Source of the DNA: Hahella chejuensis KCTC 2396
GTDB taxonomy: Bacteria; Pseudomonadota; Gammaproteobacteria; Pseudomonadales; Oleiphilaceae
DNA: 64,000 nucleotides
Assembly (NCBI RefSeq): GCF_000012985.1
Contig: NC_007645.1
Location: 6,164,001 to 6,228,000, forward strand
Direction: 5' to 3'
The notes under the pieces are model-generated. The model was not told the DNA's origin. It worked only from the letters and a program-made list of their open reading frames with translations, and made no database searches. The position numbers were made by a program, and so were the translations under genes. Below, piece after piece: positions 1 through 64,000 of the stretch (position 1 is the stretch's first letter; each line of letters opens with the position of its first letter).

Positions 1-362
1 GCATCGACCACGCCCGCAACAGAAAGCAGTTCGGCCAGTCCATCGGCCGCAATCAGTCTATTTCGGACCGGCTGGTGGATATGAAGTTGCGCCTGGAAAC
101 CTCCCGACTCCTGCTGTATCGGGCTGGCTGGCTATACGACCAGGGCGAACCTTACGAGGAAGCCATCGCCCTCAGCAAACTCTGGATCTCCGAATGTTCC
201 GTGCTAAGCGGGCTGGACGCCATGCAGGTCTTTGGCGGCACGGGGGTTTCCAGCGCCGCCGGCGTTGACCGGCTGCTTCTGGATTCACTGCCATCGAGAA
301 TATTCTCGGGGACCTCTGAGATTCAGAAAGAGCTGATAGCCAGACATATGGGATTGCGCTGA
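1..362 (+). CDS. pigA: PigA-like L-prolyl-carrier-protein dehydrogenase (3' end only)
   Basis: Only the C-terminal ~119 codons are present; the gene begins outside the window and reads in frame from base 3. The C-terminal helical domain of an acyl-CoA dehydrogenase is clear: the ARNRKQFGQSIGRNQ segment at the start and the closing FSGTSEIQKELIARHMG segment, both typical of FAD-dependent acyl-CoA dehydrogenases. Its place directly ahead of pigB-pigN indicates PigA, which oxidises prolyl-S-PCP (made by PigI on PigG) to pyrrolyl-2-carboxyl-S-PCP in prodigiosin synthesis. The function is inferred from family and operon order; the FAD-binding N-terminus cannot be inspected here. Confidence 0.9.
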   Translation, partial: IDHARNRKQFGQSIGRNQSISDRLVDMKLRLETSRLLLYRAGWLYDQGEPYEEAIALSKLWISECSVLSGLDAMQVFGGTGVSSAAGVDRLLLDSLPSRIFSGTSEIQKELIARHMGLR

Positions 363-462
363 CGCAACATTTCATACGGTCTTAAAAAGGAAAATACGGG
401 AAAGGAAGTCTGTAGCAGCCCATTCGGCTGATTTGCCTGCATTACCCCGTCACTTGAGTTTT

Positions 463-482
463 GAAAGCCCTCACCGGCTTTC
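463..482 (+). other. Hairpin in the pigA-pigB spacer
   Basis: GAAAGCC and GGCTTTC form a perfect 7-bp stem with a 6-nt loop in the 232-nt gap after pigA. No clear T-run follows, so it may be an RNA-processing or attenuation structure rather than a true terminator. Nothing else is recognised in the gap. Confidence 0.45.
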
Positions 483-594
483 AGGGGCTGCTTTTGCCTT
501 ATGAAAAGCATCATCGCGCCAGCGCCCCTCACAAAACTGAAAACCAAGAGCCCGCACACTGACGGGCCACACTACAGCGAGCAGAGCAGATCCA

Positions 595-1008
595 ATGAAA
601 ATAGTGAAGATTCTCAGATACTTATTCGGCGCCCTCTATGTCATGGCGGGCGTCGCCAAGGCGTTTCCGCAAATTGAAGATGTCGGCGTCACGCTGCAAA
701 AAGCCGCCGCCGCCAACCAGGGAACCTGGCTGGCCGGTCTCAGCGAGTGGCTGGCGGGTAATGCGCAACTGATGGCTTGGATCAGCGGCATTGCGCTACT
801 CGCATCCGGTCTCTGTTATTTATTCAATCGCATGCTGATTCCCGCTGTCATCGGCCAATGCGTCATGCTGGCGGGCTTCGTCACCATACTCCACCGGGCG
901 TTTCCACAGATTGTGTTCGTGGATTTGATCTTTCTGATTGTCGCCCTGCTTGTCCTGTGGGAATCCGTCAATCAGAAGAAATCTCTGTACGCCCTGCCCC
1001 ACTATTAA
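595..1008 (+). CDS. DoxX-like small membrane protein, possible split-off N-terminal part of PigB
   Basis: This 137-residue, strongly hydrophobic protein has about four membrane segments (roughly residues 5-22, 55-78, 80-98 and 103-125) and resembles the DoxX/DoxD-like family. It lies between pigA and the FAD oxidoreductase pigB, in the same reading frame as pigB. Its last two codons and stop (CAC TAT TAA) run into the end of a dispersed repeat, so its C-terminus appears to be set by that repeat. As I recall, enterobacterial PigB is about 670 residues with an N-terminal membrane part, which would make this the detached membrane domain that anchors the MAP-forming oxidase. That comparison is from memory. 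A separate quinone-linked or electron-transfer role is an alternative. Confidence 0.6.
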   Translation: MKIVKILRYLFGALYVMAGVAKAFPQIEDVGVTLQKAAAANQGTWLAGLSEWLAGNAQLMAWISGIALLASGLCYLFNRMLIPAVIGQCVMLAGFVTILHRAFPQIVFVDLIFLIVALLVLWESVNQKKSLYALPHY

Positions 1009-1080
1009 TCCGACAGACAAATAGCGTCCCTCTATTTGTCTTTCATCAACAGGATCAGCGTATGTCAGGCCTTGACCGGA
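1001..1080 (-). repeat. Two-hairpin dispersed repeat, copy 1 (reverse orientation)
   Basis: It starts with ACTATTAATC, has arms GACAAATAG and CTATTTGTC around a 7-nt loop, and continues into a diverged second hairpin (CAGGATCAGCGTATGTCAGG). It matches the copies near 27.5, 32.2, 44.7 and 50.8 kb. It fills the gap between the small membrane gene and pigB and supplies the TAA stop of the former. Confidence 0.75.
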
Positions 1081-1116
1081 CTCATTTCAACTAAAACAAC
1101 GGAAAGGTAGGAACAG

Positions 1117-2814
1117 ATGGAATCACAAGACAACTCACAGTATGCAGGCGAAGCGCCTGTATTCCCCAGCAAAGACTTTGAATGCAATCAAGGCTCCTTT
1201 GACGACACGGACACCTCTCCCCCGCAACACGCCGGCGATTATGACGTTATTGTCGTCGGCGGCGGCATATCCGGACTGTCTTCCGCCTGGAAGCTGCGCG
1301 AGCGCAAGCTATTGGTGCTGGATCAACGGGATCGCTTCGGCGGCGCGGCGCGTCTGGAACAGCGGGATGGCCTGTTATACGCCAGCGGCGCCTCCTGCTT
1401 TCAGTTGCCCACCGGCCACAACGAAGTCTCTCACCTGCTGCAGGATCTGGACCTGTGGAACCAATGGCGCTCCACTGCGGAAGACACTCTGGTCATCTTT
1501 GACACCAAACGTCTGATGAAAGGTTTGGGGGAAGTCACCGCCGCCTTGTTGAAACAACCCAAAGAATTACTGAAGCCTGCAGTCTGGGGACTGACCGCCA
1601 ATCTGCTGTACAGCGCCATGTCCGGCAAACCGTTCATCTCCGCGGAGAAGAAGCTGGGCGATCCCATGTTCGCCGACTTATTCCAATATCTTAATCGATT
1701 CACTCCTGATTCCGGCAAACACCCCGCCATGCCTTGGCGGGAAGGCTGCGACTGGACGCGGGAGGAGATGGAGTTGTTCGATTCCGTTTCTCTGCATGAT
1801 TTGCTGTTCGACCCGGCCACGCGACGCTCCCTGCCGCAGGACCTGATTCCCAGACACCGCTTTGGTTCATTAGTGAAAGACGCCGTGGAAACCACGCTGC
1901 GCGTAGAGTGCCTTGCCATCAAAGATGTCTCCGCCTACGTCGGCCTGCATTTCCTGGTGGGATATCTTTATCGTCCTCTGGTCACCTTTCCCGGCGGCAA
2001 CGGCTACATCGCGGACCGCATACGTCAGCGTCTGATGAGCACAGGTTCCTGTAAGTTCAAGGCAGGTTCCCGGGCCTATTCCATCACTCAGAATCAGGAA
2101 GGCGTAAAAGTCTGTTTCCAGCAGGAAGGCAAAAATTATTACGCCAACGCCAATGCGCTGATCTGGGCCGGAGCCAAACACGCCGCCGTGTCAGTGGTGG
2201 ATGGCTTACCACAACAGCAAAAAGCCGCCATCGCAGAAATTGAACACCGGGATTACGCCATCGCCGGGGTGTACCTGAAAAAAGCGGCGCTGGCCAATTA
2301 CTTCGGCGGCTACGTCATCGAAGGCGATATCGGCGGCCGCTACCCCAATAGCTGGTGCCGCAGCGGCGTCTGCCTGGCGGCGAACTGGAAAGACCCGTCC
2401 TACGCCGGCGGCCTCGGCGTACTCACTCTGCTGAAGCCCATTTCCGGCGCCGCAGACCAGGGCAAATTGGGCAAAGCCGACTTCCGCAATCTGCAGCAAA
2501 CCGCCTACGGTGAGGTACGCGACATGCTGGTCGCCACCGGCCACTCCCCCGACCTGATTGAAGACATCAAATTATGGCGCTGGCCCCATGGTCTGGTGGT
2601 ATCCAAAGTAGGCCAAATGAAACATGACGTGTTCGTCAACGCCTCTCAGCCCGTCGGCGCAGTGTTCTTCGCCAATCAGGACAGCGTCGGCATGGGCAAT
2701 ATGGAAAGCGCCATCTGGGCGGGCTGTCACGCCGCGGAACAGGTGCGTCGACACTTCCGCTCCCACAGCAGCGTCGTCTCCCATATCGGCGACTACGCAG
2801 CGACCCAGAGCTAG
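1117..2814 (+). CDS. pigB: PigB-like FAD-dependent oxidoreductase
   Basis: This 565-residue flavoprotein belongs to the amine-oxidase/phytoene-desaturase superfamily. A Rossmann FAD motif (VIVVGGGISGLSSAW) begins near residue 46, after a low-complexity N-terminus of ~40 residues, and is followed by the RFGGAARLEQRDG segment typical of these enzymes. The C-terminus carries the second FAD-contacting region (FFANQDSVGMGNMESAIWAG). In prodigiosin synthesis PigB oxidises the dihydropyrrole H2MAP to 2-methyl-3-n-amylpyrrole (MAP). The position between pigA and pigC supports this. The protein is shorter than the PigB length I recall; the missing N-terminal membrane part is probably the separate upstream gene. 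The ATG has an AGG-type ribosome site (ggaaaggtagg) ~7 nt upstream. Confidence 0.9.
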   Translation: MESQDNSQYAGEAPVFPSKDFECNQGSFDDTDTSPPQHAGDYDVIVVGGGISGLSSAWKLRERKLLVLDQRDRFGGAARLEQRDGLLYASGASCFQLPTGHNEVSHLLQDLDLWNQWRSTAEDTLVIFDTKRLMKGLGEVTAALLKQPKELLKPAVWGLTANLLYSAMSGKPFISAEKKLGDPMFADLFQYLNRFTPDSGKHPAMPWREGCDWTREEMELFDSVSLHDLLFDPATRRSLPQDLIPRHRFGSLVKDAVETTLRVECLAIKDVSAYVGLHFLVGYLYRPLVTFPGGNGYIADRIRQRLMSTGSCKFKAGSRAYSITQNQEGVKVCFQQEGKNYYANANALIWAGAKHAAVSVVDGLPQQQKAAIAEIEHRDYAIAGVYLKKAALANYFGGYVIEGDIGGRYPNSWCRSGVCLAANWKDPSYAGGLGVLTLLKPISGAADQGKLGKADFRNLQQTAYGEVRDMLVATGHSPDLIEDIKLWRWPHGLVVSKVGQMKHDVFVNASQPVGAVFFANQDSVGMGNMESAIWAGCHAAEQVRRHFRSHSSVVSHIGDYAATQS

Positions 2815-2840
2815 ACGCCAACCAAGGAAAGGGAACTGAC

Positions 2841-5567
2841 ATGACATACGATTCGCATATTGTTGAAGTCTCCGGACAACAGAACTCCAACGCGCAGAGC
2901 CTGGGAGGCAAAGCCAGCTCGCTGAATACGCTGGCGGCGGCGGGGTTCCCCGTACCCAGGGCGTATTGTCTGACCGTGGACGCTTACGCCTCCTTCCTGC
3001 GCGAGTCAGGACTGGACCAATGGATCAGCGGTCTGGATCAACAGGACGCCAGCGCCTTTACGCAAATCCGCCAGCGTATTGAGGAAACGCAACTGCCCTC
3101 CTCGTTGCGTCAGGCGATCATCGGCGCGTACAAGGACATCGGGGCGGAACGCGTCGCCGTGCGCTCCTCCGCCATCAGCGAGGACAGCGAAGAACACTCC
3201 TTTGCAGGCCAGTACGACACCTATCTGCATGTAGAAAACGAAGAAACGCTGGTGGACTGCGTAAAGCGCTGCTGGGGGTCTTTCTGGACAGAGCGCGCGC
3301 ACGCTTACGAAGGCCGTCAGGATCAACGCCGCCGCAGCAGCGACGCCGACGCCCCCATGCAAGGCATCGCCGTGGTGATTCAGGCCATGATCGATGCAGA
3401 CGCCGCCGGCGTATTGTTCACCGCCGATCCCCTGAACGGCGACCCGCAACGCACGGTGATCGAATCCTGTTGGGGGCTGGGCGAAGGCGTCGTATCGGGC
3501 CAGGTGACGACCGACACTTTCGTCATCGACAATCAGAAAATGGAGCTGCTGGAGCAAACCCTGCGGGAAAAACCGCTGATGTCCACCCGCGCGGAGAACG
3601 GCGGCGTCTGCCTGCGAAAAACTGCAGAAAATAAAATCCGCGCCCCCACCCTCAACGAAAATGAAGCTCTGGCCCTGGCGGGCTACGCCAACGCCATTCG
3701 CAGTCATTATGGACGGGAGATGGATATTGAGTGGGCGCTGAAGGACGGTAAGATCTGGATTCTGCAGGCGCGCCCCATCACCGTCACGCCAACCAACAGC
3801 GACAACCGGCTGTTTGCGGACGCAGATGAGAGCAACAGCTACATACGCGATAACGCACTGTTCTCGCGTATGGATACCGGCGAGATCGTCACCGGACTGA
3901 TGACGCCGCTGGGGCTGTCGTTCTGCCGCTTCTACCAGCACAACGTACATGGCCCCGCAATCAAAACCATGGGGTTACTGGATATCGGCGATTCTCAGCA
4001 TTACATGGGATATCTGCAGGGACATGTGTATCTCAACATTTCCGCATCAGCGATGTTGCTGACCCAATGCCCGCCAACCCGGGATGCATTGAAGTTCACC
4101 AAACGTTACTCTACGGAGGAAGTGGACCTGAACTTCTACACCAACCCCTACGGCAAAGCGCCGCAAGGACTGCAGTATCTCAAGAGCGCGGGCTACTGGA
4201 CGCTGTATCAGGTGCGCAATCTTGTGACTGCGGAACGCACCGTGCGCGACATGATCTCATTGCGCAAGCGAGAGACCGAACGCTTCCTGAAGCTGGATCT
4301 CAGCGCCATGTCGCTGGGCGAGCTGAATGCGGAACTGCAACGCATCGACCGCTATTTCCTGGAATCCTGCGCCGCCTACATGCCGTTTTTTCTACAGTCA
4401 TTCGCACTGTATGACGCCCTCGCGGAGTTATGTGAGAAGTGGCTCGGCGACACTGGCAAAGGGTTACAGAATCGCATCAAAGCGTCTCTCAGCAACCTGC
4501 GCACCATCGAAGTGACGCGCGGCGTCTGTGATCTGGCGGCCTCCGTCCAACGTTCAAGCCACTTGCGCCAACTGGTTCTGGAGACGCCTTTGGAGCAATT
4601 GGCGCAGGCGCTGCAGAACGACGACGAAGGCGCGCGCTTCTGGAACAATGATTTCATGGCGTTCCTGCGCGACTATGGCGCCCGCGGGCGTCAGGAGTTT
4701 GAACTCAGCATACCCCGTTGGGCCGACGACCCCAGTTATCTGCTGCAGGTGATTCGTATGTACCTGACCAGCGACGTGCAGTTGGAGTCGCGGCTGGAAG
4801 AGATCGATCGCAAACGGGACGACGACACCCGCGCCTTGCTGTCCGGCCTGCCCTTGCGCATTCGTCTGTTGTTCAAGTTCGTCATCTCCACCTACGCCAA
4901 AATGGCGGAGCGACGCGAAGCCACCCGGCCCACTTATATCGCGCAAACCTGGTTCTACCGCAAAATCATCGTCGAAGTCATGCGCCGCCTCAGTGCGGAG
5001 AAAGTGCTGAAAATGGAGGACTTGCCTTACATCGACTTCAACGAGCTGCGCGACTATGTGGCGGGAAGAAAATCCGCGCAACAGGCTTTCTCCGCAGAAC
5101 TGATTGAGCGTAACCGACGCAGTCACTTGCTGAACCAGCGTCTGCAGGAACCGCCCATGGCGATTGTCGGCGGACATGAACCCCGCCGGGAAACCGCGGA
5201 AACAACGCCCACAGATGACAACCAGGTGTTCCAGGGCATCGGCGCCAGTCCCGGCGTCGCCATGGGCCGCGCCCGCGTGATCACCGATCTGCCGCGGCAG
5301 GCGGAGGAGTTTCAGCAAGGCGAGATACTGGTGGCCCGTTTCACCGACGCCTCCTGGACGCCGCTGTTCGTGCTCGCCGCCGGGGTTGTCGCCGACGTGG
5401 GGTCGATGTTATCGCACAGCTCCATCGTGTCCCGGGAGTTCGGCATCCCCGCCATCGTCAACACCAAAACCACCACTCGCCGCATCCGCACCGGAGATAT
5501 GCTCTATCTCGACGGAGACGCAGGCGTCGTACGCATAGAAGAACGCAAGGAGGACGCCAGTCAGTAG
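2841..5567 (+). CDS. pigC: PigC prodigiosin-condensing enzyme (PEP-synthase-like)
   Basis: This 908-residue protein catalyses the final ATP-dependent condensation of MBC with MAP to give prodigiosin. The N-terminal ~320 residues form the ATP-grasp/PEP-synthase nucleotide-binding domain (VRSSAISEDSEEHSFAGQYD, then IQAMIDADAAGVLFTADP). The central ~400 residues are specific to the PigC/RedH family. The C-terminus is a PEP-utilising mobile domain with a phosphohistidine-type motif (SMLSHSSIVSREFGIPA; His859). Length agrees with known PigC proteins. The gene lies 26 nt after pigB with AAGGAAAGGGAA as ribosome site. All catalytic landmarks are present, so the enzyme appears intact. Confidence 0.95.
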   Translation: MTYDSHIVEVSGQQNSNAQSLGGKASSLNTLAAAGFPVPRAYCLTVDAYASFLRESGLDQWISGLDQQDASAFTQIRQRIEETQLPSSLRQAIIGAYKDIGAERVAVRSSAISEDSEEHSFAGQYDTYLHVENEETLVDCVKRCWGSFWTERAHAYEGRQDQRRRSSDADAPMQGIAVVIQAMIDADAAGVLFTADPLNGDPQRTVIESCWGLGEGVVSGQVTTDTFVIDNQKMELLEQTLREKPLMSTRAENGGVCLRKTAENKIRAPTLNENEALALAGYANAIRSHYGREMDIEWALKDGKIWILQARPITVTPTNSDNRLFADADESNSYIRDNALFSRMDTGEIVTGLMTPLGLSFCRFYQHNVHGPAIKTMGLLDIGDSQHYMGYLQGHVYLNISASAMLLTQCPPTRDALKFTKRYSTEEVDLNFYTNPYGKAPQGLQYLKSAGYWTLYQVRNLVTAERTVRDMISLRKRETERFLKLDLSAMSLGELNAELQRIDRYFLESCAAYMPFFLQSFALYDALAELCEKWLGDTGKGLQNRIKASLSNLRTIEVTRGVCDLAASVQRSSHLRQLVLETPLEQLAQALQNDDEGARFWNNDFMAFLRDYGARGRQEFELSIPRWADDPSYLLQVIRMYLTSDVQLESRLEEIDRKRDDDTRALLSGLPLRIRLLFKFVISTYAKMAERREATRPTYIAQTWFYRKIIVEVMRRLSAEKVLKMEDLPYIDFNELRDYVAGRKSAQQAFSAELIERNRRSHLLNQRLQEPPMAIVGGHEPRRETAETTPTDDNQVFQGIGASPGVAMGRARVITDLPRQAEEFQQGEILVARFTDASWTPLFVLAAGVVADVGSMLSHSSIVSREFGIPAIVNTKTTTRRIRTGDMLYLDGDAGVVRIEERKEDASQ

Positions 5568-5771
5568 ATATCCGCCAGACAAAAAGATGCAATGAGCGTA
5601 GCGGCCCGCCACAGACACAAAAATAAGCCGCTTTGATTTTGCGTTAATGAAACATCGACCTCAGCCAAGTTGTAGTCCGGCTGCAGACAGATTCCAGCTA
5701 GCAGGGATCAGGGGCTTCTTTGCGCCTGAAAAAATCCCTGGAACAGTGACGAAAATAGAGGGAGATTGATT

Positions 5772-8249
5772 ATGGAAATTACGATAGGGGTCATCGTCGT
5801 CACCCGCAGTCGCGGTTTTTTCGAAACCGGACTCAGCGTTTTGAGCGACATTCGCGGTGAAGTATTCCAGCAAGTATCTCTGGATGCGGATATCGAATTC
5901 GAGGAAAAGCTGCCCAGCACGCACCCCGTTTATGAAGAAGCCCGCGACAAGGCGGTGCGTTTCCTTGGTAAGCGCAAGGAGCGCATTTCCATGCGGGTGA
6001 TCCAGGCGGACAGCCTTGCGCGAGCGCAGGATAAAATCCTGCAGGCGCCCCTGCTCGGAACCAACTTCCAAGTGGGCATGGTGTACGTCGACTACGCCGA
6101 TCCCCAGTTTGAAGATCTGGCTCCGCAGCAGATCGACGCGCAGTTACGGGACTTCTACGCGGTATTGCGGCAGGCGGACATTCCCGTCTTCCAGTCCTCA
6201 TTTTCGACTGTGGTGTACACCCTGCCGCAACGTCCGCGCATACGGCACCAGCCGATGGAATACATTGAGCGCCAGCTCCCGGACGACCGCTCCCTGCTGC
6301 AAGCGGACCTGCTGTGTCTATGGATGGATTTCTTTGAAATGAGTTACGCCAACCGCCGCGTCAAGCCCGCGGCCCGGGTGCTGCCCCACAACACTTTGGG
6401 GGAGCATCTGATCAACTTCCTTAGCGCACGGGCGGGCTCGGAGTGGCTGGGCTTCTATTTCACCGGCTCGCTGGTCTCCAACATGATCAACTATCTGGAG
6501 CAAGAAGCTGCGCATCGTGATGTATTGTTGCTGCGCGGCCCCAGCGAGCACAGTCTGGCCTGCGGCGCAATGGCCAACTGGCAGCTGTATCGCCGTCCCT
6601 TTTTGATCGTGGTCACCAGCGGCATGATCGACGAATTCAAAGGCACTATCGCCAACCTGCGGGAAGCGCGGGCGCAAGGATTCATCGTCTGCGCGGAAAA
6701 CCGCCACGATCAATGGTTCGCCTTTCAGGGCACAGTGTCAGCGGAGGAAGATTCACGGGAGGTGATTAAAGCCCGCGGACTGCCCTGCCTGTACCTCAAC
6801 GACGTCGATCGCCTGCAGGAGGACCTGCAGAAGGCGATGGAGCTGTACGACGCCAAACGCGGTCCAGTGGTGCTGCTGGCCACCCAGGCGGTGCTGGAAG
6901 CCTGCAGCCGCTTCGACATTGCTTATCCGCCCGCGCCGGAAGCGCCGTCGGACACCATTCCAGAATCAGTCCAGCCGGTGCTGGATCAAGTCATGTCACT
7001 GCTCAATGACGGCCCGGACAAGCTGGTCTGGCAGTGCGGCGCCATGGATGAAGAAGAACTGGAGCTGACCCTGTCCATCGCAGAGCGCGCAGGGGTTGCG
7101 CTGGTGGACTCACTCACCTATCCCGGCTCGGTACCCAAGTTCCGTCATTGCCAGCGTAATCGCAATTATCTGGGCGCCTTGGCGGTCTATGGCTACAGCC
7201 CGCGGGTGTACAACTTCCTGCACACCAACGACAAAATGAATCCGCAGTCCGAGCAGTGCCTGTTTTTCATCAAGAGCAAGCTGCATCAGGTGTGCACGCC
7301 CTTCTCCGATGGTCGCCTGCAACGCAAGCTGCAAATTGTGCAGTTAACTGATAATCCCGAGCATATTTCGCCTTATACCGACTTCCCGCTGGTGCTGGAG
7401 CACAAGCAGTTTCTCCGCTACGTGGACAAGCACCTGGCCCCGTCGCCGGAGCTGGTGGCGCGCCGCTATCAAGCCATTGCTTCCGTGCCTGACTCGCCCT
7501 CGGATATGGCGAGCCGCCTTCCAACCACGCCCATGACGCCGAACTATTTCTTCGCCCGCCTCAACAAGCTGATGGAGAAACTGATCGTCGAGCATGGCTA
7601 CGACTACACCGGTCTGTATGACGTCGGACGCTGCGGCATTTCAGCCGTGCGCAATCTGGCGCGCACCCGTCGCGGATTTTCCGGCTGGTATGGGCGCGCG
7701 TTGATGGGCGATGCGCTCATGGCCAGCATCAGTCTGGCGTTCACCAGCCCTTCCAACGTGGTGGCGTTCATCGGAGACGGCGCCAAAGGGCTCACTCCCG
7801 ACGTACTCCCCTCGCTGTTGGAGAACGCCTTGAGCTATCCCGGCCGCATGAACCGCAATCTCACCATTTTCTATTTCTGCAATGGCGGGCATTCGGTCAT
7901 CAACACCTATCAGGAACGCATTCTGTTTAATTACACCTCGCGGCAAATGCGCCTGGTCAATGTCACCGATCAGGATTGGGAGGACGAACTGGGCGGGCTG
8001 CGCTTCACCTCGCGCACGCTGACCACATTCGACCCGGCGGCGCTGACGTCCGCGCTGTTGCGCCCTGGTTGCGTCAACTTATTCTCGGTGATGGTCTCCC
8101 ACAACAACGAAGGCGACGGCATCAGTCTGGCCACCGCCACCGGCTGGCAGCGCGACCCGGCCACTCAGCCGCAAGCTGAAGCGAAAGCACAAACGGCAAC
8201 GGGAACGGATACAGAAACGGATAAAGAAAGCGCGCAGCCTGTCGTTTAG
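5772..8249 (+). CDS. pigD: PigD thiamine-diphosphate-dependent 3-acetyloctanal synthase
   Basis: This 825-residue ThDP enzyme of the acetolactate-synthase/SEPHCHC-synthase superfamily performs the first MAP-pathway step. It decarboxylates pyruvate and adds the acetyl unit to 2-octenal (Stetter-type) to give 3-acetyloctanal. The C-terminal ThDP motif is visible: GDG at residues 668-670 and, about 30 residues later, FCNGGHS. A pyrimidine-binding-type domain and central domain lie upstream. The chosen ATG is preceded by GGGAG with 8-nt spacing; an in-frame TTG six bases earlier is less likely. The C-terminal ~25 residues (KAQTATGTDTETDKES) are low-complexity and probably disordered. A 204-nt spacer separates it from pigC. 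Confidence 0.95.
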   Translation: MEITIGVIVVTRSRGFFETGLSVLSDIRGEVFQQVSLDADIEFEEKLPSTHPVYEEARDKAVRFLGKRKERISMRVIQADSLARAQDKILQAPLLGTNFQVGMVYVDYADPQFEDLAPQQIDAQLRDFYAVLRQADIPVFQSSFSTVVYTLPQRPRIRHQPMEYIERQLPDDRSLLQADLLCLWMDFFEMSYANRRVKPAARVLPHNTLGEHLINFLSARAGSEWLGFYFTGSLVSNMINYLEQEAAHRDVLLLRGPSEHSLACGAMANWQLYRRPFLIVVTSGMIDEFKGTIANLREARAQGFIVCAENRHDQWFAFQGTVSAEEDSREVIKARGLPCLYLNDVDRLQEDLQKAMELYDAKRGPVVLLATQAVLEACSRFDIAYPPAPEAPSDTIPESVQPVLDQVMSLLNDGPDKLVWQCGAMDEEELELTLSIAERAGVALVDSLTYPGSVPKFRHCQRNRNYLGALAVYGYSPRVYNFLHTNDKMNPQSEQCLFFIKSKLHQVCTPFSDGRLQRKLQIVQLTDNPEHISPYTDFPLVLEHKQFLRYVDKHLAPSPELVARRYQAIASVPDSPSDMASRLPTTPMTPNYFFARLNKLMEKLIVEHGYDYTGLYDVGRCGISAVRNLARTRRGFSGWYGRALMGDALMASISLAFTSPSNVVAFIGDGAKGLTPDVLPSLLENALSYPGRMNRNLTIFYFCNGGHSVINTYQERILFNYTSRQMRLVNVTDQDWEDELGGLRFTSRTLTTFDPAALTSALLRPGCVNLFSVMVSHNNEGDGISLATATGWQRDPATQPQAEAKAQTATGTDTETDKESAQPVV

Positions 8250-10829
<2,580 letters not shown>

Positions 10830-10861
10830 GCAACGATTTTTGAACGGATGGAGAGATAGCG

Positions 10862-11881
10862 ATGGAAATTAGCAAAGACCAGATTGTTGACCTGATGATG
10901 GGTTTCTTCAAAACCAAAACACTGACAGCCGCCTTCGACCTGGGGCTGTTCGACGCCATGGCGGAGGGCCCCGCCTCACTGGAGGACATCTGCGCCCGCG
11001 CCAATGCGCCGGTCGCGTCGGGCAAGCGCATGTTGATCGCCCTGCACGCGATGGGGTTGCTGCAACGCGAGGGAGACGCCTATTCCCTGGCTCCGGGCGC
11101 TGCGCCCTACTTGGTCAGCCAGTCTCCGCAATGGCTGGGATGGCTGGGCCGCCACATCGATGCGTTCCTGTATCCGCTGTGGTCCTACACCGCCCAGGCG
11201 GTGCGCGACGACAAAGATCAACGGGAGGCGGTGTTCGGCGACAAGCGCAGTTGGTTCGATATCCTGTATCAGAACCCTTCCGACGTGACGGACTTTCAGG
11301 AGTTCCTGGGTATCTTCGCCAAGCCCTTTATTGACGGTATGGTGGAAGGCGTGGACTTTTCCGCCTACAGCCGCTTCATGGACATTGGCAGCGGCGTCGG
11401 CAGTTTGCCCGTCGCCGTGGCGGAAGCCTGCCCACACCTGGAGATCGCCATCTGTGAATTGCCCAAAGCGGCCTGCTACGTGCGCGACAAAATCATGTCC
11501 GGCGAGTTCGCTGACCGCATTGATGTGGTCGAAGGCGATGTCATCGCCGGAACCATCCCACAGCAGGAGTACGACCTGATCCATCTGGGCTGGATGTTGC
11601 ACGACTACGCCCCTGACACGCAGTTGCAGATTCTGCGCAACATTTACGACGCCCTGCCGGCAGGCGGCGTCTTCATGGCCAGTGAAACGCCCCTGGACGA
11701 AGACGAAAGCGGCCCCCTGTTCACCTCCCTGCTCTCCATCAACATGCTGGTGTCCACGGATGGCGGTGTGGAGTCCACGGCGCAGCAGTATATGCAGCGC
11801 TTTGAAGAGGCCGGGTTCAGCAACGTGAGAGTGCTGCGCATCAACGGACCGCGCACGTTATTCGTCGGAGAAAAAGTCTGA
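10862..11881 (+). CDS. pigF: PigF S-adenosylmethionine O-methyltransferase
   Basis: This 339-residue methyltransferase has a winged-helix dimerisation domain (residues ~1-100) and a class I SAM domain with the glycine-rich motif FMDIGSGVGSLPVA near residues 173-186, as in the O-methyltransferase 2 family. In prodigiosin synthesis PigF methylates the hydroxyl of the bipyrrole (HBC) to give 4-methoxy-2,2'-bipyrrole-5-carbaldehyde (MBC), together with the membrane protein PigN. The ribosome site GGAGAG lies ~7 nt before ATG. A tight GC hairpin follows the stop codon. Confidence 0.93.
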   Translation: MEISKDQIVDLMMGFFKTKTLTAAFDLGLFDAMAEGPASLEDICARANAPVASGKRMLIALHAMGLLQREGDAYSLAPGAAPYLVSQSPQWLGWLGRHIDAFLYPLWSYTAQAVRDDKDQREAVFGDKRSWFDILYQNPSDVTDFQEFLGIFAKPFIDGMVEGVDFSAYSRFMDIGSGVGSLPVAVAEACPHLEIAICELPKAACYVRDKIMSGEFADRIDVVEGDVIAGTIPQQEYDLIHLGWMLHDYAPDTQLQILRNIYDALPAGGVFMASETPLDEDESGPLFTSLLSINMLVSTDGGVESTAQQYMQRFEEAGFSNVRVLRINGPRTLFVGEKV

Positions 11882-11884
11882 CAA

Positions 11885-11900
11885 ACGGGCTCCGGCCCGT
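11885..11900 (+). other. GC-rich tetraloop hairpin after pigF
   Basis: ACGGGC-TCCG-GCCCGT is a perfect 6-bp stem with a 4-nt loop just 3 nt after the pigF stop. No T-tract follows, so it may stabilise or process mRNA ahead of the small carrier gene pigG rather than terminate. Confidence 0.45.
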
Positions 11901-11932
11901 CTTCCAGTCCCCCTCAAAAAGGAAGATGCACA

Positions 11933-12175
11933 ATGCTAGAGAACACATTATTAACCTACATTTCCGAGAATTATCTGGGCTCGGACGATGAGGGGTTCAA
12001 TGCGGACACCCCCATTCTGGAGCTCAATATCATCGATTCCGGCTCCCTGTTCGATCTGGTGGATTTACTGCGGCGGGAAACCGGCGCGTCAATTCCCCTC
12101 AATCAGGTTACCCCCGGCAACTTCGCCTCCGTGCGCAAGATGGTGGATCTGGTCACGCGCCTGCAACAACACTAG
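11933..12175 (+). CDS. pigG: PigG peptidyl carrier protein
   Basis: This 80-residue acidic carrier protein has its phosphopantetheine site at Ser36 in LNIIDSGSLFDLVDLL. It carries proline loaded by PigI, which is oxidised by PigA to the pyrrolyl thioester and then handed to the ketosynthase PigJ. It needs activation by PigL. A strong AAGGAAG ribosome site lies before ATG. Length is normal for a free-standing PCP. Confidence 0.93.
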   Translation: MLENTLLTYISENYLGSDDEGFNADTPILELNIIDSGSLFDLVDLLRRETGASIPLNQVTPGNFASVRKMVDLVTRLQQH

Positions 12176-12205
12176 CCCCGAATATTCAAGGAATGAGGTT
12201 ACACC

Positions 12206-14419
12206 ATGACAGAACAAGTATTTGCCGATTCGCAACAGGCGGAAGCCTCCTTGCGGGAACTGGTGCTGAGCGCCTTGCAGCGTCACACGGAATACGCTCG
12301 AGAAGACTTTGACGACGACGCGGATTTCGAGGGCGACCTGGGCGTGGATTCCATCACCCTGGCTTCCGTGCAGGCGGAAATTTATCAGACGCTGGGGCTG
12401 CAGAATAAATCAGTACAGGCGGGCCTGGACAACGTTGGACAACTGCTGCGCCATATCGGTCAACGCCTGCAGAAAGAAGGCCTCAGCATCGCCACGGCTG
12501 CGCAGCAAACAGCGCCGGCCCGCCGCGCTGACGCACAGGACGACGCACTAAGCGCGAACGTGCTCGACGTGTATCAGGCTCACACTGGCTACCGTCGCAG
12601 CGAGCTGGATCTGCAAGCGGACCTGGAAGGCGATCTGGGCGTCGATTCCGTGACCCAGGCTTCCGTGCTGGCGGAGATCGCCAAGCTCATTCGCGTGGAG
12701 AAAACCGGATTTCCCGCCGGCCTGAGCACCATCGCGCAAGTCATCGCTTACCTGCGCGAGATCGGCGCCGACGCCGACCTGGCCCGTCCCGCCAAAGAAG
12801 TGGGCGCCGCCCCGGCCCCCCAAGCGGTTTCCAGACAACTCGCAGAAAGCCGTGGCGGTGGCATGTGGACGGATTTCATCGACCGCCTTAATCAGGATGA
12901 GGTCGCGGAGCCCAGTGACGCTGCGACGGAACTGGCGGACCAGTTCAAGCTGAGCTTCCTCGCCAGCGGTTTCGGGCAGAAGGACATCTCCGCTCTGCAC
13001 GACCGTCTGCGCAGCGAGCACGGTATGCCCGCCCATCTGAATCTGGCGGACTGCGATACTCCCGAGAAACTGTTGCAATACATTAGAGCCAGCCGTCCGC
13101 ATCAGGTTGAAGCGTTGGGAGTGGAACACCAGGATGCGGCCTACGGAGCCAGCGCCGCGGCGGAAAACGATCCCCGCACCATGAAAGATTTCGTCAATCT
13201 GCCGGATCGGGATCTGTTTCATAAGGCCCGGGAGTTCCGCAAGTTCTACGTGGCGAAGCAGCAGGCGCAGCTGTATTGGTACGGCATGCCTCTGGAATCC
13301 CAATGCCGTAACCGTGCGGTGATCTACGACGAAGTCACCGGACGCCGCCGTGAGTTTTTGATGTTCGCCTCCAACAATTATCTTGGACTGGCCAATCATC
13401 CCGAAGTCATTGAAGCCATCGCCGAAGGCGCCCGTCGCTACGGCGCCACCAATACCGGTTGCCGTCTGATCGGGGGCAGTAATGTCCTGCACAAGGAACT
13501 GGAGCGCCGTCTGGCCAAACTGAAAGGACGCGAAGCCTGCATCGTGTATCCGTCCGGCTATTCAGCCAACCTGGGCTGTATCTCGGCGCTGGCCGGACGC
13601 AACGATCTGGTGTTCACCGACTCCATCAACCACATGAGCATTCAGGACGGCTGCAAACTCTCCGGGGCTTCCCGCAAGATTTATCAGCACAGCATGGAAA
13701 GTCTGGAGAACACACTGAAAAAATACGCCGACCACGACGGCGGCAAACTGATCGTCACCGACGGCGTGTTCTCCATGCACGGCGATATCGTCGACCTGCC
13801 GCGTCTGGTGGAGCTGGCGCAGCAATACGGCGCCCGTGTACTGGTGGATGACGCCCACTCCACCGGCGTTCTCGGCAAAACCGGCTCGGGCACCACCGAA
13901 CATTTCAACATGAAGGGTATGGCCGATCTGGAACTGGGCACCATGAGCAAGGCGCTGGCCGGCGTCGGCGGCTTCGTGTGTGCGGATGAGGAAGTGGTGG
14001 AGTACCTGCGCTTCTACTCCAACTCTTACGTGTTCGCCGCCACTATCCCCGCCGCCGTGGCGGCGGGCGTGATCGCCTCTATCGACGTGATGGAGCGCGA
14101 GCCGCAGCGCTTGAGCAAACTCTGGAGCAACATCCATCGTCTGCGCGGTCATCTGCTGGGCGCCGGGTTCGATTTGGAGCATTCCAACAGCGCCATTATT
14201 CCGGTGGTGGTGGGCGACGACCGCAAAACCCTGGAGCTCGGCCGCGCCGTCCGCGCTCGCGGCATGTACTGCCAGACCGTGGTGTTCCCCGGCGTGGCGG
14301 TGGGCGACGCGCGTCTGCGCATCAGCGTCACCAGCGAACACACCGAGGAGGACCTGGATATGGCGGCGCAGATCATCATCGACGCAGCAAAAGAAGTGAA
14401 TATTCCCGTCACGCTGTGA
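12206..14419 (+). CDS. pigH: PigH: two acyl carrier domains fused to an alpha-oxoamine synthase
   Basis: This 737-residue protein has two tandem ACP domains, with Ser49 and Ser148 each in a GDLGVDS(I/V)T motif. A linker of ~130 residues follows, then a PLP-dependent 8-amino-7-oxononanoate-synthase-like domain (ASNNYLGLANHPEV, VDDAHSTGVLGKTGSG, PLP lysine Lys582 in GTMSKALAGVGG). In the MBC branch the ACPs carry malonyl and then pyrrolyl-beta-ketoacyl units. The oxoamine synthase condenses the latter with serine to give 4-hydroxy-2,2'-bipyrrole-5-methanol (HBM). All key residues are intact. Confidence 0.95.
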   Translation: MTEQVFADSQQAEASLRELVLSALQRHTEYAREDFDDDADFEGDLGVDSITLASVQAEIYQTLGLQNKSVQAGLDNVGQLLRHIGQRLQKEGLSIATAAQQTAPARRADAQDDALSANVLDVYQAHTGYRRSELDLQADLEGDLGVDSVTQASVLAEIAKLIRVEKTGFPAGLSTIAQVIAYLREIGADADLARPAKEVGAAPAPQAVSRQLAESRGGGMWTDFIDRLNQDEVAEPSDAATELADQFKLSFLASGFGQKDISALHDRLRSEHGMPAHLNLADCDTPEKLLQYIRASRPHQVEALGVEHQDAAYGASAAAENDPRTMKDFVNLPDRDLFHKAREFRKFYVAKQQAQLYWYGMPLESQCRNRAVIYDEVTGRRREFLMFASNNYLGLANHPEVIEAIAEGARRYGATNTGCRLIGGSNVLHKELERRLAKLKGREACIVYPSGYSANLGCISALAGRNDLVFTDSINHMSIQDGCKLSGASRKIYQHSMESLENTLKKYADHDGGKLIVTDGVFSMHGDIVDLPRLVELAQQYGARVLVDDAHSTGVLGKTGSGTTEHFNMKGMADLELGTMSKALAGVGGFVCADEEVVEYLRFYSNSYVFAATIPAAVAAGVIASIDVMEREPQRLSKLWSNIHRLRGHLLGAGFDLEHSNSAIIPVVVGDDRKTLELGRAVRARGMYCQTVVFPGVAVGDARLRISVTSEHTEEDLDMAAQIIIDAAKEVNIPVTL

Positions 14420-14425
14420 TCCGGC

Positions 14426-14460
14426 CAACCCGGATGGCGCAACGCCGGCCGTCCGGGTTG
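14426..14460 (+). other. Long-stem hairpin between pigH and pigI
   Basis: CAACCCGGA pairs perfectly with TCCGGGTTG (9 bp), and the loop holds a second small stem (GGCG-caa-CGCC). It begins 7 nt after the pigH stop. There is no T-tract, so it is more likely a decay barrier or processing site than a terminator, since the operon continues. Confidence 0.5.
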
Positions 14461-14506
14461 ATGACGTCACTGCGCCAGCTTAATGCAGGATTGGAGGAGA
14501 GCAGGC

Positions 14507-16132
14507 ATGAAAGCACAAGAAACGGAAAGCGGATTTGTTCCTGTCATCGACTATTTACGACGCTCCGCCGCCAATTTTCCCCAGCGCCCGGCGTTTGTCG
14601 GCCCGGAGGAAATAAGCTACGAGCAGTTCTACGCCAGAGTGCGCCGCTGGGCCGGATATTTCCGCTACGCCGGTCTGCAGCCCGGGGACCGCGTGGCCAT
14701 CTGGTTGCCCAAGCAAATCGATTATGTGGTCGCCCTCTACGCCGCCATGGAATGCGGCGGCGTGTACGTTCCTATGGATGGCGTGCAGCCGGTGGAGCGG
14801 GCGAAAAAAATTCTCGCCGGCGCGGAGCCCGCCATTCTAGTTACCGACAGCGCCCGTTTTGAGCAACTGGATGATACGACTTGCGCGTCATTACGGCTGG
14901 CGCTGGTCACCGACTTCCACAAAGTTCCTGACGCGGCTGCGCCCGGCTGTTTCGCCGTTGCGTCACGGGCGTCGGCGGACGCATTCGAGCCAACGCCGGA
15001 GCAAACGCCGCATCATCCCGGTCCACAGGATCTGGCGGCGATTCTATTCACCTCCGGCTCCACCGGTATGCCCAAGGGCGTTCAGATCAGCTACGGCAAC
15101 CTGCACGCCTTTATTGGCTGGGCGCTGCAAGAGCTTTCCCTGAGCGAACGGGACGTCTTTTCCAATCATGCCGGTTTCCATTTCGATCTCAGCACCTTCG
15201 ACCTGTTCGCCGCAGCGGCGGCGGGCGCGGGGGTCTGGGTTATCGGCGAGGAACAACAACGGGATGTCGCCGCGCTGTCGGAGGGCATTCATCGCTATGG
15301 GATCAGCGTTTGGTACAGCGTTCCCTCCATCCTGTCCCTGATGGTGAACGCAGGCGCTCTGGATACCGACGTCACCGCCTCGTTGCGCTATCTGATATTC
15401 GCTGGCGAAGTCTTCCCGATTCGCCCCTTACGGGAGCTAAGCCAGCGTTTGCCAGCGGACTGTGCGCTCTATAACTTCTATGGGCCGACCGAAACCAATG
15501 TCTGCCTTTACTATCGGGTGACGGCGGAAGACCTGCAACGGGACAAGCCAGTGTATATCGGCGCTCCGCTGCCCGGGCAAACCGCCCTTGTGCTGGACGA
15601 CCAGGGCCTGCCTGTCAGCGCTCCCGGCGCCATTGGCGAATTAGTCATCGAGGGCTCCTGCGTCACGCCGGGTTACCGCAACCGCGTCGACCCCGCCAAC
15701 GCCGATAACCATCTACAGGGACGCCATGCGACCGGCGATCTGGTGGGCTACGAAAACGGCTATCTGTACTACCACGGGCGCAAGGACCGCATGCTGAAAA
15801 TCAATGGCTACCGGGTGGAGTTAGGAGAGATCGAAGCGGCGTTGTCGACCATGCCGGGCATCCGGGAAATCGCCGTGGTGGCGGAAATCACCGAGCAGGC
15901 GCAAAACCTCATTGCCTATTTCAGTGCGGTTGATCCGGCCTCTGCGCCCAGTGTGCTCGCCATCAAGCAGCACTGTCAGACGCGGTTGCCCCGTTACATG
16001 ATTCCCAAGCTGGTGCGCAGACTGGACGAACTGCCCAAAAGCCGTAACGGCAAAATTGATTATCTGGCGTTAAAAGCGTTGGCGTTCAAGCCGAATGTTA
16101 CGCCACAGACTCACACAGACCCGGTTGCCTGA
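14507..16132 (+). CDS. pigI: PigI L-prolyl-AMP ligase (adenylation enzyme)
   Basis: This 541-residue stand-alone adenylation domain activates L-proline as prolyl-AMP and loads it on PigG. Visible core motifs are FTSGSTGMPKGV (from residue 181), NFYGPTETNV, TGDLVGYENGYLYYHGRKDR and the C-terminal catalytic lysine region PKSRNGKIDY. The chosen ATG follows a strong GGAGGAGAG ribosome site; an in-frame start 8 codons upstream lacks one. Only a single base separates its stop from pigJ. Confidence 0.94.
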   Translation: MKAQETESGFVPVIDYLRRSAANFPQRPAFVGPEEISYEQFYARVRRWAGYFRYAGLQPGDRVAIWLPKQIDYVVALYAAMECGGVYVPMDGVQPVERAKKILAGAEPAILVTDSARFEQLDDTTCASLRLALVTDFHKVPDAAAPGCFAVASRASADAFEPTPEQTPHHPGPQDLAAILFTSGSTGMPKGVQISYGNLHAFIGWALQELSLSERDVFSNHAGFHFDLSTFDLFAAAAAGAGVWVIGEEQQRDVAALSEGIHRYGISVWYSVPSILSLMVNAGALDTDVTASLRYLIFAGEVFPIRPLRELSQRLPADCALYNFYGPTETNVCLYYRVTAEDLQRDKPVYIGAPLPGQTALVLDDQGLPVSAPGAIGELVIEGSCVTPGYRNRVDPANADNHLQGRHATGDLVGYENGYLYYHGRKDRMLKINGYRVELGEIEAALSTMPGIREIAVVAEITEQAQNLIAYFSAVDPASAPSVLAIKQHCQTRLPRYMIPKLVRRLDELPKSRNGKIDYLALKALAFKPNVTPQTHTDPVA

Positions 16133-16133
16133 C

Positions 16134-18962
16134 ATGACTGACGCCAGCTTATTTTCTTCCGCCTCATCCAGTTCTCATGACCAGACGTTGCGCGAGCCTG
16201 TCGCCATCGTGGGCATCGCCTGCATTACGCCCTCCGCCCAGGATACGGAATCGTTCTGGCGATTGCTTGACCGCGGCGAGCGCGCGCCGCTACGGGCAAT
16301 GCCTGCCCATCGAATACCGCAGACCAGCGCAGCGGCCAAGGCGCACTTAGACGCTTGGCGCGGTTCATTTTTTGCGGAGGCGGAGAGTGATTTCAAACGC
16401 TTTCGCATCCCTCCCGCTTACCGTAAATCCGTGTCCCAAATGATGCTGTTGCAGCTGCGCGCGGCGGAGCAATGTCTGCGTGACGCAGGCTATCCCGACA
16501 AGCTGCCGCCACTGGACGACACCGACGTATACAGCGGCGCCTGCTTTTGCTTCGACAGCGCGCTTAACAACGCCTTGAAAGTGGAAGGCGTGCGGCTCGC
16601 TTACGAGGCCGCGGAGCAACGCTCAGGAGACTGTGAAGCGGACCTGGACGCCATCCGCGAGCGACTGCGCGAGCATTTCGGCCTGTCATCCCATGATCGC
16701 GTCGGCGAAATGGCGAGCAGCATACCCGCCCGCATCGCCTCGCACTTTGGTTTTCGCGGCCGCGCCCAGGCGCTGGAGTCCGCCGACGCCACCAGTTACG
16801 TGGTGCTGGAGGCCGCCTTGCTGGCGTTGTCTGGAGGCCAGACCAAAGCGGCGCTGGTCATCGCCGGACAACGCTATGACAGCCTGCTGCCCGCGCTCGC
16901 CCTGGAGAAAAAAGGCTTCGCGTCCGGCGCGCCTTTCACCGCCAATTCTGCTGGAGCGCCGCTGGCGGAAGGCGCCACGGCGTTATTATTGAAGAAGCTA
17001 AGCGACGCCCGCCGGGACGGCGATTGCATCTACAGCGTCATTCGCGGCGCCGCCTGCGCCCGCCGGGACTCTCCCTCCGGCTACCGCTACGGCGGCGATG
17101 CGGCGCTGAAATATCAAGCCGCTGCGGAAGCCTGCCGTCAGGCCAATATCAGTCCCGCTAGACAGCGTTTCATTGAGTGCGCGTTGCCTGGCCATGCGGA
17201 AGAAAGCAAAGCGCTACTGACCGCGATGGCGGATTTACGCCATGACGATAGCGTCCCTCTACATCTGCGCTCCTGCGTCGCCAACCTGGGATACGCATTC
17301 GCCAACGCCGGACTCAACGCCATCGCCGCCGCCAGTCTGGCGTTGCGCTACGGTCGCCTGCCTGGCATGCCGCAAGAGGACGGTCAGGAATTATTACAAC
17401 GTCAGAACATCGACTACGGCGCCAACGGCGGCGAGCCCTGGCCGCAAACGGATGAGCTTATCGCCGGCGTGTGCGGGGGCGGACTGAGCGGCGTCAGTTG
17501 GCATATGGTGCTGTCCAGCCCGGATGCGGTGGCGGCGGACGTGGAGACAGCTCCAGTCCCGCAGGAGCCCATCGCCATTGTCGGCGTCGGAGGCTCTTTC
17601 GGTCCTTGGCGCGACGTGACGGCAATACACGCAGGCCTGTGGGATGGCGCCGATGGAATTCAGCCAATACCGGAAGCGGTATTGCCCCATCGCGCCTTTT
17701 TCAGCGCGGATGCATCCCGACCGCTGAGTTGTTACGCGCAATATGGCGCAGCGTTGGCGCAAAGCGAATTCGACTTATCCCCCTATAAAATCTTTCCACG
17801 CCGGGCCGCCGGCATGGACAAGGCGCAAAAGCTGGGGCTGCAATGCGCCGCCGAGGCTCTGGCGGATTATGGGCTGTCGCGCAAACGTCAACGCCAGGGC
17901 GCCACGGCGGTGTTTATCGCCAGCAACCTGAACCTGGGACGGGAGCGCGCGCTATCCGCGGCGTTGCATTATCCCCAGCTACAGGCGCTGTTCGCCGGCT
18001 CCACGCTGGCAAGCTACTTTCAGGACGCCGTCGCAAAACAGCGGCTCTCCCCCGAGGAGGTCGATCACTTCACGTTCGACAGCTTTTCCGCCAGCGGCAT
18101 CGCGGCGTTGATCTCCAATTGCTTTCAACTCAACGCCGCCCCAGCCGCCGTGGAAGCGGCCTGCGCTTCGTCTCTGGCGGCGCTGCATAACGCCGTGCTG
18201 GCGCTGCGCAGTCATCGCTACGACCTGGTGCTGGCGGGTGGCGTGGAGCTGCCGGTGAACATTCGCGACCTGACGCTGTGCTCCGCGCAAATGATGTTGT
18301 CACAGCACAAGATCGCGCCTTTCGCGGTAGACGCCGACGGGTTTTCACCCGGGGACGGCGCCGGCATGTTCGTCCTCAAGCGCCTGAGTGACGCACTGCG
18401 GGATGGAGATACTATTTACGCCGCCATCACCGGCGTCGGCGCCTCCTGCGACGCCCGCTCCATGACGGCGCCGGACCCACAGGGACAGGCGCTGGCCATG
18501 CGCAAAGCCTTCGTTCAGGCCGGTTATTCTCCTGCTCGCGTGCAGTACGTGGAAACCCATGGCACGGGCACCCGGTTGGGAGATATTGCGGAACTCTCCG
18601 CGTTGAATGAGGTTTATCTCGCGCCTGAACGGAGCGGTCCGCTAAAGGTGGGTTCGGTCAAATCCAATATCGGACACACCTTCGCCGCGGCTGGCTCAGC
18701 GGGCCTATTGAAAACCCTGCTGGCGATCCGTTACGGTGATATCCCGGCCACGCTGTTACGACGGGAGATGAACCCGGAGCTGCCCCTGGCGGAGATACCC
18801 ACGGAGCCCGTCACCGCCCTGCAGCCCTGGCCACTGGGCGATGGCGCCCGTTACGCCGCGGTCAGCTCATTCGGCACCGGCGGCGTCAATTATCATCTGC
18901 TTTTGCAGTCCGTAACCGCTACCCATGCGGCGCCGGACGACTCTCAATACACTGCAAGTTAA
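16134..18962 (+). CDS. pigJ: PigJ double ketosynthase (chain-length-factor-like plus active KS)
   Basis: This 942-residue protein contains two beta-ketoacyl synthase domains. The C-terminal one (from ~residue 480) has the full Cys-His-His set: Cys677 in EAACASSLAAL, His809 in VETHGTGT and His848 in KSNIGHTFAA. In the N-terminal domain the nucleophile position reads ESADATSYV, with no cysteine, so it is a chain-length-factor-like partner. PigJ takes pyrrolyl-carboxylate from PigG and condenses it with malonyl on PigH. The ATG one base after the pigI stop is chosen; an upstream in-frame start inside pigI would add 13 unrelated residues. Confidence 0.93.
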   Translation: MTDASLFSSASSSSHDQTLREPVAIVGIACITPSAQDTESFWRLLDRGERAPLRAMPAHRIPQTSAAAKAHLDAWRGSFFAEAESDFKRFRIPPAYRKSVSQMMLLQLRAAEQCLRDAGYPDKLPPLDDTDVYSGACFCFDSALNNALKVEGVRLAYEAAEQRSGDCEADLDAIRERLREHFGLSSHDRVGEMASSIPARIASHFGFRGRAQALESADATSYVVLEAALLALSGGQTKAALVIAGQRYDSLLPALALEKKGFASGAPFTANSAGAPLAEGATALLLKKLSDARRDGDCIYSVIRGAACARRDSPSGYRYGGDAALKYQAAAEACRQANISPARQRFIECALPGHAEESKALLTAMADLRHDDSVPLHLRSCVANLGYAFANAGLNAIAAASLALRYGRLPGMPQEDGQELLQRQNIDYGANGGEPWPQTDELIAGVCGGGLSGVSWHMVLSSPDAVAADVETAPVPQEPIAIVGVGGSFGPWRDVTAIHAGLWDGADGIQPIPEAVLPHRAFFSADASRPLSCYAQYGAALAQSEFDLSPYKIFPRRAAGMDKAQKLGLQCAAEALADYGLSRKRQRQGATAVFIASNLNLGRERALSAALHYPQLQALFAGSTLASYFQDAVAKQRLSPEEVDHFTFDSFSASGIAALISNCFQLNAAPAAVEAACASSLAALHNAVLALRSHRYDLVLAGGVELPVNIRDLTLCSAQMMLSQHKIAPFAVDADGFSPGDGAGMFVLKRLSDALRDGDTIYAAITGVGASCDARSMTAPDPQGQALAMRKAFVQAGYSPARVQYVETHGTGTRLGDIAELSALNEVYLAPERSGPLKVGSVKSNIGHTFAAAGSAGLLKTLLAIRYGDIPATLLRREMNPELPLAEIPTEPVTALQPWPLGDGARYAAVSSFGTGGVNYHLLLQSVTATHAAPDDSQYTAS

Positions 18963-18976
18963 GGAAAGGGAACGAA

Positions 18977-19294
18977 ATGGAAACCATCATTCACAAAATC
19001 CGCCTGTTCGATGTCGCACAGGCCGACGCCTTCGAGTTCTGGGTGCAAAACGTCGATTACGCCACCTGCCCCGACCTGCCCAGCGTCGTGAGGTTTGACG
19101 TGCATCGCGCGTCTTTGCAGGCAAACGCCCCTTATCACTATGTGGAGGTGATAAAAATAACCGACCGCGCCGCCTTTGACGCCGACATGGAAACATCAAC
19201 GTTCGCCGGATTGGTGCAGGCCTTTTCCCGTATGGCGGAAGTCGTTGAAGAATTGGCCGGCGAGCAGCTGGGCTCGGGCTATGCCGCAGGCTGA
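18977..19294 (+). CDS. pigK: PigK small accessory protein of the MBC branch
   Basis: This 105-residue cytoplasmic protein has no membrane segments or metal motifs. Its pattern (hydrophobic strands around the PYHYVEVIKITD segment) suggests a dimeric alpha+beta-barrel fold of the RedY/PigK type. Genetic work in other producers places PigK in the MBC branch, without a settled catalytic role. It has AAGGAAAGGGAA as ribosome site, and its 3' end overlaps pigL by 14 nt. The call rests mainly on size, operon position and family resemblance. Confidence 0.8.
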   Translation: METIIHKIRLFDVAQADAFEFWVQNVDYATCPDLPSVVRFDVHRASLQANAPYHYVEVIKITDRAAFDADMETSTFAGLVQAFSRMAEVVEELAGEQLGSGYAAG

Positions 19295-20084
19295 GCCTGT
19301 CGCCCCCCTTCCGCGCCTGCATGCGGGAAAATTACCGGCGTCAGATTGGAACCGCACGTTGATGGTCGGCCCCTGGCGCCTGCACGCGGTGTCGGTGACC
19401 GGCTGGCGACGCCACTTTGAGACGGAAGCAGACCTGCGCCGGGTATTCGACCTGCGCGAACGACGCCATCTGCGGCAGATTCGATTCGCCAAACGCAAGC
19501 TGGAATGGGGCGCGGGAAGACTGGCCGGAAAGCAGGCGCTGCAGCGTTTGCAGTCTGAGTTGGCGGCGCCGCAACGGGCCTTACGGGACATCATTATCAG
19601 CAATTGTAAAACTGATCCCCATCAAGGCCGACCGGAAGCCAACATGGAGGGCTACCTCAGCATCAGTCACACAGGGAACTGGGCGGTGGCGGCGGCCGGG
19701 CGCTGCCCCGTCGGCGTCGATATCGAACCCGTTCGAACCTTCTGCGGCTCAGTCTGGGAAATGGCTTTTACCCCAGAAGAGCGGCGCTGGTTGTTACGCC
19801 GTGGGCGCAACGAACGCGACACCTCCGCCACCATGGCGTGGGCGTTCAAAGAGGCGCTGTTGAAATGCTACGGCCGCAGTATTTTTGGCTGGTTCGCCGA
19901 TGTTGAACTGCATCCGCCGGGGGATGCCGGAGGATTGTCCTGGACATTATCACGGCGACTCAGCCGAGAGCTCGGCGCCGTCGCCAATACGCCTCTGGTA
20001 GCCATAGCGGACCGGTTTCAGGGATGCGCGCTGGTGGTTGTCGGCAGCCCGCCGGAGGTGTGCGACCTGCTTAGGGGATCTTGA
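19281..20084 (+). CDS. pigL: PigL Sfp-type 4'-phosphopantetheinyl transferase
   Basis: This 267-residue enzyme transfers phosphopantetheine from CoA to PigG and to both ACPs of PigH. Signature motifs are SISHTGNWAVAA, GVDIEPV (magnesium-binding Asp/Glu) and WAFKEALLKCYG. The chosen ATG overlaps the end of pigK; an in-frame start 35 codons upstream would lie wholly inside pigK and adds a sequence of out-of-frame character. Expression is probably coupled to pigK. Confidence 0.92.
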   Translation: MPQAEPVAPLPRLHAGKLPASDWNRTLMVGPWRLHAVSVTGWRRHFETEADLRRVFDLRERRHLRQIRFAKRKLEWGAGRLAGKQALQRLQSELAAPQRALRDIIISNCKTDPHQGRPEANMEGYLSISHTGNWAVAAAGRCPVGVDIEPVRTFCGSVWEMAFTPEERRWLLRRGRNERDTSATMAWAFKEALLKCYGRSIFGWFADVELHPPGDAGGLSWTLSRRLSRELGAVANTPLVAIADRFQGCALVVVGSPPEVCDLLRGS

Positions 20085-20121
20085 TTCGCAAAGAATTCAT
20101 TGAAAGATTGGAGCTTTATTT

Positions 20122-21249
20122 ATGCAGTCGACCTTCGCTCAAGAACTGCAGGAAACCGTGGATTTGGCGCGCTGGGCGCCGTCATCCCACAACTCGCAAC
20201 CCTGGACGTTGATACATATTCAGGAGCGCGAGCGGGCCAGCGCACTCCTTGGAGAAGCGCTTCAGGAGGGAGAGCAATGCGTCGTCCTGGCGTTGAACAG
20301 CGCTCGCAAACTCAAAGCCCTGGAAAGTCTGGAAATCGAAATGCTGATGAGCTGCGGCTTGTTTCTGGGCTTGTTTTGCATGACCCTGGGGGTTCGCGGC
20401 CATGACTGGCGCCTGCGCTGGTTCTGTGAAGCGGAAAAGAGCGCGCCCATCGCCGCGCTGGAGCAAGAGCAGGGGTGCCTGGCGCTGACCGCAGTGCGCA
20501 TTACGCCGAACAGCGTTAAGCCCGTCGCCGACGCTGAAGCGTGGCGGCGACTGGCGCTGCATAGACGCACTCACCGCGGCCCCTTTAACCCTTTACGCAT
20601 CAGCGACGAAACGTTGCAGCAACTACTGGCCAGGCGTTGGCCGTTGTCCTTAACCGGGGAGCACTTGCTGATGCGGATAGAACGCGATCAGCCTGCGATT
20701 CGCCGCGCGGCGCAACTGGTAAAACAGTATGCGGTGCTGGACTTCGCCAACTATAAAGCCTGGCGCGAGACCTATCGCTACATCCACTTTTCCCTGGAAG
20801 AAGAGGCGGAAGACGGATTCTATCTGCAAAGCCTGCTCGGCCCGCAAAGCAAGTGGAGCAGTCTGTTCTATCGTTGCGTGCTGGCTCCGCCGGTCATGCA
20901 GGCCCTGCGGCCCTTCGGCGCGCCGCAACGTATGGCGGATCAGCTTGGCGCGCTGGTGGAAGATTCATCCCAATTGTTGTTCTGCCATCTCGGAGAGGAG
21001 CATATGACGCCGAAAGCGCTGACTCAGGCCGGCGCGCGCCTGATGGAGGTCTGGCTCAACGCCCAGGAGCAGAAACTGGCGATACACCCGGTCAGCGTCA
21101 TGCTGCAGCATGACCAGGCGCGCATTGCGATCGAGCGACTGCGGGACGAAAACGGACGCATGATTTTCTTCGCCAGGCTTGGCGCCATCAAAGAAGTTTT
21201 CGACAAAAGCCCCAGAAGAAAAACCAACGGCATCATCGCCGCCGGATAA
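20122..21249 (+). CDS. pigM: PigM nitroreductase-like oxidoreductase
   Basis: This 375-residue protein has the nitroreductase-family signature ARWAPSSHNSQPW near residue 17 (FMN-binding region) but is longer than classical nitroreductases. In the MBC branch PigM oxidises the alcohol of HBM to the aldehyde HBC, which PigF/PigN then methylate. It starts 37 nt after pigL with TGGAG upstream of ATG. The role follows from operon position and the known pathway. Confidence 0.9.
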   Translation: MQSTFAQELQETVDLARWAPSSHNSQPWTLIHIQERERASALLGEALQEGEQCVVLALNSARKLKALESLEIEMLMSCGLFLGLFCMTLGVRGHDWRLRWFCEAEKSAPIAALEQEQGCLALTAVRITPNSVKPVADAEAWRRLALHRRTHRGPFNPLRISDETLQQLLARRWPLSLTGEHLLMRIERDQPAIRRAAQLVKQYAVLDFANYKAWRETYRYIHFSLEEEAEDGFYLQSLLGPQSKWSSLFYRCVLAPPVMQALRPFGAPQRMADQLGALVEDSSQLLFCHLGEEHMTPKALTQAGARLMEVWLNAQEQKLAIHPVSVMLQHDQARIAIERLRDENGRMIFFARLGAIKEVFDKSPRRKTNGIIAAG

Positions 21250-21354
21250 CGCACGGGACCAAAAAAAAACAATTCACTCAACGGAACCGTCATTACCCCC
21301 TAACCCCGTCGCCAGACGGCTTACTCAAGTTCGATAGAAAAAGGAAAAGGAAAT

Positions 21355-22086
21355 ATGGAGCAACAATGGATAATCATGATCATTGTGATCGAGGCCATGG
21401 CCGTCGCCGGCGTCATCGCCGCCTTGATCACCAAGGACACCAAGGCGCCCTTTATCTTTGGGTTTAATACGCTGTTGCCGGTAACGCTGGTGTATTGCTG
21501 GTACGGCGACGCGGACCTGGCGCGTAAGGCCCTGCTGTTGGGCATGGTGATTATTTACCAATTGCGCATGAATGTGGTGCTCACGCTTTGGTACAACAAC
21601 ACCGCCGCCGCCAAGCTCAAGGAAGTCATGCCGCTGTCGGCCATCTACTTTTTACCGATCATTCTCGCCAACGTATTTGGCTGGCTCTACTGCCTGCCGT
21701 TCCAGTGGGCGGCGGACCGGGTCGGGCCATTAAACTGGATCGATTACAGCGCTGTCGCCGTCTATTTGGTCGGCACTATTTTCCACTTCGGCAGTGATTA
21801 TCAGAAACACTTATTCAAGCAACAACCCAACTCTCGCGGCCAGATTCTGGACACAGGCTTCTGGCGCTACTCCCGCCATCCCAACTATTTCGGCGACTTT
21901 TTGATTTACGTCTCCTTCGGCCTCACCGCCGGCAACCCCTGGGGCGTCATCGCACCCCTGGCCAATATCGCGCAGTACATGGCGGACGCCATTCCCAAAA
22001 GCGAAAAAATGGCGGAAGAACGCTACGGCGAAGCCTGGCGGAACTATAAGAAAAAGGCCAAATGCCTGATCCCGTTTGTGATCTAA
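21355..22086 (+). CDS. pigN: PigN membrane protein (DUF1295/ICMT-like)
   Basis: This 243-residue integral membrane protein has about five to six hydrophobic segments and the RYSRHPNYFGDFLIYVS signature of the DUF1295/isoprenylcysteine-methyltransferase-like superfamily. In other producers PigN is needed with PigF for the final methylation to MBC. It is the last gene of the operon; a two-hairpin repeat begins ~45 nt after its stop. Confidence 0.9.
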   Translation: MEQQWIIMIIVIEAMAVAGVIAALITKDTKAPFIFGFNTLLPVTLVYCWYGDADLARKALLLGMVIIYQLRMNVVLTLWYNNTAAAKLKEVMPLSAIYFLPIILANVFGWLYCLPFQWAADRVGPLNWIDYSAVAVYLVGTIFHFGSDYQKHLFKQQPNSRGQILDTGFWRYSRHPNYFGDFLIYVSFGLTAGNPWGVIAPLANIAQYMADAIPKSEKMAEERYGEAWRNYKKKAKCLIPFVI

Positions 22087-22591
22087 TCTGCGTTTATTTT
22101 CATGGCGCGGAAAGCCTGCGCGACGACAAGATGCGGGAGACAGGACCTGGCATGCCCAGGCCCTGTCGTTGCAAACAAATAGAAGGAAGCTATTTGAGGA
22201 TTAAAAAAGCCTGTCAATGTAGTTTACTGGCCGCAGTTTAGAAAAAAGACCCCAAATCCCTTTGGGTTAAGCGCTGTTCCGTGCGCGCAAGGACATCAAC
22301 TCAGTGGGGGTGAGACATCCCTATCTCTTACGCCTTCCATTACCACATAGACAGCACAGCGGCAGTGGCTTCCCTGCGATGAAACGATCACGCCTTTGAC
22401 CAGCGCCGCTTTACAAGAGACATATTACGCAGCGGAGCGACAGAGGCTGTCGTCATACAAATTTTTTTGAAAAATTCTGTGTAATCAGACCACTCAGTTT
22501 GACCGCCATTGATAACAGGCGTTACCATGCCGCCTCTCTTCATGGAGCCGGACGGGACTCGAAAGCCGTTTACACTTCATAGGAGAAAAAC
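22087..22591. other. 505-nt intergenic region after the prodigiosin operon
   Basis: It contains two-hairpin repeat copy 2 and then ~380 nt with no convincing gene. I see no RNA family or clear operator. The stretch around 22290-22330 (GGGGGTGAGACATCCC) could fold locally. An AT-rich segment at 22465-22490 may hold the promoter of the RNA-ligase gene. Confidence 0.5.
22131..22205 (+). repeat. Two-hairpin dispersed repeat, copy 2 (3' end truncated)
   Basis: It begins with GCGGGAGACAGG, then the diverged first hairpin CCTGGCATGCCCAGG and CCCTGTCGTTGCA, then ACAAATAG-AAGGAAG-CTATTTG. The terminal GTCTGCCTGATTAATAG part is replaced by AGGATTAA. It lies just downstream of pigN and may form the 3' end of the operon mRNA. 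Confidence 0.75.
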
Positions 22592-23209
22592 ATGAAAAAG
22601 ATCAAGACGTTATTCGTCATCGATCGCCATAGTCACCTGGCGACGGAGCAAGCCGTTCCAGAATCCGCCTGGGTGTTGCAAGGCATGGGGCTCGCCACCG
22701 AGAAATTCGACGGCAGCGCCTGTCTGTTCAGAGCAGGCCGTTTGTGGAAACGTTACGACCGCAAACTGCGCAAGCCGTTCGCCGCGAAGCTCCGCGCCGG
22801 GCGTCTCGCAACTCTGGAGCACGCCATGTTCAAATCAGCCCCGGATGGATTTACTCCTTGCGAGGCGGAGCCTGACGCCATTACCGGTCACTGGCCCGGC
22901 TGGCTGCCGGTTTCCAAGGCCAGCCCGGAAGATCGCTGGCATTGCGAAGCCCTTGAACAGGCCGCCGACACACTGATCGAAGGCCAGACCTACGAGCTGG
23001 TCGGCCCGAAAGTTCAGGGTAACCGCTACCAGCTGCAGCGCCATGCGCTGTGGGCCCATGGCGGCAAGATCCTGACGCCGCCGGAGCGCCTGGACTTCCA
23101 CTCTCTGCGCGACTGGATGGCGGCGCAAAGCATGGAAGGCGTCGTGTGGCATGCGCCGGATGGACGTATGGCCAAACTAAGGCGAAAAGATTTCGGTTTT
23201 TCATGGTGA
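22592..23209 (+). CDS. RNA ligase-like covalent nucleotidyltransferase
   Basis: This 205-residue protein carries the ordered motifs of the ATP-dependent RNA ligase/capping-enzyme superfamily: motif I ATEKFDGSACLF with candidate AMP-accepting Lys38 (KxDG), a central YELVGPKVQGNRYQ, motif IV MEGVVWH and motif V MAKLRRKDFG. It resembles small bacterial RNA ligases grouped as DUF5565/RNA ligase 1. It is monocistronic, with a strong AGGAG site and a terminator immediately after. No RtcB, PNKP or toxin partner is adjacent, so its substrate (nicked tRNA or other RNA) cannot be deduced. Confidence 0.8.
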   Translation: MKKIKTLFVIDRHSHLATEQAVPESAWVLQGMGLATEKFDGSACLFRAGRLWKRYDRKLRKPFAAKLRAGRLATLEHAMFKSAPDGFTPCEAEPDAITGHWPGWLPVSKASPEDRWHCEALEQAADTLIEGQTYELVGPKVQGNRYQLQRHALWAHGGKILTPPERLDFHSLRDWMAAQSMEGVVWHAPDGRMAKLRRKDFGFSW

Positions 23210-23215
23210 ATACTG

Positions 23216-23245
23216 GCCTGGGATTCTTCCCGGGCTTTTATTTTC
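23216..23245 (+). terminator. Rho-independent terminator after the RNA ligase gene
   Basis: GCCTGGGA and TCCCGGGC form an 8-bp stem with one G-T pair and a 4-nt loop, followed by TTTTATTTT. It begins a few bases after the stop codon. Confidence 0.8.
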
Positions 23246-23447
23246 CCCTCTCATCTCCCACTCTAATCACTATATCCGCCAGCCCGCAGCCACTAACTTT
23301 CGGTTTTAAAAACACTTTTTTATCCACGCTAAAAAAACATTATTACCCGGATAATATTGACTTCATTTTTTACCCCGGTATTATTGGCGGCGTATTTTCA
23401 GGATAGCGGTGGTCACTGCTATCCGAGCGAGCACAGGAGTGAAACAC

Positions 23448-24059
23448 ATGAGCGTAAAAGAAACTCAGAGCTATACCGGCTTTCACGGCCACCAACTTTT
23501 CGCCGCCGGCGACTTGCCTGACGTGGCCTTAAAGGCCAAGGCTTTATTGGAGCAGGACACAAACGCCCCCGTCGCTATCTACGACAACGCGACCGGCAGG
23601 ATCGTGGATATCGATTATCGCGGAACGGCTGAGGAGGTTATCGCCAGAATCGCAGCACGCAGCGAAGATGGAGCTCCCAAGCCTAAAGCCGGGCCTGGAC
23701 GTCCCAAACTGGGAGTGGTGTCGCGTGAAGTCACGCTGCTGCCCCGGCACTGGGACTGGTTGAGAGCGCAACCCGGCGGCGCATCGGTGGCGCTGCGCAA
23801 ACTGGTCGAAGCGGCCAGACGCGACAATGTGGATATCGACAAATCCCGCCTGGCGCTTGAAGCCGTGTATCGATTCATGTCCACCGTCGCCGGCGACTTC
23901 CCTGGTTTTGAAGAAGCCTGTCGCGCCTTCTTCGCCAAAGACTATGAGACGTTTGACGACATGATTTCGCTATGGCCTGACGATATTCAGGACCATATCC
24001 GGCATCAGACGGAGAACGCATTGCAAATGCAGAAAAAAGCGGAGGCTCAGCAGGACTGA
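23448..24059 (+). CDS. DUF2239 family protein
   Basis: This 203-residue cytoplasmic protein matches the DUF2239 pattern: an N-terminal domain (SYTGFHGHQLFAAGDL, YDNATGRIVDIDYRG), a linker GRPKLGVVSREVTLLPRHWDWL and a C-terminal helical part with FFAKDYETFDDM. The middle resembles a ribbon-helix-helix-like segment (LLPRHWDWLRAQPGGASVALRKLV), so DNA binding is possible but unproven. The start was moved to the ATG after AGGAG; the in-frame codon 13 residues upstream has no ribosome site. No function is established for the family. Confidence 0.8.
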   Translation: MSVKETQSYTGFHGHQLFAAGDLPDVALKAKALLEQDTNAPVAIYDNATGRIVDIDYRGTAEEVIARIAARSEDGAPKPKAGPGRPKLGVVSREVTLLPRHWDWLRAQPGGASVALRKLVEAARRDNVDIDKSRLALEAVYRFMSTVAGDFPGFEEACRAFFAKDYETFDDMISLWPDDIQDHIRHQTENALQMQKKAEAQQD

Positions 24060-24078
24060 ATTCCGTCCGCCCCCAGCA

Positions 24079-24108
24079 CTGCGCAGGCCCGGCAAGGGCC
24101 TGCCGCAG
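24079..24108. terminator. Hairpin between convergent genes
   Basis: GCAGGCCC-GGCAA-GGGCCTGC, with outer CTGC/GCAG pairing, lies in the 66-nt gap between the DUF2239 gene and the outer-membrane protein gene on the other strand. It could act in both directions, although no long T-run is present. Confidence 0.6.
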
Positions 24109-24125
24109 CCAGTCTCTACCGCATC

Positions 24126-24821
24126 TTAGAACTGATACGTCACCGCCACGGACAAGAACCCCTGCGCGCCGCCCAGATCGTCTTCAATATCGCGACGTTC
24201 GCGCTCCAGATTACTGGTAGACAGAACGCCACCGGGATCTCTGGCGCTTAACTTCACATCCGGATCGCTTAACGGCGCCATCACCCCAAATTCAGCCTGG
24301 AAAGACAAACCGGACTCGCTGCGGATGCGATTTCCCCACCCCAGGCTCAGATAAGGCGCCCAGGAGGACTGATCGATTTCCGCATCCAGACGCACATTAT
24401 CGCTACTGCTGACGTGTGCGCCGCCGACGTTGAAAGACTGCCCTGACTTGGTCGTCCCCTTGATATCGTGATCAAAATAAACCAGACCGCCGGAAAAGAA
24501 GATGTTATCCACATACTTACCGGAGAACGGATACCAGTCCACACCGCCCGTCAGCGTCCCGGTGCGGAAATCCGCTTTGTATTTGGTTCCGCTCAGCTCA
24601 AGATCATCGACGTCATCCACATCAATTCCGCCGAAGGTGAATCGCAGCTGCAGTTGATCCTCATCCACCAGACTCCAGTCCGTCCGTTTGGCGGCGGTGA
24701 CGCCAACGCCCTGCGTCCCCAACATGCCGCCAACAGAGTAGTCCGCCGCCTGCGCCGAAGTCGCGTAAGCCGCCGCAAGAATAAGTGTCGCCCCCAGGCG
24801 AACGATAGAATTGTCAGCCAT
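24126..24821 (-). CDS. Outer-membrane beta-barrel protein
   Basis: This 231-residue precursor has a signal peptide (residues 1-25, ending ATSAQA|AD) and a C-terminal ...SVAVTYQF strand ending in Phe, as expected for Bam-assembled barrels. Alternating hydrophobic segments fit an 8-strand barrel (YFDHDIKGTTKSG, WAPYLSLGWGN, GFLSVAVTYQF). It resembles the OmpW/ornithine-uptake-like small barrel group, but I cannot name the exact family. It lies 205 nt downstream of the two-component genes on the same strand and could be their target or only a neighbour. Confidence 0.75.
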   Translation of the reverse strand: MADNSIVRLGATLILAAAYATSAQAADYSVGGMLGTQGVGVTAAKRTDWSLVDEDQLQLRFTFGGIDVDDVDDLELSGTKYKADFRTGTLTGGVDWYPFSGKYVDNIFFSGGLVYFDHDIKGTTKSGQSFNVGGAHVSSSDNVRLDAEIDQSSWAPYLSLGWGNRIRSESGLSFQAEFGVMAPLSDPDVKLSARDPGGVLSTSNLERERRDIEDDLGGAQGFLSVAVTYQF

Positions 24822-25026
24822 TGCCCGGCCTCCCTCTTTTTCAAATATTTAAATCTAACTTCACAAAAGGAAAGGTGATCTTAAGAGGCCAAACGAAAAA
24901 GGTATGTGGCTGATTTGGGACAGAATGTGACGCCAAACCCGCGCGCGTGACCAGAGTGCTTCATCAAGGACAAGCGACGGATTTGGGGAACAGAACAAGC
25001 GAGGGGAACTGAGTAAAAGCGCTCTT

Positions 25027-26631
25027 CTAACCGGCGGTGGGCCCGTGAGCCGGCCAGGAAATTTCAATCGCGGCGCCCCCCAATGAAGAGTCGCCGACGG
25101 TGACGTCGCCCTGGTGCCATTGCGCGATCTGGCTGACGATCGCCAGCCCGAGGCCATGTCCGCCGGATGAGGCGCGTTCGACGTTGCCCAGTTGGGCGAA
25201 GGGCTGCAGGATCGTCTCCCGATCCTCCTGAGGAATGCCCGGTCCGTCATCCTCCACCTGCAAGCGGCAGAGCGCGCCGTCGCGACGCAGGCTGACCCGT
25301 ACGCGGGATTGCGCATAGCGGGAGGCGTTATCCAGCAGGTTATGCAGCACTCGACCCATGGCGCGGGAGTCCGCCCATATGCGGGCGCCGCGCAGACTAT
25401 CGTCACAGACAAACTCACACACCAACTCACTGCGCTCCGGCTGATGTAAGTCCACTTCTTCCTCCACCAGGGACGCCAGATCAATCTCGCTGAAATGATT
25501 GATGTCGATGGCGCGGCTGTATCGGGAATGGGTGAGTAATTGATTGATCAGGTAATCCAGCGAATCAATGCTGGCGTGGATGCTTTTGCGATAGCGCTCC
25601 TGCTCTTCCGCCGTGCAGTCTTCCGACTCCAGAATTTCCACCGCGAAACGCAGGCGCGCCAACGGAGTGCGGAGATCATGGGCGACGGCGTTGGTCAGCT
25701 GTTGATGAGAACGCACCAGCTTCTGGATACTGTCCGCCATGGCGTTGAACGATTGCCCCAAACGGGCGGCGACAGAACCTTTACGCAGCGTCACGCGGTG
25801 CTCCAGCCGGCCCTGTCCAAACTCCGACGCCGTACGGTCAAGGCGTTTGAGATCACGCCATAGAGGCGTCAACCAGGATAATAACCCCAGGGAGGTGGCT
25901 AACAGCATGGCGGTGAACACGGTCACCAAATAAGAGAGAGCCACCCCGCCGGGCGAAGGCGTCGGCCCCGCCGTCAGGACTTTATCGCTATCGCCAATAC
26001 GATAGTAAAACAAGGATTCATCGTCCTCTGTATTGGTCCACGCATAGCCTTTCGTCATCAGCGCTTCTTTTTTGTCAGCCGATATATCCAGCTCCGTTAG
26101 CGCCAGCATATCCAGCGGAAAACGAAACTCCGCCTGCAATTGCGTCAGTAACTGCAGCCATTGCGCTTCCGGCGTTTCCGCAAAAAGGTCGCCCAACAGA
26201 AACAGTGTGCCTTTGGCGCTGCGCAACGTCTCTTCGTCATCCGTTTCATCCAGCACCATTTCAACCACCCAGTCGCTGTCGCCGACCCTGCGCCAAAGCA
26301 CGTCAGTATCCGCCTCCGAATAGACATAACCGCCTTCTCGCAAGGTATCGGCATACTGCGTTTGCGTGAGTAATTCCGCCAAAGGCGTCAGCCGCAATCG
26401 ATAGCCGAAATGGTTATCCAACGACGCCACTCTGTCCTGCCAGGCGCTCTGCGGCCGCTCCGTCAAATCGCGATCAATCAGGAAAAATGTGCCGTTATAG
26501 GTGTTAACGAAGTAATTGAGGAGAATGCGGTTTTTAATGTAATGAACAGGGTTGTAAGACTCCGCCGTCAACAGCAGCCCTACCGGCAATACAATGACGA
26601 TCACCAAACGCAGCAGTGTTCTCAACATCAT
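25027..26631 (-). CDS. Sensor histidine kinase (RstB-like architecture)
   Basis: This 534-residue inner-membrane kinase has an N-terminal helix (residues ~5-25), a periplasmic sensor region of ~190 residues, a second membrane helix (LVTVFTAMLLATSLGLLSWL), a HAMP segment, the phospho-acceptor motif NAVAHDLRTPLARLRF and HATPase boxes (LLDNASRYA, DDGPGIPQEDRE, GGHGLGLAIV). The layout fits the RstB/CpxA class. The ATG two bases after the regulator stop is preferred over an overlapping TTG because GGGGG lies ~8 nt upstream. It is co-transcribed with the response regulator; the signal is unknown. Confidence 0.88.
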   Translation of the reverse strand: MMLRTLLRLVIVIVLPVGLLLTAESYNPVHYIKNRILLNYFVNTYNGTFFLIDRDLTERPQSAWQDRVASLDNHFGYRLRLTPLAELLTQTQYADTLREGGYVYSEADTDVLWRRVGDSDWVVEMVLDETDDEETLRSAKGTLFLLGDLFAETPEAQWLQLLTQLQAEFRFPLDMLALTELDISADKKEALMTKGYAWTNTEDDESLFYYRIGDSDKVLTAGPTPSPGGVALSYLVTVFTAMLLATSLGLLSWLTPLWRDLKRLDRTASEFGQGRLEHRVTLRKGSVAARLGQSFNAMADSIQKLVRSHQQLTNAVAHDLRTPLARLRFAVEILESEDCTAEEQERYRKSIHASIDSLDYLINQLLTHSRYSRAIDINHFSEIDLASLVEEEVDLHQPERSELVCEFVCDDSLRGARIWADSRAMGRVLHNLLDNASRYAQSRVRVSLRRDGALCRLQVEDDGPGIPQEDRETILQPFAQLGNVERASSGGHGLGLAIVSQIAQWHQGDVTVGDSSLGGAAIEISWPAHGPTAG

Positions 26632-26633
26632 CT

Positions 26634-27392
26634 TCAACGGCCCCCAGCCAGGTCAGGGTCAGTGCAGAGTTGATAGCCTTTGCCCCGAATCGTTTTGATG
26701 ATGTCCTGCCCTGCCCCGCCGTCCTGCAGCTTCTTGCGCAGACGGGAGATGCGCCGGTCTATGGAACGGTCCAAGCCGTCGTAATCAAAACCGCGTAATT
26801 CCTGAATGATAAAATCGCGATCGACCACTTCGCCCAGTGATCTCGCCAGCAACAATAACAGCTCGAATTCCGCCGTGGTGAGCTCTACCGAGCGCGCGCC
26901 CAGTCTGACCACGCGGTTGCGCAAGTCGATCGTCAATGCCCCGGCGCTGATCACACTGCTATCCTGAATCGTCGCCGCGACGCCCTCACCGCGGCCTGTG
27001 TGCTCCAGCCGTCGCAACAGCGCGCGAATGCGACTCAGCAATAAACGCGGCTGCACCGGTTTCACGATATAATCGTCCGCGCCGAGCTCCAGTCCCAGCA
27101 TTTGGTCCATATCCTCATCCAGCGCCGTCAGCATGAGAATAAACCCGTTATAATCCAGCCGCGCCTGCCGACATACGTCCATGCCCGACAGCCCGGGCAG
27201 CATCACGTCCAGAATCACCAGCGCCGGGCGTTGCGTCAGAATCTCCCGCACCGCATCCAGCCCGTTGGCGACCACCGCCACCTGAAAACCATTTTTGGTC
27301 AGATAATCCTGAATCAAGGAAGCCAGCTCCTGGTCATCCTCCACCAGCAGCAAGCGATGATTGTGAGCGCAGTTCGAAAATACGGGTGTCAT
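26634..27392 (-). CDS. OmpR-family response regulator
   Basis: This 252-residue regulator has an N-terminal receiver domain (acidic pocket EDD near residue 18, phospho-acceptor Asp in LVILDVMLPGLSG, conserved Lys in YIVKPVQP) and a C-terminal winged-helix DNA-binding domain (ELTTAEFELLLLLARSLGEVV, RSIDRRISRLRKKL). It is the first gene of the pair with the kinase and is closest to RstA-type regulators. The upstream 383-nt gap contains a dispersed repeat and no other gene. Confidence 0.9.
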   Translation of the reverse strand: MTPVFSNCAHNHRLLLVEDDQELASLIQDYLTKNGFQVAVVANGLDAVREILTQRPALVILDVMLPGLSGMDVCRQARLDYNGFILMLTALDEDMDQMLGLELGADDYIVKPVQPRLLLSRIRALLRRLEHTGRGEGVAATIQDSSVISAGALTIDLRNRVVRLGARSVELTTAEFELLLLLARSLGEVVDRDFIIQELRGFDYDGLDRSIDRRISRLRKKLQDGGAGQDIIKTIRGKGYQLCTDPDLAGGR

Positions 27393-27775
27393 GATGGGAG
27401 AGCGTCGCCTTAACCAACGGGATCAGGGGAAATTCGCTCAGTGTAGGAAAAAATACGAAGGGAGAATACCTGCCTGTGTAGCAGGTTTGTGACAGTTTGG
27501 GACAGCCAAGCGCATGCGCGTCGGCTAGCCGCGGGAGACAGGGCCTGACCTGTGCAGGCCCTGTCGTTGCAGACAAATAGAAGGAAGCCATTTGCCTGCC
27601 TGATTAATAGTAAGACGGCGCCTTGCTGTACAAAAAAACGTCTACTAGGCTTCTGTATACAGTCCGCCCCTGCAAGCGGACCTGTTTTGCTGTTGAGTAT
27701 TCAAGCTGCATACCTTCCTAACCGGCGCCCCACGCCCCAGGTATGCGCGTACAAGGATCAAACAAGGAGCCGCTT
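27393..27775. other. 383-nt divergent intergenic region
   Basis: It separates the response regulator (-) from the first tail-collar gene (+). It holds two-hairpin repeat copy 3 and a separate GTCCGC/GCGGAC hairpin at 27662-27681. It should contain promoters for both directions, but I cannot assign -35/-10 boxes with confidence. Confidence 0.5.
27529..27612 (+). repeat. Two-hairpin dispersed repeat, copy 3 (full length)
   Basis: The order is CCGCGGGAGA, hairpin CAGGGCCTG/CAGGCCCTG, TCGTTGCA, arms GACAAATAG and CATTTGCC around AAGGAAGC, then TGCCTGATTAATAG. It is nearly identical in its first 60 bases to the copy at 44659. Confidence 0.85.
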
Positions 27776-28301
27776 ATGGAACCCTATCTTGGACAGATCA
27801 GCATGATGGCTTTTAACTTCCCCCCCCAAAGACTGGGCTTTTTGCAGTGGAGATCTCCAGCAAATCAGCCAAAACCCAGCGCTCTTCGCCCTAATCAATA
27901 CCTATTATGGAGGGGATGGCAGGACGACCTACGCTTTACCTGACTTGAGAGGCCGAGCGCCGGTACACATGGGCCGGTTATCTCAATACACATATACCCT
28001 GGGACAGAAAGAAGGGACGGAGACCGTAACCTTAACTGAAAGCACATTACCCAGGCATACTCACACTGTTTACGCCTCATCGGAAGACGCCGATAAAGGA
28101 GGCCCCAATGACCAGCGCATATTGGCCGCCACTCCTGATATCTACCGTCCGCTCACAAATCCTGTCCCCATGAATTCTAATGCTGTCGGCATGACTGGCG
28201 GTAACAGTAGCGGAGGTACAACGCCTTTCCCAAACATGCAACCTTCACTGGCGATAAACTTCTGTATTGCTATTTCAGGCTACTTTCCCCCGCGCAACTA
28301 A
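27776..28301 (+). pseudogene. Phage-tail-collar-domain protein, frameshifted in a C8 tract
   Basis: Reading from an ATG with AAGGAGC upstream gives MEPYLGQISMMAFNFPP and then loses homology after a run of eight C. Removing one C restores a continuous ~174-residue protein (..DWAFCSGDLQQISQNPALF.. to ..AINFCIAISGYFPPRN) that matches its three downstream paralogues at the Y-YGGDGRTT, LPDLRGRAP and PRHTHT positions. So this is either a real frameshift, a phase-variable gene switched off in this isolate, or a sequencing error in the homopolymer. The intact product would be an Mdp-like tail-collar (PF07484-type) protein. Confidence 0.8.
27820..27827 (+). repeat. Homopolymer C8 tract inside the frameshifted tail-collar gene
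   Basis: Eight consecutive C follow AACTT. Seven C would keep the collar-protein frame, so slippage by one base would turn the gene on. Confidence 0.8.
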
Positions 28302-28417
28302 AGAGGATTTACAGGAATGCCTACTTTATCGACTAGCTCGATTAGTACCAACCATATTCCTCAACGTCGAACTTTACTCATGACCCAAGCGCGTCTTCAG
28401 AAACGGAGGTCACAAGC

Positions 28418-28948
28418 ATGTCATTGCCTTTCATTGCCGAAATAAGAATTTTTGGGTTCAACTACCCTCCCCGCAGTTGGTCATTTTGTAGTGGGCAAAT
28501 CATCCCTATCGATGAAAACCAAGCCCTTTTCGCCTTGATAGGCTCCATTTACGGCGGCGACGCCAGGGTGACAATGGGGCTTCCCAATCTTCAAGGGCGC
28601 AGCCCTCTTCACACAGGTAAAGGCCCAGGCCTCACTGAGCGCCAGTTAGCAGATTATGGTGGATTGCCGGAGGTTGAGCTTGCAGCAGCACAGATACCTC
28701 CTCATACACACACCTTATCCGCAGCTAAGCAAGCAGGAACAACTTCAGAGCCCACTGGCCAGCTGTTCGCCTATCAGGCCGGGGACGTACAACCTGACTA
28801 CAAACAGCCGCCACTTGGGGATCTGCAGGCGATGTCTCCAGGAATGTTGGCGTACGCAGGCCAGAGTTCAATGGTTGAAAATCGCCAGCCTTTTTTGGGA
28901 CTTTCATTCTGCATAGCCTTAGATGGAATTTTTCCACCGCGAAACTAG
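28418..28948 (+). CDS. Phage-tail-collar-domain protein (Mdp-like)
   Basis: This 176-residue protein is built on the tail-collar repeat: N-terminal IAEIRIFGFNYPPRSWSFCSGQ, then IDENQALFALIGSIYGGD, GLPNLQGRSPLH, IPPHTHTL and the C-terminal FCIALDGIFPPRN. Homologues include the microcystin-dependent protein MdpB and phage short-tail-fibre collars. There is no signal peptide. It has a GGAGG ribosome site and is the second of four tandem paralogues; it is most similar to the fourth. Function outside phage is not established. Confidence 0.85.
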   Translation: MSLPFIAEIRIFGFNYPPRSWSFCSGQIIPIDENQALFALIGSIYGGDARVTMGLPNLQGRSPLHTGKGPGLTERQLADYGGLPEVELAAAQIPPHTHTLSAAKQAGTTSEPTGQLFAYQAGDVQPDYKQPPLGDLQAMSPGMLAYAGQSSMVENRQPFLGLSFCIALDGIFPPRN

Positions 28949-29025
28949 AGGCCCAGCATCTTTCGTCATAGGTATTTCGCATACGTCGATACAGAGACCG
29001 CCGCGGCGGACAAGGAGAGGAAAAA

Positions 29026-29565
29026 ATGGCAGATTCATATATTGGTGAGATACGTATTTTCGCAGCTACTTTCGCACCACGTAACTGGAGCTTTTGCGAT
29101 GGACAGGTATTGGCGGCCTCGCAGCAGGCCGCTTTATTTAGCTTACTGGGAAGTTTTTATGGGGGGGATGGAAGGACCACATTCGCCCTACCGGATATGC
29201 GTGGCCGTCTTCCTTTGCACTTTGGACAAGGGCCTGGACTAACCCCCTACGCTATTGGAGCCAGAGTCGGCGTGGAATCCGTTACTGTGACGATGGAAAA
29301 CATGCCGCCGCACACCCACACGCTTATGGCGTCGAATGACGCCGTCACTGTTGATGTCTCTCCCTCAAATCAAGTGACCGGCGTTACTGACCCCGCAGCT
29401 CCGTTTTACACGACGACAGGCAATATAACGCCTCTGGCGTCAGAGGCAGTGGGATACGCAGGAGGCGCTCAAAATCAACAAACCTCCCCACACTCCATCA
29501 TGATGCCCTATTTAGCGTTGAACTTTATAATCTCGTTAAAGGGCGTATATCCAAGTCGCAACTAA
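29026..29565 (+). CDS. Phage-tail-collar-domain protein (Mdp-like)
   Basis: This 179-residue paralogue carries the collar signatures ADSYIGEIRIFAATFAPRNW, SFCDGQVL, LFSLLGSFYGGDGRTTFALPDMRGRLPLH, MPPHTHTLMAS and C-terminal NFIISLKGVYPSRN. The HTHT histidines match the metal-binding collar motif seen in phage fibres. It has a strong AAGGAGAGG ribosome site and no secretion signal. Its central insert differs from the second and fourth copies, so the copies are old duplications rather than recent ones. Confidence 0.85.
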   Translation: MADSYIGEIRIFAATFAPRNWSFCDGQVLAASQQAALFSLLGSFYGGDGRTTFALPDMRGRLPLHFGQGPGLTPYAIGARVGVESVTVTMENMPPHTHTLMASNDAVTVDVSPSNQVTGVTDPAAPFYTTTGNITPLASEAVGYAGGAQNQQTSPHSIMMPYLALNFIISLKGVYPSRN

Positions 29566-29583
29566 CCAAAGGAGTGTGGAGTT

Positions 29584-30114
29584 ATGTCCGAACCATTTAT
29601 CGCAGAAGTCCGCATATTCTCGTTTGATTTCCCTCCTGCAAGTTGGGCGTATTGTGACGGACAATTGTACGCTATAGGTCAAAACCCAGCTTTATTCTCT
29701 CTTATTGGAACCCTCTACGGAGGCGATGGAAGAACGACTATGGGCTTACCTAATCTTCAATGCCGAAGCCCGTTGCACGCTGGGACAGGCTTAGGCCTGA
29801 CGCCTCGCCCTTTATCCAGCCTTGGAGGAACTCCCTACACAGTGCTTGATGAGATACAAATCCCCCCCCACACACATGCCCTCAAGGCAGTTGCTTCCCG
29901 CGGGACAACCCCTGAGCCGCAGAATCAGCTATTCGCCTATCAAGGGGGCGACCCTCAGCCTGATTACAAGCAATCTCCATTGGGCGATCTCGTGCCGATG
30001 CATCCTCAAATGCTGGCCAATACGGGCAATAGCGGTGCGCTCGATAATCGGCAACCCTTTTTGACTCTCTCTTTCTGTATCGCGCTTGACGGTATTTATC
30101 CACCAAGAAACTAA
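29584..30114 (+). CDS. Phage-tail-collar-domain protein (Mdp-like)
   Basis: This 176-residue fourth paralogue begins SEPFIAEVRIFSFDFPPASWAYCDGQ and ends LSFCIALDGIYPPRN, with QNPALFSLIGTLYGGDGRTTMGLPNLQ and IPPHTHALKA between. Its closest relative here is the copy at 28418 (shared GDxQPDYKQxPLGDL). It starts 18 nt after the previous gene with AAGGAGTGTGGAG, so they form one operon. A hairpin follows its stop. Confidence 0.85.
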   Translation: MSEPFIAEVRIFSFDFPPASWAYCDGQLYAIGQNPALFSLIGTLYGGDGRTTMGLPNLQCRSPLHAGTGLGLTPRPLSSLGGTPYTVLDEIQIPPHTHALKAVASRGTTPEPQNQLFAYQGGDPQPDYKQSPLGDLVPMHPQMLANTGNSGALDNRQPFLTLSFCIALDGIYPPRN

Positions 30115-30128
30115 AAGCCGAACCAGAT

Positions 30129-30147
30129 AAGGGCGCTATGCGCCCTT
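30129..30147 (+). terminator. Hairpin ending the tail-collar operon
   Basis: AAGGGCGC-TAT-GCGCCCTT is a perfect 8-bp stem starting 15 nt after the last collar gene. It is followed by CATTAAAT rather than a clean T-run. Confidence 0.6.
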
Positions 30148-30187
30148 CATTAAATCACTCACCAAAAGCCAGGCTGGATAACCGCTA

Positions 30188-30487
30188 TCAATTACCCACT
30201 TTGTAACTGAATACCGACTCATACAAATAGCAGTCGTCTTTTTCCGCGACGGGTACGATAAAGATATCGTGCGCTCCACAATTATCGTTTTTAACCGCGC
30301 AGGTTTGTTGCGGCATCAGGCCTTTGTCTTTTCCCGCTTTAAATATCACCGAGAAGCTTTCAAAGCCGCCTCCCAGCTCTTTTTTATCCGACACTTCCAC
30401 CAGCGTTAACTCTAAAGGCGGCTGGCTGGAATCATAAGTCGCGTAGAAAGTTTTATCTTGATTGGATTGAAACTGGTCGTGGGTAAA
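30188..30487 (-). CDS. DUF6916-like small protein
   Basis: This 99-residue protein (MFTHDQFQSNQDKTFYAT..) has the FxVIFKAGKDKGLMPQQT and DIFIVPV-ExDxxxYESVF pattern of the DUF6916 group of single-domain beta-rich proteins that I associate with tail-collar gene sets. The start is the ATG 6 nt after AGGGAG; longer starts overlap or lack that site. It faces the collar operon convergently. There is no signal peptide or catalytic motif, and its role is unknown. Confidence 0.65.
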   Translation of the reverse strand, partial: FTHDQFQSNQDKTFYATYDSSQPPLELTLVEVSDKKELGGGFESFSVIFKAGKDKGLMPQQTCAVKNDNCGAHDIFIVPVAEKDDCYLYESVFSYKVGN

Positions 30488-30639
30488 CATCGGCATCTCC
30501 CTGCTGTGTTCTATTGAGGTATAACCAGATTGCAGGCGCAGATTAATGCGCACGCCAACTAAGTATAGACAAACTAATGAAAGCCGGGCCGACGCAATAC
30601 ACTCCTCGTTAGAGAAAGCCCTGCGCGGACGGACTTAAC

Positions 30640-30669
30640 TTGATAAATCAAAAGGTTCGGGTCTATGCT
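30640..30669 (+). promoter_or_regulatory. Possible sigma-70 promoter for the PqqD/precursor unit
   Basis: TTGATA and TATGCT are separated by 18 nt, about 80 nt upstream of the PqqD-like start codon, in an otherwise gene-free 264-nt gap. The boxes are near-consensus but were picked by eye. Confidence 0.35.
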
Positions 30670-30751
30670 GAAGTAGCGGTTGTACCTTCTCTGAGCGGCC
30701 CACATCATGCGGTATGTGGACCTCCTTGTTAACCCAATATGGAGGAAACAG

Positions 30752-31036
30752 ATGGAAGCCATCACAAGGGACGATGTGGTCATGCATAGTGACAAACAGG
30801 TTTCCTGCTCTGTCGATCAAGGCGTTGTCGTCATGCACGTCAATGCCGGTGAATTCTACGACTTAAACCATTCCGCGTCCGATGTCTGGAGGCTATTGGA
30901 CTCTCCTACAAAAGTGTCGACACTGTGCGATCGCCTTCGCGAGAAGTATAACGTCGACTCCGAGCGCTGCGAAAAAGATGTACTCAACCTGCTCAATCGT
31001 TTGCAGGAAAAAGGCGTCATCGAAGCGCAAAAATGA
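30752..31036 (+). CDS. PqqD-like RiPP recognition protein (lasso B1 type)
   Basis: This 94-residue protein has the PqqD/RRE winged-helix pattern: early strands (VSCSVDQGVVVMHVNAGEFYDL), the NHSASDVWRLLDSP helix, and a C-terminal LNRLQEKGVIE helix. Such domains bind leader peptides and deliver them to processing enzymes; in lasso systems the free-standing version is B1. The ATG follows GGAGG with ideal spacing; an upstream in-frame start does not. It sits 75 nt before the 45-residue precursor gene on the same strand, which makes the substrate evident. Confidence 0.85.
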   Translation: MEAITRDDVVMHSDKQVSCSVDQGVVVMHVNAGEFYDLNHSASDVWRLLDSPTKVSTLCDRLREKYNVDSERCEKDVLNLLNRLQEKGVIEAQK

Positions 31037-31111
31037 ATACGCCAAAAGAACAACTTCCACGCCTCTCCTGCAGTGTGGCCACATTCAATTTAAATAAAGG
31101 GTATTTACACT

Positions 31112-31249
31112 ATGGATCAGGAAAACGAAGAAACCAAAGTTACAGAAGAATGGGAAACACCTGACTTCACTGTCATGGACGCCAATCAGGCGCAAAACTT
31201 TGTTGGCGACGGACTTGACGGGGGATTTGGCGGAGACTCTCGCTCCTAG
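31112..31249 (+). CDS. Candidate RiPP precursor peptide (45 residues)
   Basis: This short acidic peptide starts MDQENEETKVTEEWETPD and ends FGGDSRS. Trp14-x-x-Pro17-x-Phe19 followed by V-M-D matches the (Y/W)xxPx(L/F) leader motif that PqqD/B1 proteins read in lasso precursors. By analogy with the paeninodin precursor (from memory), the core would start about 12 residues after the proline, at Asn29. That gives a 17-residue Gly/Asp-rich core with an acidic residue at position 8 (Asp36) and a C-terminal Ser45. The usual Thr two residues before the core is Ala27 here, and Asn is an unusual first core residue. AAAGGG precedes ATG. The gene lies between a PqqD homologue and an HPr-kinase-like gene. 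Confidence 0.7.
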   Translation: MDQENEETKVTEEWETPDFTVMDANQAQNFVGDGLDGGFGGDSRS

Positions 31250-31266
31250 CCCCGGCCAGGCGTCAC

Positions 31267-32166
31267 TCAAGCTGTAGACGCCTCTAATTCCCGCGCTGCA
31301 AGCATATCCACGATACTTATTGCTTCCGACATCAATTTAGGGCGCTGCAAAGAATAAACAGACGTAACGCCTGCAAGCGTCGCGCATGCATTCAGCATCA
31401 TTTTCCGCTGCTCAAGCGAGACCAGAAACACCTTTCTGAAGCAGTGTTCAAATAACCCTGCTATCGCCTCTTGTGGCGTTAGCTTCTGCAATGAAAGCTC
31501 CCTTCCTTCCGTCAAGATATAGACACTTTGTACAAAAGCTTTTTTTAGAGAGAAGTTACGACTCGCCGGATAGCAGTGTTTGACCCTGGTTTTAAAGGGT
31601 AGACGAGGATGATTCTCCGGCGTTTCCCCCATTGTCAACAATATTTCCGATGATAGCTTAAGTCTTGGGAAACCAGGGCATAAACTAACCTCGCTCCCCT
31701 CTAACGATAATGGACAAATATCGTCACTCAAAAGATCACAACCTTGATAATAGAAGAGCCCCGCCATACTTGATTTTCCGGCGGTCTTATTACCGCAAAA
31801 CAACAGCGCGCCTCCACTTGGCAGGCGCACAGCGGAAGCATGCAGCACTAGTCGCTTACGCCATTGCAATATCGCCCCCATGCATGACCCCAGTACATGG
31901 GCATAGATACTCCAACTTTGTGATGACTCGCCAGGTGTGATGACTATGCGCGATGGACGCACCCAGAATCGCCCGCCATCGTCATCAAATATTAATGCTT
32001 CGCTTTCTGTCGCCTGATAGCGTTTACCTTGCTTCAACGCTCTTTCGAGTCTGCCTGGCGTTTCTCCAATCACGATGGTGAGGTCAGAACCGTCACCGCC
32101 TCGCACTAACCAGGGAAATTCAAACTCCGCTTGAATCTGTAATCCATAAGCTTGGTAATTGTACAT
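31267..32166 (-). CDS. HPr-kinase-like protein of RiPP loci
   Basis: This 299-residue protein has a P-loop GNKTAGKSS (Gly125-Ser133) followed by LLSDDICPL, the layout of HprK-type kinases, and a divergent N-terminal half. It lacks the HPr-recognition part of true HPr kinase/phosphorylase. Such proteins are common in lasso clusters; the one in the paeninodin cluster phosphorylates the C-terminal serine of the precursor. The precursor here also ends in Ser. The gene is transcribed convergently with the precursor (17-nt gap). A GAGGG ribosome site is present. Phosphorylation of this peptide is inference. Confidence 0.8.
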   Translation of the reverse strand: MYNYQAYGLQIQAEFEFPWLVRGGDGSDLTIVIGETPGRLERALKQGKRYQATESEALIFDDDGGRFWVRPSRIVITPGESSQSWSIYAHVLGSCMGAILQWRKRLVLHASAVRLPSGGALLFCGNKTAGKSSMAGLFYYQGCDLLSDDICPLSLEGSEVSLCPGFPRLKLSSEILLTMGETPENHPRLPFKTRVKHCYPASRNFSLKKAFVQSVYILTEGRELSLQKLTPQEAIAGLFEHCFRKVFLVSLEQRKMMLNACATLAGVTSVYSLQRPKLMSEAISIVDMLAARELEASTA

Positions 32167-32216
32167 GCGCTATTGTCCCTCAAACCGCTTTCTTCCCGTG
32201 TGTTTTGGACTACGCT

Positions 32217-32299
32217 TATATCAATCCGGCAGGCAAATGGATTTCTTCCATTTGCCTGAGACGACAGGGCTCGCGTATGTCGGGCCAGTCTCTCGCGGC
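32217..32299 (-). repeat. Two-hairpin dispersed repeat, copy 4 (reverse, diverged)
   Basis: ATCAATCCGGCAGGCAAATGG, loop, CCATTTGCCTG, then ACGACAGGGC..GTCGGGCC and TCTCTCGCGG: the full element order in reverse with several changes. It sits in the 288-nt spacer between the HPr-kinase-like gene and the 2OG-oxygenase gene. Confidence 0.7.
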
Positions 32300-32454
32300 T
32301 CCTCGCCGCCAAGATAATAATTTATCGCAATGGCGATCATCTGCAGTTGGGCCATTAATAATAAAAATGTATAGCCGCAGATGCTTCATACCACAAGCAG
32401 GGTCCTGAAGCAGGTCAGTTCAGCGGAGATATTGCTGCACAAGGGGCCAGACCC

Positions 32455-33294
32455 ATGGACACGCTAGATCTGATTCAACTCGCCAGAACCTATATTTCCT
32501 ATGATAAGTTCGATAAAGCTGCGTCGGCTCTCAGCCAGCGCCTGTATATCAATCCAAACTGCCCGCAGGCGCACGACTTACTCAAAACTATCTCTGACCG
32601 CAGAGAACCGAATTACGGCGTCATTCCATCCCCACGCATAGTTATTTCTGATTTCTTGCCCCGAGTACGCGTTGATGAACTCCTGACGCTCGCGGAACAA
32701 CGCATCAGCAGATTTGAACCAGGAAAAGTTTCAGGCGCCAGAGAAATTGCGCCGGAGAGGAGAAACAGCCTGCGCCTGAGAGACCCTCTTATAGAGAAAA
32801 AGCTCAACGATTGGTTTTCTCCACACTTTCGCAAGAGGCTAACAGACTACTGTTCTCAGTTAGACGTCGCCCTGTTCGAGATCAGTGAAATAGAGCTGAA
32901 ATTTTGCTGCTATCCTAATGGAGCCTATTTCCATATCCATCGCGACGACCAAGCGCCTAACAGTGAAGCAACAGGCATGCGAACGCCTGGCGTGCGCAGG
33001 ATCAGCTTTGCTTACTATTTCCACCGCCGCCCTAAAAGCTTTACAGGTGGAGAGCTACAGCTCTACGCCACCGACAGGAAGCACGATATCTACTCTCGCC
33101 ACCGAATAGAGTCCATTCCCCCTCACTTCAACACCTTGGTCCTATTTCCCAGCGGCTTTTACCACGAAGTCCTAAAAATCACGGAAACATCTGGAGAGAT
33201 AATGAACGGCAGGTTCGCCATCAATGGCCATATTTGCGAAGCATTTCGTTCTCAAGAGAGCACAAAAAAAGCAGTGAAGGGAGCAAACTCATGA
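32455..33294 (+). CDS. 2-oxoglutarate/Fe(II) oxygenase in the RiPP locus
   Basis: This 279-residue protein has a short TPR-like helical N-terminus (residues 1-50) and a prolyl-4-hydroxylase-type double-stranded beta-helix. Iron ligands are His162-Arg-Asp164 and His237 (GFYHEV), with Arg253 as the 2OG anchor (NGRFAINGH). The spacing is normal for active enzymes. Its stop overlaps the cyclase start by 4 nt (ATGA), implying translational coupling, so hydroxylation of the precursor peptide is a reasonable expectation. Confidence 0.82.
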   Translation: MDTLDLIQLARTYISYDKFDKAASALSQRLYINPNCPQAHDLLKTISDRREPNYGVIPSPRIVISDFLPRVRVDELLTLAEQRISRFEPGKVSGAREIAPERRNSLRLRDPLIEKKLNDWFSPHFRKRLTDYCSQLDVALFEISEIELKFCCYPNGAYFHIHRDDQAPNSEATGMRTPGVRRISFAYYFHRRPKSFTGGELQLYATDRKHDIYSRHRIESIPPHFNTLVLFPSGFYHEVLKITETSGEIMNGRFAINGHICEAFRSQESTKKAVKGANS

Positions 33295-35183
33295 GTGGTA
33301 TCGCTGGGTTATACCATGCAAAAAAAATCGTCACTGACGCAGACCTTCGCGCCATGTCAGACGCCATGTCGCACCGAGGCCCGGATGGAAGCAATGTTTG
33401 GCGGCAGGCGCAGCTCGGCTTTTGTCACAACATGCTGCACACCACGCCAGAGTCTTTGTTTGAAGCATTGCCCGCAGAGTCGCATGACCAGCGAGTTGTA
33501 ATTACCGCAGATGCTCGCCTGGACAACCGAAAAGAGCTTGCCTGCGCACTGGGAATAAATCGAAGCGACTTGCCCCTGCTGAGTGACAGCCAACTCATTC
33601 TTATGGGTTATCTTCATTGGGATTTGGCGTGTGTGAGCCAATTTCTGGGCGATTTCTGTTTCGCCATCTGGGACAAAGACAGGCGTCGCCTGTTTATCGC
33701 TATGGACCCGATGGGAACCCGGTCGCTACTCTATTTCCACTCCCCTGACCTATTTGCTTTCGCAACAGATGTCAAAGCCTTGCTAGCCGCCCCGGGAGTG
33801 GACAAAAAGCTGGATGAGTCGGGGTTTGTCCTTCTGGCGTCAGGTCGCAGACGGGAAGCGCCTGAGCGCACATGCTTTGAAGGCATAACCAGGCTTACCG
33901 GCGGCGAGCGCTTATGCGTTCATCCTCCCTCTTCCGGGCAAGCAGGTTGGAAGATTGAGAAACGCAGTTACTACACTCTCCAACCTGAAACGCTCAACTT
34001 CAAACATCCAGAGGAAATGCTTGAGGCGTTTCGAGAGAAATTCCGACTGGCGGTGACTTGCCGAATGCGCAGCGCCTTCCCCGTAGCCACGCTTCTTAGC
34101 GGCGGACTGGATTCTTCCGCTATCAGCTGCATGGCCGCTGACCAGCGGCGCCACTTCTCCCATCCCCTTATCGCACTGTCATCCTGCCTGACAGATCAAG
34201 ATCCTGAGCAGGATGAAAGACGATTTATTAGTATCGTTGCGCGCCAAAAGCAGTTGCCTGTTCATTACGTAACGCCCACGTCCGGTCCCGCCGCGTTACT
34301 GCACCAAGTACACGACATGACCGGCCTTCCCGTTAACCTCAATCCACATGTCTATACAGCGCTCTACGCCAAAGCGCAGAGTGAGGGCGCCCGCATTGTA
34401 ATGGATGGCGTCTGCGGCGAGTGGGGACCCAGCTGGACTGGAGAGGGTTATTTACAGTATTTGCTACAACAACTGCATTGGAAAACACTGAAGGAAACAG
34501 TCCTCAGTTTGTCTCAAAACTATTCCCAGTCTCCTCACAGGGTATTCCAGAACGACGTTCTAGCTCCATTGGAACCCAGGTTCCTCCGCAATATACGATA
34601 TAAATTGAGAGGGCGCTCGGTAGAGGAAAACAGGCTTCCCCTGACCAACAGACTCTACCATCAACATGCGGCCCCACCGCCTGAGGCCAAGTCATCAGAC
34701 AAGTCGCTTCTGGGAAAACGGCTAAATGTCATACTTGGTGGCCGCACGCCTAGAGAATGGTATTCACCACACTTTCATATTCGCAACACCTTTCCTTATT
34801 TAGATGAGCGGGTATTAAAGTTTTGCCTGGGGTTGTCGGATGAATGGTTCATACAGAAAGGCTGGCGCCGTTATTTCATTCGCGCCGCGATGGAAAAAAC
34901 GCTTCCTCCAGAAATTCAATGGCGTAGAGATAAAAGACCTTTTTCGCCAAATTATCACAGGCTGATGCAAACTGACGCCCCTGTCTACGAGAGTATTGTT
35001 CAAGACGTTTCTCCATCAGATCCGGTAAGAGACTATATTGATGTTGAAAGGATCAAACGCACGATAAAAGAGCTCAATCAACGCCCTTCATGGGGACCAT
35101 ACAACGGCGTCGATTTCGCGAGGAAAGTGGTGGATTTCGGGGTACAGAGCCTGATATTTCTTCGCTGGTTTCAGCGACTCTAG
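33291..35183 (+). CDS. Asparagine-synthetase-like lasso/RiPP cyclase
   Basis: This 630-residue homologue of asparagine synthetase B has an N-terminal glutaminase-like fold (MSGIAGLYH..MSHRGPDGSN) and a C-terminal ATP-pyrophosphatase domain with SGGLDSS from Ser270. The catalytic Cys2 of glutaminases is Ser, so it cannot release ammonia from glutamine. This is typical of lasso cyclases (C proteins), which adenylate an Asp/Glu side chain for attack by the peptide N-terminus. The ATG follows GGGAG and overlaps the oxygenase gene. It converges with the exporter gene (14-nt gap). Confidence 0.85.
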   Translation: MSGIAGLYHAKKIVTDADLRAMSDAMSHRGPDGSNVWRQAQLGFCHNMLHTTPESLFEALPAESHDQRVVITADARLDNRKELACALGINRSDLPLLSDSQLILMGYLHWDLACVSQFLGDFCFAIWDKDRRRLFIAMDPMGTRSLLYFHSPDLFAFATDVKALLAAPGVDKKLDESGFVLLASGRRREAPERTCFEGITRLTGGERLCVHPPSSGQAGWKIEKRSYYTLQPETLNFKHPEEMLEAFREKFRLAVTCRMRSAFPVATLLSGGLDSSAISCMAADQRRHFSHPLIALSSCLTDQDPEQDERRFISIVARQKQLPVHYVTPTSGPAALLHQVHDMTGLPVNLNPHVYTALYAKAQSEGARIVMDGVCGEWGPSWTGEGYLQYLLQQLHWKTLKETVLSLSQNYSQSPHRVFQNDVLAPLEPRFLRNIRYKLRGRSVEENRLPLTNRLYHQHAAPPPEAKSSDKSLLGKRLNVILGGRTPREWYSPHFHIRNTFPYLDERVLKFCLGLSDEWFIQKGWRRYFIRAAMEKTLPPEIQWRRDKRPFSPNYHRLMQTDAPVYESIVQDVSPSDPVRDYIDVERIKRTIKELNQRPSWGPYNGVDFARKVVDFGVQSLIFLRWFQRL

Positions 35184-35197
35184 AGTGTGAAGCCCCC

Positions 35198-36937
35198 TTA
35201 TTGGATGCTCTGCAGCCCCTGAGAGGAAATTCTGCGACTCTGAACTTCGCCGTTTTCCATATGTACGACAAAGTCCGTACAGGACAGCAACGCTTTTCGA
35301 TGGGTGATGATAAGCACTGTAGTCATTTTTTTCAGTTCGCGGATAGCCTCAATAATGACAGTTTCATTCTCCTCATCCAAAGCGCTGCTAACTTCATCCA
35401 GGATAAGTAAAGCCGGCTTTCTCAATAGCGCTCTGGCCACTGCAAGACGCTGCTTTTCACCTCCTGATAACAAATCGCCCCGCTCACCGATAAGGGTATC
35501 TATGCCTTGAGGCAACGCTTTGACAAACCTTTCCGCCGACGCATTCCGCAATGCTTCCCATAGTTCATCCTCCTCAATCCCAGGCGCAGCCCAAAGCAAA
35601 TTTTCACGAACACTCTTGTTAAACAAGAAACTCTCCTGCGTCACATAACTAACCGAGTGGCTCCATTGCGTAATCTCTTGTTCACTTAGCTCTTTCCCAT
35701 CAATTAGCACCTGTCCATTGGACGGAGTCAGCAGCCCTGACAGAATATCCGCAGCGGTAGTTTTTCCAGAGCCGGAAGGCCCAAGCAACGCCGTAACGCT
35801 GTTAACAGGCAAAGTGATAGAAAAGTCACGGAGCGCGTATGTCCCTGGCGTCGACAAATAGGAAAAACTTACACGTTCGAGACGGACGCTTCGTGTCGCC
35901 ACTATCGGTTTCACTTCTATGCTCTTATCGGACAAACCTTCCTCCACGTCGCCGTTTAATATGCACACCACTTCGCTATACGAAGGCAGGATATTGAGAA
36001 TCTGCTGATACCGATAAGACATATCCTTCAAGATTGGCGCGAATCGGGAAAAAAGCAAAAGCAACACAATAAATTCAGCCGCAGGCAGCTTCACCCATCT
36101 AATAAAAAAATAACAGAGTCCAACCAAACAAACCGCGATGAGTATTTCATAATACAGGGTGACTAATGCACTGATTTTCTTAAACCTTAATAATGCACAT
36201 CCTAATCGGCGGCTTTGCTCTTCCAGATCAACACCAGCGCGCTTTTCCTGCTTGAACGCTTTTACAACTTTCATTCCTTGCATATATTCGCTTACAGCGG
36301 AGAAATAAGCCTGGCGAAGCACTTTCCCTTCCTCCCCATTGCGGAGACTCAGCCGATTCAAGCAACGTGAACCCGCGTAAATCCCGCCACCACTCACCAG
36401 CGCCACCAGAGTCAAGCCAGGGGACGTCAGATAAGAAACAACACTGTACACACCAAGCACGCAACTCAAAGAAACAAGCTGAACGAGCAAGAGAGATATT
36501 TGCGAGGCTCTATCCACCTCGTGATTTAAAACCTGGGCTAAATGAGAGACTCGAAACTGAGTGAAGCGCAACCAAGAAAAAGCCAGCATCTTCGCTGTCA
36601 GCCGTCCTCTGAGGTTAAGAGCAAGTTCCGTCTGCAACTTTGCAGCGAGTGTCTGCTGGAAGTATTTAATCGTAGAATAAACAACGATAATCACGATGAA
36701 GATAATCAATGCTTCGTTAAGCTCCAGCATGGAGCCTAGCCAACTCCATTGGGAGCCCAGCTCATACCCGGCGTCGACTCCCGCCAAGGTCAACAACGGA
36801 ATCAACGCCAACAGGCCAACCCCCTGAACAAAAGCCAAAGCAAAAAGCAGCGTCGTGAGCAGAACGATGCTGCGCTTGTCGTAACGCCACGACATCACGA
36901 CGTATGAGGAAATACTTTCTTTAATGTCCTGTTTCAA
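35198..36937 (-). CDS. ABC exporter (fused membrane and ATPase domains)
   Basis: This 579-residue half-transporter has about six membrane helices in residues 20-310 and an ATPase domain with Walker A GPSGSGKTT, signature LSGGEKQR and Walker B ALLILDEVSSALDEE. There is no N-terminal C39 peptidase domain, so it exports without cleaving a leader. In lasso loci the equivalent D protein exports the product and gives self-immunity. It lies directly downstream of the nucleotidyltransferase gene on the same strand (18-nt gap). Confidence 0.85.
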   Translation of the reverse strand: MKQDIKESISSYVVMSWRYDKRSIVLLTTLLFALAFVQGVGLLALIPLLTLAGVDAGYELGSQWSWLGSMLELNEALIIFIVIIVVYSTIKYFQQTLAAKLQTELALNLRGRLTAKMLAFSWLRFTQFRVSHLAQVLNHEVDRASQISLLLVQLVSLSCVLGVYSVVSYLTSPGLTLVALVSGGGIYAGSRCLNRLSLRNGEEGKVLRQAYFSAVSEYMQGMKVVKAFKQEKRAGVDLEEQSRRLGCALLRFKKISALVTLYYEILIAVCLVGLCYFFIRWVKLPAAEFIVLLLLFSRFAPILKDMSYRYQQILNILPSYSEVVCILNGDVEEGLSDKSIEVKPIVATRSVRLERVSFSYLSTPGTYALRDFSITLPVNSVTALLGPSGSGKTTAADILSGLLTPSNGQVLIDGKELSEQEITQWSHSVSYVTQESFLFNKSVRENLLWAAPGIEEDELWEALRNASAERFVKALPQGIDTLIGERGDLLSGGEKQRLAVARALLRKPALLILDEVSSALDEENETVIIEAIRELKKMTTVLIITHRKALLSCTDFVVHMENGEVQSRRISSQGLQSIQ

Positions 36938-36955
36938 ACCTCAGCCCTTTGAATG

Positions 36956-38149
36956 CTATTCGACCCTGACCCTTTTCCTGGAAAAAAAGTATCGCCAACT
37001 CCATAAAAAGGGCCGCAACAGGTAGTAGCAAGGAAACATCCATCTGGGAAGCTTGAGAAGCGCGATATCATTAGCCGATATACGGAAAAACTGAGTTAAG
37101 TGGCGCATCAAATACTTTTTCCTGAATGAAAAAAAACATAGCAGTACATATTGCTCAACTGGACTTAGATAAGTTTTGCGCTGATTCGCTCGTTCCCACC
37201 TGGAGCACAGCAAGCGTACGAACGGATTACTTTTTGCGAGCGCTTCCTGCGCCGCTGGCAAAGGCGTAAACAATAACTTTTGAGTCATGATCATTGCAGC
37301 AAGGACGGGGTGCTCGACTCCCCATCGACGTGCTTTATCCATGACTGCGTTGAGATCGACTTCTCCCCCGGATAAGTATGCGTCGATATCAGATAGCCAG
37401 CTTAATCTGGCCCAACAGGACCTGGCCCCATGCATCGCCAGATAAACGAACTCGTCTTCAGCGCTCAGGCAAGCGCGCCCGAACTCGTTCTTATGGCAAG
37501 AGTATTCTTGCTCAAATAATCCTTTTCCCAGCTCAGGGAGCACATATTCGTTGTCGTCCAAGCGCATGTGCAACTCAAGAAAAATATCTCTCAATGCATT
37601 ATGAAAAATGAAATCTTTATTGCTATTCAGGTAGGCTTCCACCACAAGGGGTGAAGCGCTCTCAGCTGGAGTAACTCGACGATAACCCGCCTCCGACAAT
37701 AAACGCTCTATCAACGCAACATGCTCGCGCGGCGCCAGCACATCTAAATCGCGACATTCTCTGAGCGAGGCGTCCTGATACAATCTCTCCGACAAAGCTG
37801 GTCCTTTCAGGCAAACATAGGGCAACCTGTTGGTTTGCAAAAGCCCGCCAATTCTTTCAAGTTCAGCGTAGTGCTTAAGGTTACGCAGCCGGGCTTCCCG
37901 CTCCATCAGGCGGATTTTTTTACGGACTCCGCCTGGAACCGACTCGCCAGCCGCACTTAAATTTCGCCACACTAATGGCGTTACCCGATGCCACCTTAGC
38001 TGTTGTAAAAAGCACTCCCAATCCGAGCTTTCAAGTTGTGAGCAGGTCTCTTTAAGGGCCGACAACGGAGCTGCGCTATGAGCCAGACACATGCGTAACA
38101 ATTGATAAGACGCCTGACGGTTCATCCCTGCAGCGTCTGCTATAGTCAT
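36956..38149 (-). CDS. Nucleotidyltransferase-family protein (NTP_transf_5-like)
   Basis: This 397-residue protein has a mid-N-terminal YVCLKGPALSERLYQDASLRE segment followed by RDLDVLAPREH, the K-G-x(n)-R-D-x-D pattern of the uncharacterised nucleotidyltransferase family (PF14907-like) common in lasso-type loci. A poly-basic end (FFSRKRVRVE) is notable. It overlaps the acetyltransferase stop by 4 nt and precedes the exporter. In related clusters such proteins are thought to modify the phosphorylated peptide, but no activity is proven here. Confidence 0.75.
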   Translation of the reverse strand: MTIADAAGMNRQASYQLLRMCLAHSAAPLSALKETCSQLESSDWECFLQQLRWHRVTPLVWRNLSAAGESVPGGVRKKIRLMEREARLRNLKHYAELERIGGLLQTNRLPYVCLKGPALSERLYQDASLRECRDLDVLAPREHVALIERLLSEAGYRRVTPAESASPLVVEAYLNSNKDFIFHNALRDIFLELHMRLDDNEYVLPELGKGLFEQEYSCHKNEFGRACLSAEDEFVYLAMHGARSCWARLSWLSDIDAYLSGGEVDLNAVMDKARRWGVEHPVLAAMIMTQKLLFTPLPAAQEALAKSNPFVRLLCSRWERANQRKTYLSPVEQYVLLCFFSFRKKYLMRHLTQFFRISANDIALLKLPRWMFPCYYLLRPFLWSWRYFFSRKRVRVE

Positions 38150-38661
38150 ACCATCACACGCTGCACGATCTCAGGCCGCCACATCATGCGTTCATAGGGA
38201 GGCAAGATGGATTCTGTGACAAATCCCAGTTTCAAATAGAGTTTTTTCGCTGCGACATTCTGCATCAGCACGCTGAGCGTCAGCGGCGCGCAGATTTGTG
38301 CGGCGGCGGCTTGCAGGCTGCGGATGACTTCCTCTCCAAAGCCTTTGCCGCGCGCTTGCGGAATAAAAGCGATATCGATGACATGCACTTCGTTATGGCC
38401 GAAATCGATGGTGACTTTACCGATACGCTCATGTTGCTTTTCAATGACGAAATACATGGCGTTGGGAAATTGCGCGCCATATCCTTGCTGCTGCGCTTTG
38501 AACTGCATGTCGATGATGGATTCGACGAAATCGCGCTCGCCGTCTATCAGACGCAAGTCCTCTCGCGTACTGTTATGAAGTTGCTCCAGAAACGCTTTAT
38601 CAGAAGCGGTAGAGGGGCGGACAACCAGGCCCTGCCCTAATTTCACATCCTTCACTTTCAT
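38146..38661 (-). CDS. GNAT-family N-acetyltransferase
   Basis: This 171-residue GNAT protein has the acetyl-CoA-binding motif FIPQARGKGFGEEVIRSLQ and C-terminal NVAAKKLYLKLGF. The start is the ATG with AAAGGAATT upstream; a longer form adds 20 residues without support. It heads a three-gene minus-strand unit (acetyltransferase, nucleotidyltransferase, exporter), so it may modify the RiPP product or confer self-protection. The substrate is unknown. Confidence 0.82.
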   Translation of the reverse strand: MKVKDVKLGQGLVVRPSTASDKAFLEQLHNSTREDLRLIDGERDFVESIIDMQFKAQQQGYGAQFPNAMYFVIEKQHERIGKVTIDFGHNEVHVIDIAFIPQARGKGFGEEVIRSLQAAAAQICAPLTLSVLMQNVAAKKLYLKLGFVTESILPPYERMMWRPEIVQRVMV

Positions 38662-38821
38662 AATTCCTTTACCCCTTTTTATTAAATCCGGCCCTCGAAA
38701 TGAACCGGGATGCGCCCTCATCCATGCAACAAGTATAGCTCGCGCCTGAGTGATGCAAGGCTCGCTGAGTCATTGGACTCTATGACAAAGCGTCCTCGAC
38801 GACACCCGGCGATTTTTTCAT

Positions 38822-39259
38822 ATGTCGCGCTATCAGGGCCCCAAACCGGAGTTCATGATGTCGCCCGCCAGTTTGACGTATATGAGATTTCAACAGCGCC
38901 CCGTACAACGCCTGTTCGCTGGCTACGCAGCCAGCCTGACGCCCGACCCTCCCCACGAAATGCTTTGCCAGGATATGCTGTTGACTGCGCTGCGGGAGCA
39001 ACAATATCTGCGCCCCCATACCGACAAAGGAACGGGAGTAAAAAGACATGTGTGTATCGTATTTTACCTGTCGCCGGACTGGCGGGAGGAAGATGAAGGC
39101 GGCCTTAAGATTGAGACGCCGCCAGGAGAAACAATCATCCTATCCGCCCTCTTTAATCGCTGCATCATCTTCAAACCAAACCTGCTTCATAGCGTTACGC
39201 CCTTCGCCAGGTCCGCAGCGGGAAAGGTGCGTTACAGCCAGACTATCTGGTACGCCTAG
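38822..39259 (+). CDS. Short 2OG/Fe(II) oxygenase
   Basis: This 145-residue protein is close to the minimum for a prolyl-hydroxylase-type core. Putative ligands are His66-Thr-Asp68 (YLRPHTDKG), His123 (NLLHSV) and 2OG-binding Arg137 (KVRYSQ). The upstream frame is closed by a stop 38 nt before the ATG, and no good ribosome site is seen. Its last 17 nt overlap the 3' end of the convergent sulfotransferase gene. An active enzyme is plausible; a truncated remnant cannot be excluded. Confidence 0.65.
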   Translation: MSRYQGPKPEFMMSPASLTYMRFQQRPVQRLFAGYAASLTPDPPHEMLCQDMLLTALREQQYLRPHTDKGTGVKRHVCIVFYLSPDWREEDEGGLKIETPPGETIILSALFNRCIIFKPNLLHSVTPFARSAAGKVRYSQTIWYA

Positions 39260-40385
39260 CCTGAAGTAAGCGAGCGTAGAGGCCGTCCAGCCTCTGGGAA
39301 ATCATGTTGGCGTCTTGCGCTGAGAATATGCGGCGCTTGTCCTCGCTGTCCCCCTGAAAAGACCGGCTTGGGTCTTTCGAGTATTGTCCCGCTCTGCTCT
39401 TCAGATGCTGCCGGTCATCCGCAGAGAAAGACACGCCAAAGTGATCTGCGATGCGGTTCTCTACGGCGCCAGGAAGCTCCGTGTAATCCACAACCAGTAC
39501 AGTGCTATCCAGCGACTGCGCCATGCTGTTCATAAGCGCGGCCAATACCTCCATTTGGTAAGACAGCAACACGTCCGAGGCGGCGTCATCCACTTTTGAA
39601 ACAAGATGCGACAATACAGACAAATCTGTTGTCGCCATATGCCTTCCGGCAAGCCTTTGATGAGACGCCAGTATTTCTTCTGGCCGCCGAATTACAAACA
39701 CCGATGGCGAGTCGGGATAGAGCTGGCGCAGCAGCGGCCAGAAGCCAATATCCCAGGCGTTCCACTTCACAATCAGATCCTGATCGCAGCCTCCCGCCAG
39801 CCCTTGCGCAGCCAGCAGAAAACGTAGCGCTTCCGCTTTTTGATTCTTCGCCATATCCTTGTCCAGCAATAACTCCGTCAATACGCTGGATTCTGAGATC
39901 ACGCAGTGCGCGGGAGAGACGGCCAACAAGTTTGACACCAGTGTCGAGCCGCAACGGGACAGATGAAAAATAAAGCCGGCGGGGCGTACTTCATGGAACA
40001 AATGGGAATGCCGGATCAGATACTCGATACGTGTAGCAGGTTTAATGATACCTCCAATAATCGAACGCGCTCTTTGCGTGGCGATGCGCTCATCCCAAAA
40101 AGGCGCCCAGTCTTGTGCGATCGGCGCCACGCCCCATATCACACGTTTGCGCGCGGCTTCATAACGCACTGGCGTCCACTGGCGCAACAGCAAAGGCAGG
40201 TTTGGTTCGAACTCCTCATTGTTGCAGGCCATGAGCGCTGATACAGGGTCAGATTCGCCTTGTTCCTCAACACGGGTATACCCTTTTAAAGTGGAAAGTA
40301 AATCATCAAACTGATGGCAGGCCATACACTGGGCTAACGCCTCTTCTGACTCAAGCAGCCGCGAATAGACCTCGCGACTATCCAT
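39243..40385 (-). CDS. Sulfotransferase-like protein
   Basis: This 380-residue protein has a PAPS-binding loop-like motif FHLSRCGSTLVSNLL (Ser143 region) and a later FVIRRPEEILASHQR segment matching the 3'-phosphate-binding part of sulfotransferases. The first ~130 residues are an extra domain I do not recognise. The ATG overlaps the methyltransferase stop (8 nt), so it is coupled, and GGAGG lies upstream. It is the last gene of a five-gene minus-strand unit with oxygenases, suggesting sulfation of a hydroxylated product. That is inference. Confidence 0.75.
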   Translation of the reverse strand: MDSREVYSRLLESEEALAQCMACHQFDDLLSTLKGYTRVEEQGESDPVSALMACNNEEFEPNLPLLLRQWTPVRYEAARKRVIWGVAPIAQDWAPFWDERIATQRARSIIGGIIKPATRIEYLIRHSHLFHEVRPAGFIFHLSRCGSTLVSNLLAVSPAHCVISESSVLTELLLDKDMAKNQKAEALRFLLAAQGLAGGCDQDLIVKWNAWDIGFWPLLRQLYPDSPSVFVIRRPEEILASHQRLAGRHMATTDLSVLSHLVSKVDDAASDVLLSYQMEVLAALMNSMAQSLDSTVLVVDYTELPGAVENRIADHFGVSFSADDRQHLKSRAGQYSKDPSRSFQGDSEDKRRIFSAQDANMISQRLDGLYARLLQARRTR

Positions 40386-41691
40386 GCAAAGCCTCCAGCT
40401 CATCCATTACCCTGGCGTTGATGGAGGACGCCCGCTGAGCGCTGATGTCTTCCTCTGACGCTTCTTTAAACCACTGTTCAACGTCCTGAAAGCGCCGACT
40501 TTGATATATCGTCGCCAGGGCCTTTTCCATCGGCGCGCCCAACAGTTCAAACACCAACTGATCCAGCAGCCACTCTCGTCTCCGAACCGCTTCATCCAGC
40601 TTACCCGCCTTGGCGTATGCGGCTTTCGACCATATCCGTTTGAGGTGATACACGCCCAACTCTCCCACTTCCGTACTGTCGGGTAAAGGAAGGTCCTCCG
40701 TCGCAGGACGACTGCGATAGGAGAACTCAAAATCCGGGTAATCATTCAGGCGGTAGTGAAAATCCAGCTTGCTACCGGGAACCGGTCGTATGTTTTTCTT
40801 ATATCTGGGCAAAGTCAGCTGCGACTGATTCTCCTGCAGACAATGATCGCCATAAATTCGGATAAACGTCGTTACCTTAAGATCCGTCATACCCTCGTCG
40901 CATTCGGGGATTAACAAAGAACCAGAGAGACAGGAGTCATCGCCGGCATGGAGCGCCGCCGCCGTCGACCGATCCAGCGTAAGCAGCTCACCCAGGTGGA
41001 TATTCTTACCGCTTTCCGAAGAATGCAGCCAGGCGTCCAGCTGCACTGACGCCGGTATCAACATACCAGTCGGTTTTAGAAACTGTTGCAAGTGAGAAAA
41101 TATCTTCACTTGCGGCTCCTGTTGCAGCATATGCTTCATCGTCTCCGATAGCAGAATGTCATAGGACTCGCCATTGGGAGGCGTCCAGACCGTGGCGTCT
41201 GCGCAGGCGATATGAGCGACCCGGTCCGAGACCTTCAGCAGAGCAATCACCTTCTGCAACGCCTCCAGCGAAGCCTCATGAATGTCCAGCAGCGTCACTT
41301 TCAATTTATCCGCAGGAAACAACGGCGCCAGCGGCGCCAATAGAAGCCCGAATGGTCCGGTTCCCGCATACAGCAGCTCCACCCTGTCCTGTCGCTGCAA
41401 TACATCCTGTATCGCCTGATAGACGCCCGCCATGAATATTCGCGTGCGCTCGATATCCCAGGCGCACCTGCCCGCCTCCAGAGGCGAAATCGCCTTACCA
41501 AACCCAGTCTGGGTAGACAAGTCTTCGTTATAGCAGGAAGGATAAAGATCAATTCCCGTCACCGTCGCGAGCGCACTGACCAGCGCATCCAGGTGGGGCT
41601 TGGCGGCGGCGGAGGTCGCGCACAGTAATTTTTGCGTTGTCTCGATAATGCCGTCGGCGTTTATGGGATTATTGGCTCCAGCATCAGTCAT
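40378..41691 (-). CDS. PRMT-like methyltransferase with a C-terminal shared domain
   Basis: This 437-residue class I SAM methyltransferase has motif I LLYAGTGPFGLLL (residues 106-118), then VTLLDIHEASLEAL and a DILLSETMKHML segment recalling the double-E region of protein arginine methyltransferases. A beta-barrel-like part follows. The last ~100 residues (from LPDSTEVGELGVYHLKRIW) align almost without gaps to the N-terminal region of the adjacent PhyH-type enzyme, so they form a separate shared domain. One copy of the ~35-bp element lies just upstream of the start. Confidence 0.78.
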   Translation of the reverse strand: MTDAGANNPINADGIIETTQKLLCATSAAAKPHLDALVSALATVTGIDLYPSCYNEDLSTQTGFGKAISPLEAGRCAWDIERTRIFMAGVYQAIQDVLQRQDRVELLYAGTGPFGLLLAPLAPLFPADKLKVTLLDIHEASLEALQKVIALLKVSDRVAHIACADATVWTPPNGESYDILLSETMKHMLQQEPQVKIFSHLQQFLKPTGMLIPASVQLDAWLHSSESGKNIHLGELLTLDRSTAAALHAGDDSCLSGSLLIPECDEGMTDLKVTTFIRIYGDHCLQENQSQLTLPRYKKNIRPVPGSKLDFHYRLNDYPDFEFSYRSRPATEDLPLPDSTEVGELGVYHLKRIWSKAAYAKAGKLDEAVRRREWLLDQLVFELLGAPMEKALATIYQSRRFQDVEQWFKEASEEDISAQRASSINARVMDELEALHG

Positions 41692-41713
41692 CGTTGCATT
41701 CCTTTTGTTATAA

Positions 41714-41750
41714 ATATGGCAATGATATTGGCATGTTAATAATCAGGCGC
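41714..41750 (-). repeat. ~35-bp operon element, copy 1
   Basis: The + strand reads ATGGCAATGATATTGGCATG then TTAATAATCAGGCGC. It overlaps the stop codon of the PhyH-type gene and lies 23 nt upstream of the methyltransferase start. The core CAAT-GAT-ATTG is dyad-like. Near-identical copies are at 43528 and 44598. Confidence 0.75.
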
Positions 41751-42846
41751 AGGGAAGCGGCGTCATATTTAAATATTGCACGACACGCGGCGTCGCAGCC
41801 CTGTTCGGGCTTGCGCCATGGGGCAGATAGTGATGCCAGATGATCAGCGAGCCCGCAGGCGCGGCGACATACTTGAGTTTAAAGTGGGAGAGATCTTGTT
41901 GATTCGGGTCTGCGCCAGGAGGCAGTTGCGCCATCCAGTCGATCATTTGGCGATGAAAGCCTGGCGCGCAATGAAAAGCGCCCTGATTCTCCGCGACGTC
42001 GGTGAGATAGATAAGGCCTTGTGTGCGCAATTCCGGCGCGCGACTGAAGTCCACGTCCCAATGCAGCCGGGTTCCAAAAAACTGATATAGCGGCGTTTCC
42101 GGCGGATTAAACCCCGCCCGGTCAATCGAGCACTGTAAGCTTTCCGTTCCCCAGATATCTGCAAATGCCTGACGCATTTTTTCGGAAGAACGATTGGCGT
42201 CCAGCACGGGATCACGAAACAATTGCACCATGATGTTTTGCTGCGCCTGATGCGCGAGATACCATGTCTCCGGTCGATCCGGACTTTTCTGCAAAAAGCG
42301 ATAGATTACGTCAACAGAAGCCTGGCATTGAGGCTTATCCAGCACACCTTCCACCACCAGGTATCCATTCTCACGCCAGAACGCAATCTGACTCTCACTT
42401 AGATATTTAGGCGCATCGCCACACCACGGCCCCTCCAGGATTTCCCTGGCGTTCAGCTGCTGTGTGTACGCCCCGGCCCGATAGTCGCCCAGAACTCGGT
42501 TAATATCGTCGATACGCGCTTTGCTTAAACCGCCCGGGTTCTGTTTCAAGACCCAGCTTTCGAACTCGGCGAAACTCGGCTCACCGCAATAGAGAAAGCC
42601 CAGGCACTGATCAAGCCCCAGCCCCAACAGATTCATCAGCGCCACATCTGTTCGCCATTCCTCCTGTCGAAGCCGTTCCTCCAGCTTGCCGCATTTATTC
42701 AAGCGCGTCTTATGCCAAAGCCGCTTGAGACGTTGCACGCCAAGACTTCCCACTTCTTCCGCAGAAGGCAGCTTTTCGTATGTTTGAGTCTGAGGGGTTG
42801 AATTGGATGACCGAGCCCCGGAGCCAGTATTAGGGACATAGCTCAT
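41743..42846 (-). CDS. Phytanoyl-CoA dioxygenase-family enzyme with an N-terminal shared domain
   Basis: This 367-residue protein has two parts. Residues ~26-120 (LPSAEEVGSLGVQRLKRLW..) match the C-terminal domain of the neighbouring methyltransferase. From ~150 on it is a PhyH-type 2OG/Fe(II) dioxygenase with His262-Trp-Asp264, His343 (LPHGASPN) and a following Arg (TPRVVQYLN). The ligand set is complete, so it should be active. The start overlaps the upstream hydroxylase gene by 17 nt, indicating coupling. The substrate is unknown; peptide-bound residues are a plausible target. Confidence 0.8.
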   Translation of the reverse strand: MSYVPNTGSGARSSNSTPQTQTYEKLPSAEEVGSLGVQRLKRLWHKTRLNKCGKLEERLRQEEWRTDVALMNLLGLGLDQCLGFLYCGEPSFAEFESWVLKQNPGGLSKARIDDINRVLGDYRAGAYTQQLNAREILEGPWCGDAPKYLSESQIAFWRENGYLVVEGVLDKPQCQASVDVIYRFLQKSPDRPETWYLAHQAQQNIMVQLFRDPVLDANRSSEKMRQAFADIWGTESLQCSIDRAGFNPPETPLYQFFGTRLHWDVDFSRAPELRTQGLIYLTDVAENQGAFHCAPGFHRQMIDWMAQLPPGADPNQQDLSHFKLKYVAAPAGSLIIWHHYLPHGASPNRAATPRVVQYLNMTPLPCA

Positions 42847-43450
42847 CAAAATACCTTCCTTGACAGGTTAACAGGCTGGTCTCAATTTTCTCTCGCAACC
42901 ACTCGTCCGCCACACAGTCGATAACCAGGTTGATGCGATCGCAGTCCCCCCGATTGATGACAGAGTGTGTCTGATCCACATTCAGGTACCACAACTCCCC
43001 TTCCTGCATGGGAACGAGATGATCATTCACCCAGAATTCCAGCAGCTCATGACTCTCAATCGGAACATGCAGACGGGCCTCGCCGTGCTCCAGCGACACC
43101 CCATGATCGCGATGAGGTTTGATTTCCGCGCCGGGGCGCAGTCGCATCAACCGGACGGATTTAAGCGGGCAACGAAGCGACGCCAGAAACTTGTGCAGGC
43201 CGGGACACTGTTCTAAAACCGGCAGGTCCACCCAGTCGTCACAGCTTTCTATGGCGAAGCCTTGCAGAATTGGATGAGCTTCACGGTAGTGGGCGGGACA
43301 GCGCAACGACATGACATCCCACTCTCCGCTGTAGTCGCGTTGATTGACGTGATGTATCCAGGGTAATTCGCGAATGCGTTGCAGATCAGACTTCAATGCA
43401 GGAAGGTCAATGTTGACATCAATCCTGGCGAACGAGAGCGGTTCCGTCAT
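42830..43450 (-). CDS. Aspartyl/asparaginyl beta-hydroxylase-type enzyme
   Basis: This 206-residue cytoplasmic homologue has the compact Asp/Asn-hydroxylase core: RLRPGAEIKPHRDHG with iron ligands His113 and Asp115, ARLHVPIESHELLEFWVND, and GELWYLNVDQTHSVINRG with His162, then Arg172 (CDRINLVID) for 2OG. All residues are intact. It is paralogous to the next upstream gene, which lacks them. It probably hydroxylates a side chain in a peptide or protein made nearby. Confidence 0.83.
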   Translation of the reverse strand: MTEPLSFARIDVNIDLPALKSDLQRIRELPWIHHVNQRDYSGEWDVMSLRCPAHYREAHPILQGFAIESCDDWVDLPVLEQCPGLHKFLASLRCPLKSVRLMRLRPGAEIKPHRDHGVSLEHGEARLHVPIESHELLEFWVNDHLVPMQEGELWYLNVDQTHSVINRGDCDRINLVIDCVADEWLREKIETSLLTCQGRYFDELCP

Positions 43451-43527
43451 TCCCTGAAATCCTTCTTACTTTGGCCATAGGCGCCGATATCCAGCAAGCT
43501 GGCGCAAATATTTACCTACTAATATTA

Positions 43528-43560
43528 ATATGGCATTGATATTGGCATGTTAAAAATCAG
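43528..43560 (-). repeat. ~35-bp operon element, copy 2
   Basis: The + strand reads ATATGGCATTGATATTGGCA then TGTTAAAAATCAG. It differs from copy 1 at only a few positions. It lies 14 nt beyond the stop of the degenerate hydroxylase gene and ~80 nt upstream of the intact one. Confidence 0.75.
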
Positions 43561-43573
43561 CCATCGGCGCTGG

Positions 43574-44206
43574 TTATGCCGGATAACCATAATAGGCTCC
43601 CATTTCTACATCCGCCTGCTCCAGTTTGGGCAAGCGAGCGCGATTAATTTCCGCATACAACCAGTCGTTGAGAACACCGTCTATTTCCAAATAGACCGAG
43701 GCCTCTCCTCCTGCATTTTCCACCCGCAGGGACAGACCCGGGTTGAAGTACCACACCTCCCCCTCCACCATTTGCGCAGGCGTCTCATTCACACGGAAGC
43801 TCAGTCCTTTGCTTAAGGATATGGGAACCTGCAAACGCACCACATCCTCTCTTTCCAGTGGGTTCAAGGAGTGATAGTCCTCAATGATGATTCCTGGATT
43901 CAGCCGCATAATTCTGGCTGCCGCCAGCGGACATTGCAGGTATTCAAACACGTCCCGCATCTCTCCTTTACGCAAAGAAGCGACAGCATCCGCGCCCGGT
44001 CTGGAAGAGGCGACGCCAGCCCCAGTCACTAATCCGTCAACAGGCAGCGCATCCCAGCCGTCGTTGAAGTTACAGGCGCTAAAATTGCCCTCCCACAAAG
44101 TGATCAGCAGCATTTCAAGGTCACGCAATAACCCACGAACGTCAAAACTCGCAGGAAGACGCGCGCAATAAGCATTGAGGACAACCTGACGACCGACTTC
44201 GCTCAT
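43574..44206 (-). CDS. Degenerate Asp/Asn-hydroxylase homologue (probable pseudoenzyme)
   Basis: This 210-residue paralogue of the gene at 42830 keeps the fold landmarks (RIMRLNPG, VVRLQVPISLSKGLSFRVNE, EGEVWYFNPG) but has lost every catalytic residue. The HRD motif reads Tyr111-His-Ser113, the distal His is Leu160 and the 2OG Arg is Ser170. The reading frame is open and ends normally, so this is not decay by frameshift. It may act as a substrate-binding partner of the active paralogue. It is the first gene of the five-gene unit. Confidence 0.78.
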   Translation of the reverse strand: MSEVGRQVVLNAYCARLPASFDVRGLLRDLEMLLITLWEGNFSACNFNDGWDALPVDGLVTGAGVASSRPGADAVASLRKGEMRDVFEYLQCPLAAARIMRLNPGIIIEDYHSLNPLEREDVVRLQVPISLSKGLSFRVNETPAQMVEGEVWYFNPGLSLRVENAGGEASVYLEIDGVLNDWLYAEINRARLPKLEQADVEMGAYYGYPA

Positions 44207-44597
44207 AATCCGACATCCTTAACTGCCAGCCTGAAACAGCGAGCCGCTTCCGCAAGACGCATTACGCCCGTCGAGAGCCTCTCTCAGGATTTCACAAGCT
44301 GAAAAAGCATCCTATCCTTCTCCCACTTCCTCCAGAAGTATTCAACTTGATTAAAATATAGACACATCCTTGCCAAAGTGAGAAATAGATCATGGAAACT
44401 TTTTGTTAAAGGTCAGCACTCTATAAACAAGCGCAGCCTCTCCTCGCTCAGTGAAATAAAGCATTTTCAATACATGGGGTTACACAGGGAATCATATTGA
44501 CGCCTATCGCCACGGCTGCTTACAGTCCAGGGCCGCCGGCGTCGCTTAGCCTCAGCGGGACCAAACGAAAGCATGGCGCGCCCAGGGAAAAATATTT

Positions 44598-44634
44598 ATA
44601 TAGCAATGATATTGGCATGTTAATCATCAGGCGC
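44598..44634 (-). repeat. ~35-bp operon element, copy 3
   Basis: The + strand reads ATATAGCAATGATATTGGCA then TGTTAATCATCAGGCGC, matching copy 1 except at four or so positions. Here it has no gene stop next to it and lies ~390 nt upstream of the degenerate hydroxylase gene. Confidence 0.75.
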
Positions 44635-44658
44635 ATGAATGCGCCTGCGCGGCGGCCT

Positions 44659-44743
44659 GCCGCGGGAGACAGGGCCTGACCTGTGCAGGCCCTGTCGTTG
44701 CAGACAAATAGAAGGAAGCTTTTTGTCTGCCTGATTAATAATA
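44659..44743 (+). repeat. Two-hairpin dispersed repeat, copy 5 (full length)
   Basis: The first ~60 bases are identical by eye to copy 3 (GCGGGAGACAGGGCCTGACC, CAGGCCCTGTCGTTGCAGAC), followed by AAATAGAAGGAAGC, TTTTTGTCTGCC and TGATTAATAATAAG. Confidence 0.85.
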
Positions 44744-45057
44744 AGCTTGAACGCATCACAAACGCCCTCATCAGCCGCCTCTGCCTACCCCTCATTTCTG
44801 GCGCTTTACTAAACCAACGCACATTTACATCTTAGCGCCATCAAATACCGGCCATATGGCCTACCAGGATCTTACTATTTCGTAATATTTCTTATTTTTC
44901 GCGTAAGCGGCGGGAAATTTCTCGTTTTAGGATGAGGCTACCTTAAGTTTTTCGGACGCGATGCCGGTTAGATTTATCGATATTGCGGATTGATCCGGAA
45001 AGCCGCGCCGCAGGCGCTTATCTCAACAGAGAAAACAACAACAGGAAACTGGCATTT

Positions 45058-46050
45058 ATGAATAATAAGTATTTCATGAAGACTTTGCCTCTGGCGGTCT
45101 CCCTTGCGCTGGGTATCTCACAAGCACACGCGGAATTTGGCATCGGCGCCAACATCGAGCTCGATACAGACATCATCGACAGTAAAGACGGCGACACCAC
45201 CTTCGAGCAAGGCGGCCGTATTGAAGTGAATGTGACCGGCAAAACCGAACTCAATGGTTATTTCGTAGAAGGCAAGGGATCAGGCCTGTTGAAGAAAAGC
45301 GGCGATGCCGCCACCGACGATATGTGGGTGAAATTCGGTAACGACACCTGGGACGTGCAGGCTGGGCGCTTTGAAGCCGTGAACCTGTTCCCTCTGGGTA
45401 AAGACACCGTCGTCGCACATGCTGGCAGCGGCAAAGGCGCCTTTGTGTACGAAGCCAACATGGTGCGTGGTCGCGCAGGTGACGATGGCGGGCAATTCGC
45501 GCTGCATGTTCGTCCCGGCTCCAACCTCAGTTTCGAACTGGCGACTATCTGGGGCGACGCATCGACGGCTGGCGGCAGCGATGGCGACGACACCACTTCT
45601 TTTTCCGGCTACCGTCCGAGCGTAACTTACGCAACTGACAGCTTCAGCATCACCGCTGGTTATGAATCTCTGAGCTATGATATCGACGCAACCACAGAGG
45701 TCGATAAATCAGGTTTCGCATTAACCGGAAACCTTAACGTTGGCGGAGCGAGTATCAACCTGAACGCAGCCCGCGGAGAAGACGATTCAAACGATAATAC
45801 GATCACCAGTTTGGGCGCCAACGTCACCTACGGTAACTTCGGCCTGGGTCTCGTACACTCTGTCTCCGATATCAATGCTGACGAAGACCCCACCGTATCC
45901 ACCCTCTACGTGGCGTACACCCTGCCTTTGTTCAATATAGAAAACGCCAGCATCACCTTTGCAGGATCTACCTCCAAAGCTGACGACCTGACTGACGGCG
46001 GAGACGACGACCTCAACAAAATAAGGACTCGCATTAACTACACTTTCTAA
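45058..46050 (+). CDS. Outer-membrane porin
   Basis: This 330-residue precursor has a signal peptide (KTLPLAVSLALGISQAHA|E) and a barrel-like sequence ending in INYTF with terminal Phe. The WDVQAGRFEAVNLFPLGKDT segment is reminiscent of sugar-selective (raffinose/glycoporin-type) porins, but this is weak evidence. The start is the ATG 11 nt after AGGAAA; an upstream in-frame start would add 25 residues ahead of the signal peptide. Two consecutive hairpins lie downstream. It is monocistronic. Confidence 0.82.
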   Translation: MNNKYFMKTLPLAVSLALGISQAHAEFGIGANIELDTDIIDSKDGDTTFEQGGRIEVNVTGKTELNGYFVEGKGSGLLKKSGDAATDDMWVKFGNDTWDVQAGRFEAVNLFPLGKDTVVAHAGSGKGAFVYEANMVRGRAGDDGGQFALHVRPGSNLSFELATIWGDASTAGGSDGDDTTSFSGYRPSVTYATDSFSITAGYESLSYDIDATTEVDKSGFALTGNLNVGGASINLNAARGEDDSNDNTITSLGANVTYGNFGLGLVHSVSDINADEDPTVSTLYVAYTLPLFNIENASITFAGSTSKADDLTDGGDDDLNKIRTRINYTF

Positions 46051-46090
46051 AAAGAAAGGCCACTCTCGTTCCTTCCTTTCTGTGTTGATT

Positions 46091-46118
46091 GCGCCGCTTC
46101 CACGTGCGGCGCTTTTTT
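46091..46118 (+). terminator. Rho-independent terminator of the porin gene
   Basis: GCGCCGC-TTCCACGT-GCGGCGC followed by TTTTTT, about 40 nt after the porin stop. Confidence 0.9.
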
Positions 46119-46135
46119 GCGTTTACGCATTTTTA

Positions 46136-46172
46136 GCGTGAAGTTGGAGGCGGCTCCGCTTCACGCTTTTTT
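46136..46172 (+). terminator. Second terminator-like hairpin
   Basis: GCGTGAAG and CTTCACGC form an 8-bp stem with a 15-nt loop, followed by TTTTTT. It may back up the first terminator. Confidence 0.7.
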
Positions 46173-46310
46173 ACGCCAGCGCTCCAGCCTTCAAATAGGC
46201 CGTCTTTCCTGAGCCCAACAAATGGCTAATATTATTAAGCGTAGAAAACTTGGCCAGCGATAGGCCGAGGGTTCAACAATGATTGACGCATTTGCCGACT
46301 GAGAGTCGCC

Positions 46311-47096
46311 TCAATGCGCTCCGAGACTCAGATATTTGATAATGATGTTGTCGATGACGTCACGGGACTTCAAGTCCTCGATCACTTGATTGATGCGTGT
46401 ATCCAGACCCTTGTTGGCGTCAACGAGCTGTCGCGACAAAGCGATCACCACTGGGCGATTGACGACTTCATCAACAATGGTTACGTCATTGAAATAGCCA
46501 AGTCTGCGCGCCTGATACATGAAGGTAATGTCTTCCGTTATCGCGCAATCTACGCGGCCATACATGGTCAGCTTGACCAACTGCTCTGCGCCGTTCACCT
46601 CCACCACACTCTTGAAGTGCGTCATATCCAAACTGGGAAAACGATAATTGAAACCGCGCAAGACGCCTACCTGACGGCAATTTTTCAGTCTGTCATTCCC
46701 CACGCCCGCCTCCTCTTCCGCCGCTTTTTTCTTGCGAATAAACGTGGATACAGTCGATGTGTACAGCGGCGATGAAAGCCACAAGGCGTTGAGCGCGTCT
46801 TTGTCATTATAGCCGGTCGTGGTCAGCAGCCCATCCAGAGCCCCCTGTCCCAACATGAGGGTAATCCGAGGCCGGGGGAAGCTTTTCAGGTCAAACCGAA
46901 CTCCTGCGCGAGTCAACGTCTCACGCACTATTTCGTAATCAATCCCAGTCGTTTCACCGTCTTCGGAATGATAGACGTAAGGCTCCACCTCCTCGGCGGC
47001 GGCCAAAGTCAAATGGAGATCCTCGGCGCGACTGAACTGTATCGGCAAACCAGTCGCTATCAGTAGAGCCAAGCTCACCAGCTTAGTTAAGGACAT
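46311..47096 (-). CDS. Periplasmic solute-binding protein, family 3
   Basis: This 261-residue precursor has a signal peptide (SLTKLVSLALLIATGLPIQFSRA|ED) and the family 3 pattern: EEVEPYVYHSEDGETTGIDYEIV near the N-terminus, LDGLLTTTGYN, and VGVLRGFNY in the middle. Such proteins bind amino acids or other small polar ligands. No ABC permease or ATPase genes are adjacent, so it may act as a stand-alone sensor or with a remote transporter. The ATG before the signal sequence is chosen; a much longer frame upstream lacks support. Confidence 0.78.
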   Translation of the reverse strand: MSLTKLVSLALLIATGLPIQFSRAEDLHLTLAAAEEVEPYVYHSEDGETTGIDYEIVRETLTRAGVRFDLKSFPRPRITLMLGQGALDGLLTTTGYNDKDALNALWLSSPLYTSTVSTFIRKKKAAEEEAGVGNDRLKNCRQVGVLRGFNYRFPSLDMTHFKSVVEVNGAEQLVKLTMYGRVDCAITEDITFMYQARRLGYFNDVTIVDEVVNRPVVIALSRQLVDANKGLDTRINQVIEDLKSRDVIDNIIIKYLSLGAH

Positions 47097-47357
47097 TCGT
47101 ATACCGCGTTGCAATGACGAACCGCCACGCGCCTCCCTGCCGCCAGACGTTCGGGTGATGGTGTCTATAAAGAAGAGTAGTAAGGCGGCGAATGCTTGTC
47201 CACCGCCCTTCCCCTCAGAAAGCATCGAAACGCCACTGGGAACTGGACATTTTTAGTTCCAGAACTATCTTTATGTGAAATAAAGGTCTTCGGCGTGGAT
47301 TGTCATTGTCTTACTTGCCGCTCAAGCAGTATCACCCACTACTTCATCATGGATTAA

Positions 47358-48977
47358 ATGATGTTGCTAAACCATTTGTCGATAAAGGTAAAAATAATGA
47401 TTATCCCGGCTATCGCCGTGCTGGGATTCATTACCAACCTGGTTTTTAATCACAGTATCAACGCCAGTAACACAGAACGCCTGGATCAGATACAGCAGCT
47501 CTATTTTCCTGTCGTTCAGTCATCCAAAACCAATATGTCTCGCCTGAGCAGACTGGAAGAAGTATTTAATACTTCTGTATCCGTGGGTGAAGCGGATATG
47601 CTGGAAGCCGCCCGCAACACTTATCGGCAGATGATCGCGGACATCGACGAGCAAAAACAGCTTTGGCCGTCGCAAGTCGCCGCGATTGAGCAATGCAGGA
47701 CCTTGCTTGACCGCTACTTCAACAAAGCGATGAAAGTCTCGGAGGGAATGCTGGACGGCTCATTAGACCCGTCCCAGATTGCTGGCGAAGTAGCGCAAAT
47801 GCGGGACTTCCTTAAACAAACCTCCGAGCAGTTGAGCCAATTCAATGCGCAGGCGCTGGACGCCTTCAACAAAACCGTGGGGGATTCCCATTCCGCCTCG
47901 CAAGAAGCCTTCGCCATCACAGCGACCACCAGCGGCGTCGCCATAGCCATCATTCTGTTCATCTCCGCCAGCATTATTTCATTGATCCTTAAAAATCTCC
48001 GCCTGATGCGTAACTCATTGCAGGATATCGCTCAAGGTGAAGGCGATCTGACCAAACGCATCCCCCTAAGCAGTCGAGATGAAGTGGGTGAGTTAGTGCA
48101 CTGGTTTAACATTTTCATGGACAAGCTGCACGGTAGCATTAACCAGATCGTGAGTATATTTGAGCCGCTTGCACGGATGTCCGGGGACCTTAGCTCGATG
48201 ACTTCCGTCACCTCTCGCCTGGCGGACGAGCAGGAAAAAGCGACGGATGAGGTGACCACCGCCGTCGAACATATGTTGCATAACGTACAAAGCATCGCCC
48301 ACAACGCGTCGCAGGCGGCGGCTGAAGCCGTAAGCGCCAACGAGGAGGCGAAGCTGGGACGGGAAGTGGTGAATCAGACAGTAGCGACCATCAATTCGCT
48401 GGCGGATGATGTTGAAAAAGCCTCTGACGTCATTCGTCGTCTGGAAAGCTACACCGTCAATGTTGGAAGTATTCTGGACGTCATCAAAGGCATTGCTGAA
48501 CAAACTAATTTGTTGGCGCTGAACGCCGCCATTGAGGCCGCCAGAGCAGGAGAGCAGGGGCGCGGCTTCGCAGTAGTCGCAGACGAAGTACGCACCCTGG
48601 CGTCCAAAACCCAAGAGTCCACCAAAGAAATCCAGACCGTTATCGAAGAATTGCAAAGCGCCTCATTAGGCGCTGTCAACGCTATGACCCACAGCCAGAA
48701 GCAAGCCAATGAGAGCGTGGATCAGGCGGCGAAAACTGACGCCTCGTTGGAAAAAATCACCGACAAAGTCGCTTCCATCACCAAAATGAACTCTGAAATC
48801 GCCTTAGCGACAGAAGAGCAGCAGAACGTCTCAGCCTCCATTAACGATACTATCGTAGAGATCAAATCCAACGCCAGATCCGCTGCGGAAACCGTACACT
48901 CAGTGGATGAAACCGCCCATGCGTTGCAACAAATTTCCAGGAAGTTAAAGGAGGTGACCGGCCAATTCAAAGTTTGA
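47358..48977 (+). CDS. Methyl-accepting chemotaxis protein
   Basis: This 539-residue chemoreceptor has TM1 near residues 12-30, a four-helix-bundle-like periplasmic sensor (residues 35-190), TM2 ([18 protein letters not shown]), a HAMP domain with the [20 protein letters not shown] motif, and a C-terminal signalling domain with the invariant tip [20 protein letters not shown] and [15 protein letters not shown]. The layout suits soluble ligands sensed in the periplasm. It stands alone, with no che genes nearby. The neighbouring binding protein, divergently placed, might present ligand; this is speculative. Confidence 0.92.
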
Positions 48978-49123
48978 CGATGAGTCGCCCAGGGACGTAT
49001 TCAAGCCTGCCCGGCCGTTCAAGCTGTAGATGTCGTTTACCTGGCCCGCCGTCCGGACAGCCGTAAGCCGGACAGGTTCATCAGAAGAATCTCAACGCCT
49101 TAAGGAAAAGCAAGGTGCGAAAA

Positions 49124-50287
49124 ATGAAAATAAAAGAGTCCTGTATATGCCTGACGCTCACAACGCTATATGCAGCAAACCCCGTCCACGCCGCCGACGA
49201 TAGAATCCACATCAATGGCTTCGGCAGTATCGTCGCCGCCACGACATTCGATGATGAAAAACCCTATTTTCTCTACGACGACGATCTCAACTTCAAGAAT
49301 GAGTCCCTGTTGGGATTACAGGTGCGCGGAGATATGGGGGACAATCTCTCCGCCACAGCCCAGATTATCGCCCGGGGATCAGAAGATCATAACGCCGAGT
49401 TCGAGTGGGCCTATGTCACCTATGCTATCGATAACACTTGGACAGCCAAGGTGGGACGCTTCAGAACCCCCTTCTTTGAATACAGCGATACTATAGACGT
49501 AGGCTACGCTTATCACTGGGTCAGACCTCCGCAGTCGGTATACGTTCCTTTGTTCAATAACCTGGATGGCTTGAACGTCACCTACGCATCACAAATACGC
49601 GAGTTCGATTCAACTTTGAACTTCTTCTATGGCTCCGTGCGGGAAGACATTCCTATCGGGCAAGTGGACTTAAAATTCGTCTACGGCGGCTCCTGGCGGA
49701 TCGGCATAGACTGGATCAGCATGCGTTTCTCCTACTTCCGCTCTAAGCTTTCCATTCCCGCCATTGTTCCGGGCTTGGACACCATCCTTCCTCCTGACGG
49801 ACCTGGCGCGCCGCCTCCCGGCCCCACTGTCTCCGAGGAAGCAGCTGACGCCATCCGCGCCAATGACGACCGTGGAACCTTCGGTAGCGTTTCATTGAAA
49901 GTTGAATACGACAACTTCTTCGCGGTAGCGGAAGTGACCAAATCGGAAATTGAAGACAGCATCTTTCCTGACCCGCTCGGCTATTACCTCTCAGTCGGGT
50001 ACACCATTGACAAATTCACTCCACACATCACTTACGAAGTTTTCGACACCAGCCCCAAAAGAGAGATTCTTGACGAGGTTCCAGAGTCCGATCCCGTTTA
50101 TACCACGCTGGAAGGTATGATAGAGAGCACCCATCAGGACAATAAAGTCATCACCGTCGGCGTGCGCTATGACTTCCATCACAGTGCCTCCTTAAAGTTC
50201 GACTTCAGCAAACTAAACTATGACGAGGACGGCCCTAATCGTATCAACACCAAAATATTCAGCACTGCGATCAGTTTCGTCTTTTAA
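49124..50287 (+). CDS. Outer-membrane porin-like protein
   Basis: This 387-residue precursor has a signal peptide ending NPVHA|ADD and the pattern of the porin superfamily used with PstS-like partners: INGFGSIVAATTF, LLGLQVRGDMGDNLSATAQIIARG, AKVGRFRTPFFEYSDTIDVGYAYHW and C-terminal STAISFVF. A proline-rich loop (PPDGPGAPPPGPTVS) interrupts the middle. The ATG follows AAGGTG with 6-nt spacing; a GTG nine bases earlier is the alternative. It is paired with the binding-protein-like gene 11 nt downstream. Confidence 0.8.
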   Translation: MKIKESCICLTLTTLYAANPVHAADDRIHINGFGSIVAATTFDDEKPYFLYDDDLNFKNESLLGLQVRGDMGDNLSATAQIIARGSEDHNAEFEWAYVTYAIDNTWTAKVGRFRTPFFEYSDTIDVGYAYHWVRPPQSVYVPLFNNLDGLNVTYASQIREFDSTLNFFYGSVREDIPIGQVDLKFVYGGSWRIGIDWISMRFSYFRSKLSIPAIVPGLDTILPPDGPGAPPPGPTVSEEAADAIRANDDRGTFGSVSLKVEYDNFFAVAEVTKSEIEDSIFPDPLGYYLSVGYTIDKFTPHITYEVFDTSPKREILDEVPESDPVYTTLEGMIESTHQDNKVITVGVRYDFHHSASLKFDFSKLNYDEDGPNRINTKIFSTAISFVF

Positions 50288-50298
50288 GGAGCGCCGGC

Positions 50299-50721
50299 AT
50301 GTTAAGAATCATCACTATCGTGTTTGCTCTCATCTACCCATTGCTGCAGGCGCAGGCGGTTGAGGCTGAAGTCGCCATCATTGTAAATCCCAAGGCGAAT
50401 CTTGATTTGAGCAACGAAGACATTCAAAAGCTTTTCCTGGCGAAGCAGGCTTTTTTACCCAACGGAGAGAAAGCGACTATTGTAGCCATAGACAGCTCCT
50501 CTGAACTGTTTGAAGAATTTTGCGCCAAAGTCGTCAACAAGGGGTCACGCCAATTCCTCTCCTATTGGTCAAGGCTGGTCTTTACTGGCAAAGCCGCGCC
50601 CATGGTGACGGCCCCCAGTAATCAGGACATCAAAGAACTCGTCGCGAAGAATTCCAATTACATCGGATTTATATCCGCTGCTGAGTTGGATGATACGGTG
50701 AAGGCTGTGAAAACATACTAA
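50299..50721 (+). CDS. PstS-like small periplasmic binding protein
   Basis: This 140-residue precursor has a signal peptide (RIITIVFALIYPLLQAQA|VEA) and a domain like the phosphate ABC binding-protein superfamily: VAIIVNPKANLDLSNEDIQKLFLAKQ, FWSRLVFTGKAAP and NYIGFISA. It is half the normal PstS length, so it is a single-lobe variant of the kind found next to outer-membrane proteins. The ribosome site is GGAGCGCC. It forms an operon with the preceding porin-like gene. The ligand is unknown. Confidence 0.75.
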   Translation: MLRIITIVFALIYPLLQAQAVEAEVAIIVNPKANLDLSNEDIQKLFLAKQAFLPNGEKATIVAIDSSSELFEEFCAKVVNKGSRQFLSYWSRLVFTGKAAPMVTAPSNQDIKELVAKNSNYIGFISAAELDDTVKAVKTY

Positions 50722-50762
50722 GGCCTGTAAAAATAGACCTTCCTCATAAGAAGGTGAACCCT

Positions 50763-50817
50763 ACTATTAATCAGGCAGACAAATAGCTTCCTTCTATTTG
50801 TCTGCCTGATTAATAGT
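50763..50817. repeat. Perfect 24-bp palindrome, copy 6 of the repeat family (distal hairpin only)
   Basis: ACTATTAATCAGGCAGAC plus AAATAG, loop CTTCCTT, then the exact reverse complement. Here the outer arm ACTATTAATCAGGCAGA is present on both sides, so the element is a pure inverted repeat. It lies ~40 nt after the PstS-like gene and could act as a bidirectional terminator or transposable unit. Confidence 0.85.
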
Positions 50818-50870
50818 CCATCTCTAGAAGTGCGCGACCCTGTAAATAGTTTTGTTTTGGGGACCCCTTC

Positions 50871-51239
50871 TCAATTTATCAGTATACCGTTCCTTTTAAT
50901 TTCTTCTTTGACTTGGCGGTCTTCCAGCTCAGGAAGGTATGTCTCCAAAGGGCGGTCAAAATCTCTATCGCCCCCAACTTCTATAGCTTCTTCATCTGGA
51001 CCAAGATAAGAAGTCGTGTCGAACAGCTCAGATCCAGTCAGCTCACAAACTGCCCCTGCGGGAGAGGAGCTTCTAAAACGCTCAACAAGTAAATGCATAT
51101 ACTTCATTGGCAAGTAATATCTGTTATCGCCAATGAAGCAGACTGGGCCGGTATATTCGGAGCCATCTTCGCCGGTTTTCTTCCCAAGACAAATGCACTC
51201 TTTCGTTATTTGGTTAAACAGGTAATACAGTTCACTCAT
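50871..51239 (-). CDS. Possible immunity protein for the adjacent nuclease-type effector
   Basis: This 122-residue cytoplasmic protein is acidic (ELTGSELFD, GPDEEAIEVGGDRDFDRP, YLPELEDRQVKEE) with no signal or membrane segment and no family I can name. It starts 5 nt after the effector stop with AAAGGTAG as ribosome site. An acidic, small, unrecognised protein directly after a nuclease-like toxin gene is the usual layout of immunity genes, but this is inference from context. A modulator or unrelated protein is possible. Confidence 0.55.
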   Translation of the reverse strand: MSELYYLFNQITKECICLGKKTGEDGSEYTGPVCFIGDNRYYLPMKYMHLLVERFRSSSPAGAVCELTGSELFDTTSYLGPDEEAIEVGGDRDFDRPLETYLPELEDRQVKEEIKRNGILIN

Positions 51240-51244
51240 ATCAA

Positions 51245-51967
51245 CTACCTTTTCCCATCCGGATTGAAGATCGGCTGTCGAGGCAATAATTCGTTTCCTT
51301 TGTCGTCATAAATAACAATATCGGTATTCTTATATACCTCCAGTTTTTGAACATTTTCTGGTGTGGGGTCATTAAGAATAGTCTGCCTATTTCCCCAAAA
51401 TTTTCCCATCCAGCGACCAGCATCTGTGCCTTCAGGAACCTGAACAAATACCAAGCATCCCTCAGCTTGATTCTGTGCGGCATGAGAAATTTCCTTGTCA
51501 AAACCACGTGCAGAGGCAGTGCATTTATTCTCGATTTTAAAAATCTGCCCATCTGGACCTTTCGTGACCAAATCAGCTCCTTTGCCTCCGGGCCCTGCGA
51601 CAGCTTCTGGAACAAAGCCTTCTGGCACAAACCTATCCAATATTATCCTGGCGTTTGTTTCAGTTAACGGAAACTTTTTATTACTGTCCTCAATTAAACC
51701 GCTAATGACCTGACTATAGCCGCTTTCATTTGAAACACTTCCAGAGCCTGCGTTATGAGCTTCAACACTTCTTGTTTCACTATGCTGGCTCGTCCTCAGC
51801 GCATCTCCTGAAGCGCCGGCTGCTTGGGAGTTGACGACAGGAGCTTCGGGTGCAACGGATTTTGGGCTTGATCCAGCCAGGGGAGAAGTCCTTCCAGAGA
51901 CAGATTTATTAACATCCTGGCGCTCATAGGCTGAGATCTGATGCCCTCGATTAGCATTGATTTCCAT
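51245..51967 (-). CDS. PD-(D/E)XK nuclease-type secreted effector (putative)
   Basis: This 240-residue protein has a Ser/Ala-rich, probably disordered N-terminus (residues 1-85) and a C-terminal domain with GGKGADLVTKGPDGQIFKIENKC. Asp132 and Glu146-x-Lys148 match the PD-(D/E)XK nuclease active site, followed by helices and FVQVPEGTDAGRWMGKFWG. There is no Sec signal. It lies 12 nt after a gene resembling a type III secretion chaperone, so its disordered N-terminus may be the secretion and chaperone-binding region. The domain resembles polymorphic toxin tips such as CdiA C-termini. Nuclease activity is inferred. Confidence 0.65.
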   Translation of the reverse strand: MEINANRGHQISAYERQDVNKSVSGRTSPLAGSSPKSVAPEAPVVNSQAAGASGDALRTSQHSETRSVEAHNAGSGSVSNESGYSQVISGLIEDSNKKFPLTETNARIILDRFVPEGFVPEAVAGPGGKGADLVTKGPDGQIFKIENKCTASARGFDKEISHAAQNQAEGCLVFVQVPEGTDAGRWMGKFWGNRQTILNDPTPENVQKLEVYKNTDIVIYDDKGNELLPRQPIFNPDGKR

Positions 51968-51979
51968 GACCAGGCAAAC

Positions 51980-52465
51980 CTACACATTCATATATATTTG
52001 CATAGGCGGGGCCTCACGCGACCGGCTCAGGCCACCTTCTCCGGCACCGGTTTGGCCGCGCTTAACTGTTTGGATACGCTCTCTCGCCAACGCTGCATCC
52101 GCCAGAAACTGGTTAAGCAGTTCCTCCAGCTTGATCGCATGCAGGTTTTCAATTTCATGCCGGTAGTGAAGGTATACAAATCGGCCGCCAGGTTTTATCG
52201 AGACGCTTCCCAAGAGGCACTCAGGTCCCGGAAAGTTCAGGGTCTGGCAAAGTTCGTATAAAGCAAGTAAATCATCGTTCCGCTCCGGCGCCTCGTCCAA
52301 CTCCGCCAGGAACAGCAACCAGGGACTGGCCTGAGGCCACTCTATCCGCCATTTAATTCCGGCCTGAGTCTGGGCGCCACAGACACCCTGGGCGTCCAGT
52401 TGCAGCCAGCTAAGGCCATTGCGCTCCCCGACATAGCGAAGCTTTTCATTGATATCTTCAAGCAT
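51980..52465 (-). CDS. CesT/Tir-type secretion chaperone (putative)
   Basis: This 161-residue acidic protein follows the class I type III chaperone pattern: an N-terminal helix LEDINEKLRYVGERNGLSWLQLD, strands around GVCGAQ and PWLLFLAELDE, then LLALYELCQTLNFPGPECLLGSVS, VYLHYRHEIENL and a C-terminal helix. A 25-residue tail follows. The ATG is chosen because GGGAGGG lies 8 nt upstream; longer frames lack this. It is the first gene of a three-gene unit with the effector and the small acidic protein. Family assignment is by eye. Confidence 0.65.
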   Translation of the reverse strand: MLEDINEKLRYVGERNGLSWLQLDAQGVCGAQTQAGIKWRIEWPQASPWLLFLAELDEAPERNDDLLALYELCQTLNFPGPECLLGSVSIKPGGRFVYLHYRHEIENLHAIKLEELLNQFLADAALARERIQTVKRGQTGAGEGGLSRSREAPPMQIYMNV

Positions 52466-52564
52466 GCGCACCCTCCCGCACAGTGTCCCCATGATGAACG
52501 CGGGATGGCTGATGCGAGCCATCCCTGCGCCAATCTCATGAGTAACCCGCGCCGGACAATAGTT

Positions 52565-53428
52565 TCAATCCGGGTCAGCGTGCTGCTTGCGATACTTAAG
52601 GGGGGATTCGTTAAAGTATTTGGCGAAGACCTCGTAAAAGCGCGTGACGGAGGAGAATCCACTGGCGAAAGCGATTTCAATCACCTGATCCTGAGAGTAC
52701 AGCAACAACCGGCGGGCATGATTCACCCGCAAATCAGTCAGATACTCCAGTACGGACATTCCCACTGCTTTCTTAAACACGCTCATGGCGAAATTTTTGT
52801 GCAGTCCGACTCCGTCCGCCACATCAGCGATCGTTATAGGCGTTCGATAGTTGCCGTTAATAAAATCCACCATGCAATGCGCGTGGTGCAAATGCCGGCT
52901 ACGGTATTCTCCACAGCCTGCGCCCTGCCCGGATTTACATGGGTTGCGCATGATCATACGACGTAGAAACAGAGTGATCTCATCCAGCACCAAGTCCTGT
53001 AATGGTCCATCCATGCAGCGCAGTTCCTGCGCCCAACGTTCTACTGTATCGAGGGACAGCAAACCTGTTGCGTTGGAACGATAGGGCGTACCGCGAATCA
53101 ACAAATGTTTGAACATTTCATTCGCGCACATGTCCGTGAGCAGGAATAAAGGCAAACGCAACTGCAGCGCCACTGCGCTCTCATCCGCCGAAACCACCTG
53201 ATGTCGGTGTAGTGCGGAGAAACAGATGACGTCACCGCTTTCCAGCTCGTACAACTGATCAAGGTAGCTCAGTCTCAAGGCGCCGGAGAGCAGAATATTG
53301 ATTTCAAGGTGACAGTGTTGATGTGAGCCTTCCATGATCTCGGGCTCACCAAAGTGAAAGCTGACCACCCCAGAGGCGTCAGTATGGGTATTGGCGTCAT
53401 GCCTATCGTGAATAGAAGGACTTTTCAT
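52565..53428 (-). CDS. AraC-family transcriptional regulator
   Basis: This 287-residue regulator has an N-terminal cupin-like sensing domain (HQHCHLEINILLSGALRLSYL, SALHRHQV) and a C-terminal AraC double helix-turn-helix (ITIADVADGVGLHKNFAMSVFKK, VIEIAFASGFSSVTRFYEVFAKYFNESPLKYRK). It is a clear paralogue of the regulator at 56101, and the two flank the isomerase/kinase genes. It probably responds to a sugar. An imperfect dyad lies ~70 nt upstream. Confidence 0.88.
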   Translation of the reverse strand: MKSPSIHDRHDANTHTDASGVVSFHFGEPEIMEGSHQHCHLEINILLSGALRLSYLDQLYELESGDVICFSALHRHQVVSADESAVALQLRLPLFLLTDMCANEMFKHLLIRGTPYRSNATGLLSLDTVERWAQELRCMDGPLQDLVLDEITLFLRRMIMRNPCKSGQGAGCGEYRSRHLHHAHCMVDFINGNYRTPITIADVADGVGLHKNFAMSVFKKAVGMSVLEYLTDLRVNHARRLLLYSQDQVIEIAFASGFSSVTRFYEVFAKYFNESPLKYRKQHADPD

Positions 53429-53498
53429 TGCTTTCCCCGTGTTATTTTTATTCAGGAATAAGCGAGATTACTCAGCAGTGTCAGATGAATAGCAAATA

Positions 53499-53525
53499 TA
53501 TTCCATTAAGTTAACAATTGGAATA
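53499..53525 (-). promoter_or_regulatory. Inverted repeat upstream of the AraC gene
   Basis: TATTCCA and TGGAATA flank 13 nt that include GTTAAC, about 70-100 nt before the AraC start. It is a candidate operator, possibly for autoregulation; no direct evidence. Confidence 0.35.
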
Positions 53526-53733
53526 AATTTTCCAAAAAATCGAATCTCACCCAACTATTTTTATCTACCTGAATATCTCTTACTTACGGCGTTCCAGCTT
53601 GGGGGCATTTTTAGCTTTTGTTGTTTTTTTACTTCATTTTTGCAACTCCACATTCTAACGCCAGCATGAACAAAAAAACAACAAAGCATCTTATTTTTAA
53701 CCAATATCTGGCTTAACGCTTTAAGAAAAACAC

Positions 53734-53770
53734 AAAAAAGCCGCTTATCTCAGTTCGAGAGAAAGCGGCC
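53734..53770 (-). terminator. Rho-independent terminator of the isomerase operon
   Basis: On the minus strand GCCGCTT and AAGCGGC pair around a 16-nt loop and are followed by a T-run (AAAAAA on the + strand). It begins ~60 nt after the isomerase stop. Confidence 0.85.
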
Positions 53771-53828
53771 TTGGTAGTGAAAAAAATCAAAAAAGAAAGA
53801 AAAACTACTTAAATTTCTGACCGCCTCG

Positions 53829-55034
53829 TCAGATTGACGAGGCTCGCAGCACGCGCAATGTTTCCAGGCAGGCGTTCAATGAGTGGTAGTCACACTTTGC
53901 GCCAGCCTCACTCTTCTTATCAGTGACTTTAGAGTTATCCGCATTGAGGATTCGATACCAGGCGCCATGGTCATGGTCGACAAAATGCGCCCAGGAATAT
54001 TCCCAAAGACGTTCATACCAGCGCCAGTAGCCTTCGTCTCCTGTCGTCTCGCCCAGCAACGCCGCCGCCGCGAAACTCTCCGCTTGCACCCAGAAATATT
54101 TATCGTCATCGCAAATACTCTGGTCTGGAGCAAAACCGTAAAACAATCCGCCGTGACGATCATCCCAGGCGGCTTCCATCGCCCGATCAAACAGCTCCCG
54201 CGCCTTGCCGATCAGCCAGGGTAAATCGGTGTGACGGGCGAGCATCAGCAACAGTTTGGTCCATTCCGTTTGATGACCAGGCTGGAATCCCCAGGGCTTA
54301 TAGAGGTTCTTTGGGTCGTCTTTGTTGTAGTCCCAATCGATATCCAGGTCCTGGGTAAAGTGTTCCCACACCAACCCGTCAGACTTTCCTCCAAGCTCCA
54401 ACACGACCTTTTCCGCAAGCGCTAGGGCGCGCGACAGAAAACGTGAGTCCAATGTGGCTTCATAAGCGGCGATCATCGCTTCGCAGGCATGCATATTGGC
54501 GTTCTGCCCGCGATAGTCCGACACCTGACTCCAGTCCGCGCTGATTTCATCCGCATAGAGCCCTTGTTGCGGCTGCCAGAAGTGCTTCTCCATAAGCTCC
54601 CAGGCCGCATACAGGTCCTCGCGCGCAGACTCTTCTCCGGCGCTGACCGCCGAAGCGAACGCCAGAATCAGAAAGGCGTAACCATAACAATATTGCCGCT
54701 GGTCTGCGGGTTGGTAATCATTGAAAGTCCACACATAACCGGGCGCATCCGTTCGCTTGTGCGCATCACGCAGATAGGCCAGTCCGCGCCCGGCCCATTC
54801 CAGCCATTGCGCCCGCTCTTCTTCGTTGCGAGCCTGCAAAAACTGGTGCGCCTGATAAAAGTTGAACGTCATCCGGCAACTGCTGACCAGATGCTTGTCT
54901 CCCGCCGCAAACACGCGTCCGTCGTCATAATAGTTTTGAAAATAGCCGCCCCGTTCGTCACGGCCTGCACGTAAATAGAAGTCCAGTATCTCGCGACTAT
55001 GCGCCGTTAAAAAATCCCTGTTCTTAAAGTTCAT
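53829..55034 (-). CDS. AGE-family sugar isomerase/epimerase (mannose isomerase-like)
   Basis: This 401-residue (alpha/alpha)6-barrel enzyme of the N-acylglucosamine 2-epimerase family has RMTFNFYQAHQF, ANMHACEAMIAAYEAT, DWDYNKDDPKNLYKPWGFQPGHQTEW and FWVQAESFAAAALL, which supply the family's catalytic histidines and arginine. Length and context with a PfkB kinase fit D-mannose isomerase (mannose to fructose), with cellobiose epimerase or sulfoquinovose-type isomerases as alternatives. It overlaps the kinase gene by 4 nt, so the pair is translationally coupled. Confidence 0.82.
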   Translation of the reverse strand: MNFKNRDFLTAHSREILDFYLRAGRDERGGYFQNYYDDGRVFAAGDKHLVSSCRMTFNFYQAHQFLQARNEEERAQWLEWAGRGLAYLRDAHKRTDAPGYVWTFNDYQPADQRQYCYGYAFLILAFASAVSAGEESAREDLYAAWELMEKHFWQPQQGLYADEISADWSQVSDYRGQNANMHACEAMIAAYEATLDSRFLSRALALAEKVVLELGGKSDGLVWEHFTQDLDIDWDYNKDDPKNLYKPWGFQPGHQTEWTKLLLMLARHTDLPWLIGKARELFDRAMEAAWDDRHGGLFYGFAPDQSICDDDKYFWVQAESFAAAALLGETTGDEGYWRWYERLWEYSWAHFVDHDHGAWYRILNADNSKVTDKKSEAGAKCDYHSLNACLETLRVLRASSI

Positions 55035-56002
55035 TCACCCAGCTCCCAAAAACGACCGACTTCAGACCAGTCAGGCAACGCAGGAAAAGCCCCTTGTCGA
55101 CTCACGGTTAATGCGCCGCACTGAGAAGCGAAACGCACCAGTGCTGCGACCTGGGATTGTGAATTGAGCAACGCCGTCTGGTCACCGTATTTCGATAACC
55201 CAAACAGTATGGCGCCCATAAACGAATCCCCCGCCGCCGTGGTGTCCACCGCCTTCACAGGCGGCGTCGCTTCTTCTCCAGAAAACGCGAGGGAAATATA
55301 ACGTATAGGCTTACCGCCGTCCGTCACCAGAATCAGTTTCACGCCTTGCTGCAGCCATTGCTGACAAAGGGTATCAGAGTCGCCGTCGGCGGCGAGATAC
55401 TCCAATTCATCCAGAGACAGCTTCAACAAATGCGATGCGGCCGCGAGGCGGGTGATCACTTCTTTATCCGCTTTTCCCGTCGCCCACAGGTTATGGCGCA
55501 GATTCACGTCAAAGCTGATGACGCAGCCGGCGTCTTTAGCCCGGCTTAGCGCCGTCTCGGTTACGGCGGCTATAGCCGGCGTCGTGAGCGTGTTAGAACA
55601 GTAATGAAAGACAGAAGCGCCCGCGAACCAGGCCGGAGCGACCTGCTCCGCCAGCAAAACCATATCCGCGGAGCCATCGCGGTAAAAAGAAAATGTACGC
55701 TCACCCGAATCGTCCAGCATCACGAACGCCAGGGCGGTTTTCGCCGTGGGGTGAAACAGCAGCTGGCTGGTGTCCACGCCATACGCCTGCAGGGCATGAG
55801 CCTGGAAACGCCCGAACTCGTCATCGCCTACCTGCCCCGCAAACCGGGCGTCGCCTCCCAGCTTGGCGATAGCCACCGCCACATTGGCTGGGGCGCCGCC
55901 TGGAAACTGCTTGAACTTGCGCAGACGCAGAGGGGCTTCCTCATCCTGCCCAATATTCAGAAAATCAATGAGGGCTTCACCAAAACAAACGACAGTGCTC
56001 AT
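55031..56002 (-). CDS. PfkB-family sugar kinase (fructokinase-like)
   Basis: This 323-residue kinase has the two PfkB signatures: FPGGAPANVAVAIAKLGG near residue 34 and VDTTAAGDSFMGAILFGL near residue 232, whose Asp is the catalytic base. The N-terminal MSTVVCFGEALIDF fits fructokinases. Coupled to the isomerase, it would convert fructose to fructose 6-phosphate, giving mannose entry into glycolysis. It is the first gene of the pair; a TATAAT box lies ~36 nt upstream of its ATG. Confidence 0.87.
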   Translation of the reverse strand: MSTVVCFGEALIDFLNIGQDEEAPLRLRKFKQFPGGAPANVAVAIAKLGGDARFAGQVGDDEFGRFQAHALQAYGVDTSQLLFHPTAKTALAFVMLDDSGERTFSFYRDGSADMVLLAEQVAPAWFAGASVFHYCSNTLTTPAIAAVTETALSRAKDAGCVISFDVNLRHNLWATGKADKEVITRLAAASHLLKLSLDELEYLAADGDSDTLCQQWLQQGVKLILVTDGGKPIRYISLAFSGEEATPPVKAVDTTAAGDSFMGAILFGLSKYGDQTALLNSQSQVAALVRFASQCGALTVSRQGAFPALPDWSEVGRFWELGE

Positions 56003-56037
56003 ATTTTTTAGTCCGCTTACTTAATCCGGGGCCAATT

Positions 56038-56072
56038 ATTATAGGTCGAAGTCGGCGCTACGTTTATCGCCG
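56038..56072 (-). promoter_or_regulatory. Candidate activator-dependent promoter of the kinase-isomerase operon
   Basis: On the minus strand a perfect TATAAT (56043-56038) lies ~36 nt before the kinase ATG, with no good -35 box. A CGGCG/CGCCG dyad (56053-56072) covers the -35 region, where an AraC-type activator could bind. Confidence 0.35.
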
Positions 56073-56100
56073 AAAAGCCCTGGTTATACACATCTTCGTT

Positions 56101-56955
56101 TCAGTCGTCTCCTACCAAAGCGCAACTTTTCCGATACTTTTGCGGCGACTCGCCAAAGTATTTCGCGAACACTTCGTAAAACCGCGTCACGGAGGAAAAT
56201 CCACTGGCGTAGGCGATCTGAGTCACCTGCTCCCCCGTGTATTGCAACATACGTCGCGCATGATGCACCCGCAGCGCGGTCAGATACTCAAGAATCGACA
56301 TTCCCAGGGTTTTCTTGAACAGCGTCATAGCGAAGTTCTTGTGCAATCCCACGTGATCCGCCACATCGCATACGCTGATAGACGCATGATAATTGTCATT
56401 GATGAATTGCAGCATCACAGGAATATGCTGACTGACTTTGAGCCCCGAGACGCCTGGAATCTGTTGATCAGGCGGAGTAAAACAAGCGTCCTTGAACAAG
56501 CGCCGCAACAGAAGAGTGATTTCATCCAGAATCAGGTCGTCCAGAGCGGGATCGCGCAACCGCAGCTCCGCCACCCATCGCGCCAACATAGTATCGTCCA
56601 CCAATCCCGCACAACGCGCGCGACAGGGAGCGCCGTGAAACAATTGTTGCTTCACGCCACAGGAAAGTTGCAGGTTGAACAAGGCGAAAAGAGGCAGTCT
56701 GAAGCTGTACGCCACGGCGTCATCGCTAACAGCGCCAAACTGATGGAAATGCAACGCGGAATAACACAAAAGTTCTCCGGCGGACAAAATCATCGTCTGT
56801 TGACCATACAGCATTTCAACCTTGCCGCGGGTCAGAATAAGAATCTCCAAATGGCAGTGCTGATGCGCAGTCGCCATGGCTTCCGGCTGGTGGCGCTCGC
56901 CTTCCAGCTCAAATCCGTACGGATGGCTTTCTCGGCCATAGGATTGACCAATCAT
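56101..56955 (-). CDS. AraC-family transcriptional regulator
   Basis: This 284-residue paralogue of the regulator at 52565 shares the N-terminal HQHCHLEILILTRGKVEMLYG domain and the C-terminal VCDVADHVGLHKNFAMTLFKK and QIAYASGFSSVTRFYEVFAKYFGESPQKYRKS helix-turn-helix region. It is placed directly upstream of the kinase-isomerase operon on the same strand, with a GGGGGTGA ribosome site. It likely activates sugar catabolism and/or the ABC transporter genes; the inducer is not known. Confidence 0.88.
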   Translation of the reverse strand: MIGQSYGRESHPYGFELEGERHQPEAMATAHQHCHLEILILTRGKVEMLYGQQTMILSAGELLCYSALHFHQFGAVSDDAVAYSFRLPLFALFNLQLSCGVKQQLFHGAPCRARCAGLVDDTMLARWVAELRLRDPALDDLILDEITLLLRRLFKDACFTPPDQQIPGVSGLKVSQHIPVMLQFINDNYHASISVCDVADHVGLHKNFAMTLFKKTLGMSILEYLTALRVHHARRMLQYTGEQVTQIAYASGFSSVTRFYEVFAKYFGESPQKYRKSCALVGDD

Positions 56956-57063
56956 CGCTTCACCCCCTAATTATTTTTATTCAGGTAAAGGCATGCCCGG
57001 GACGCAGTCGCTAAGGCAAAGCCTCAGCGAGCGCCAGGAGCTTGATATTTTATTAGTGAACGC

Positions 57064-57102
57064 AAAAACGCCCGGGGCTGATTCCCAGCAGAAACTCCGG
57101 GC
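57064..57102 (-). terminator. Terminator of the sugar ABC operon
   Basis: On the minus strand GCCCGG and CCGGGC pair around a ~21-nt loop and are followed by GTTTTTG, just after the ATPase gene stop. Confidence 0.7.
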
Positions 57103-57110
57103 TATAAGCT

Positions 57111-58229
57111 CTAGCCGATGCGGGCCTGACTCTCGATATCGAAGAAAACAGCTTTGGACAGATCGAGCATGAGGTTCATCTTTTCACCCAGCTTGCCCGC
57201 GCTGTCAGGCGCCACACGACAGCTCACTTCCGTGCCGTTCAGATGAATGTGCATGACGGTGTCCGGTCCGGTAGGCTCGACCATATCGATCTCAGCTTCC
57301 AGCACCATGACATCGGCTCTCTCTACTTCATGCGGATTCACCTGAGTCACCCTTTCAGGACGCAGACCCAGAGTCACCTGCTTGCCGACGTAGTTAGTCA
57401 GGCTGGCGCCACGCTCGCCCAGGGGCAGGCTGTAGGTACGGCCATCGCGGGTAGTGACTTTCGCCACCAGGCCGCCGCCTTCATTTTGGATCTGCACTGG
57501 AATGAAGTTCATCGCCGGTGAGCCCATGAAACCAGCCACGAAGATGTTGGCGGGTTCGTCATAAATCTCCTGCGGCGTGCCGAACTGCTGCACGATACCG
57601 TCTTTCATGACCGCGATGCGATCCGCCAAGGTCATCGCTTCGATCTGATCGTGGGTCACGTAAACAATGGTGGTGCCCAGATTCTGGTGCAGCTTCTTAA
57701 TTTCCGTCCGCATTTCCACCCGCAACTTGGCGTCCAGGTTACTCAACGGCTCGTCGAACAGGTAAATTTTGGGTTTGCGCGCCAGCGCCCGGCCCATCGC
57801 CACACGCTGACGCTGACCACCGGAAAGCTGGGAAGGCTTCCGATCCAGCAAGTGCTCGATCTGCAGCATCTTCGCTACCCGCTCGACTTCCTGCATACGT
57901 TCTTCTTTAGGCACCTTACGCATTTCCAGACCGAAGGCGATGTTGTCGCGCACGTTCATGCTCGGGTACAACGCATAGCTTTGGAATACCATGGCGATGT
58001 CGCGATCTTTCGGGCTGCGCCCGGAAACATCTTCGCCGCCGATGCAAATTGCGCCGTCAGTAATTTCCTCCAGCCCCGCAATACTATTCATCAGGGTGGA
58101 TTTACCGCAGCCGGATGGACCAACCAGGATCAAAAACTCACCGTTTTCTATGCTGATGTTAATGCCTTTCAGGACTTCCGTTTTTCCGCCGTAGGTCTTA
58201 CGAACGTTTTGAATTTCTAATGCAGCCAT
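57111..58229 (-). CDS. Sugar ABC transporter ATPase (MalK/UgpC family)
   Basis: This 372-residue ATPase has Walker A GPSGCGKST, signature LSGGQRQRVAMGRAL, Walker B IYLFDEPLSNLDAKL, the H-loop VYVTHDQIEAMT and a C-terminal TOBE/OB regulatory domain (LGLRPERV, EPTGPDTVMHI). This is the CUT1-type ATPase energising carbohydrate import. It is the last gene of the operon SBP-permease-permease-ATPase. Confidence 0.93.
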   Translation of the reverse strand: MAALEIQNVRKTYGGKTEVLKGINISIENGEFLILVGPSGCGKSTLMNSIAGLEEITDGAICIGGEDVSGRSPKDRDIAMVFQSYALYPSMNVRDNIAFGLEMRKVPKEERMQEVERVAKMLQIEHLLDRKPSQLSGGQRQRVAMGRALARKPKIYLFDEPLSNLDAKLRVEMRTEIKKLHQNLGTTIVYVTHDQIEAMTLADRIAVMKDGIVQQFGTPQEIYDEPANIFVAGFMGSPAMNFIPVQIQNEGGGLVAKVTTRDGRTYSLPLGERGASLTNYVGKQVTLGLRPERVTQVNPHEVERADVMVLEAEIDMVEPTGPDTVMHIHLNGTEVSCRVAPDSAGKLGEKMNLMLDLSKAVFFDIESQARIG

Positions 58230-58281
58230 TTAAGTTAACCTCGAAACTGTCTGTGTTCTTGTGTGAAAGGCGGCGGCGCGC

Positions 58282-59163
58282 CTAGCCTTTCACAGACCCG
58301 GCGGTCAGTCCTCTGACGAAGTATTTGCCGGCCAGTACATAAACCAATAGTGTGGGCAGACCCGCGATAATCGCCGCAGCCATGTGCACGTTGTACTCCT
58401 TCACACCGGTAGAGGTGTTGACCAGATTATTCAACGCGACAGTAATCGGCTGAGTATCGCCGCTGCCGTAGACAACGCCGAACAGGAAGTCGTTCCAGAT
58501 TTGCGTGGTCTGCCAAATGATCGTCACAACGATTATCGGGCCGGAGATAGGCAACAAAATACGCCAGAAGATCGTAAAGAAACCTGCGCCATCCAGTTGC
58601 GCGGCTTTCACCAGCTCCCCTGGAATATTTATGTAGAAGTTGCGGAAAAACAGGGTTGTAAACGCCATGCCGTAGACGATATGGACGAAAACCAAGCCGG
58701 TCGTAGAGTTCGCGAGACCAAGCAATCCCAACGTCTGCGCCATGGGCAGCAGCACAACCTGAAAGGGAATAAAGCATCCGAACAGCAACAGACCGAACAG
58801 CAGTTCACTGCCACGAAACTTCCACTTGGTGAAAACATAGCCGTTCAACGCACCAAGAAAAGTGGAGATCAACACCGCCGGTACGACGATCTGAACCGAG
58901 TTCCAGAAGTAGCTTTCCACCCCTTCGCAGCGGATGCCGGTACATGCTCCGCTCCAGGCTTTGGACCATGCGTCGAGGACAAACTCCTTCGGCAGAGAAA
59001 TCAGGTTGCCGCTGCGGATATCGTCCATGGTCTTGAACGAAGTCAGCACCATGACCAGCAGAGGCAACAGGTAGAACAACGCTGCGGTAAGCAGCAGCGC
59101 ATAGATCACGCCGCGATGAATACGGCTCCAATTAAAGGAGGATGGCGCAGTTTGACTAGCCAT
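58282..59163 (-). CDS. Sugar ABC transporter permease (MalG-like)
   Basis: This 293-residue protein has six hydrophobic segments and the EAA-type loop VKAAQLDGAGFFTIFWRILLPIS that contacts the ATPase. The N-terminus is longer than MalG minimum, with a cytoplasmic lead and a helix at 18-40. The CNGIRCEG-like insert around residues 64-80 (CTGIRCEGVESYF) lies in the first periplasmic loop and contains two cysteines. It overlaps the preceding permease gene by 8 nt. Confidence 0.92.
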   Translation of the reverse strand: MASQTAPSSFNWSRIHRGVIYALLLTAALFYLLPLLVMVLTSFKTMDDIRSGNLISLPKEFVLDAWSKAWSGACTGIRCEGVESYFWNSVQIVVPAVLISTFLGALNGYVFTKWKFRGSELLFGLLLFGCFIPFQVVLLPMAQTLGLLGLANSTTGLVFVHIVYGMAFTTLFFRNFYINIPGELVKAAQLDGAGFFTIFWRILLPISGPIIVVTIIWQTTQIWNDFLFGVVYGSGDTQPITVALNNLVNTSTGVKEYNVHMAAAIIAGLPTLLVYVLAGKYFVRGLTAGSVKG

Positions 59164-60091
59164 TGCGGGACCCTCTCAATTCGGAATACAGGTAAGGAAT
59201 CAGGATGGCCAATACGCCGCCCAACATCAGCATCGCACTCGCGGACCCCAAGCCAATCTGGCTGCGAGTGAAGGAATGCGCATACATAAAGGTCGCCGGC
59301 AAGTCGGTGGAATAGCCGGGGCCGCCGCCAGTCATGGCCGCAACCAGATCGAAACTCTTGATAGCGATGTGGGACAAAATGATGAACGCACTGAAAAATA
59401 CCGGACGCAGACTCGGCAGAATAATACGGCGATATATCTTCGGCATGCTTGCGCCATCAATCTGCGCCGCCTGAATAATCGAGCTGTCGATACCACGCAA
59501 ACCCGCCAGGAACATCGCCATAACGAAACCTGAGGACTGCCATACGGCGGCGATCACCAAGGTGTAGATCGCCATATCCGGGTCCACGATCCAGTCAAAG
59601 GTGAAGCTTTCAAAGCCCATGTCGCGCACCACCTTCTCCAGCCCCAACCCGGGGTTCAGCATCCATTTCCAGGCGGTGCCGGTAACGATGAAAGACAAGG
59701 CCATGGGATACAGGTAGATGGTTCTGATAGCGCCTTCCTGACGGATCTTCTGATCCAGCAGTATCGCTAAAAACACACCTAAAGCGAGGCAGACCAGGAT
59801 GAACAATCCGCCAAACACCCCCAGATTGGTGCAAGCCACCAACCAGCGGTCGTTCTCAAACAGCTTTTCGTATTGAAGCAGCCCGACAAAATCATACGAT
59901 GGCAGGAAGCGCGAATTGGTCATAGACAGGACCGCCGTCCAGATGATGTAGCCGTAAATAAAGACCAGCATCATGACGAACGTCGGAGCCAGCACCATTT
60001 TTGGCAGCCAGCGCTCCAACCAGGCCAGACCGCCTTTCGCTTTTGCAGTTGCTTCGGGACGATCGTGTGCGCCCATGGATATCGCCCTCAT
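59156..60091 (-). CDS. Sugar ABC transporter permease (MalF-like)
   Basis: This 311-residue protein has about six membrane helices and the EAA loop IQAAQIDGASMPKIYRRIILPSL. GGPGYSTDLPATFMY near the C-terminus is typical of CUT1 permeases. The ATG after GAGGGG is chosen; the longer frame starts with TTG. It is first of the two permease genes, coupled to its partner, and partners the downstream ATPase. Confidence 0.92.
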   Translation of the reverse strand: MRAISMGAHDRPEATAKAKGGLAWLERWLPKMVLAPTFVMMLVFIYGYIIWTAVLSMTNSRFLPSYDFVGLLQYEKLFENDRWLVACTNLGVFGGLFILVCLALGVFLAILLDQKIRQEGAIRTIYLYPMALSFIVTGTAWKWMLNPGLGLEKVVRDMGFESFTFDWIVDPDMAIYTLVIAAVWQSSGFVMAMFLAGLRGIDSSIIQAAQIDGASMPKIYRRIILPSLRPVFFSAFIILSHIAIKSFDLVAAMTGGGPGYSTDLPATFMYAHSFTRSQIGLGSASAMLMLGGVLAILIPYLYSELRGSRNG

Positions 60092-60172
60092 GGTTCCCCT
60101 CGTTAAAGGCAAGTTTAGGATAGAGATAGGGGTTGCGCGCGCAAACAGGTTAGTTCACGCGCGCCAAGCCGA

Positions 60173-61429
60173 TTACATTGCTGCTTTTACAGCCTGAGCC
60201 AGCTTGTTGACCGCCTCTTTAGCGGACTGACTGTCGTCATTGAAGAAGTTGGTGACGACGTCATAGATAGCGCCCTGGATATAGGACGTGGTGGACATGC
60301 CATGCGCCATACTGGGCACTAGATCGCCAGTGGAAGCGGCGGCGTTGAAGGCGTCCATAGAAGCCTCCGCACAGCTGTCGAACTTGTCGCGAGCCATGCC
60401 GCTGCGTACAGGGATAGAGCCTTTGTTCAGGTTAAAGGTTTCCTGAAAGGTCGGCTCCATGATCAGACGCGCCATCGCATCCTGCGCTTTGACATTGGCG
60501 TCACTGTTCAGTTTGAACATAGCGAAGCTGTCGATGTTAAAAGTGAACTGGCCGGAAGTGCCGGGAGCAGGCAAACACATGTAATCTACGCCAGGCTTCT
60601 TGCCTGCTGCAGTAAACTCGCCTTTGGCCCAGTCGCCCATCACCTGCATCGCGGCTTTGCCGTTGATGACCATGGAGGTGGCGATGTTCCAGTCGCGACC
60701 GGCTGCATCTTTGTCGATGTATTTACGCATGCTCTTGAAGGTTTCGAAGATCTTAACCATCTTCTCGCTCTTCAAGGTATCTGCATCGTGCTTAACAAAG
60801 GCTTTGTTGTAGAACTCACTGCCGCCCATGCCCAAAGCAATGGCTTCGAACAGAGTGGCGTCCTGCCATGCCTGACCGCCGTGCGCCAGCGGAATGAAGC
60901 CCGCTTTTTGGATAGCGTCAGCCGCTGCAGGGAATTCTTCCCAAGTGGTTGGGATGCCTACGCCCGCTTTACGGAAAACGTCTGGGTTGGCCCACAGCCA
61001 GTTCACCCTGTGCACGTTAACCGGAACAGCAACGTAGTGGTTTTCGTATTTCATGACGTTGGAGACGACTTCTGGGAGCAGTTTGTCCCAGTTACCGGTC
61101 TTGGCGACGGAGTCCAGGTTCGCCAGCAGGCCGAGGTTCGCCCACTCCTGAATGTCCAGACCTTTGATCTGGGCTGCTGCAGGTGGGTTTCCAGATACGG
61201 CTCGTGATTTCAGAACGGTCATGGCGCTTTCCCCGCCACCCCCGGCAACCGCAAAGTCTTTCCAGGTGTGCCCTTCTTTCTCCAACAATCCTTTCAATAC
61301 TGCGACAGACGCCGCTTCACCGCCGGAGGTCCACCAGTGGAGAACCTCAACTTCGCCCGCCTGTGCTGAAGTTGCCGCTGCGATGCCAGAAAGAACGATA
61401 GGAGCAAGAGCTTTTTTAATTCGTTTCAT
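60173..61429 (-). CDS. Sugar ABC transporter substrate-binding protein (GtsA-like)
   Basis: This 418-residue precursor has a signal peptide (KKALAPIVLSGIAAATSAQA|GEV) and the family 1 solute-binding fold: VLHWWTSGGEAASVAVLKGLLE, VPVNVHRVNWLWANP, MQVMGDWAKGEF. It is most like the glucose-binding GtsA of Pseudomonas-type glucose/mannose importers, from the HWWTSGGE start and the spacing. The ATG after AGG is chosen over a TTG two codons upstream. It is the first gene of the transporter operon. Substrate is probably glucose or mannose, given the neighbouring isomerase and kinase. Confidence 0.9.
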   Translation of the reverse strand: MKRIKKALAPIVLSGIAAATSAQAGEVEVLHWWTSGGEAASVAVLKGLLEKEGHTWKDFAVAGGGGESAMTVLKSRAVSGNPPAAAQIKGLDIQEWANLGLLANLDSVAKTGNWDKLLPEVVSNVMKYENHYVAVPVNVHRVNWLWANPDVFRKAGVGIPTTWEEFPAAADAIQKAGFIPLAHGGQAWQDATLFEAIALGMGGSEFYNKAFVKHDADTLKSEKMVKIFETFKSMRKYIDKDAAGRDWNIATSMVINGKAAMQVMGDWAKGEFTAAGKKPGVDYMCLPAPGTSGQFTFNIDSFAMFKLNSDANVKAQDAMARLIMEPTFQETFNLNKGSIPVRSGMARDKFDSCAEASMDAFNAAASTGDLVPSMAHGMSTTSYIQGAIYDVVTNFFNDDSQSAKEAVNKLAQAVKAAM

Positions 61430-61474
61430 GACCAAACCTACTGTTTATTGTTGTTTAAATAAAAGGTTCGCCAT

Positions 61475-61495
61475 TCCCGATTGAACAATCCCGAT
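61475..61495 (-). promoter_or_regulatory. Direct repeat upstream of the sugar transporter operon
   Basis: TCCCGAT occurs twice with a 14-nt period, 46-66 nt upstream of the binding-protein start. Tandem half-sites are usual for OmpR-type regulators, and such a regulator is encoded nearby, so this is a candidate binding site. Confidence 0.35.
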
Positions 61496-61668
61496 GGGAT
61501 AATTAGGAAGGCTGAAAACCTCTGATTACGCTCAAAGGTTCACTGAGTATAGGGGGGGAAATACTGGAGCGGGGTAAGATAGAGCAACCTAATGTAACAA
61601 AACCTTAAAAACCTTGCAGCTTCCCAACAGCCACAATTAAGCAGTGCTTGGCAGGCAACGGGCCAGAC

Positions 61669-63150
61669 TCAGACTTCCTGATACTGCCTTGGCAGCCAGA
61701 CTTCCACGACAAAGCCGCCCTGCTCATGGTTTCTGACCTTCAACCTGCCGCCATGGGCATGGATAATATTGCGGGCGATGCTCAGACCAAGACCTGATCC
61801 GCCGGTGTTACGATTGCGGGACTTTTCTAACCTTACGTAAGGTTCGAAGATGCGATCCTGCTCCATTTCAGGCACACCCGGACCGAAATCCCGCACTGCG
61901 ACATGTACGCCTTCCTGCACATCTTCCAGAAACACTTCCGCCTGATGCCCATAAAACAGCGCATTATCAATGATGTTGCTGAAGGCTCGCTTGAGCGCCA
62001 GCGGCTTGCCCCAGAACGGCTGCTCCAGCAAGCCGGACAACGTTACTTTCTTGCGCTGCAGATCAGCGCCTTCACAGATTTGCTGTAGTAAATAGTGGAG
62101 ATCAATATTAACGGGGTTCTCATGCACCGTAGTGTCTTTGACGCACTGCAATGCGCCGTGCACCATGTGATCCAGGTCTTCCAGATCCTGTATGAATTTG
62201 CCCCGTTGGGCGTCGTCATCCAGCATTTCCGCGCGCAAACGCAGACGGGTGATCGGCGTTTTCAGATCGTGGGAGATAGCGGAAAACAGCGTTTCCCGAT
62301 CCTGAATATAACGTTGAATGCGCTCCTGCATGGAGTTGAAGGTGCGCGCCGCCGCTACCACTTCTGTACTGCCCTCTTCCGGCAGCGGGGGACGCTCGAT
62401 GTCCTTGCCCAACTCATCCGCAGCCCGCGACAGCAATTTCAACGGACGGGTCAGCCAACGCACCACCACAAACAGCGACAACACCACCAGAATCACCGTG
62501 ATGCCCATGAACCATAGGCGCTCAGCAGGAAGATAGTCGCCTTCGATAAGACCATCCGGGGTAGGCAGCAATGTCGCCAGATACAACCATTCATCTTTTT
62601 CCAAACCTATCTGCACCACTAAGATCGGCGTTTTCTGGGGGTGCAACAGCAGACTGTGATGTCCCCATCCCGGCGGTAGATCCAGCAGCCGGATGTCGTT
62701 GTTAAAAACACGCAGCGACTCAGCGAAAGAAAACTCGGAAATGATCTCCACCTGACGGCCCAGCTCCCGCTGCAGCACGGAGTCCACCTCCTCCAGCACC
62801 CAGCGCTTCAAGTCAGTATCCGGCGTCGGACTGATATTGATGAGTTCGCTGTTAAAGGTGACGAAAAAGCGCGAGCCGCCCATGCGCCGCAACTGATCCA
62901 GTACGATATGACGGTATTCCACCGGTAAGGATTTAAAGAAGCGAACAGTAGAGGCGATACTGAACGCCAGGTGATTGGACATGCTCAGCACGTTTTCCTG
63001 ATTACGGGTTTTAATCTGCGCCACCCAGATCAGGCTGGACAGGGCTTGCGCCGCCAGTACGGCGATAACCAGGACAATCACCATGCGCGATAATAAAGAC
63101 CTTGGGACCAGACGCGTCAGCCCCCGACGGGCGCCTCGCTTAATCCCCAT
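61669..63150 (-). CDS. Sensor histidine kinase next to the sugar transporter
   Basis: This 493-residue inner-membrane kinase has TM1 near residues 20-40, a periplasmic region of ~130 residues, TM2 (LWFMGITVILVVLSLFVVVRWL), HAMP, the phospho-acceptor FSAISHDLKTPITRLRLRAE and HATPase boxes (NIIDNALFYG, DFGPGVPEMEQDR, GGSGLGLSIARNII). With the adjacent regulator it resembles GtsS/GltR-type systems that control glucose uptake. The ATG used overlaps the regulator gene end; an upstream TTG is possible. It is co-transcribed with the regulator. Confidence 0.88.
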   Translation of the reverse strand: MGIKRGARRGLTRLVPRSLLSRMVIVLVIAVLAAQALSSLIWVAQIKTRNQENVLSMSNHLAFSIASTVRFFKSLPVEYRHIVLDQLRRMGGSRFFVTFNSELINISPTPDTDLKRWVLEEVDSVLQRELGRQVEIISEFSFAESLRVFNNDIRLLDLPPGWGHHSLLLHPQKTPILVVQIGLEKDEWLYLATLLPTPDGLIEGDYLPAERLWFMGITVILVVLSLFVVVRWLTRPLKLLSRAADELGKDIERPPLPEEGSTEVVAAARTFNSMQERIQRYIQDRETLFSAISHDLKTPITRLRLRAEMLDDDAQRGKFIQDLEDLDHMVHGALQCVKDTTVHENPVNIDLHYLLQQICEGADLQRKKVTLSGLLEQPFWGKPLALKRAFSNIIDNALFYGHQAEVFLEDVQEGVHVAVRDFGPGVPEMEQDRIFEPYVRLEKSRNRNTGGSGLGLSIARNIIHAHGGRLKVRNHEQGGFVVEVWLPRQYQEV

Positions 63151-63868
63151 ATTCGCGCTCAACCGGAACCGCTAAGACATAGCCGGAGCCGCGCACGGTT
63201 TTGATCAAGGTGGGATTCTTGGCGTCGTCGCCCAAACGCTGGCGTAATCGACTCATATGTACGTCGATGCTACGGTCCAGCGGAGAACATTCGCGCCCGT
63301 GCAACACGTCGGATATTTCATCCCGGCTTAACACTTCATTGCCCTTTTCCAGAAACAGACACAATAAAGTGTAGTCGGCGCCGCTAATGGCGCTCTTATC
63401 GCCGTTAGGCTGCACCAGCATGCGGGACGTGGTGTCCAGAACCAGATTGCCGAAACGATAGATCTTAGGTTGCCCGGAAGGCGCGCTCTGTTTGGGCTGC
63501 ACCCGGCGCAGAATCGCCTTCATCCGCGCCAGTAACTCGCGAGGATTGAAGGGTTTGGCGATATAATCGTCAGCCCCCATTTCCAGACCGACGATACGAT
63601 CCGTGTCATCCGCATTCGCGGTCAACATAATGATGGGAACAGTGGACGACTTGCGCAGACGCTGGCAGATAGTGAAACCATCGTCGCCAGGCAGCATGAT
63701 GTCCAGAATAATCAGATCCGGCGTCACACCCTCCAGCAGTTTGAACAGCGTTTCGCCATCCTCAGCCGGAGATACGTCAAAACCATTTTTGGAAAGATAC
63801 TGGCTCAGCAATTGCCGAATTTCCAAATCGTCGTCCACAACGACTATATGCTTGTTTTTGTGGGTCAT
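63140..63868 (-). CDS. OmpR-family response regulator next to the sugar transporter
   Basis: This 242-residue regulator has a receiver domain (VVVDDDLEIRQLL, phospho-acceptor Asp in LIILDIMLPGDDG, Lys in DYIAKPFNPRELLAR) and a winged-helix domain (LEKGNEVLSRDEISDVLHGRE, RSIDVHMSRLRQRLGDD). Its end overlaps the kinase start. It is probably a regulator of the sugar ABC operon, whose upstream region carries a tandem half-site, in the manner of GltR. The upstream 132 nt reach the window edge. Confidence 0.9.
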   Translation of the reverse strand: MTHKNKHIVVVDDDLEIRQLLSQYLSKNGFDVSPAEDGETLFKLLEGVTPDLIILDIMLPGDDGFTICQRLRKSSTVPIIMLTANADDTDRIVGLEMGADDYIAKPFNPRELLARMKAILRRVQPKQSAPSGQPKIYRFGNLVLDTTSRMLVQPNGDKSAISGADYTLLCLFLEKGNEVLSRDEISDVLHGRECSPLDRSIDVHMSRLRQRLGDDAKNPTLIKTVRGSGYVLAVPVEREYGD

Positions 63869-64000
63869 CGCTGCTTAAAACTTAACCTCGTAAACTGTGC
63901 GCGATCATAACACAAAATTATCTCCGTCCCAGTTGTGATTGTACTTCTGTCGCATGCTTCGGTTGCGGACAGTCATTACTCACTTTTTGGCCATAATCTG

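Follow-up and report, generated by a model that had tools for sequence, protein, structure and literature searches.

The window, a 64,000-nucleotide stretch of Hahella chejuensis KCTC 2396, holds all eight genes that a preliminary description had listed for it, namely those for B1, a small peptide, an HprK-like protein, a 2OG oxygenase, an Asn-synthetase-like protein, an ABC exporter, an NTP_transf_5 protein and a GNAT. B1 (30752..31036, forward strand) is a PqqD-like RiPP recognition protein of 94 residues that matches PF05402 in a Pfam profile search (73.5 bits) and the lasso PqqD model NF033536 at 61.7 bits, below its cut-off of 80. Its start at 30752 is an ATG preceded by GGAGG, its identity in three Hahella relatives is 86-94%, and the B1 tree contained no starred branch. 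The exporter D (35198..36937, reverse strand) combines a membrane domain with an ATPase (PF00005, 112.7 bits; PF00664, 26.8 bits, slightly below the cut-off of 28), and no peptidase domain was found among its 13 Pfam matches.

The 45-residue peptide A (31112..31249, forward strand) is a real gene. Its retention in four of seven Hahella genomes at 89-91% marks it as more than a chance ORF, and synonymous codon differences outnumber non-synonymous ones in all six pairs (20 vs 5 down to 8 vs 7). The predicted layout is a leader of residues 1-28, with WETPDF at positions -15 to -10, and a core of residues 29-45, NFVGDGLDGGFGGDSRS. Across the four species, the leader is almost invariant and the core varies, from NFVGDGLDGGFGGDSRS to GLPGDGVDGGAGGDSRS, ending in Ser. 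An acidic ring residue within core positions 7-9 and a leader motif are thus both present (Asp8 and WETPDF), and the predicted product has an N1-D8 ring and a C-terminal Ser. Predicted core residue 1 is Asn in H. chejuensis and G004 and Gly in G001 and G005. Precursor A resembles those of two loci with related cyclases, L112 (blast E 7.6e-5) and L116 (E 0.001), and W(-15), residue 1 and Asp8 align in the four Hahella precursors and those of L011, L112 and L116, all of which are Ser-terminated. The ring segments at this register are GGVGIPND in L011, SGATSGID in L112 and NDIGAGMD in L116, where GG follows the segment. The register is shared by three of the eight precursor candidates found beside related cyclases; the other five are shifted or do not fit, and the candidate in G135, the genome with the nearest cyclase, is off register. 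Alternative cuts (start 25-28, 30 or 34-36) likewise yield rings of 7-9 residues; such sites would be compatible with the four Hahella peptides alone and are disfavoured by the alignment with L011, L112 and L116. Thr at leader position -2 is the rule for lasso precursors. Published exceptions have Ile or Val; the residue is Ala in all four Hahella precursors and L112, and Thr in L011 and L116.

The cyclase C (33291..35183, forward strand) is Asn-synthetase-like (PF00733, 116 bits), and its start overlaps the stop of the oxygenase gene (ATGA). It scores 439.7 bits with NF033535 versus 182.4 with TIGR01536; the former value lies below the cut-off of 525, which was passed in none of 369 genomes, and ranks second among the matches listed from them. 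In a tree that excludes the cyclases of G289, G002 and G562, C falls within the lasso group (100/100), apart from 24 AsnBs. The glutaminase Cys is missing from C, which starts with MSGIAG at 33291; MCG lies 0-27 residues past the upstream stop in 24/24 AsnBs, whereas all 10 lasso-type rows whose start is clear lack this Cys. On the tree and the lack of an N-terminal catalytic Cys, we reject an ordinary Asn synthetase B. The outcome that the preliminary description had named as fatal to its reading, a cyclase among ordinary Asn synthetases and no conserved small peptide, is thus the opposite of what we find. C groups with cyclases possessing a linked B2, and its nearest neighbor in the tree is that of G135, whose B2 is also at a separate locus. 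The G289 cyclase (L063, on an 8.2-kb contig with no B2, MSAICG start) was omitted from the count of linked and unlinked B2s, and a G287 match (L064) was dropped as an ordinary AsnB, as it starts with MCGI. A plasmid search with C gave five records at 26-36% identity, none close; of these distant relatives, H1 has a neighbour annotated as a lasso B2 and H5 is itself annotated as a lasso cyclase. An order-wide search at 1e-90 found C in 2 of 390 genomes, its own and G562 (an assembly marked as 9% contaminated). The H. chejuensis genome has three NF033535 matches at 1e-40, two of which are absent among the matches listed and therefore score below about 218 bits, in the AsnB range; with C itself as query, a search at 1e-40 gives one match only. 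A divergent cyclase like that of G002 (39.8 bits) could be overlooked by such searches.

Three further genes are candidates for tailoring. The HprK-like P-loop protein K (31267..32166, reverse strand) has no Pfam match of its own at E up to 0.05 and matches TIGR04352 weakly (24.5 bits); its Walker A residues G130-K131-S132 and D148-D149 are invariant in 10/10 aligned homologues, and the four best PDB matches of a profile of 10 K homologues are HPr kinase structures (best E 3.5e-7). K is predicted from these features to phosphorylate the C-terminal Ser; a published relative, BsfK, phosphorylates Ser3 instead. The 2OG-Fe(II) oxygenase (32455..33294, forward strand; PF13640, 55.5 bits) has HRD at residues 162-164 and a later His, and is predicted to hydroxylate the core. 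N (36956..38149, reverse strand), a nucleotidyltransferase-like protein of the NTP_transf_5 family (PF14907, 210 bits), gave no match in a PDB search; it is predicted to decorate the phosphorylated Ser, and the product is possibly glycosylated through it. The GNAT acetyltransferase (38146..38661, reverse strand; PF00583, 43 bits) had been counted with the cluster, and the GNAT stop and the N start overlap. We reassign it to the flank, because the same locus of the lasso-less sister species G006, from which the cluster is absent, carries a GNAT (67%). In three cluster-bearing relatives including G005, the GNAT is 94.7-96.5% identical, whereas five lasso genes of G005 reach only 42-58%. The flanking sulfotransferase, methyltransferase, PhyH and Asp/Arg hydroxylase genes were rejected together with the GNAT as tailoring genes since they occur in G006 without lasso genes; these four, not the GNAT, are also in G003.

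The preliminary description noted that the B2 leader peptidase is missing from the window and proposed a whole-genome search for it. That search returned a single Transglut_core3 protein (E 0.001), which lies outside the window at G000:C1:1192761-1193096 and scores 85.5 bits with the NCBI lasso B2 model NF033537 (cut-off 33). In the classical lasso cluster, B adjoins C, and clustering of B2 with A, B1 and C is a common trait of these systems rather than a chemical one. It does not apply in this genome, where B2 lies at 1.19 Mb and the cluster at 6.19-6.20 Mb, 2.2 Mb apart if the chromosome is circular; a scan of the genome contigs gave two loci only. The catalytic Cys and His are kept in 12/12 aligned B2s, and PDB searches with B2, as a single sequence and as a profile, gave no match. 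B2 adjoins a sulfotransferase-like gene, SulfoB, which resembles the window's flanking sulfotransferase (28%) and scores 21 bits in Pfam, below the cut-off of 27. A kinship of SulfoB with the sulfotransferases of lasso clusters L011 and L116 is unsupported (best blastp E 0.15).

B2 and SulfoB are present in 4/4 cluster-bearing Hahella genomes and in 0/3 others, with the B2 orthologs 85-92% identical. G001 and G005, each assembled as one contig, likewise have B2 away from the cluster; in G004, B2 and the cluster are on different contigs, each near contig ends. The co-occurrence gives a Fisher p of 0.029 over seven related genomes and probably reflects one event. Among 58 genomes, the cyclase was found in five (E 1e-40) and a B2 in six (E 0.001), H. 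chejuensis included in both counts; the six are the five cyclase genomes and G002, whose B2 sits in a B1-B2-ABC cluster of its own. Beyond Hahella, the co-occurrence is not strict: G289 (90% complete, 520 contigs) ranks among the six top cyclase genomes yet lacks any Transglut_core3 match, and of the 16 genomes that have one, 11 lie outside these six. B2 and C come from different lasso lineages, and because their histories differ, B2 may serve something else.

The closest parallels are the paeninodin-type clusters, which share with Hahella a split B1/B2, an HprK-like kinase, a C-terminal Ser and an exporter, and whose leader has an aromatic-xxPx motif and spacing like those of precursor A. Hahella differs in its unlinked B2, in Ala(-2) for Thr, in the extra 2OG oxygenase and in Asn1 in two of four species. 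The pair of HprK-like kinase and C-terminal Ser known from phosphorylated lasso peptides is present here. According to one account (PMC9266682), pseudomycoidin has PsmK and PsmN together with a C-terminal Ser, and canucin A has a 2OG gene, CanE, in its lasso cluster, so that there are precedents for tailoring genes of these types. Hahella resembles pseudomycoidin in pairing a kinase gene with a nucleotidyltransferase-like one, N being a putative counterpart of PsmN, and in its C-terminal Ser, and differs in the added 2OG gene and in B2 being elsewhere; with canucin it shares a 2OG gene in the cluster, a putative counterpart of CanE. In the canucin model, the precursor is hydroxylated with B1 help; the target is its C-terminal Asp14, whereas the Hahella C-terminus is Ser. 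Metanodin, the first lasso peptide for which Asn1 was demonstrated (PMC12670498), is a precedent for the predicted Asn1 ring residue; it retains Thr(-2), and two Hahella sister species bear Gly1 instead of Asn1. A leader protease away from the cluster is described, for instance, for class III lanthipeptides and for microcin B17 with TldD/E (PMC10885120); those proteases belong to other families, whereas the Hahella protease is a dedicated lasso B2. Searches of open-licence PMC papers turned up neither a Hahella lasso peptide nor an unlinked B2.

The gene content, the coding and conserved peptide, the lasso-type cyclase, the co-occurring unlinked B2 and the absence of the cluster from G006 lead us to assign a probability of about 75% to a lasso-peptide pathway in two pieces, with the leader peptidase unlinked. 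B1 would bind the leader at WETPDF, K would phosphorylate the C-terminal Ser45 and N may attach a sugar to the Ser45 phosphate, and the 2OG enzyme would hydroxylate the core, most likely on an Asp. With B1 as its guide, the unlinked B2 would cut after residue 28; C would then join the freed N-terminus (Asn1 or Gly1) to Asp8, giving an 8-residue ring with GGFGGDSRS as its tail, and D would export the product. A more specific version, which we put forward tentatively, is that the cluster lost its own peptidase and uses in trans a B2 from another lasso lineage, along with SulfoB, to make a lasso peptide with several decorations together on its tail: a hydroxyl, a phosphate or phospho-hexose and perhaps a sulfate. 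The preliminary description had offered two explanations for the missing peptidase. Its unlinked protease stands to the extent that B2 is encoded elsewhere and follows the cluster across the genus, and B2 would act on this peptide. Its other alternative, an undescribed RiPP class, is dropped as unnecessary: a leader peptidase, B2, is found in the same genome, and lasso peptides account for the cyclase and B1 as well as for the register of the precursor and its C-terminal Ser.

It is also conceivable, if unlikely, that a general protease removes the leader of a lasso-type cluster, or that the cyclase is B2-independent, and that the distant B2 serves an unseen pathway. The different lineages of B2 and C would fit this, as would G289, a draft genome with a lasso-type cyclase and no Transglut_core3 match, and the synthesis of pseudomycoidin, which reportedly proceeds without leader or leader peptidase (Zyubko 2019). 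However, B2 tracks the cluster within Hahella, C as query has a single match in the genome at 1e-40, and the 20 kb around B2 show no cyclase or B1 by tblastn, nor does a motif search find a convincing precursor within about 3-4 kb. An unthreaded (branched-cyclic) macrolactam or another bond, which would make this a related non-lasso RiPP class, is in our view improbable. The predicted tail has few bulky side chains that could hold a thread in place (Ala replaces Phe11 in two species), and the 17-residue core, rich in Gly toward its end and poor in bulky residues, and Ala(-2) speak for such a product; against it, C groups with linked-B2 cyclases, and L116 combines the canonical Thr(-2) with the similar ring NDIGAGMD. 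HPr-rel-A systems are linked to exopolysaccharide. That the locus is such a system, or an ordinary amidotransferase gene set beside a chance small ORF, is hardly credible: TIGR04352 and TIGR04353 match weakly, but both fall below cut-off (24.5 bits against 200, and 22.8 bits against 35), the glutaminase Cys is missing and the peptide is conserved and coding.

The Hahella cluster very probably makes a small, knotted lasso peptide, and the arrangement is an unusual two-part form of a known kind of pathway, not a new peptide class. In four related genomes, the gene for the leader peptidase lies apart from the lasso cluster and yet travels with it, so that other clusters set aside for lack of a gene may in fact be complete. 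The swap of Asn1 and Gly1 between sister species, together with a B2 of foreign descent, offers a natural test of which residues B2 and the cyclase accept at the cut site. From the kinase, the nucleotidyltransferase and the 2OG oxygenase taken together, a product is predicted that can be sought directly by its mass. If the B2 is indeed borrowed and acts in trans, then, taken with G135, lasso pathways would be modular, and "B2-less" clusters would be half-pathways completed genome-wide.

The genome of Hahella chejuensis KCTC 2396 is a single contig of 7,215,267 bases, and all eight genes listed in the preliminary description were found in the window. The gene order starts on the + strand with the PqqD-like B1 and the precursor A, and continues with the HprK-like gene K (- strand), the 2OG oxygenase and the lasso cyclase C (+ strand, with an ATGA stop/start overlap), the ABC exporter D and the NTP_transf_5 gene N (both - strand), and the acetyltransferase GNAT (- strand). 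When the locus was compared with six other Hahella genomes (G001-G006), the complete cluster was also present in G001, G004, and G005, and no such cyclase was detected at 1e-40 in G002, G003, or G006. The flanks are contiguous in G006, where AspH1, a fused methyltransferase/PhyH, a sulfotransferase, GNAT, a weak relative of the window gene 30188-30553 (33% over 55 aa, E 6e-4), and three tail-collar genes occur with zero tblastn matches to lasso genes in 20 kb. G003 retains AspH1, the methyltransferase, PhyH, the sulfotransferase, and one collar gene, with neither GNAT nor lasso genes in the 19 kb read. Because these flanks stand in lasso-less genomes, GNAT together with the genes on its right forms an older locus, and the acetyltransferase, previously counted in the cluster, is not borne out as a member.

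At 27945-30553 and 38146-44206 of the window, tail-collar genes are bordered by GNAT, sulfotransferase, methyltransferase, PhyH, and Asp/Arg hydroxylases. Since this region is retained in lasso-less G006 (and in G003, minus GNAT), it is a separate modification locus. The methyltransferase, at its C-terminus, and PhyH, at its N-terminus, have ∼100 aa in common, and in G006 the two are one fused ORF (L040 6577-8691). Near 38797, ∼330 bp of G001, G004, and G005 are missing from the window, immediately upstream of a small 2OG gene (38822-39259) that may be shortened here.

The preliminary description had proposed that, with no transglutaminase-like B2 peptidase in the window, an unlinked protease might remove the leader. 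A genome-wide search yielded a candidate, a single PF13471 match at G000:C1:1192761-1193096 (G000 being the window's own genome). This ORF scores 85.5 bits against NF033537 lasso_biosyn_B2 (cut-off 33), and the B2 Cys and His are invariant in 12/12 aligned B2s. It lies 5.0 Mb from the cluster in one direction and, if the chromosome is circular, 2.2 Mb in the other. SulfoB, a sulfotransferase-like gene (Sulfotransfer_3 21 bits, under the cut-off), adjoins it tail to tail with an overlap. A tblastn search of 20 kb surrounding the Hahella B2 gave zero cyclase and zero B1, and ∼3-4 kb around it held no convincing precursor.

Among 58 genomes including its own, 6 have a B2 and 5 the cyclase. Every cyclase genome has a B2; the sixth B2 genome is G002, whose B2 sits inside its own B1-B2-ABC cluster. 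Only G001, G004, and G005 have B2 orthologs (85-92%), and each of them also carries SulfoB (84-85%). In G003 and G006 the solute-binding gene flanking B2 is retained (71% DNA), and SulfoB and B2 are absent. The pairing of B2 and cluster over seven Hahella genomes gives a Fisher's p of 0.029, with the four carriers close relatives, so the pattern probably reflects one event. These comparisons suggest that the distant B2 would partner the window cluster.

The wider tie is looser than that within Hahella. A Transglut_core3 match is present in 5/6 top cyclase genomes among the matches listed; the sixth, G289 (90% complete, 520 contigs), has none. Its cyclase (L063 2043-3977) is lasso-type, with the start MSAICG. 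Eleven of the 16 genomes with a Transglut_core3 match fall outside these six, presumably since B2 serves other lasso cyclases too.

The cyclase scores 439.7 bits against NF033535 (cut-off 525) and 182.4 bits against TIGR01536. No match in 369 genomes of the class reaches the NF033535 cut-off; among the matches listed, the window's genomic match (365 bits) ranks second after G193, followed by G283, G135, G289, and G288, and the remainder start at ∼275 bits. The tree built from 11 lasso-type and 24 AsnB-type rows, which included G015b (unsure start, very long branch) and left G562 outside, separates the two types at 100/100. MCG stands 0-27 residues past the upstream stop in 24/24 AsnBs, and the AsnB Cys is found in 0/10 lasso-type rows with a clear start. 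Used as a query, the cyclase gives one match at 1e-40 in its own genome; NF033535 gives three, of which two are too weak for listing and thus in the AsnB range. A cyclase as divergent as that of G002 (39.8 bits) could escape these thresholds.

In the cyclase tree, the Hahella sequences pair most closely with that of G135 (100/98) and, less firmly, with those of G015a and G288 (87/82). In a B2 tree of 14 rows, the Hahella B2s join G002 and the third B2 of G015 (98/97), and with G015b and G288 these form a group (100/98) that excludes G015a, G135, and G562. Protease and cyclase histories therefore differ, as G135 and G015a lie near Hahella by cyclase and outside its group by B2. B2 and the cyclase are ∼5 kb or less apart in G193, G283, G015a, G015b, G562, and the MAG locus L013. 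G135 carries its cyclase and a precursor-like ORF on one contig (L060 8944-11020) and HprK, NTP_transf_5, B2, and a B1 assigned by eye inside another (L111 7850-10552); it is another lasso system over two loci. In G288 the cyclase and B2 are on separate contigs near contig ends, making linkage uninformative. The third G015 B2 (L030 6354-8569), a near neighbour of the Hahella B2s by phylogeny, overlaps an ABC exporter; neither a cyclase nor a B1 was found within the 16 kb read. A CobS/CobT-like pair (AAA ATPase and VWA protein) lies between the B genes and cyclase of L116 (5561-8246, by Pfam) and L011 (6136-9033, by eye).

Precursor A (45 aa) varies across the four Hahella genomes only at residues 10, 11, 28-31, 35, and 39, with synonymous exceeding non-synonymous differences in 6/6 pairs (from 20 vs 5 to 8 vs 7). 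A 7-9-residue ring is possible from several start points. With a predicted cut site, the core from residue 29 is NFVGDGLDGGFGGDSRS in the window, NLPGDGLDGGFGGDSRS in G004, GLVGDGADGGAGGDSRS in G001, and GLPGDGVDGGAGGDSRS in G005. We searched beside eight related cyclases for the motif aromatic-xxPx-aliphatic. In 3/8 precursors, 15 residues from the aromatic give an acceptable residue 1, Asp8, and a C-terminal Ser: L011 (GGVGIPNDGLSSTPS), L112 (SGATSGIDPDSGS; tblastn likeness to A, E 7.6e-5), and L116 (NDIGAGMDGGTTPGISES; E 0.001). The other five fall outside the unaltered register: L062, L013, and L029 require their start to be shifted, and the candidates of L060, the locus of G135 with the nearest cyclase, and L061 are without a standard ring. 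Hahella and L112 have Ala at residue -2, where L011 and L116 have Thr; according to PMC10368454, Thr is the norm here and Ile or Val occur as exceptions. Asn as residue 1 has one demonstrated case, metanodin (PMC12670498).

Excerpts of PMC9266682 and PMC8498205 describe C-terminal Ser phosphorylation by PsmK and PadeK, hexose addition by PsmN, and B1-assisted Asp hydroxylation by CanE; such clusters may hold sulfotransferase and nucleotidyltransferase genes (PMC8498205, in part), and an HPr kinase and a sulfotransferase are mentioned in part of PMC4289311. BsfK, a relative, targets Ser3 instead (PMC10368454). K has an invariant P-loop, and its family profile retrieves HPr kinases first. The window 2OG enzyme retains HRD, followed further on by a His, and a distant relative (27%) of it is encoded close to a G015 lasso cyclase. 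N and the 2OG enzyme are putative counterparts of PsmN and CanE, and the activities of K, N, and the 2OG enzyme in Hahella are predicted.

In G005 (L010 7427-14103), HprK, 2OG, cyclase, exporter, and NTP_transf_5 are merely 42-58% identical to those of the window, whereas GNAT (96%), B1 (86%), the peptide (89%), and most flanking genes (86-98%) are closer. It looks like an enzyme cassette exchanged around a retained precursor, although the flanking collar genes are also just 55-60% identical.

The G289 result, the Transglut_core3 counts, and the 3/8 precursor count leave the Hahella pattern untouched. The window cluster is a genuine lasso pathway, probably a working one with its B2 in trans, whose product chemistry is predicted from its genes; its novelty is in arrangement, not in kind.
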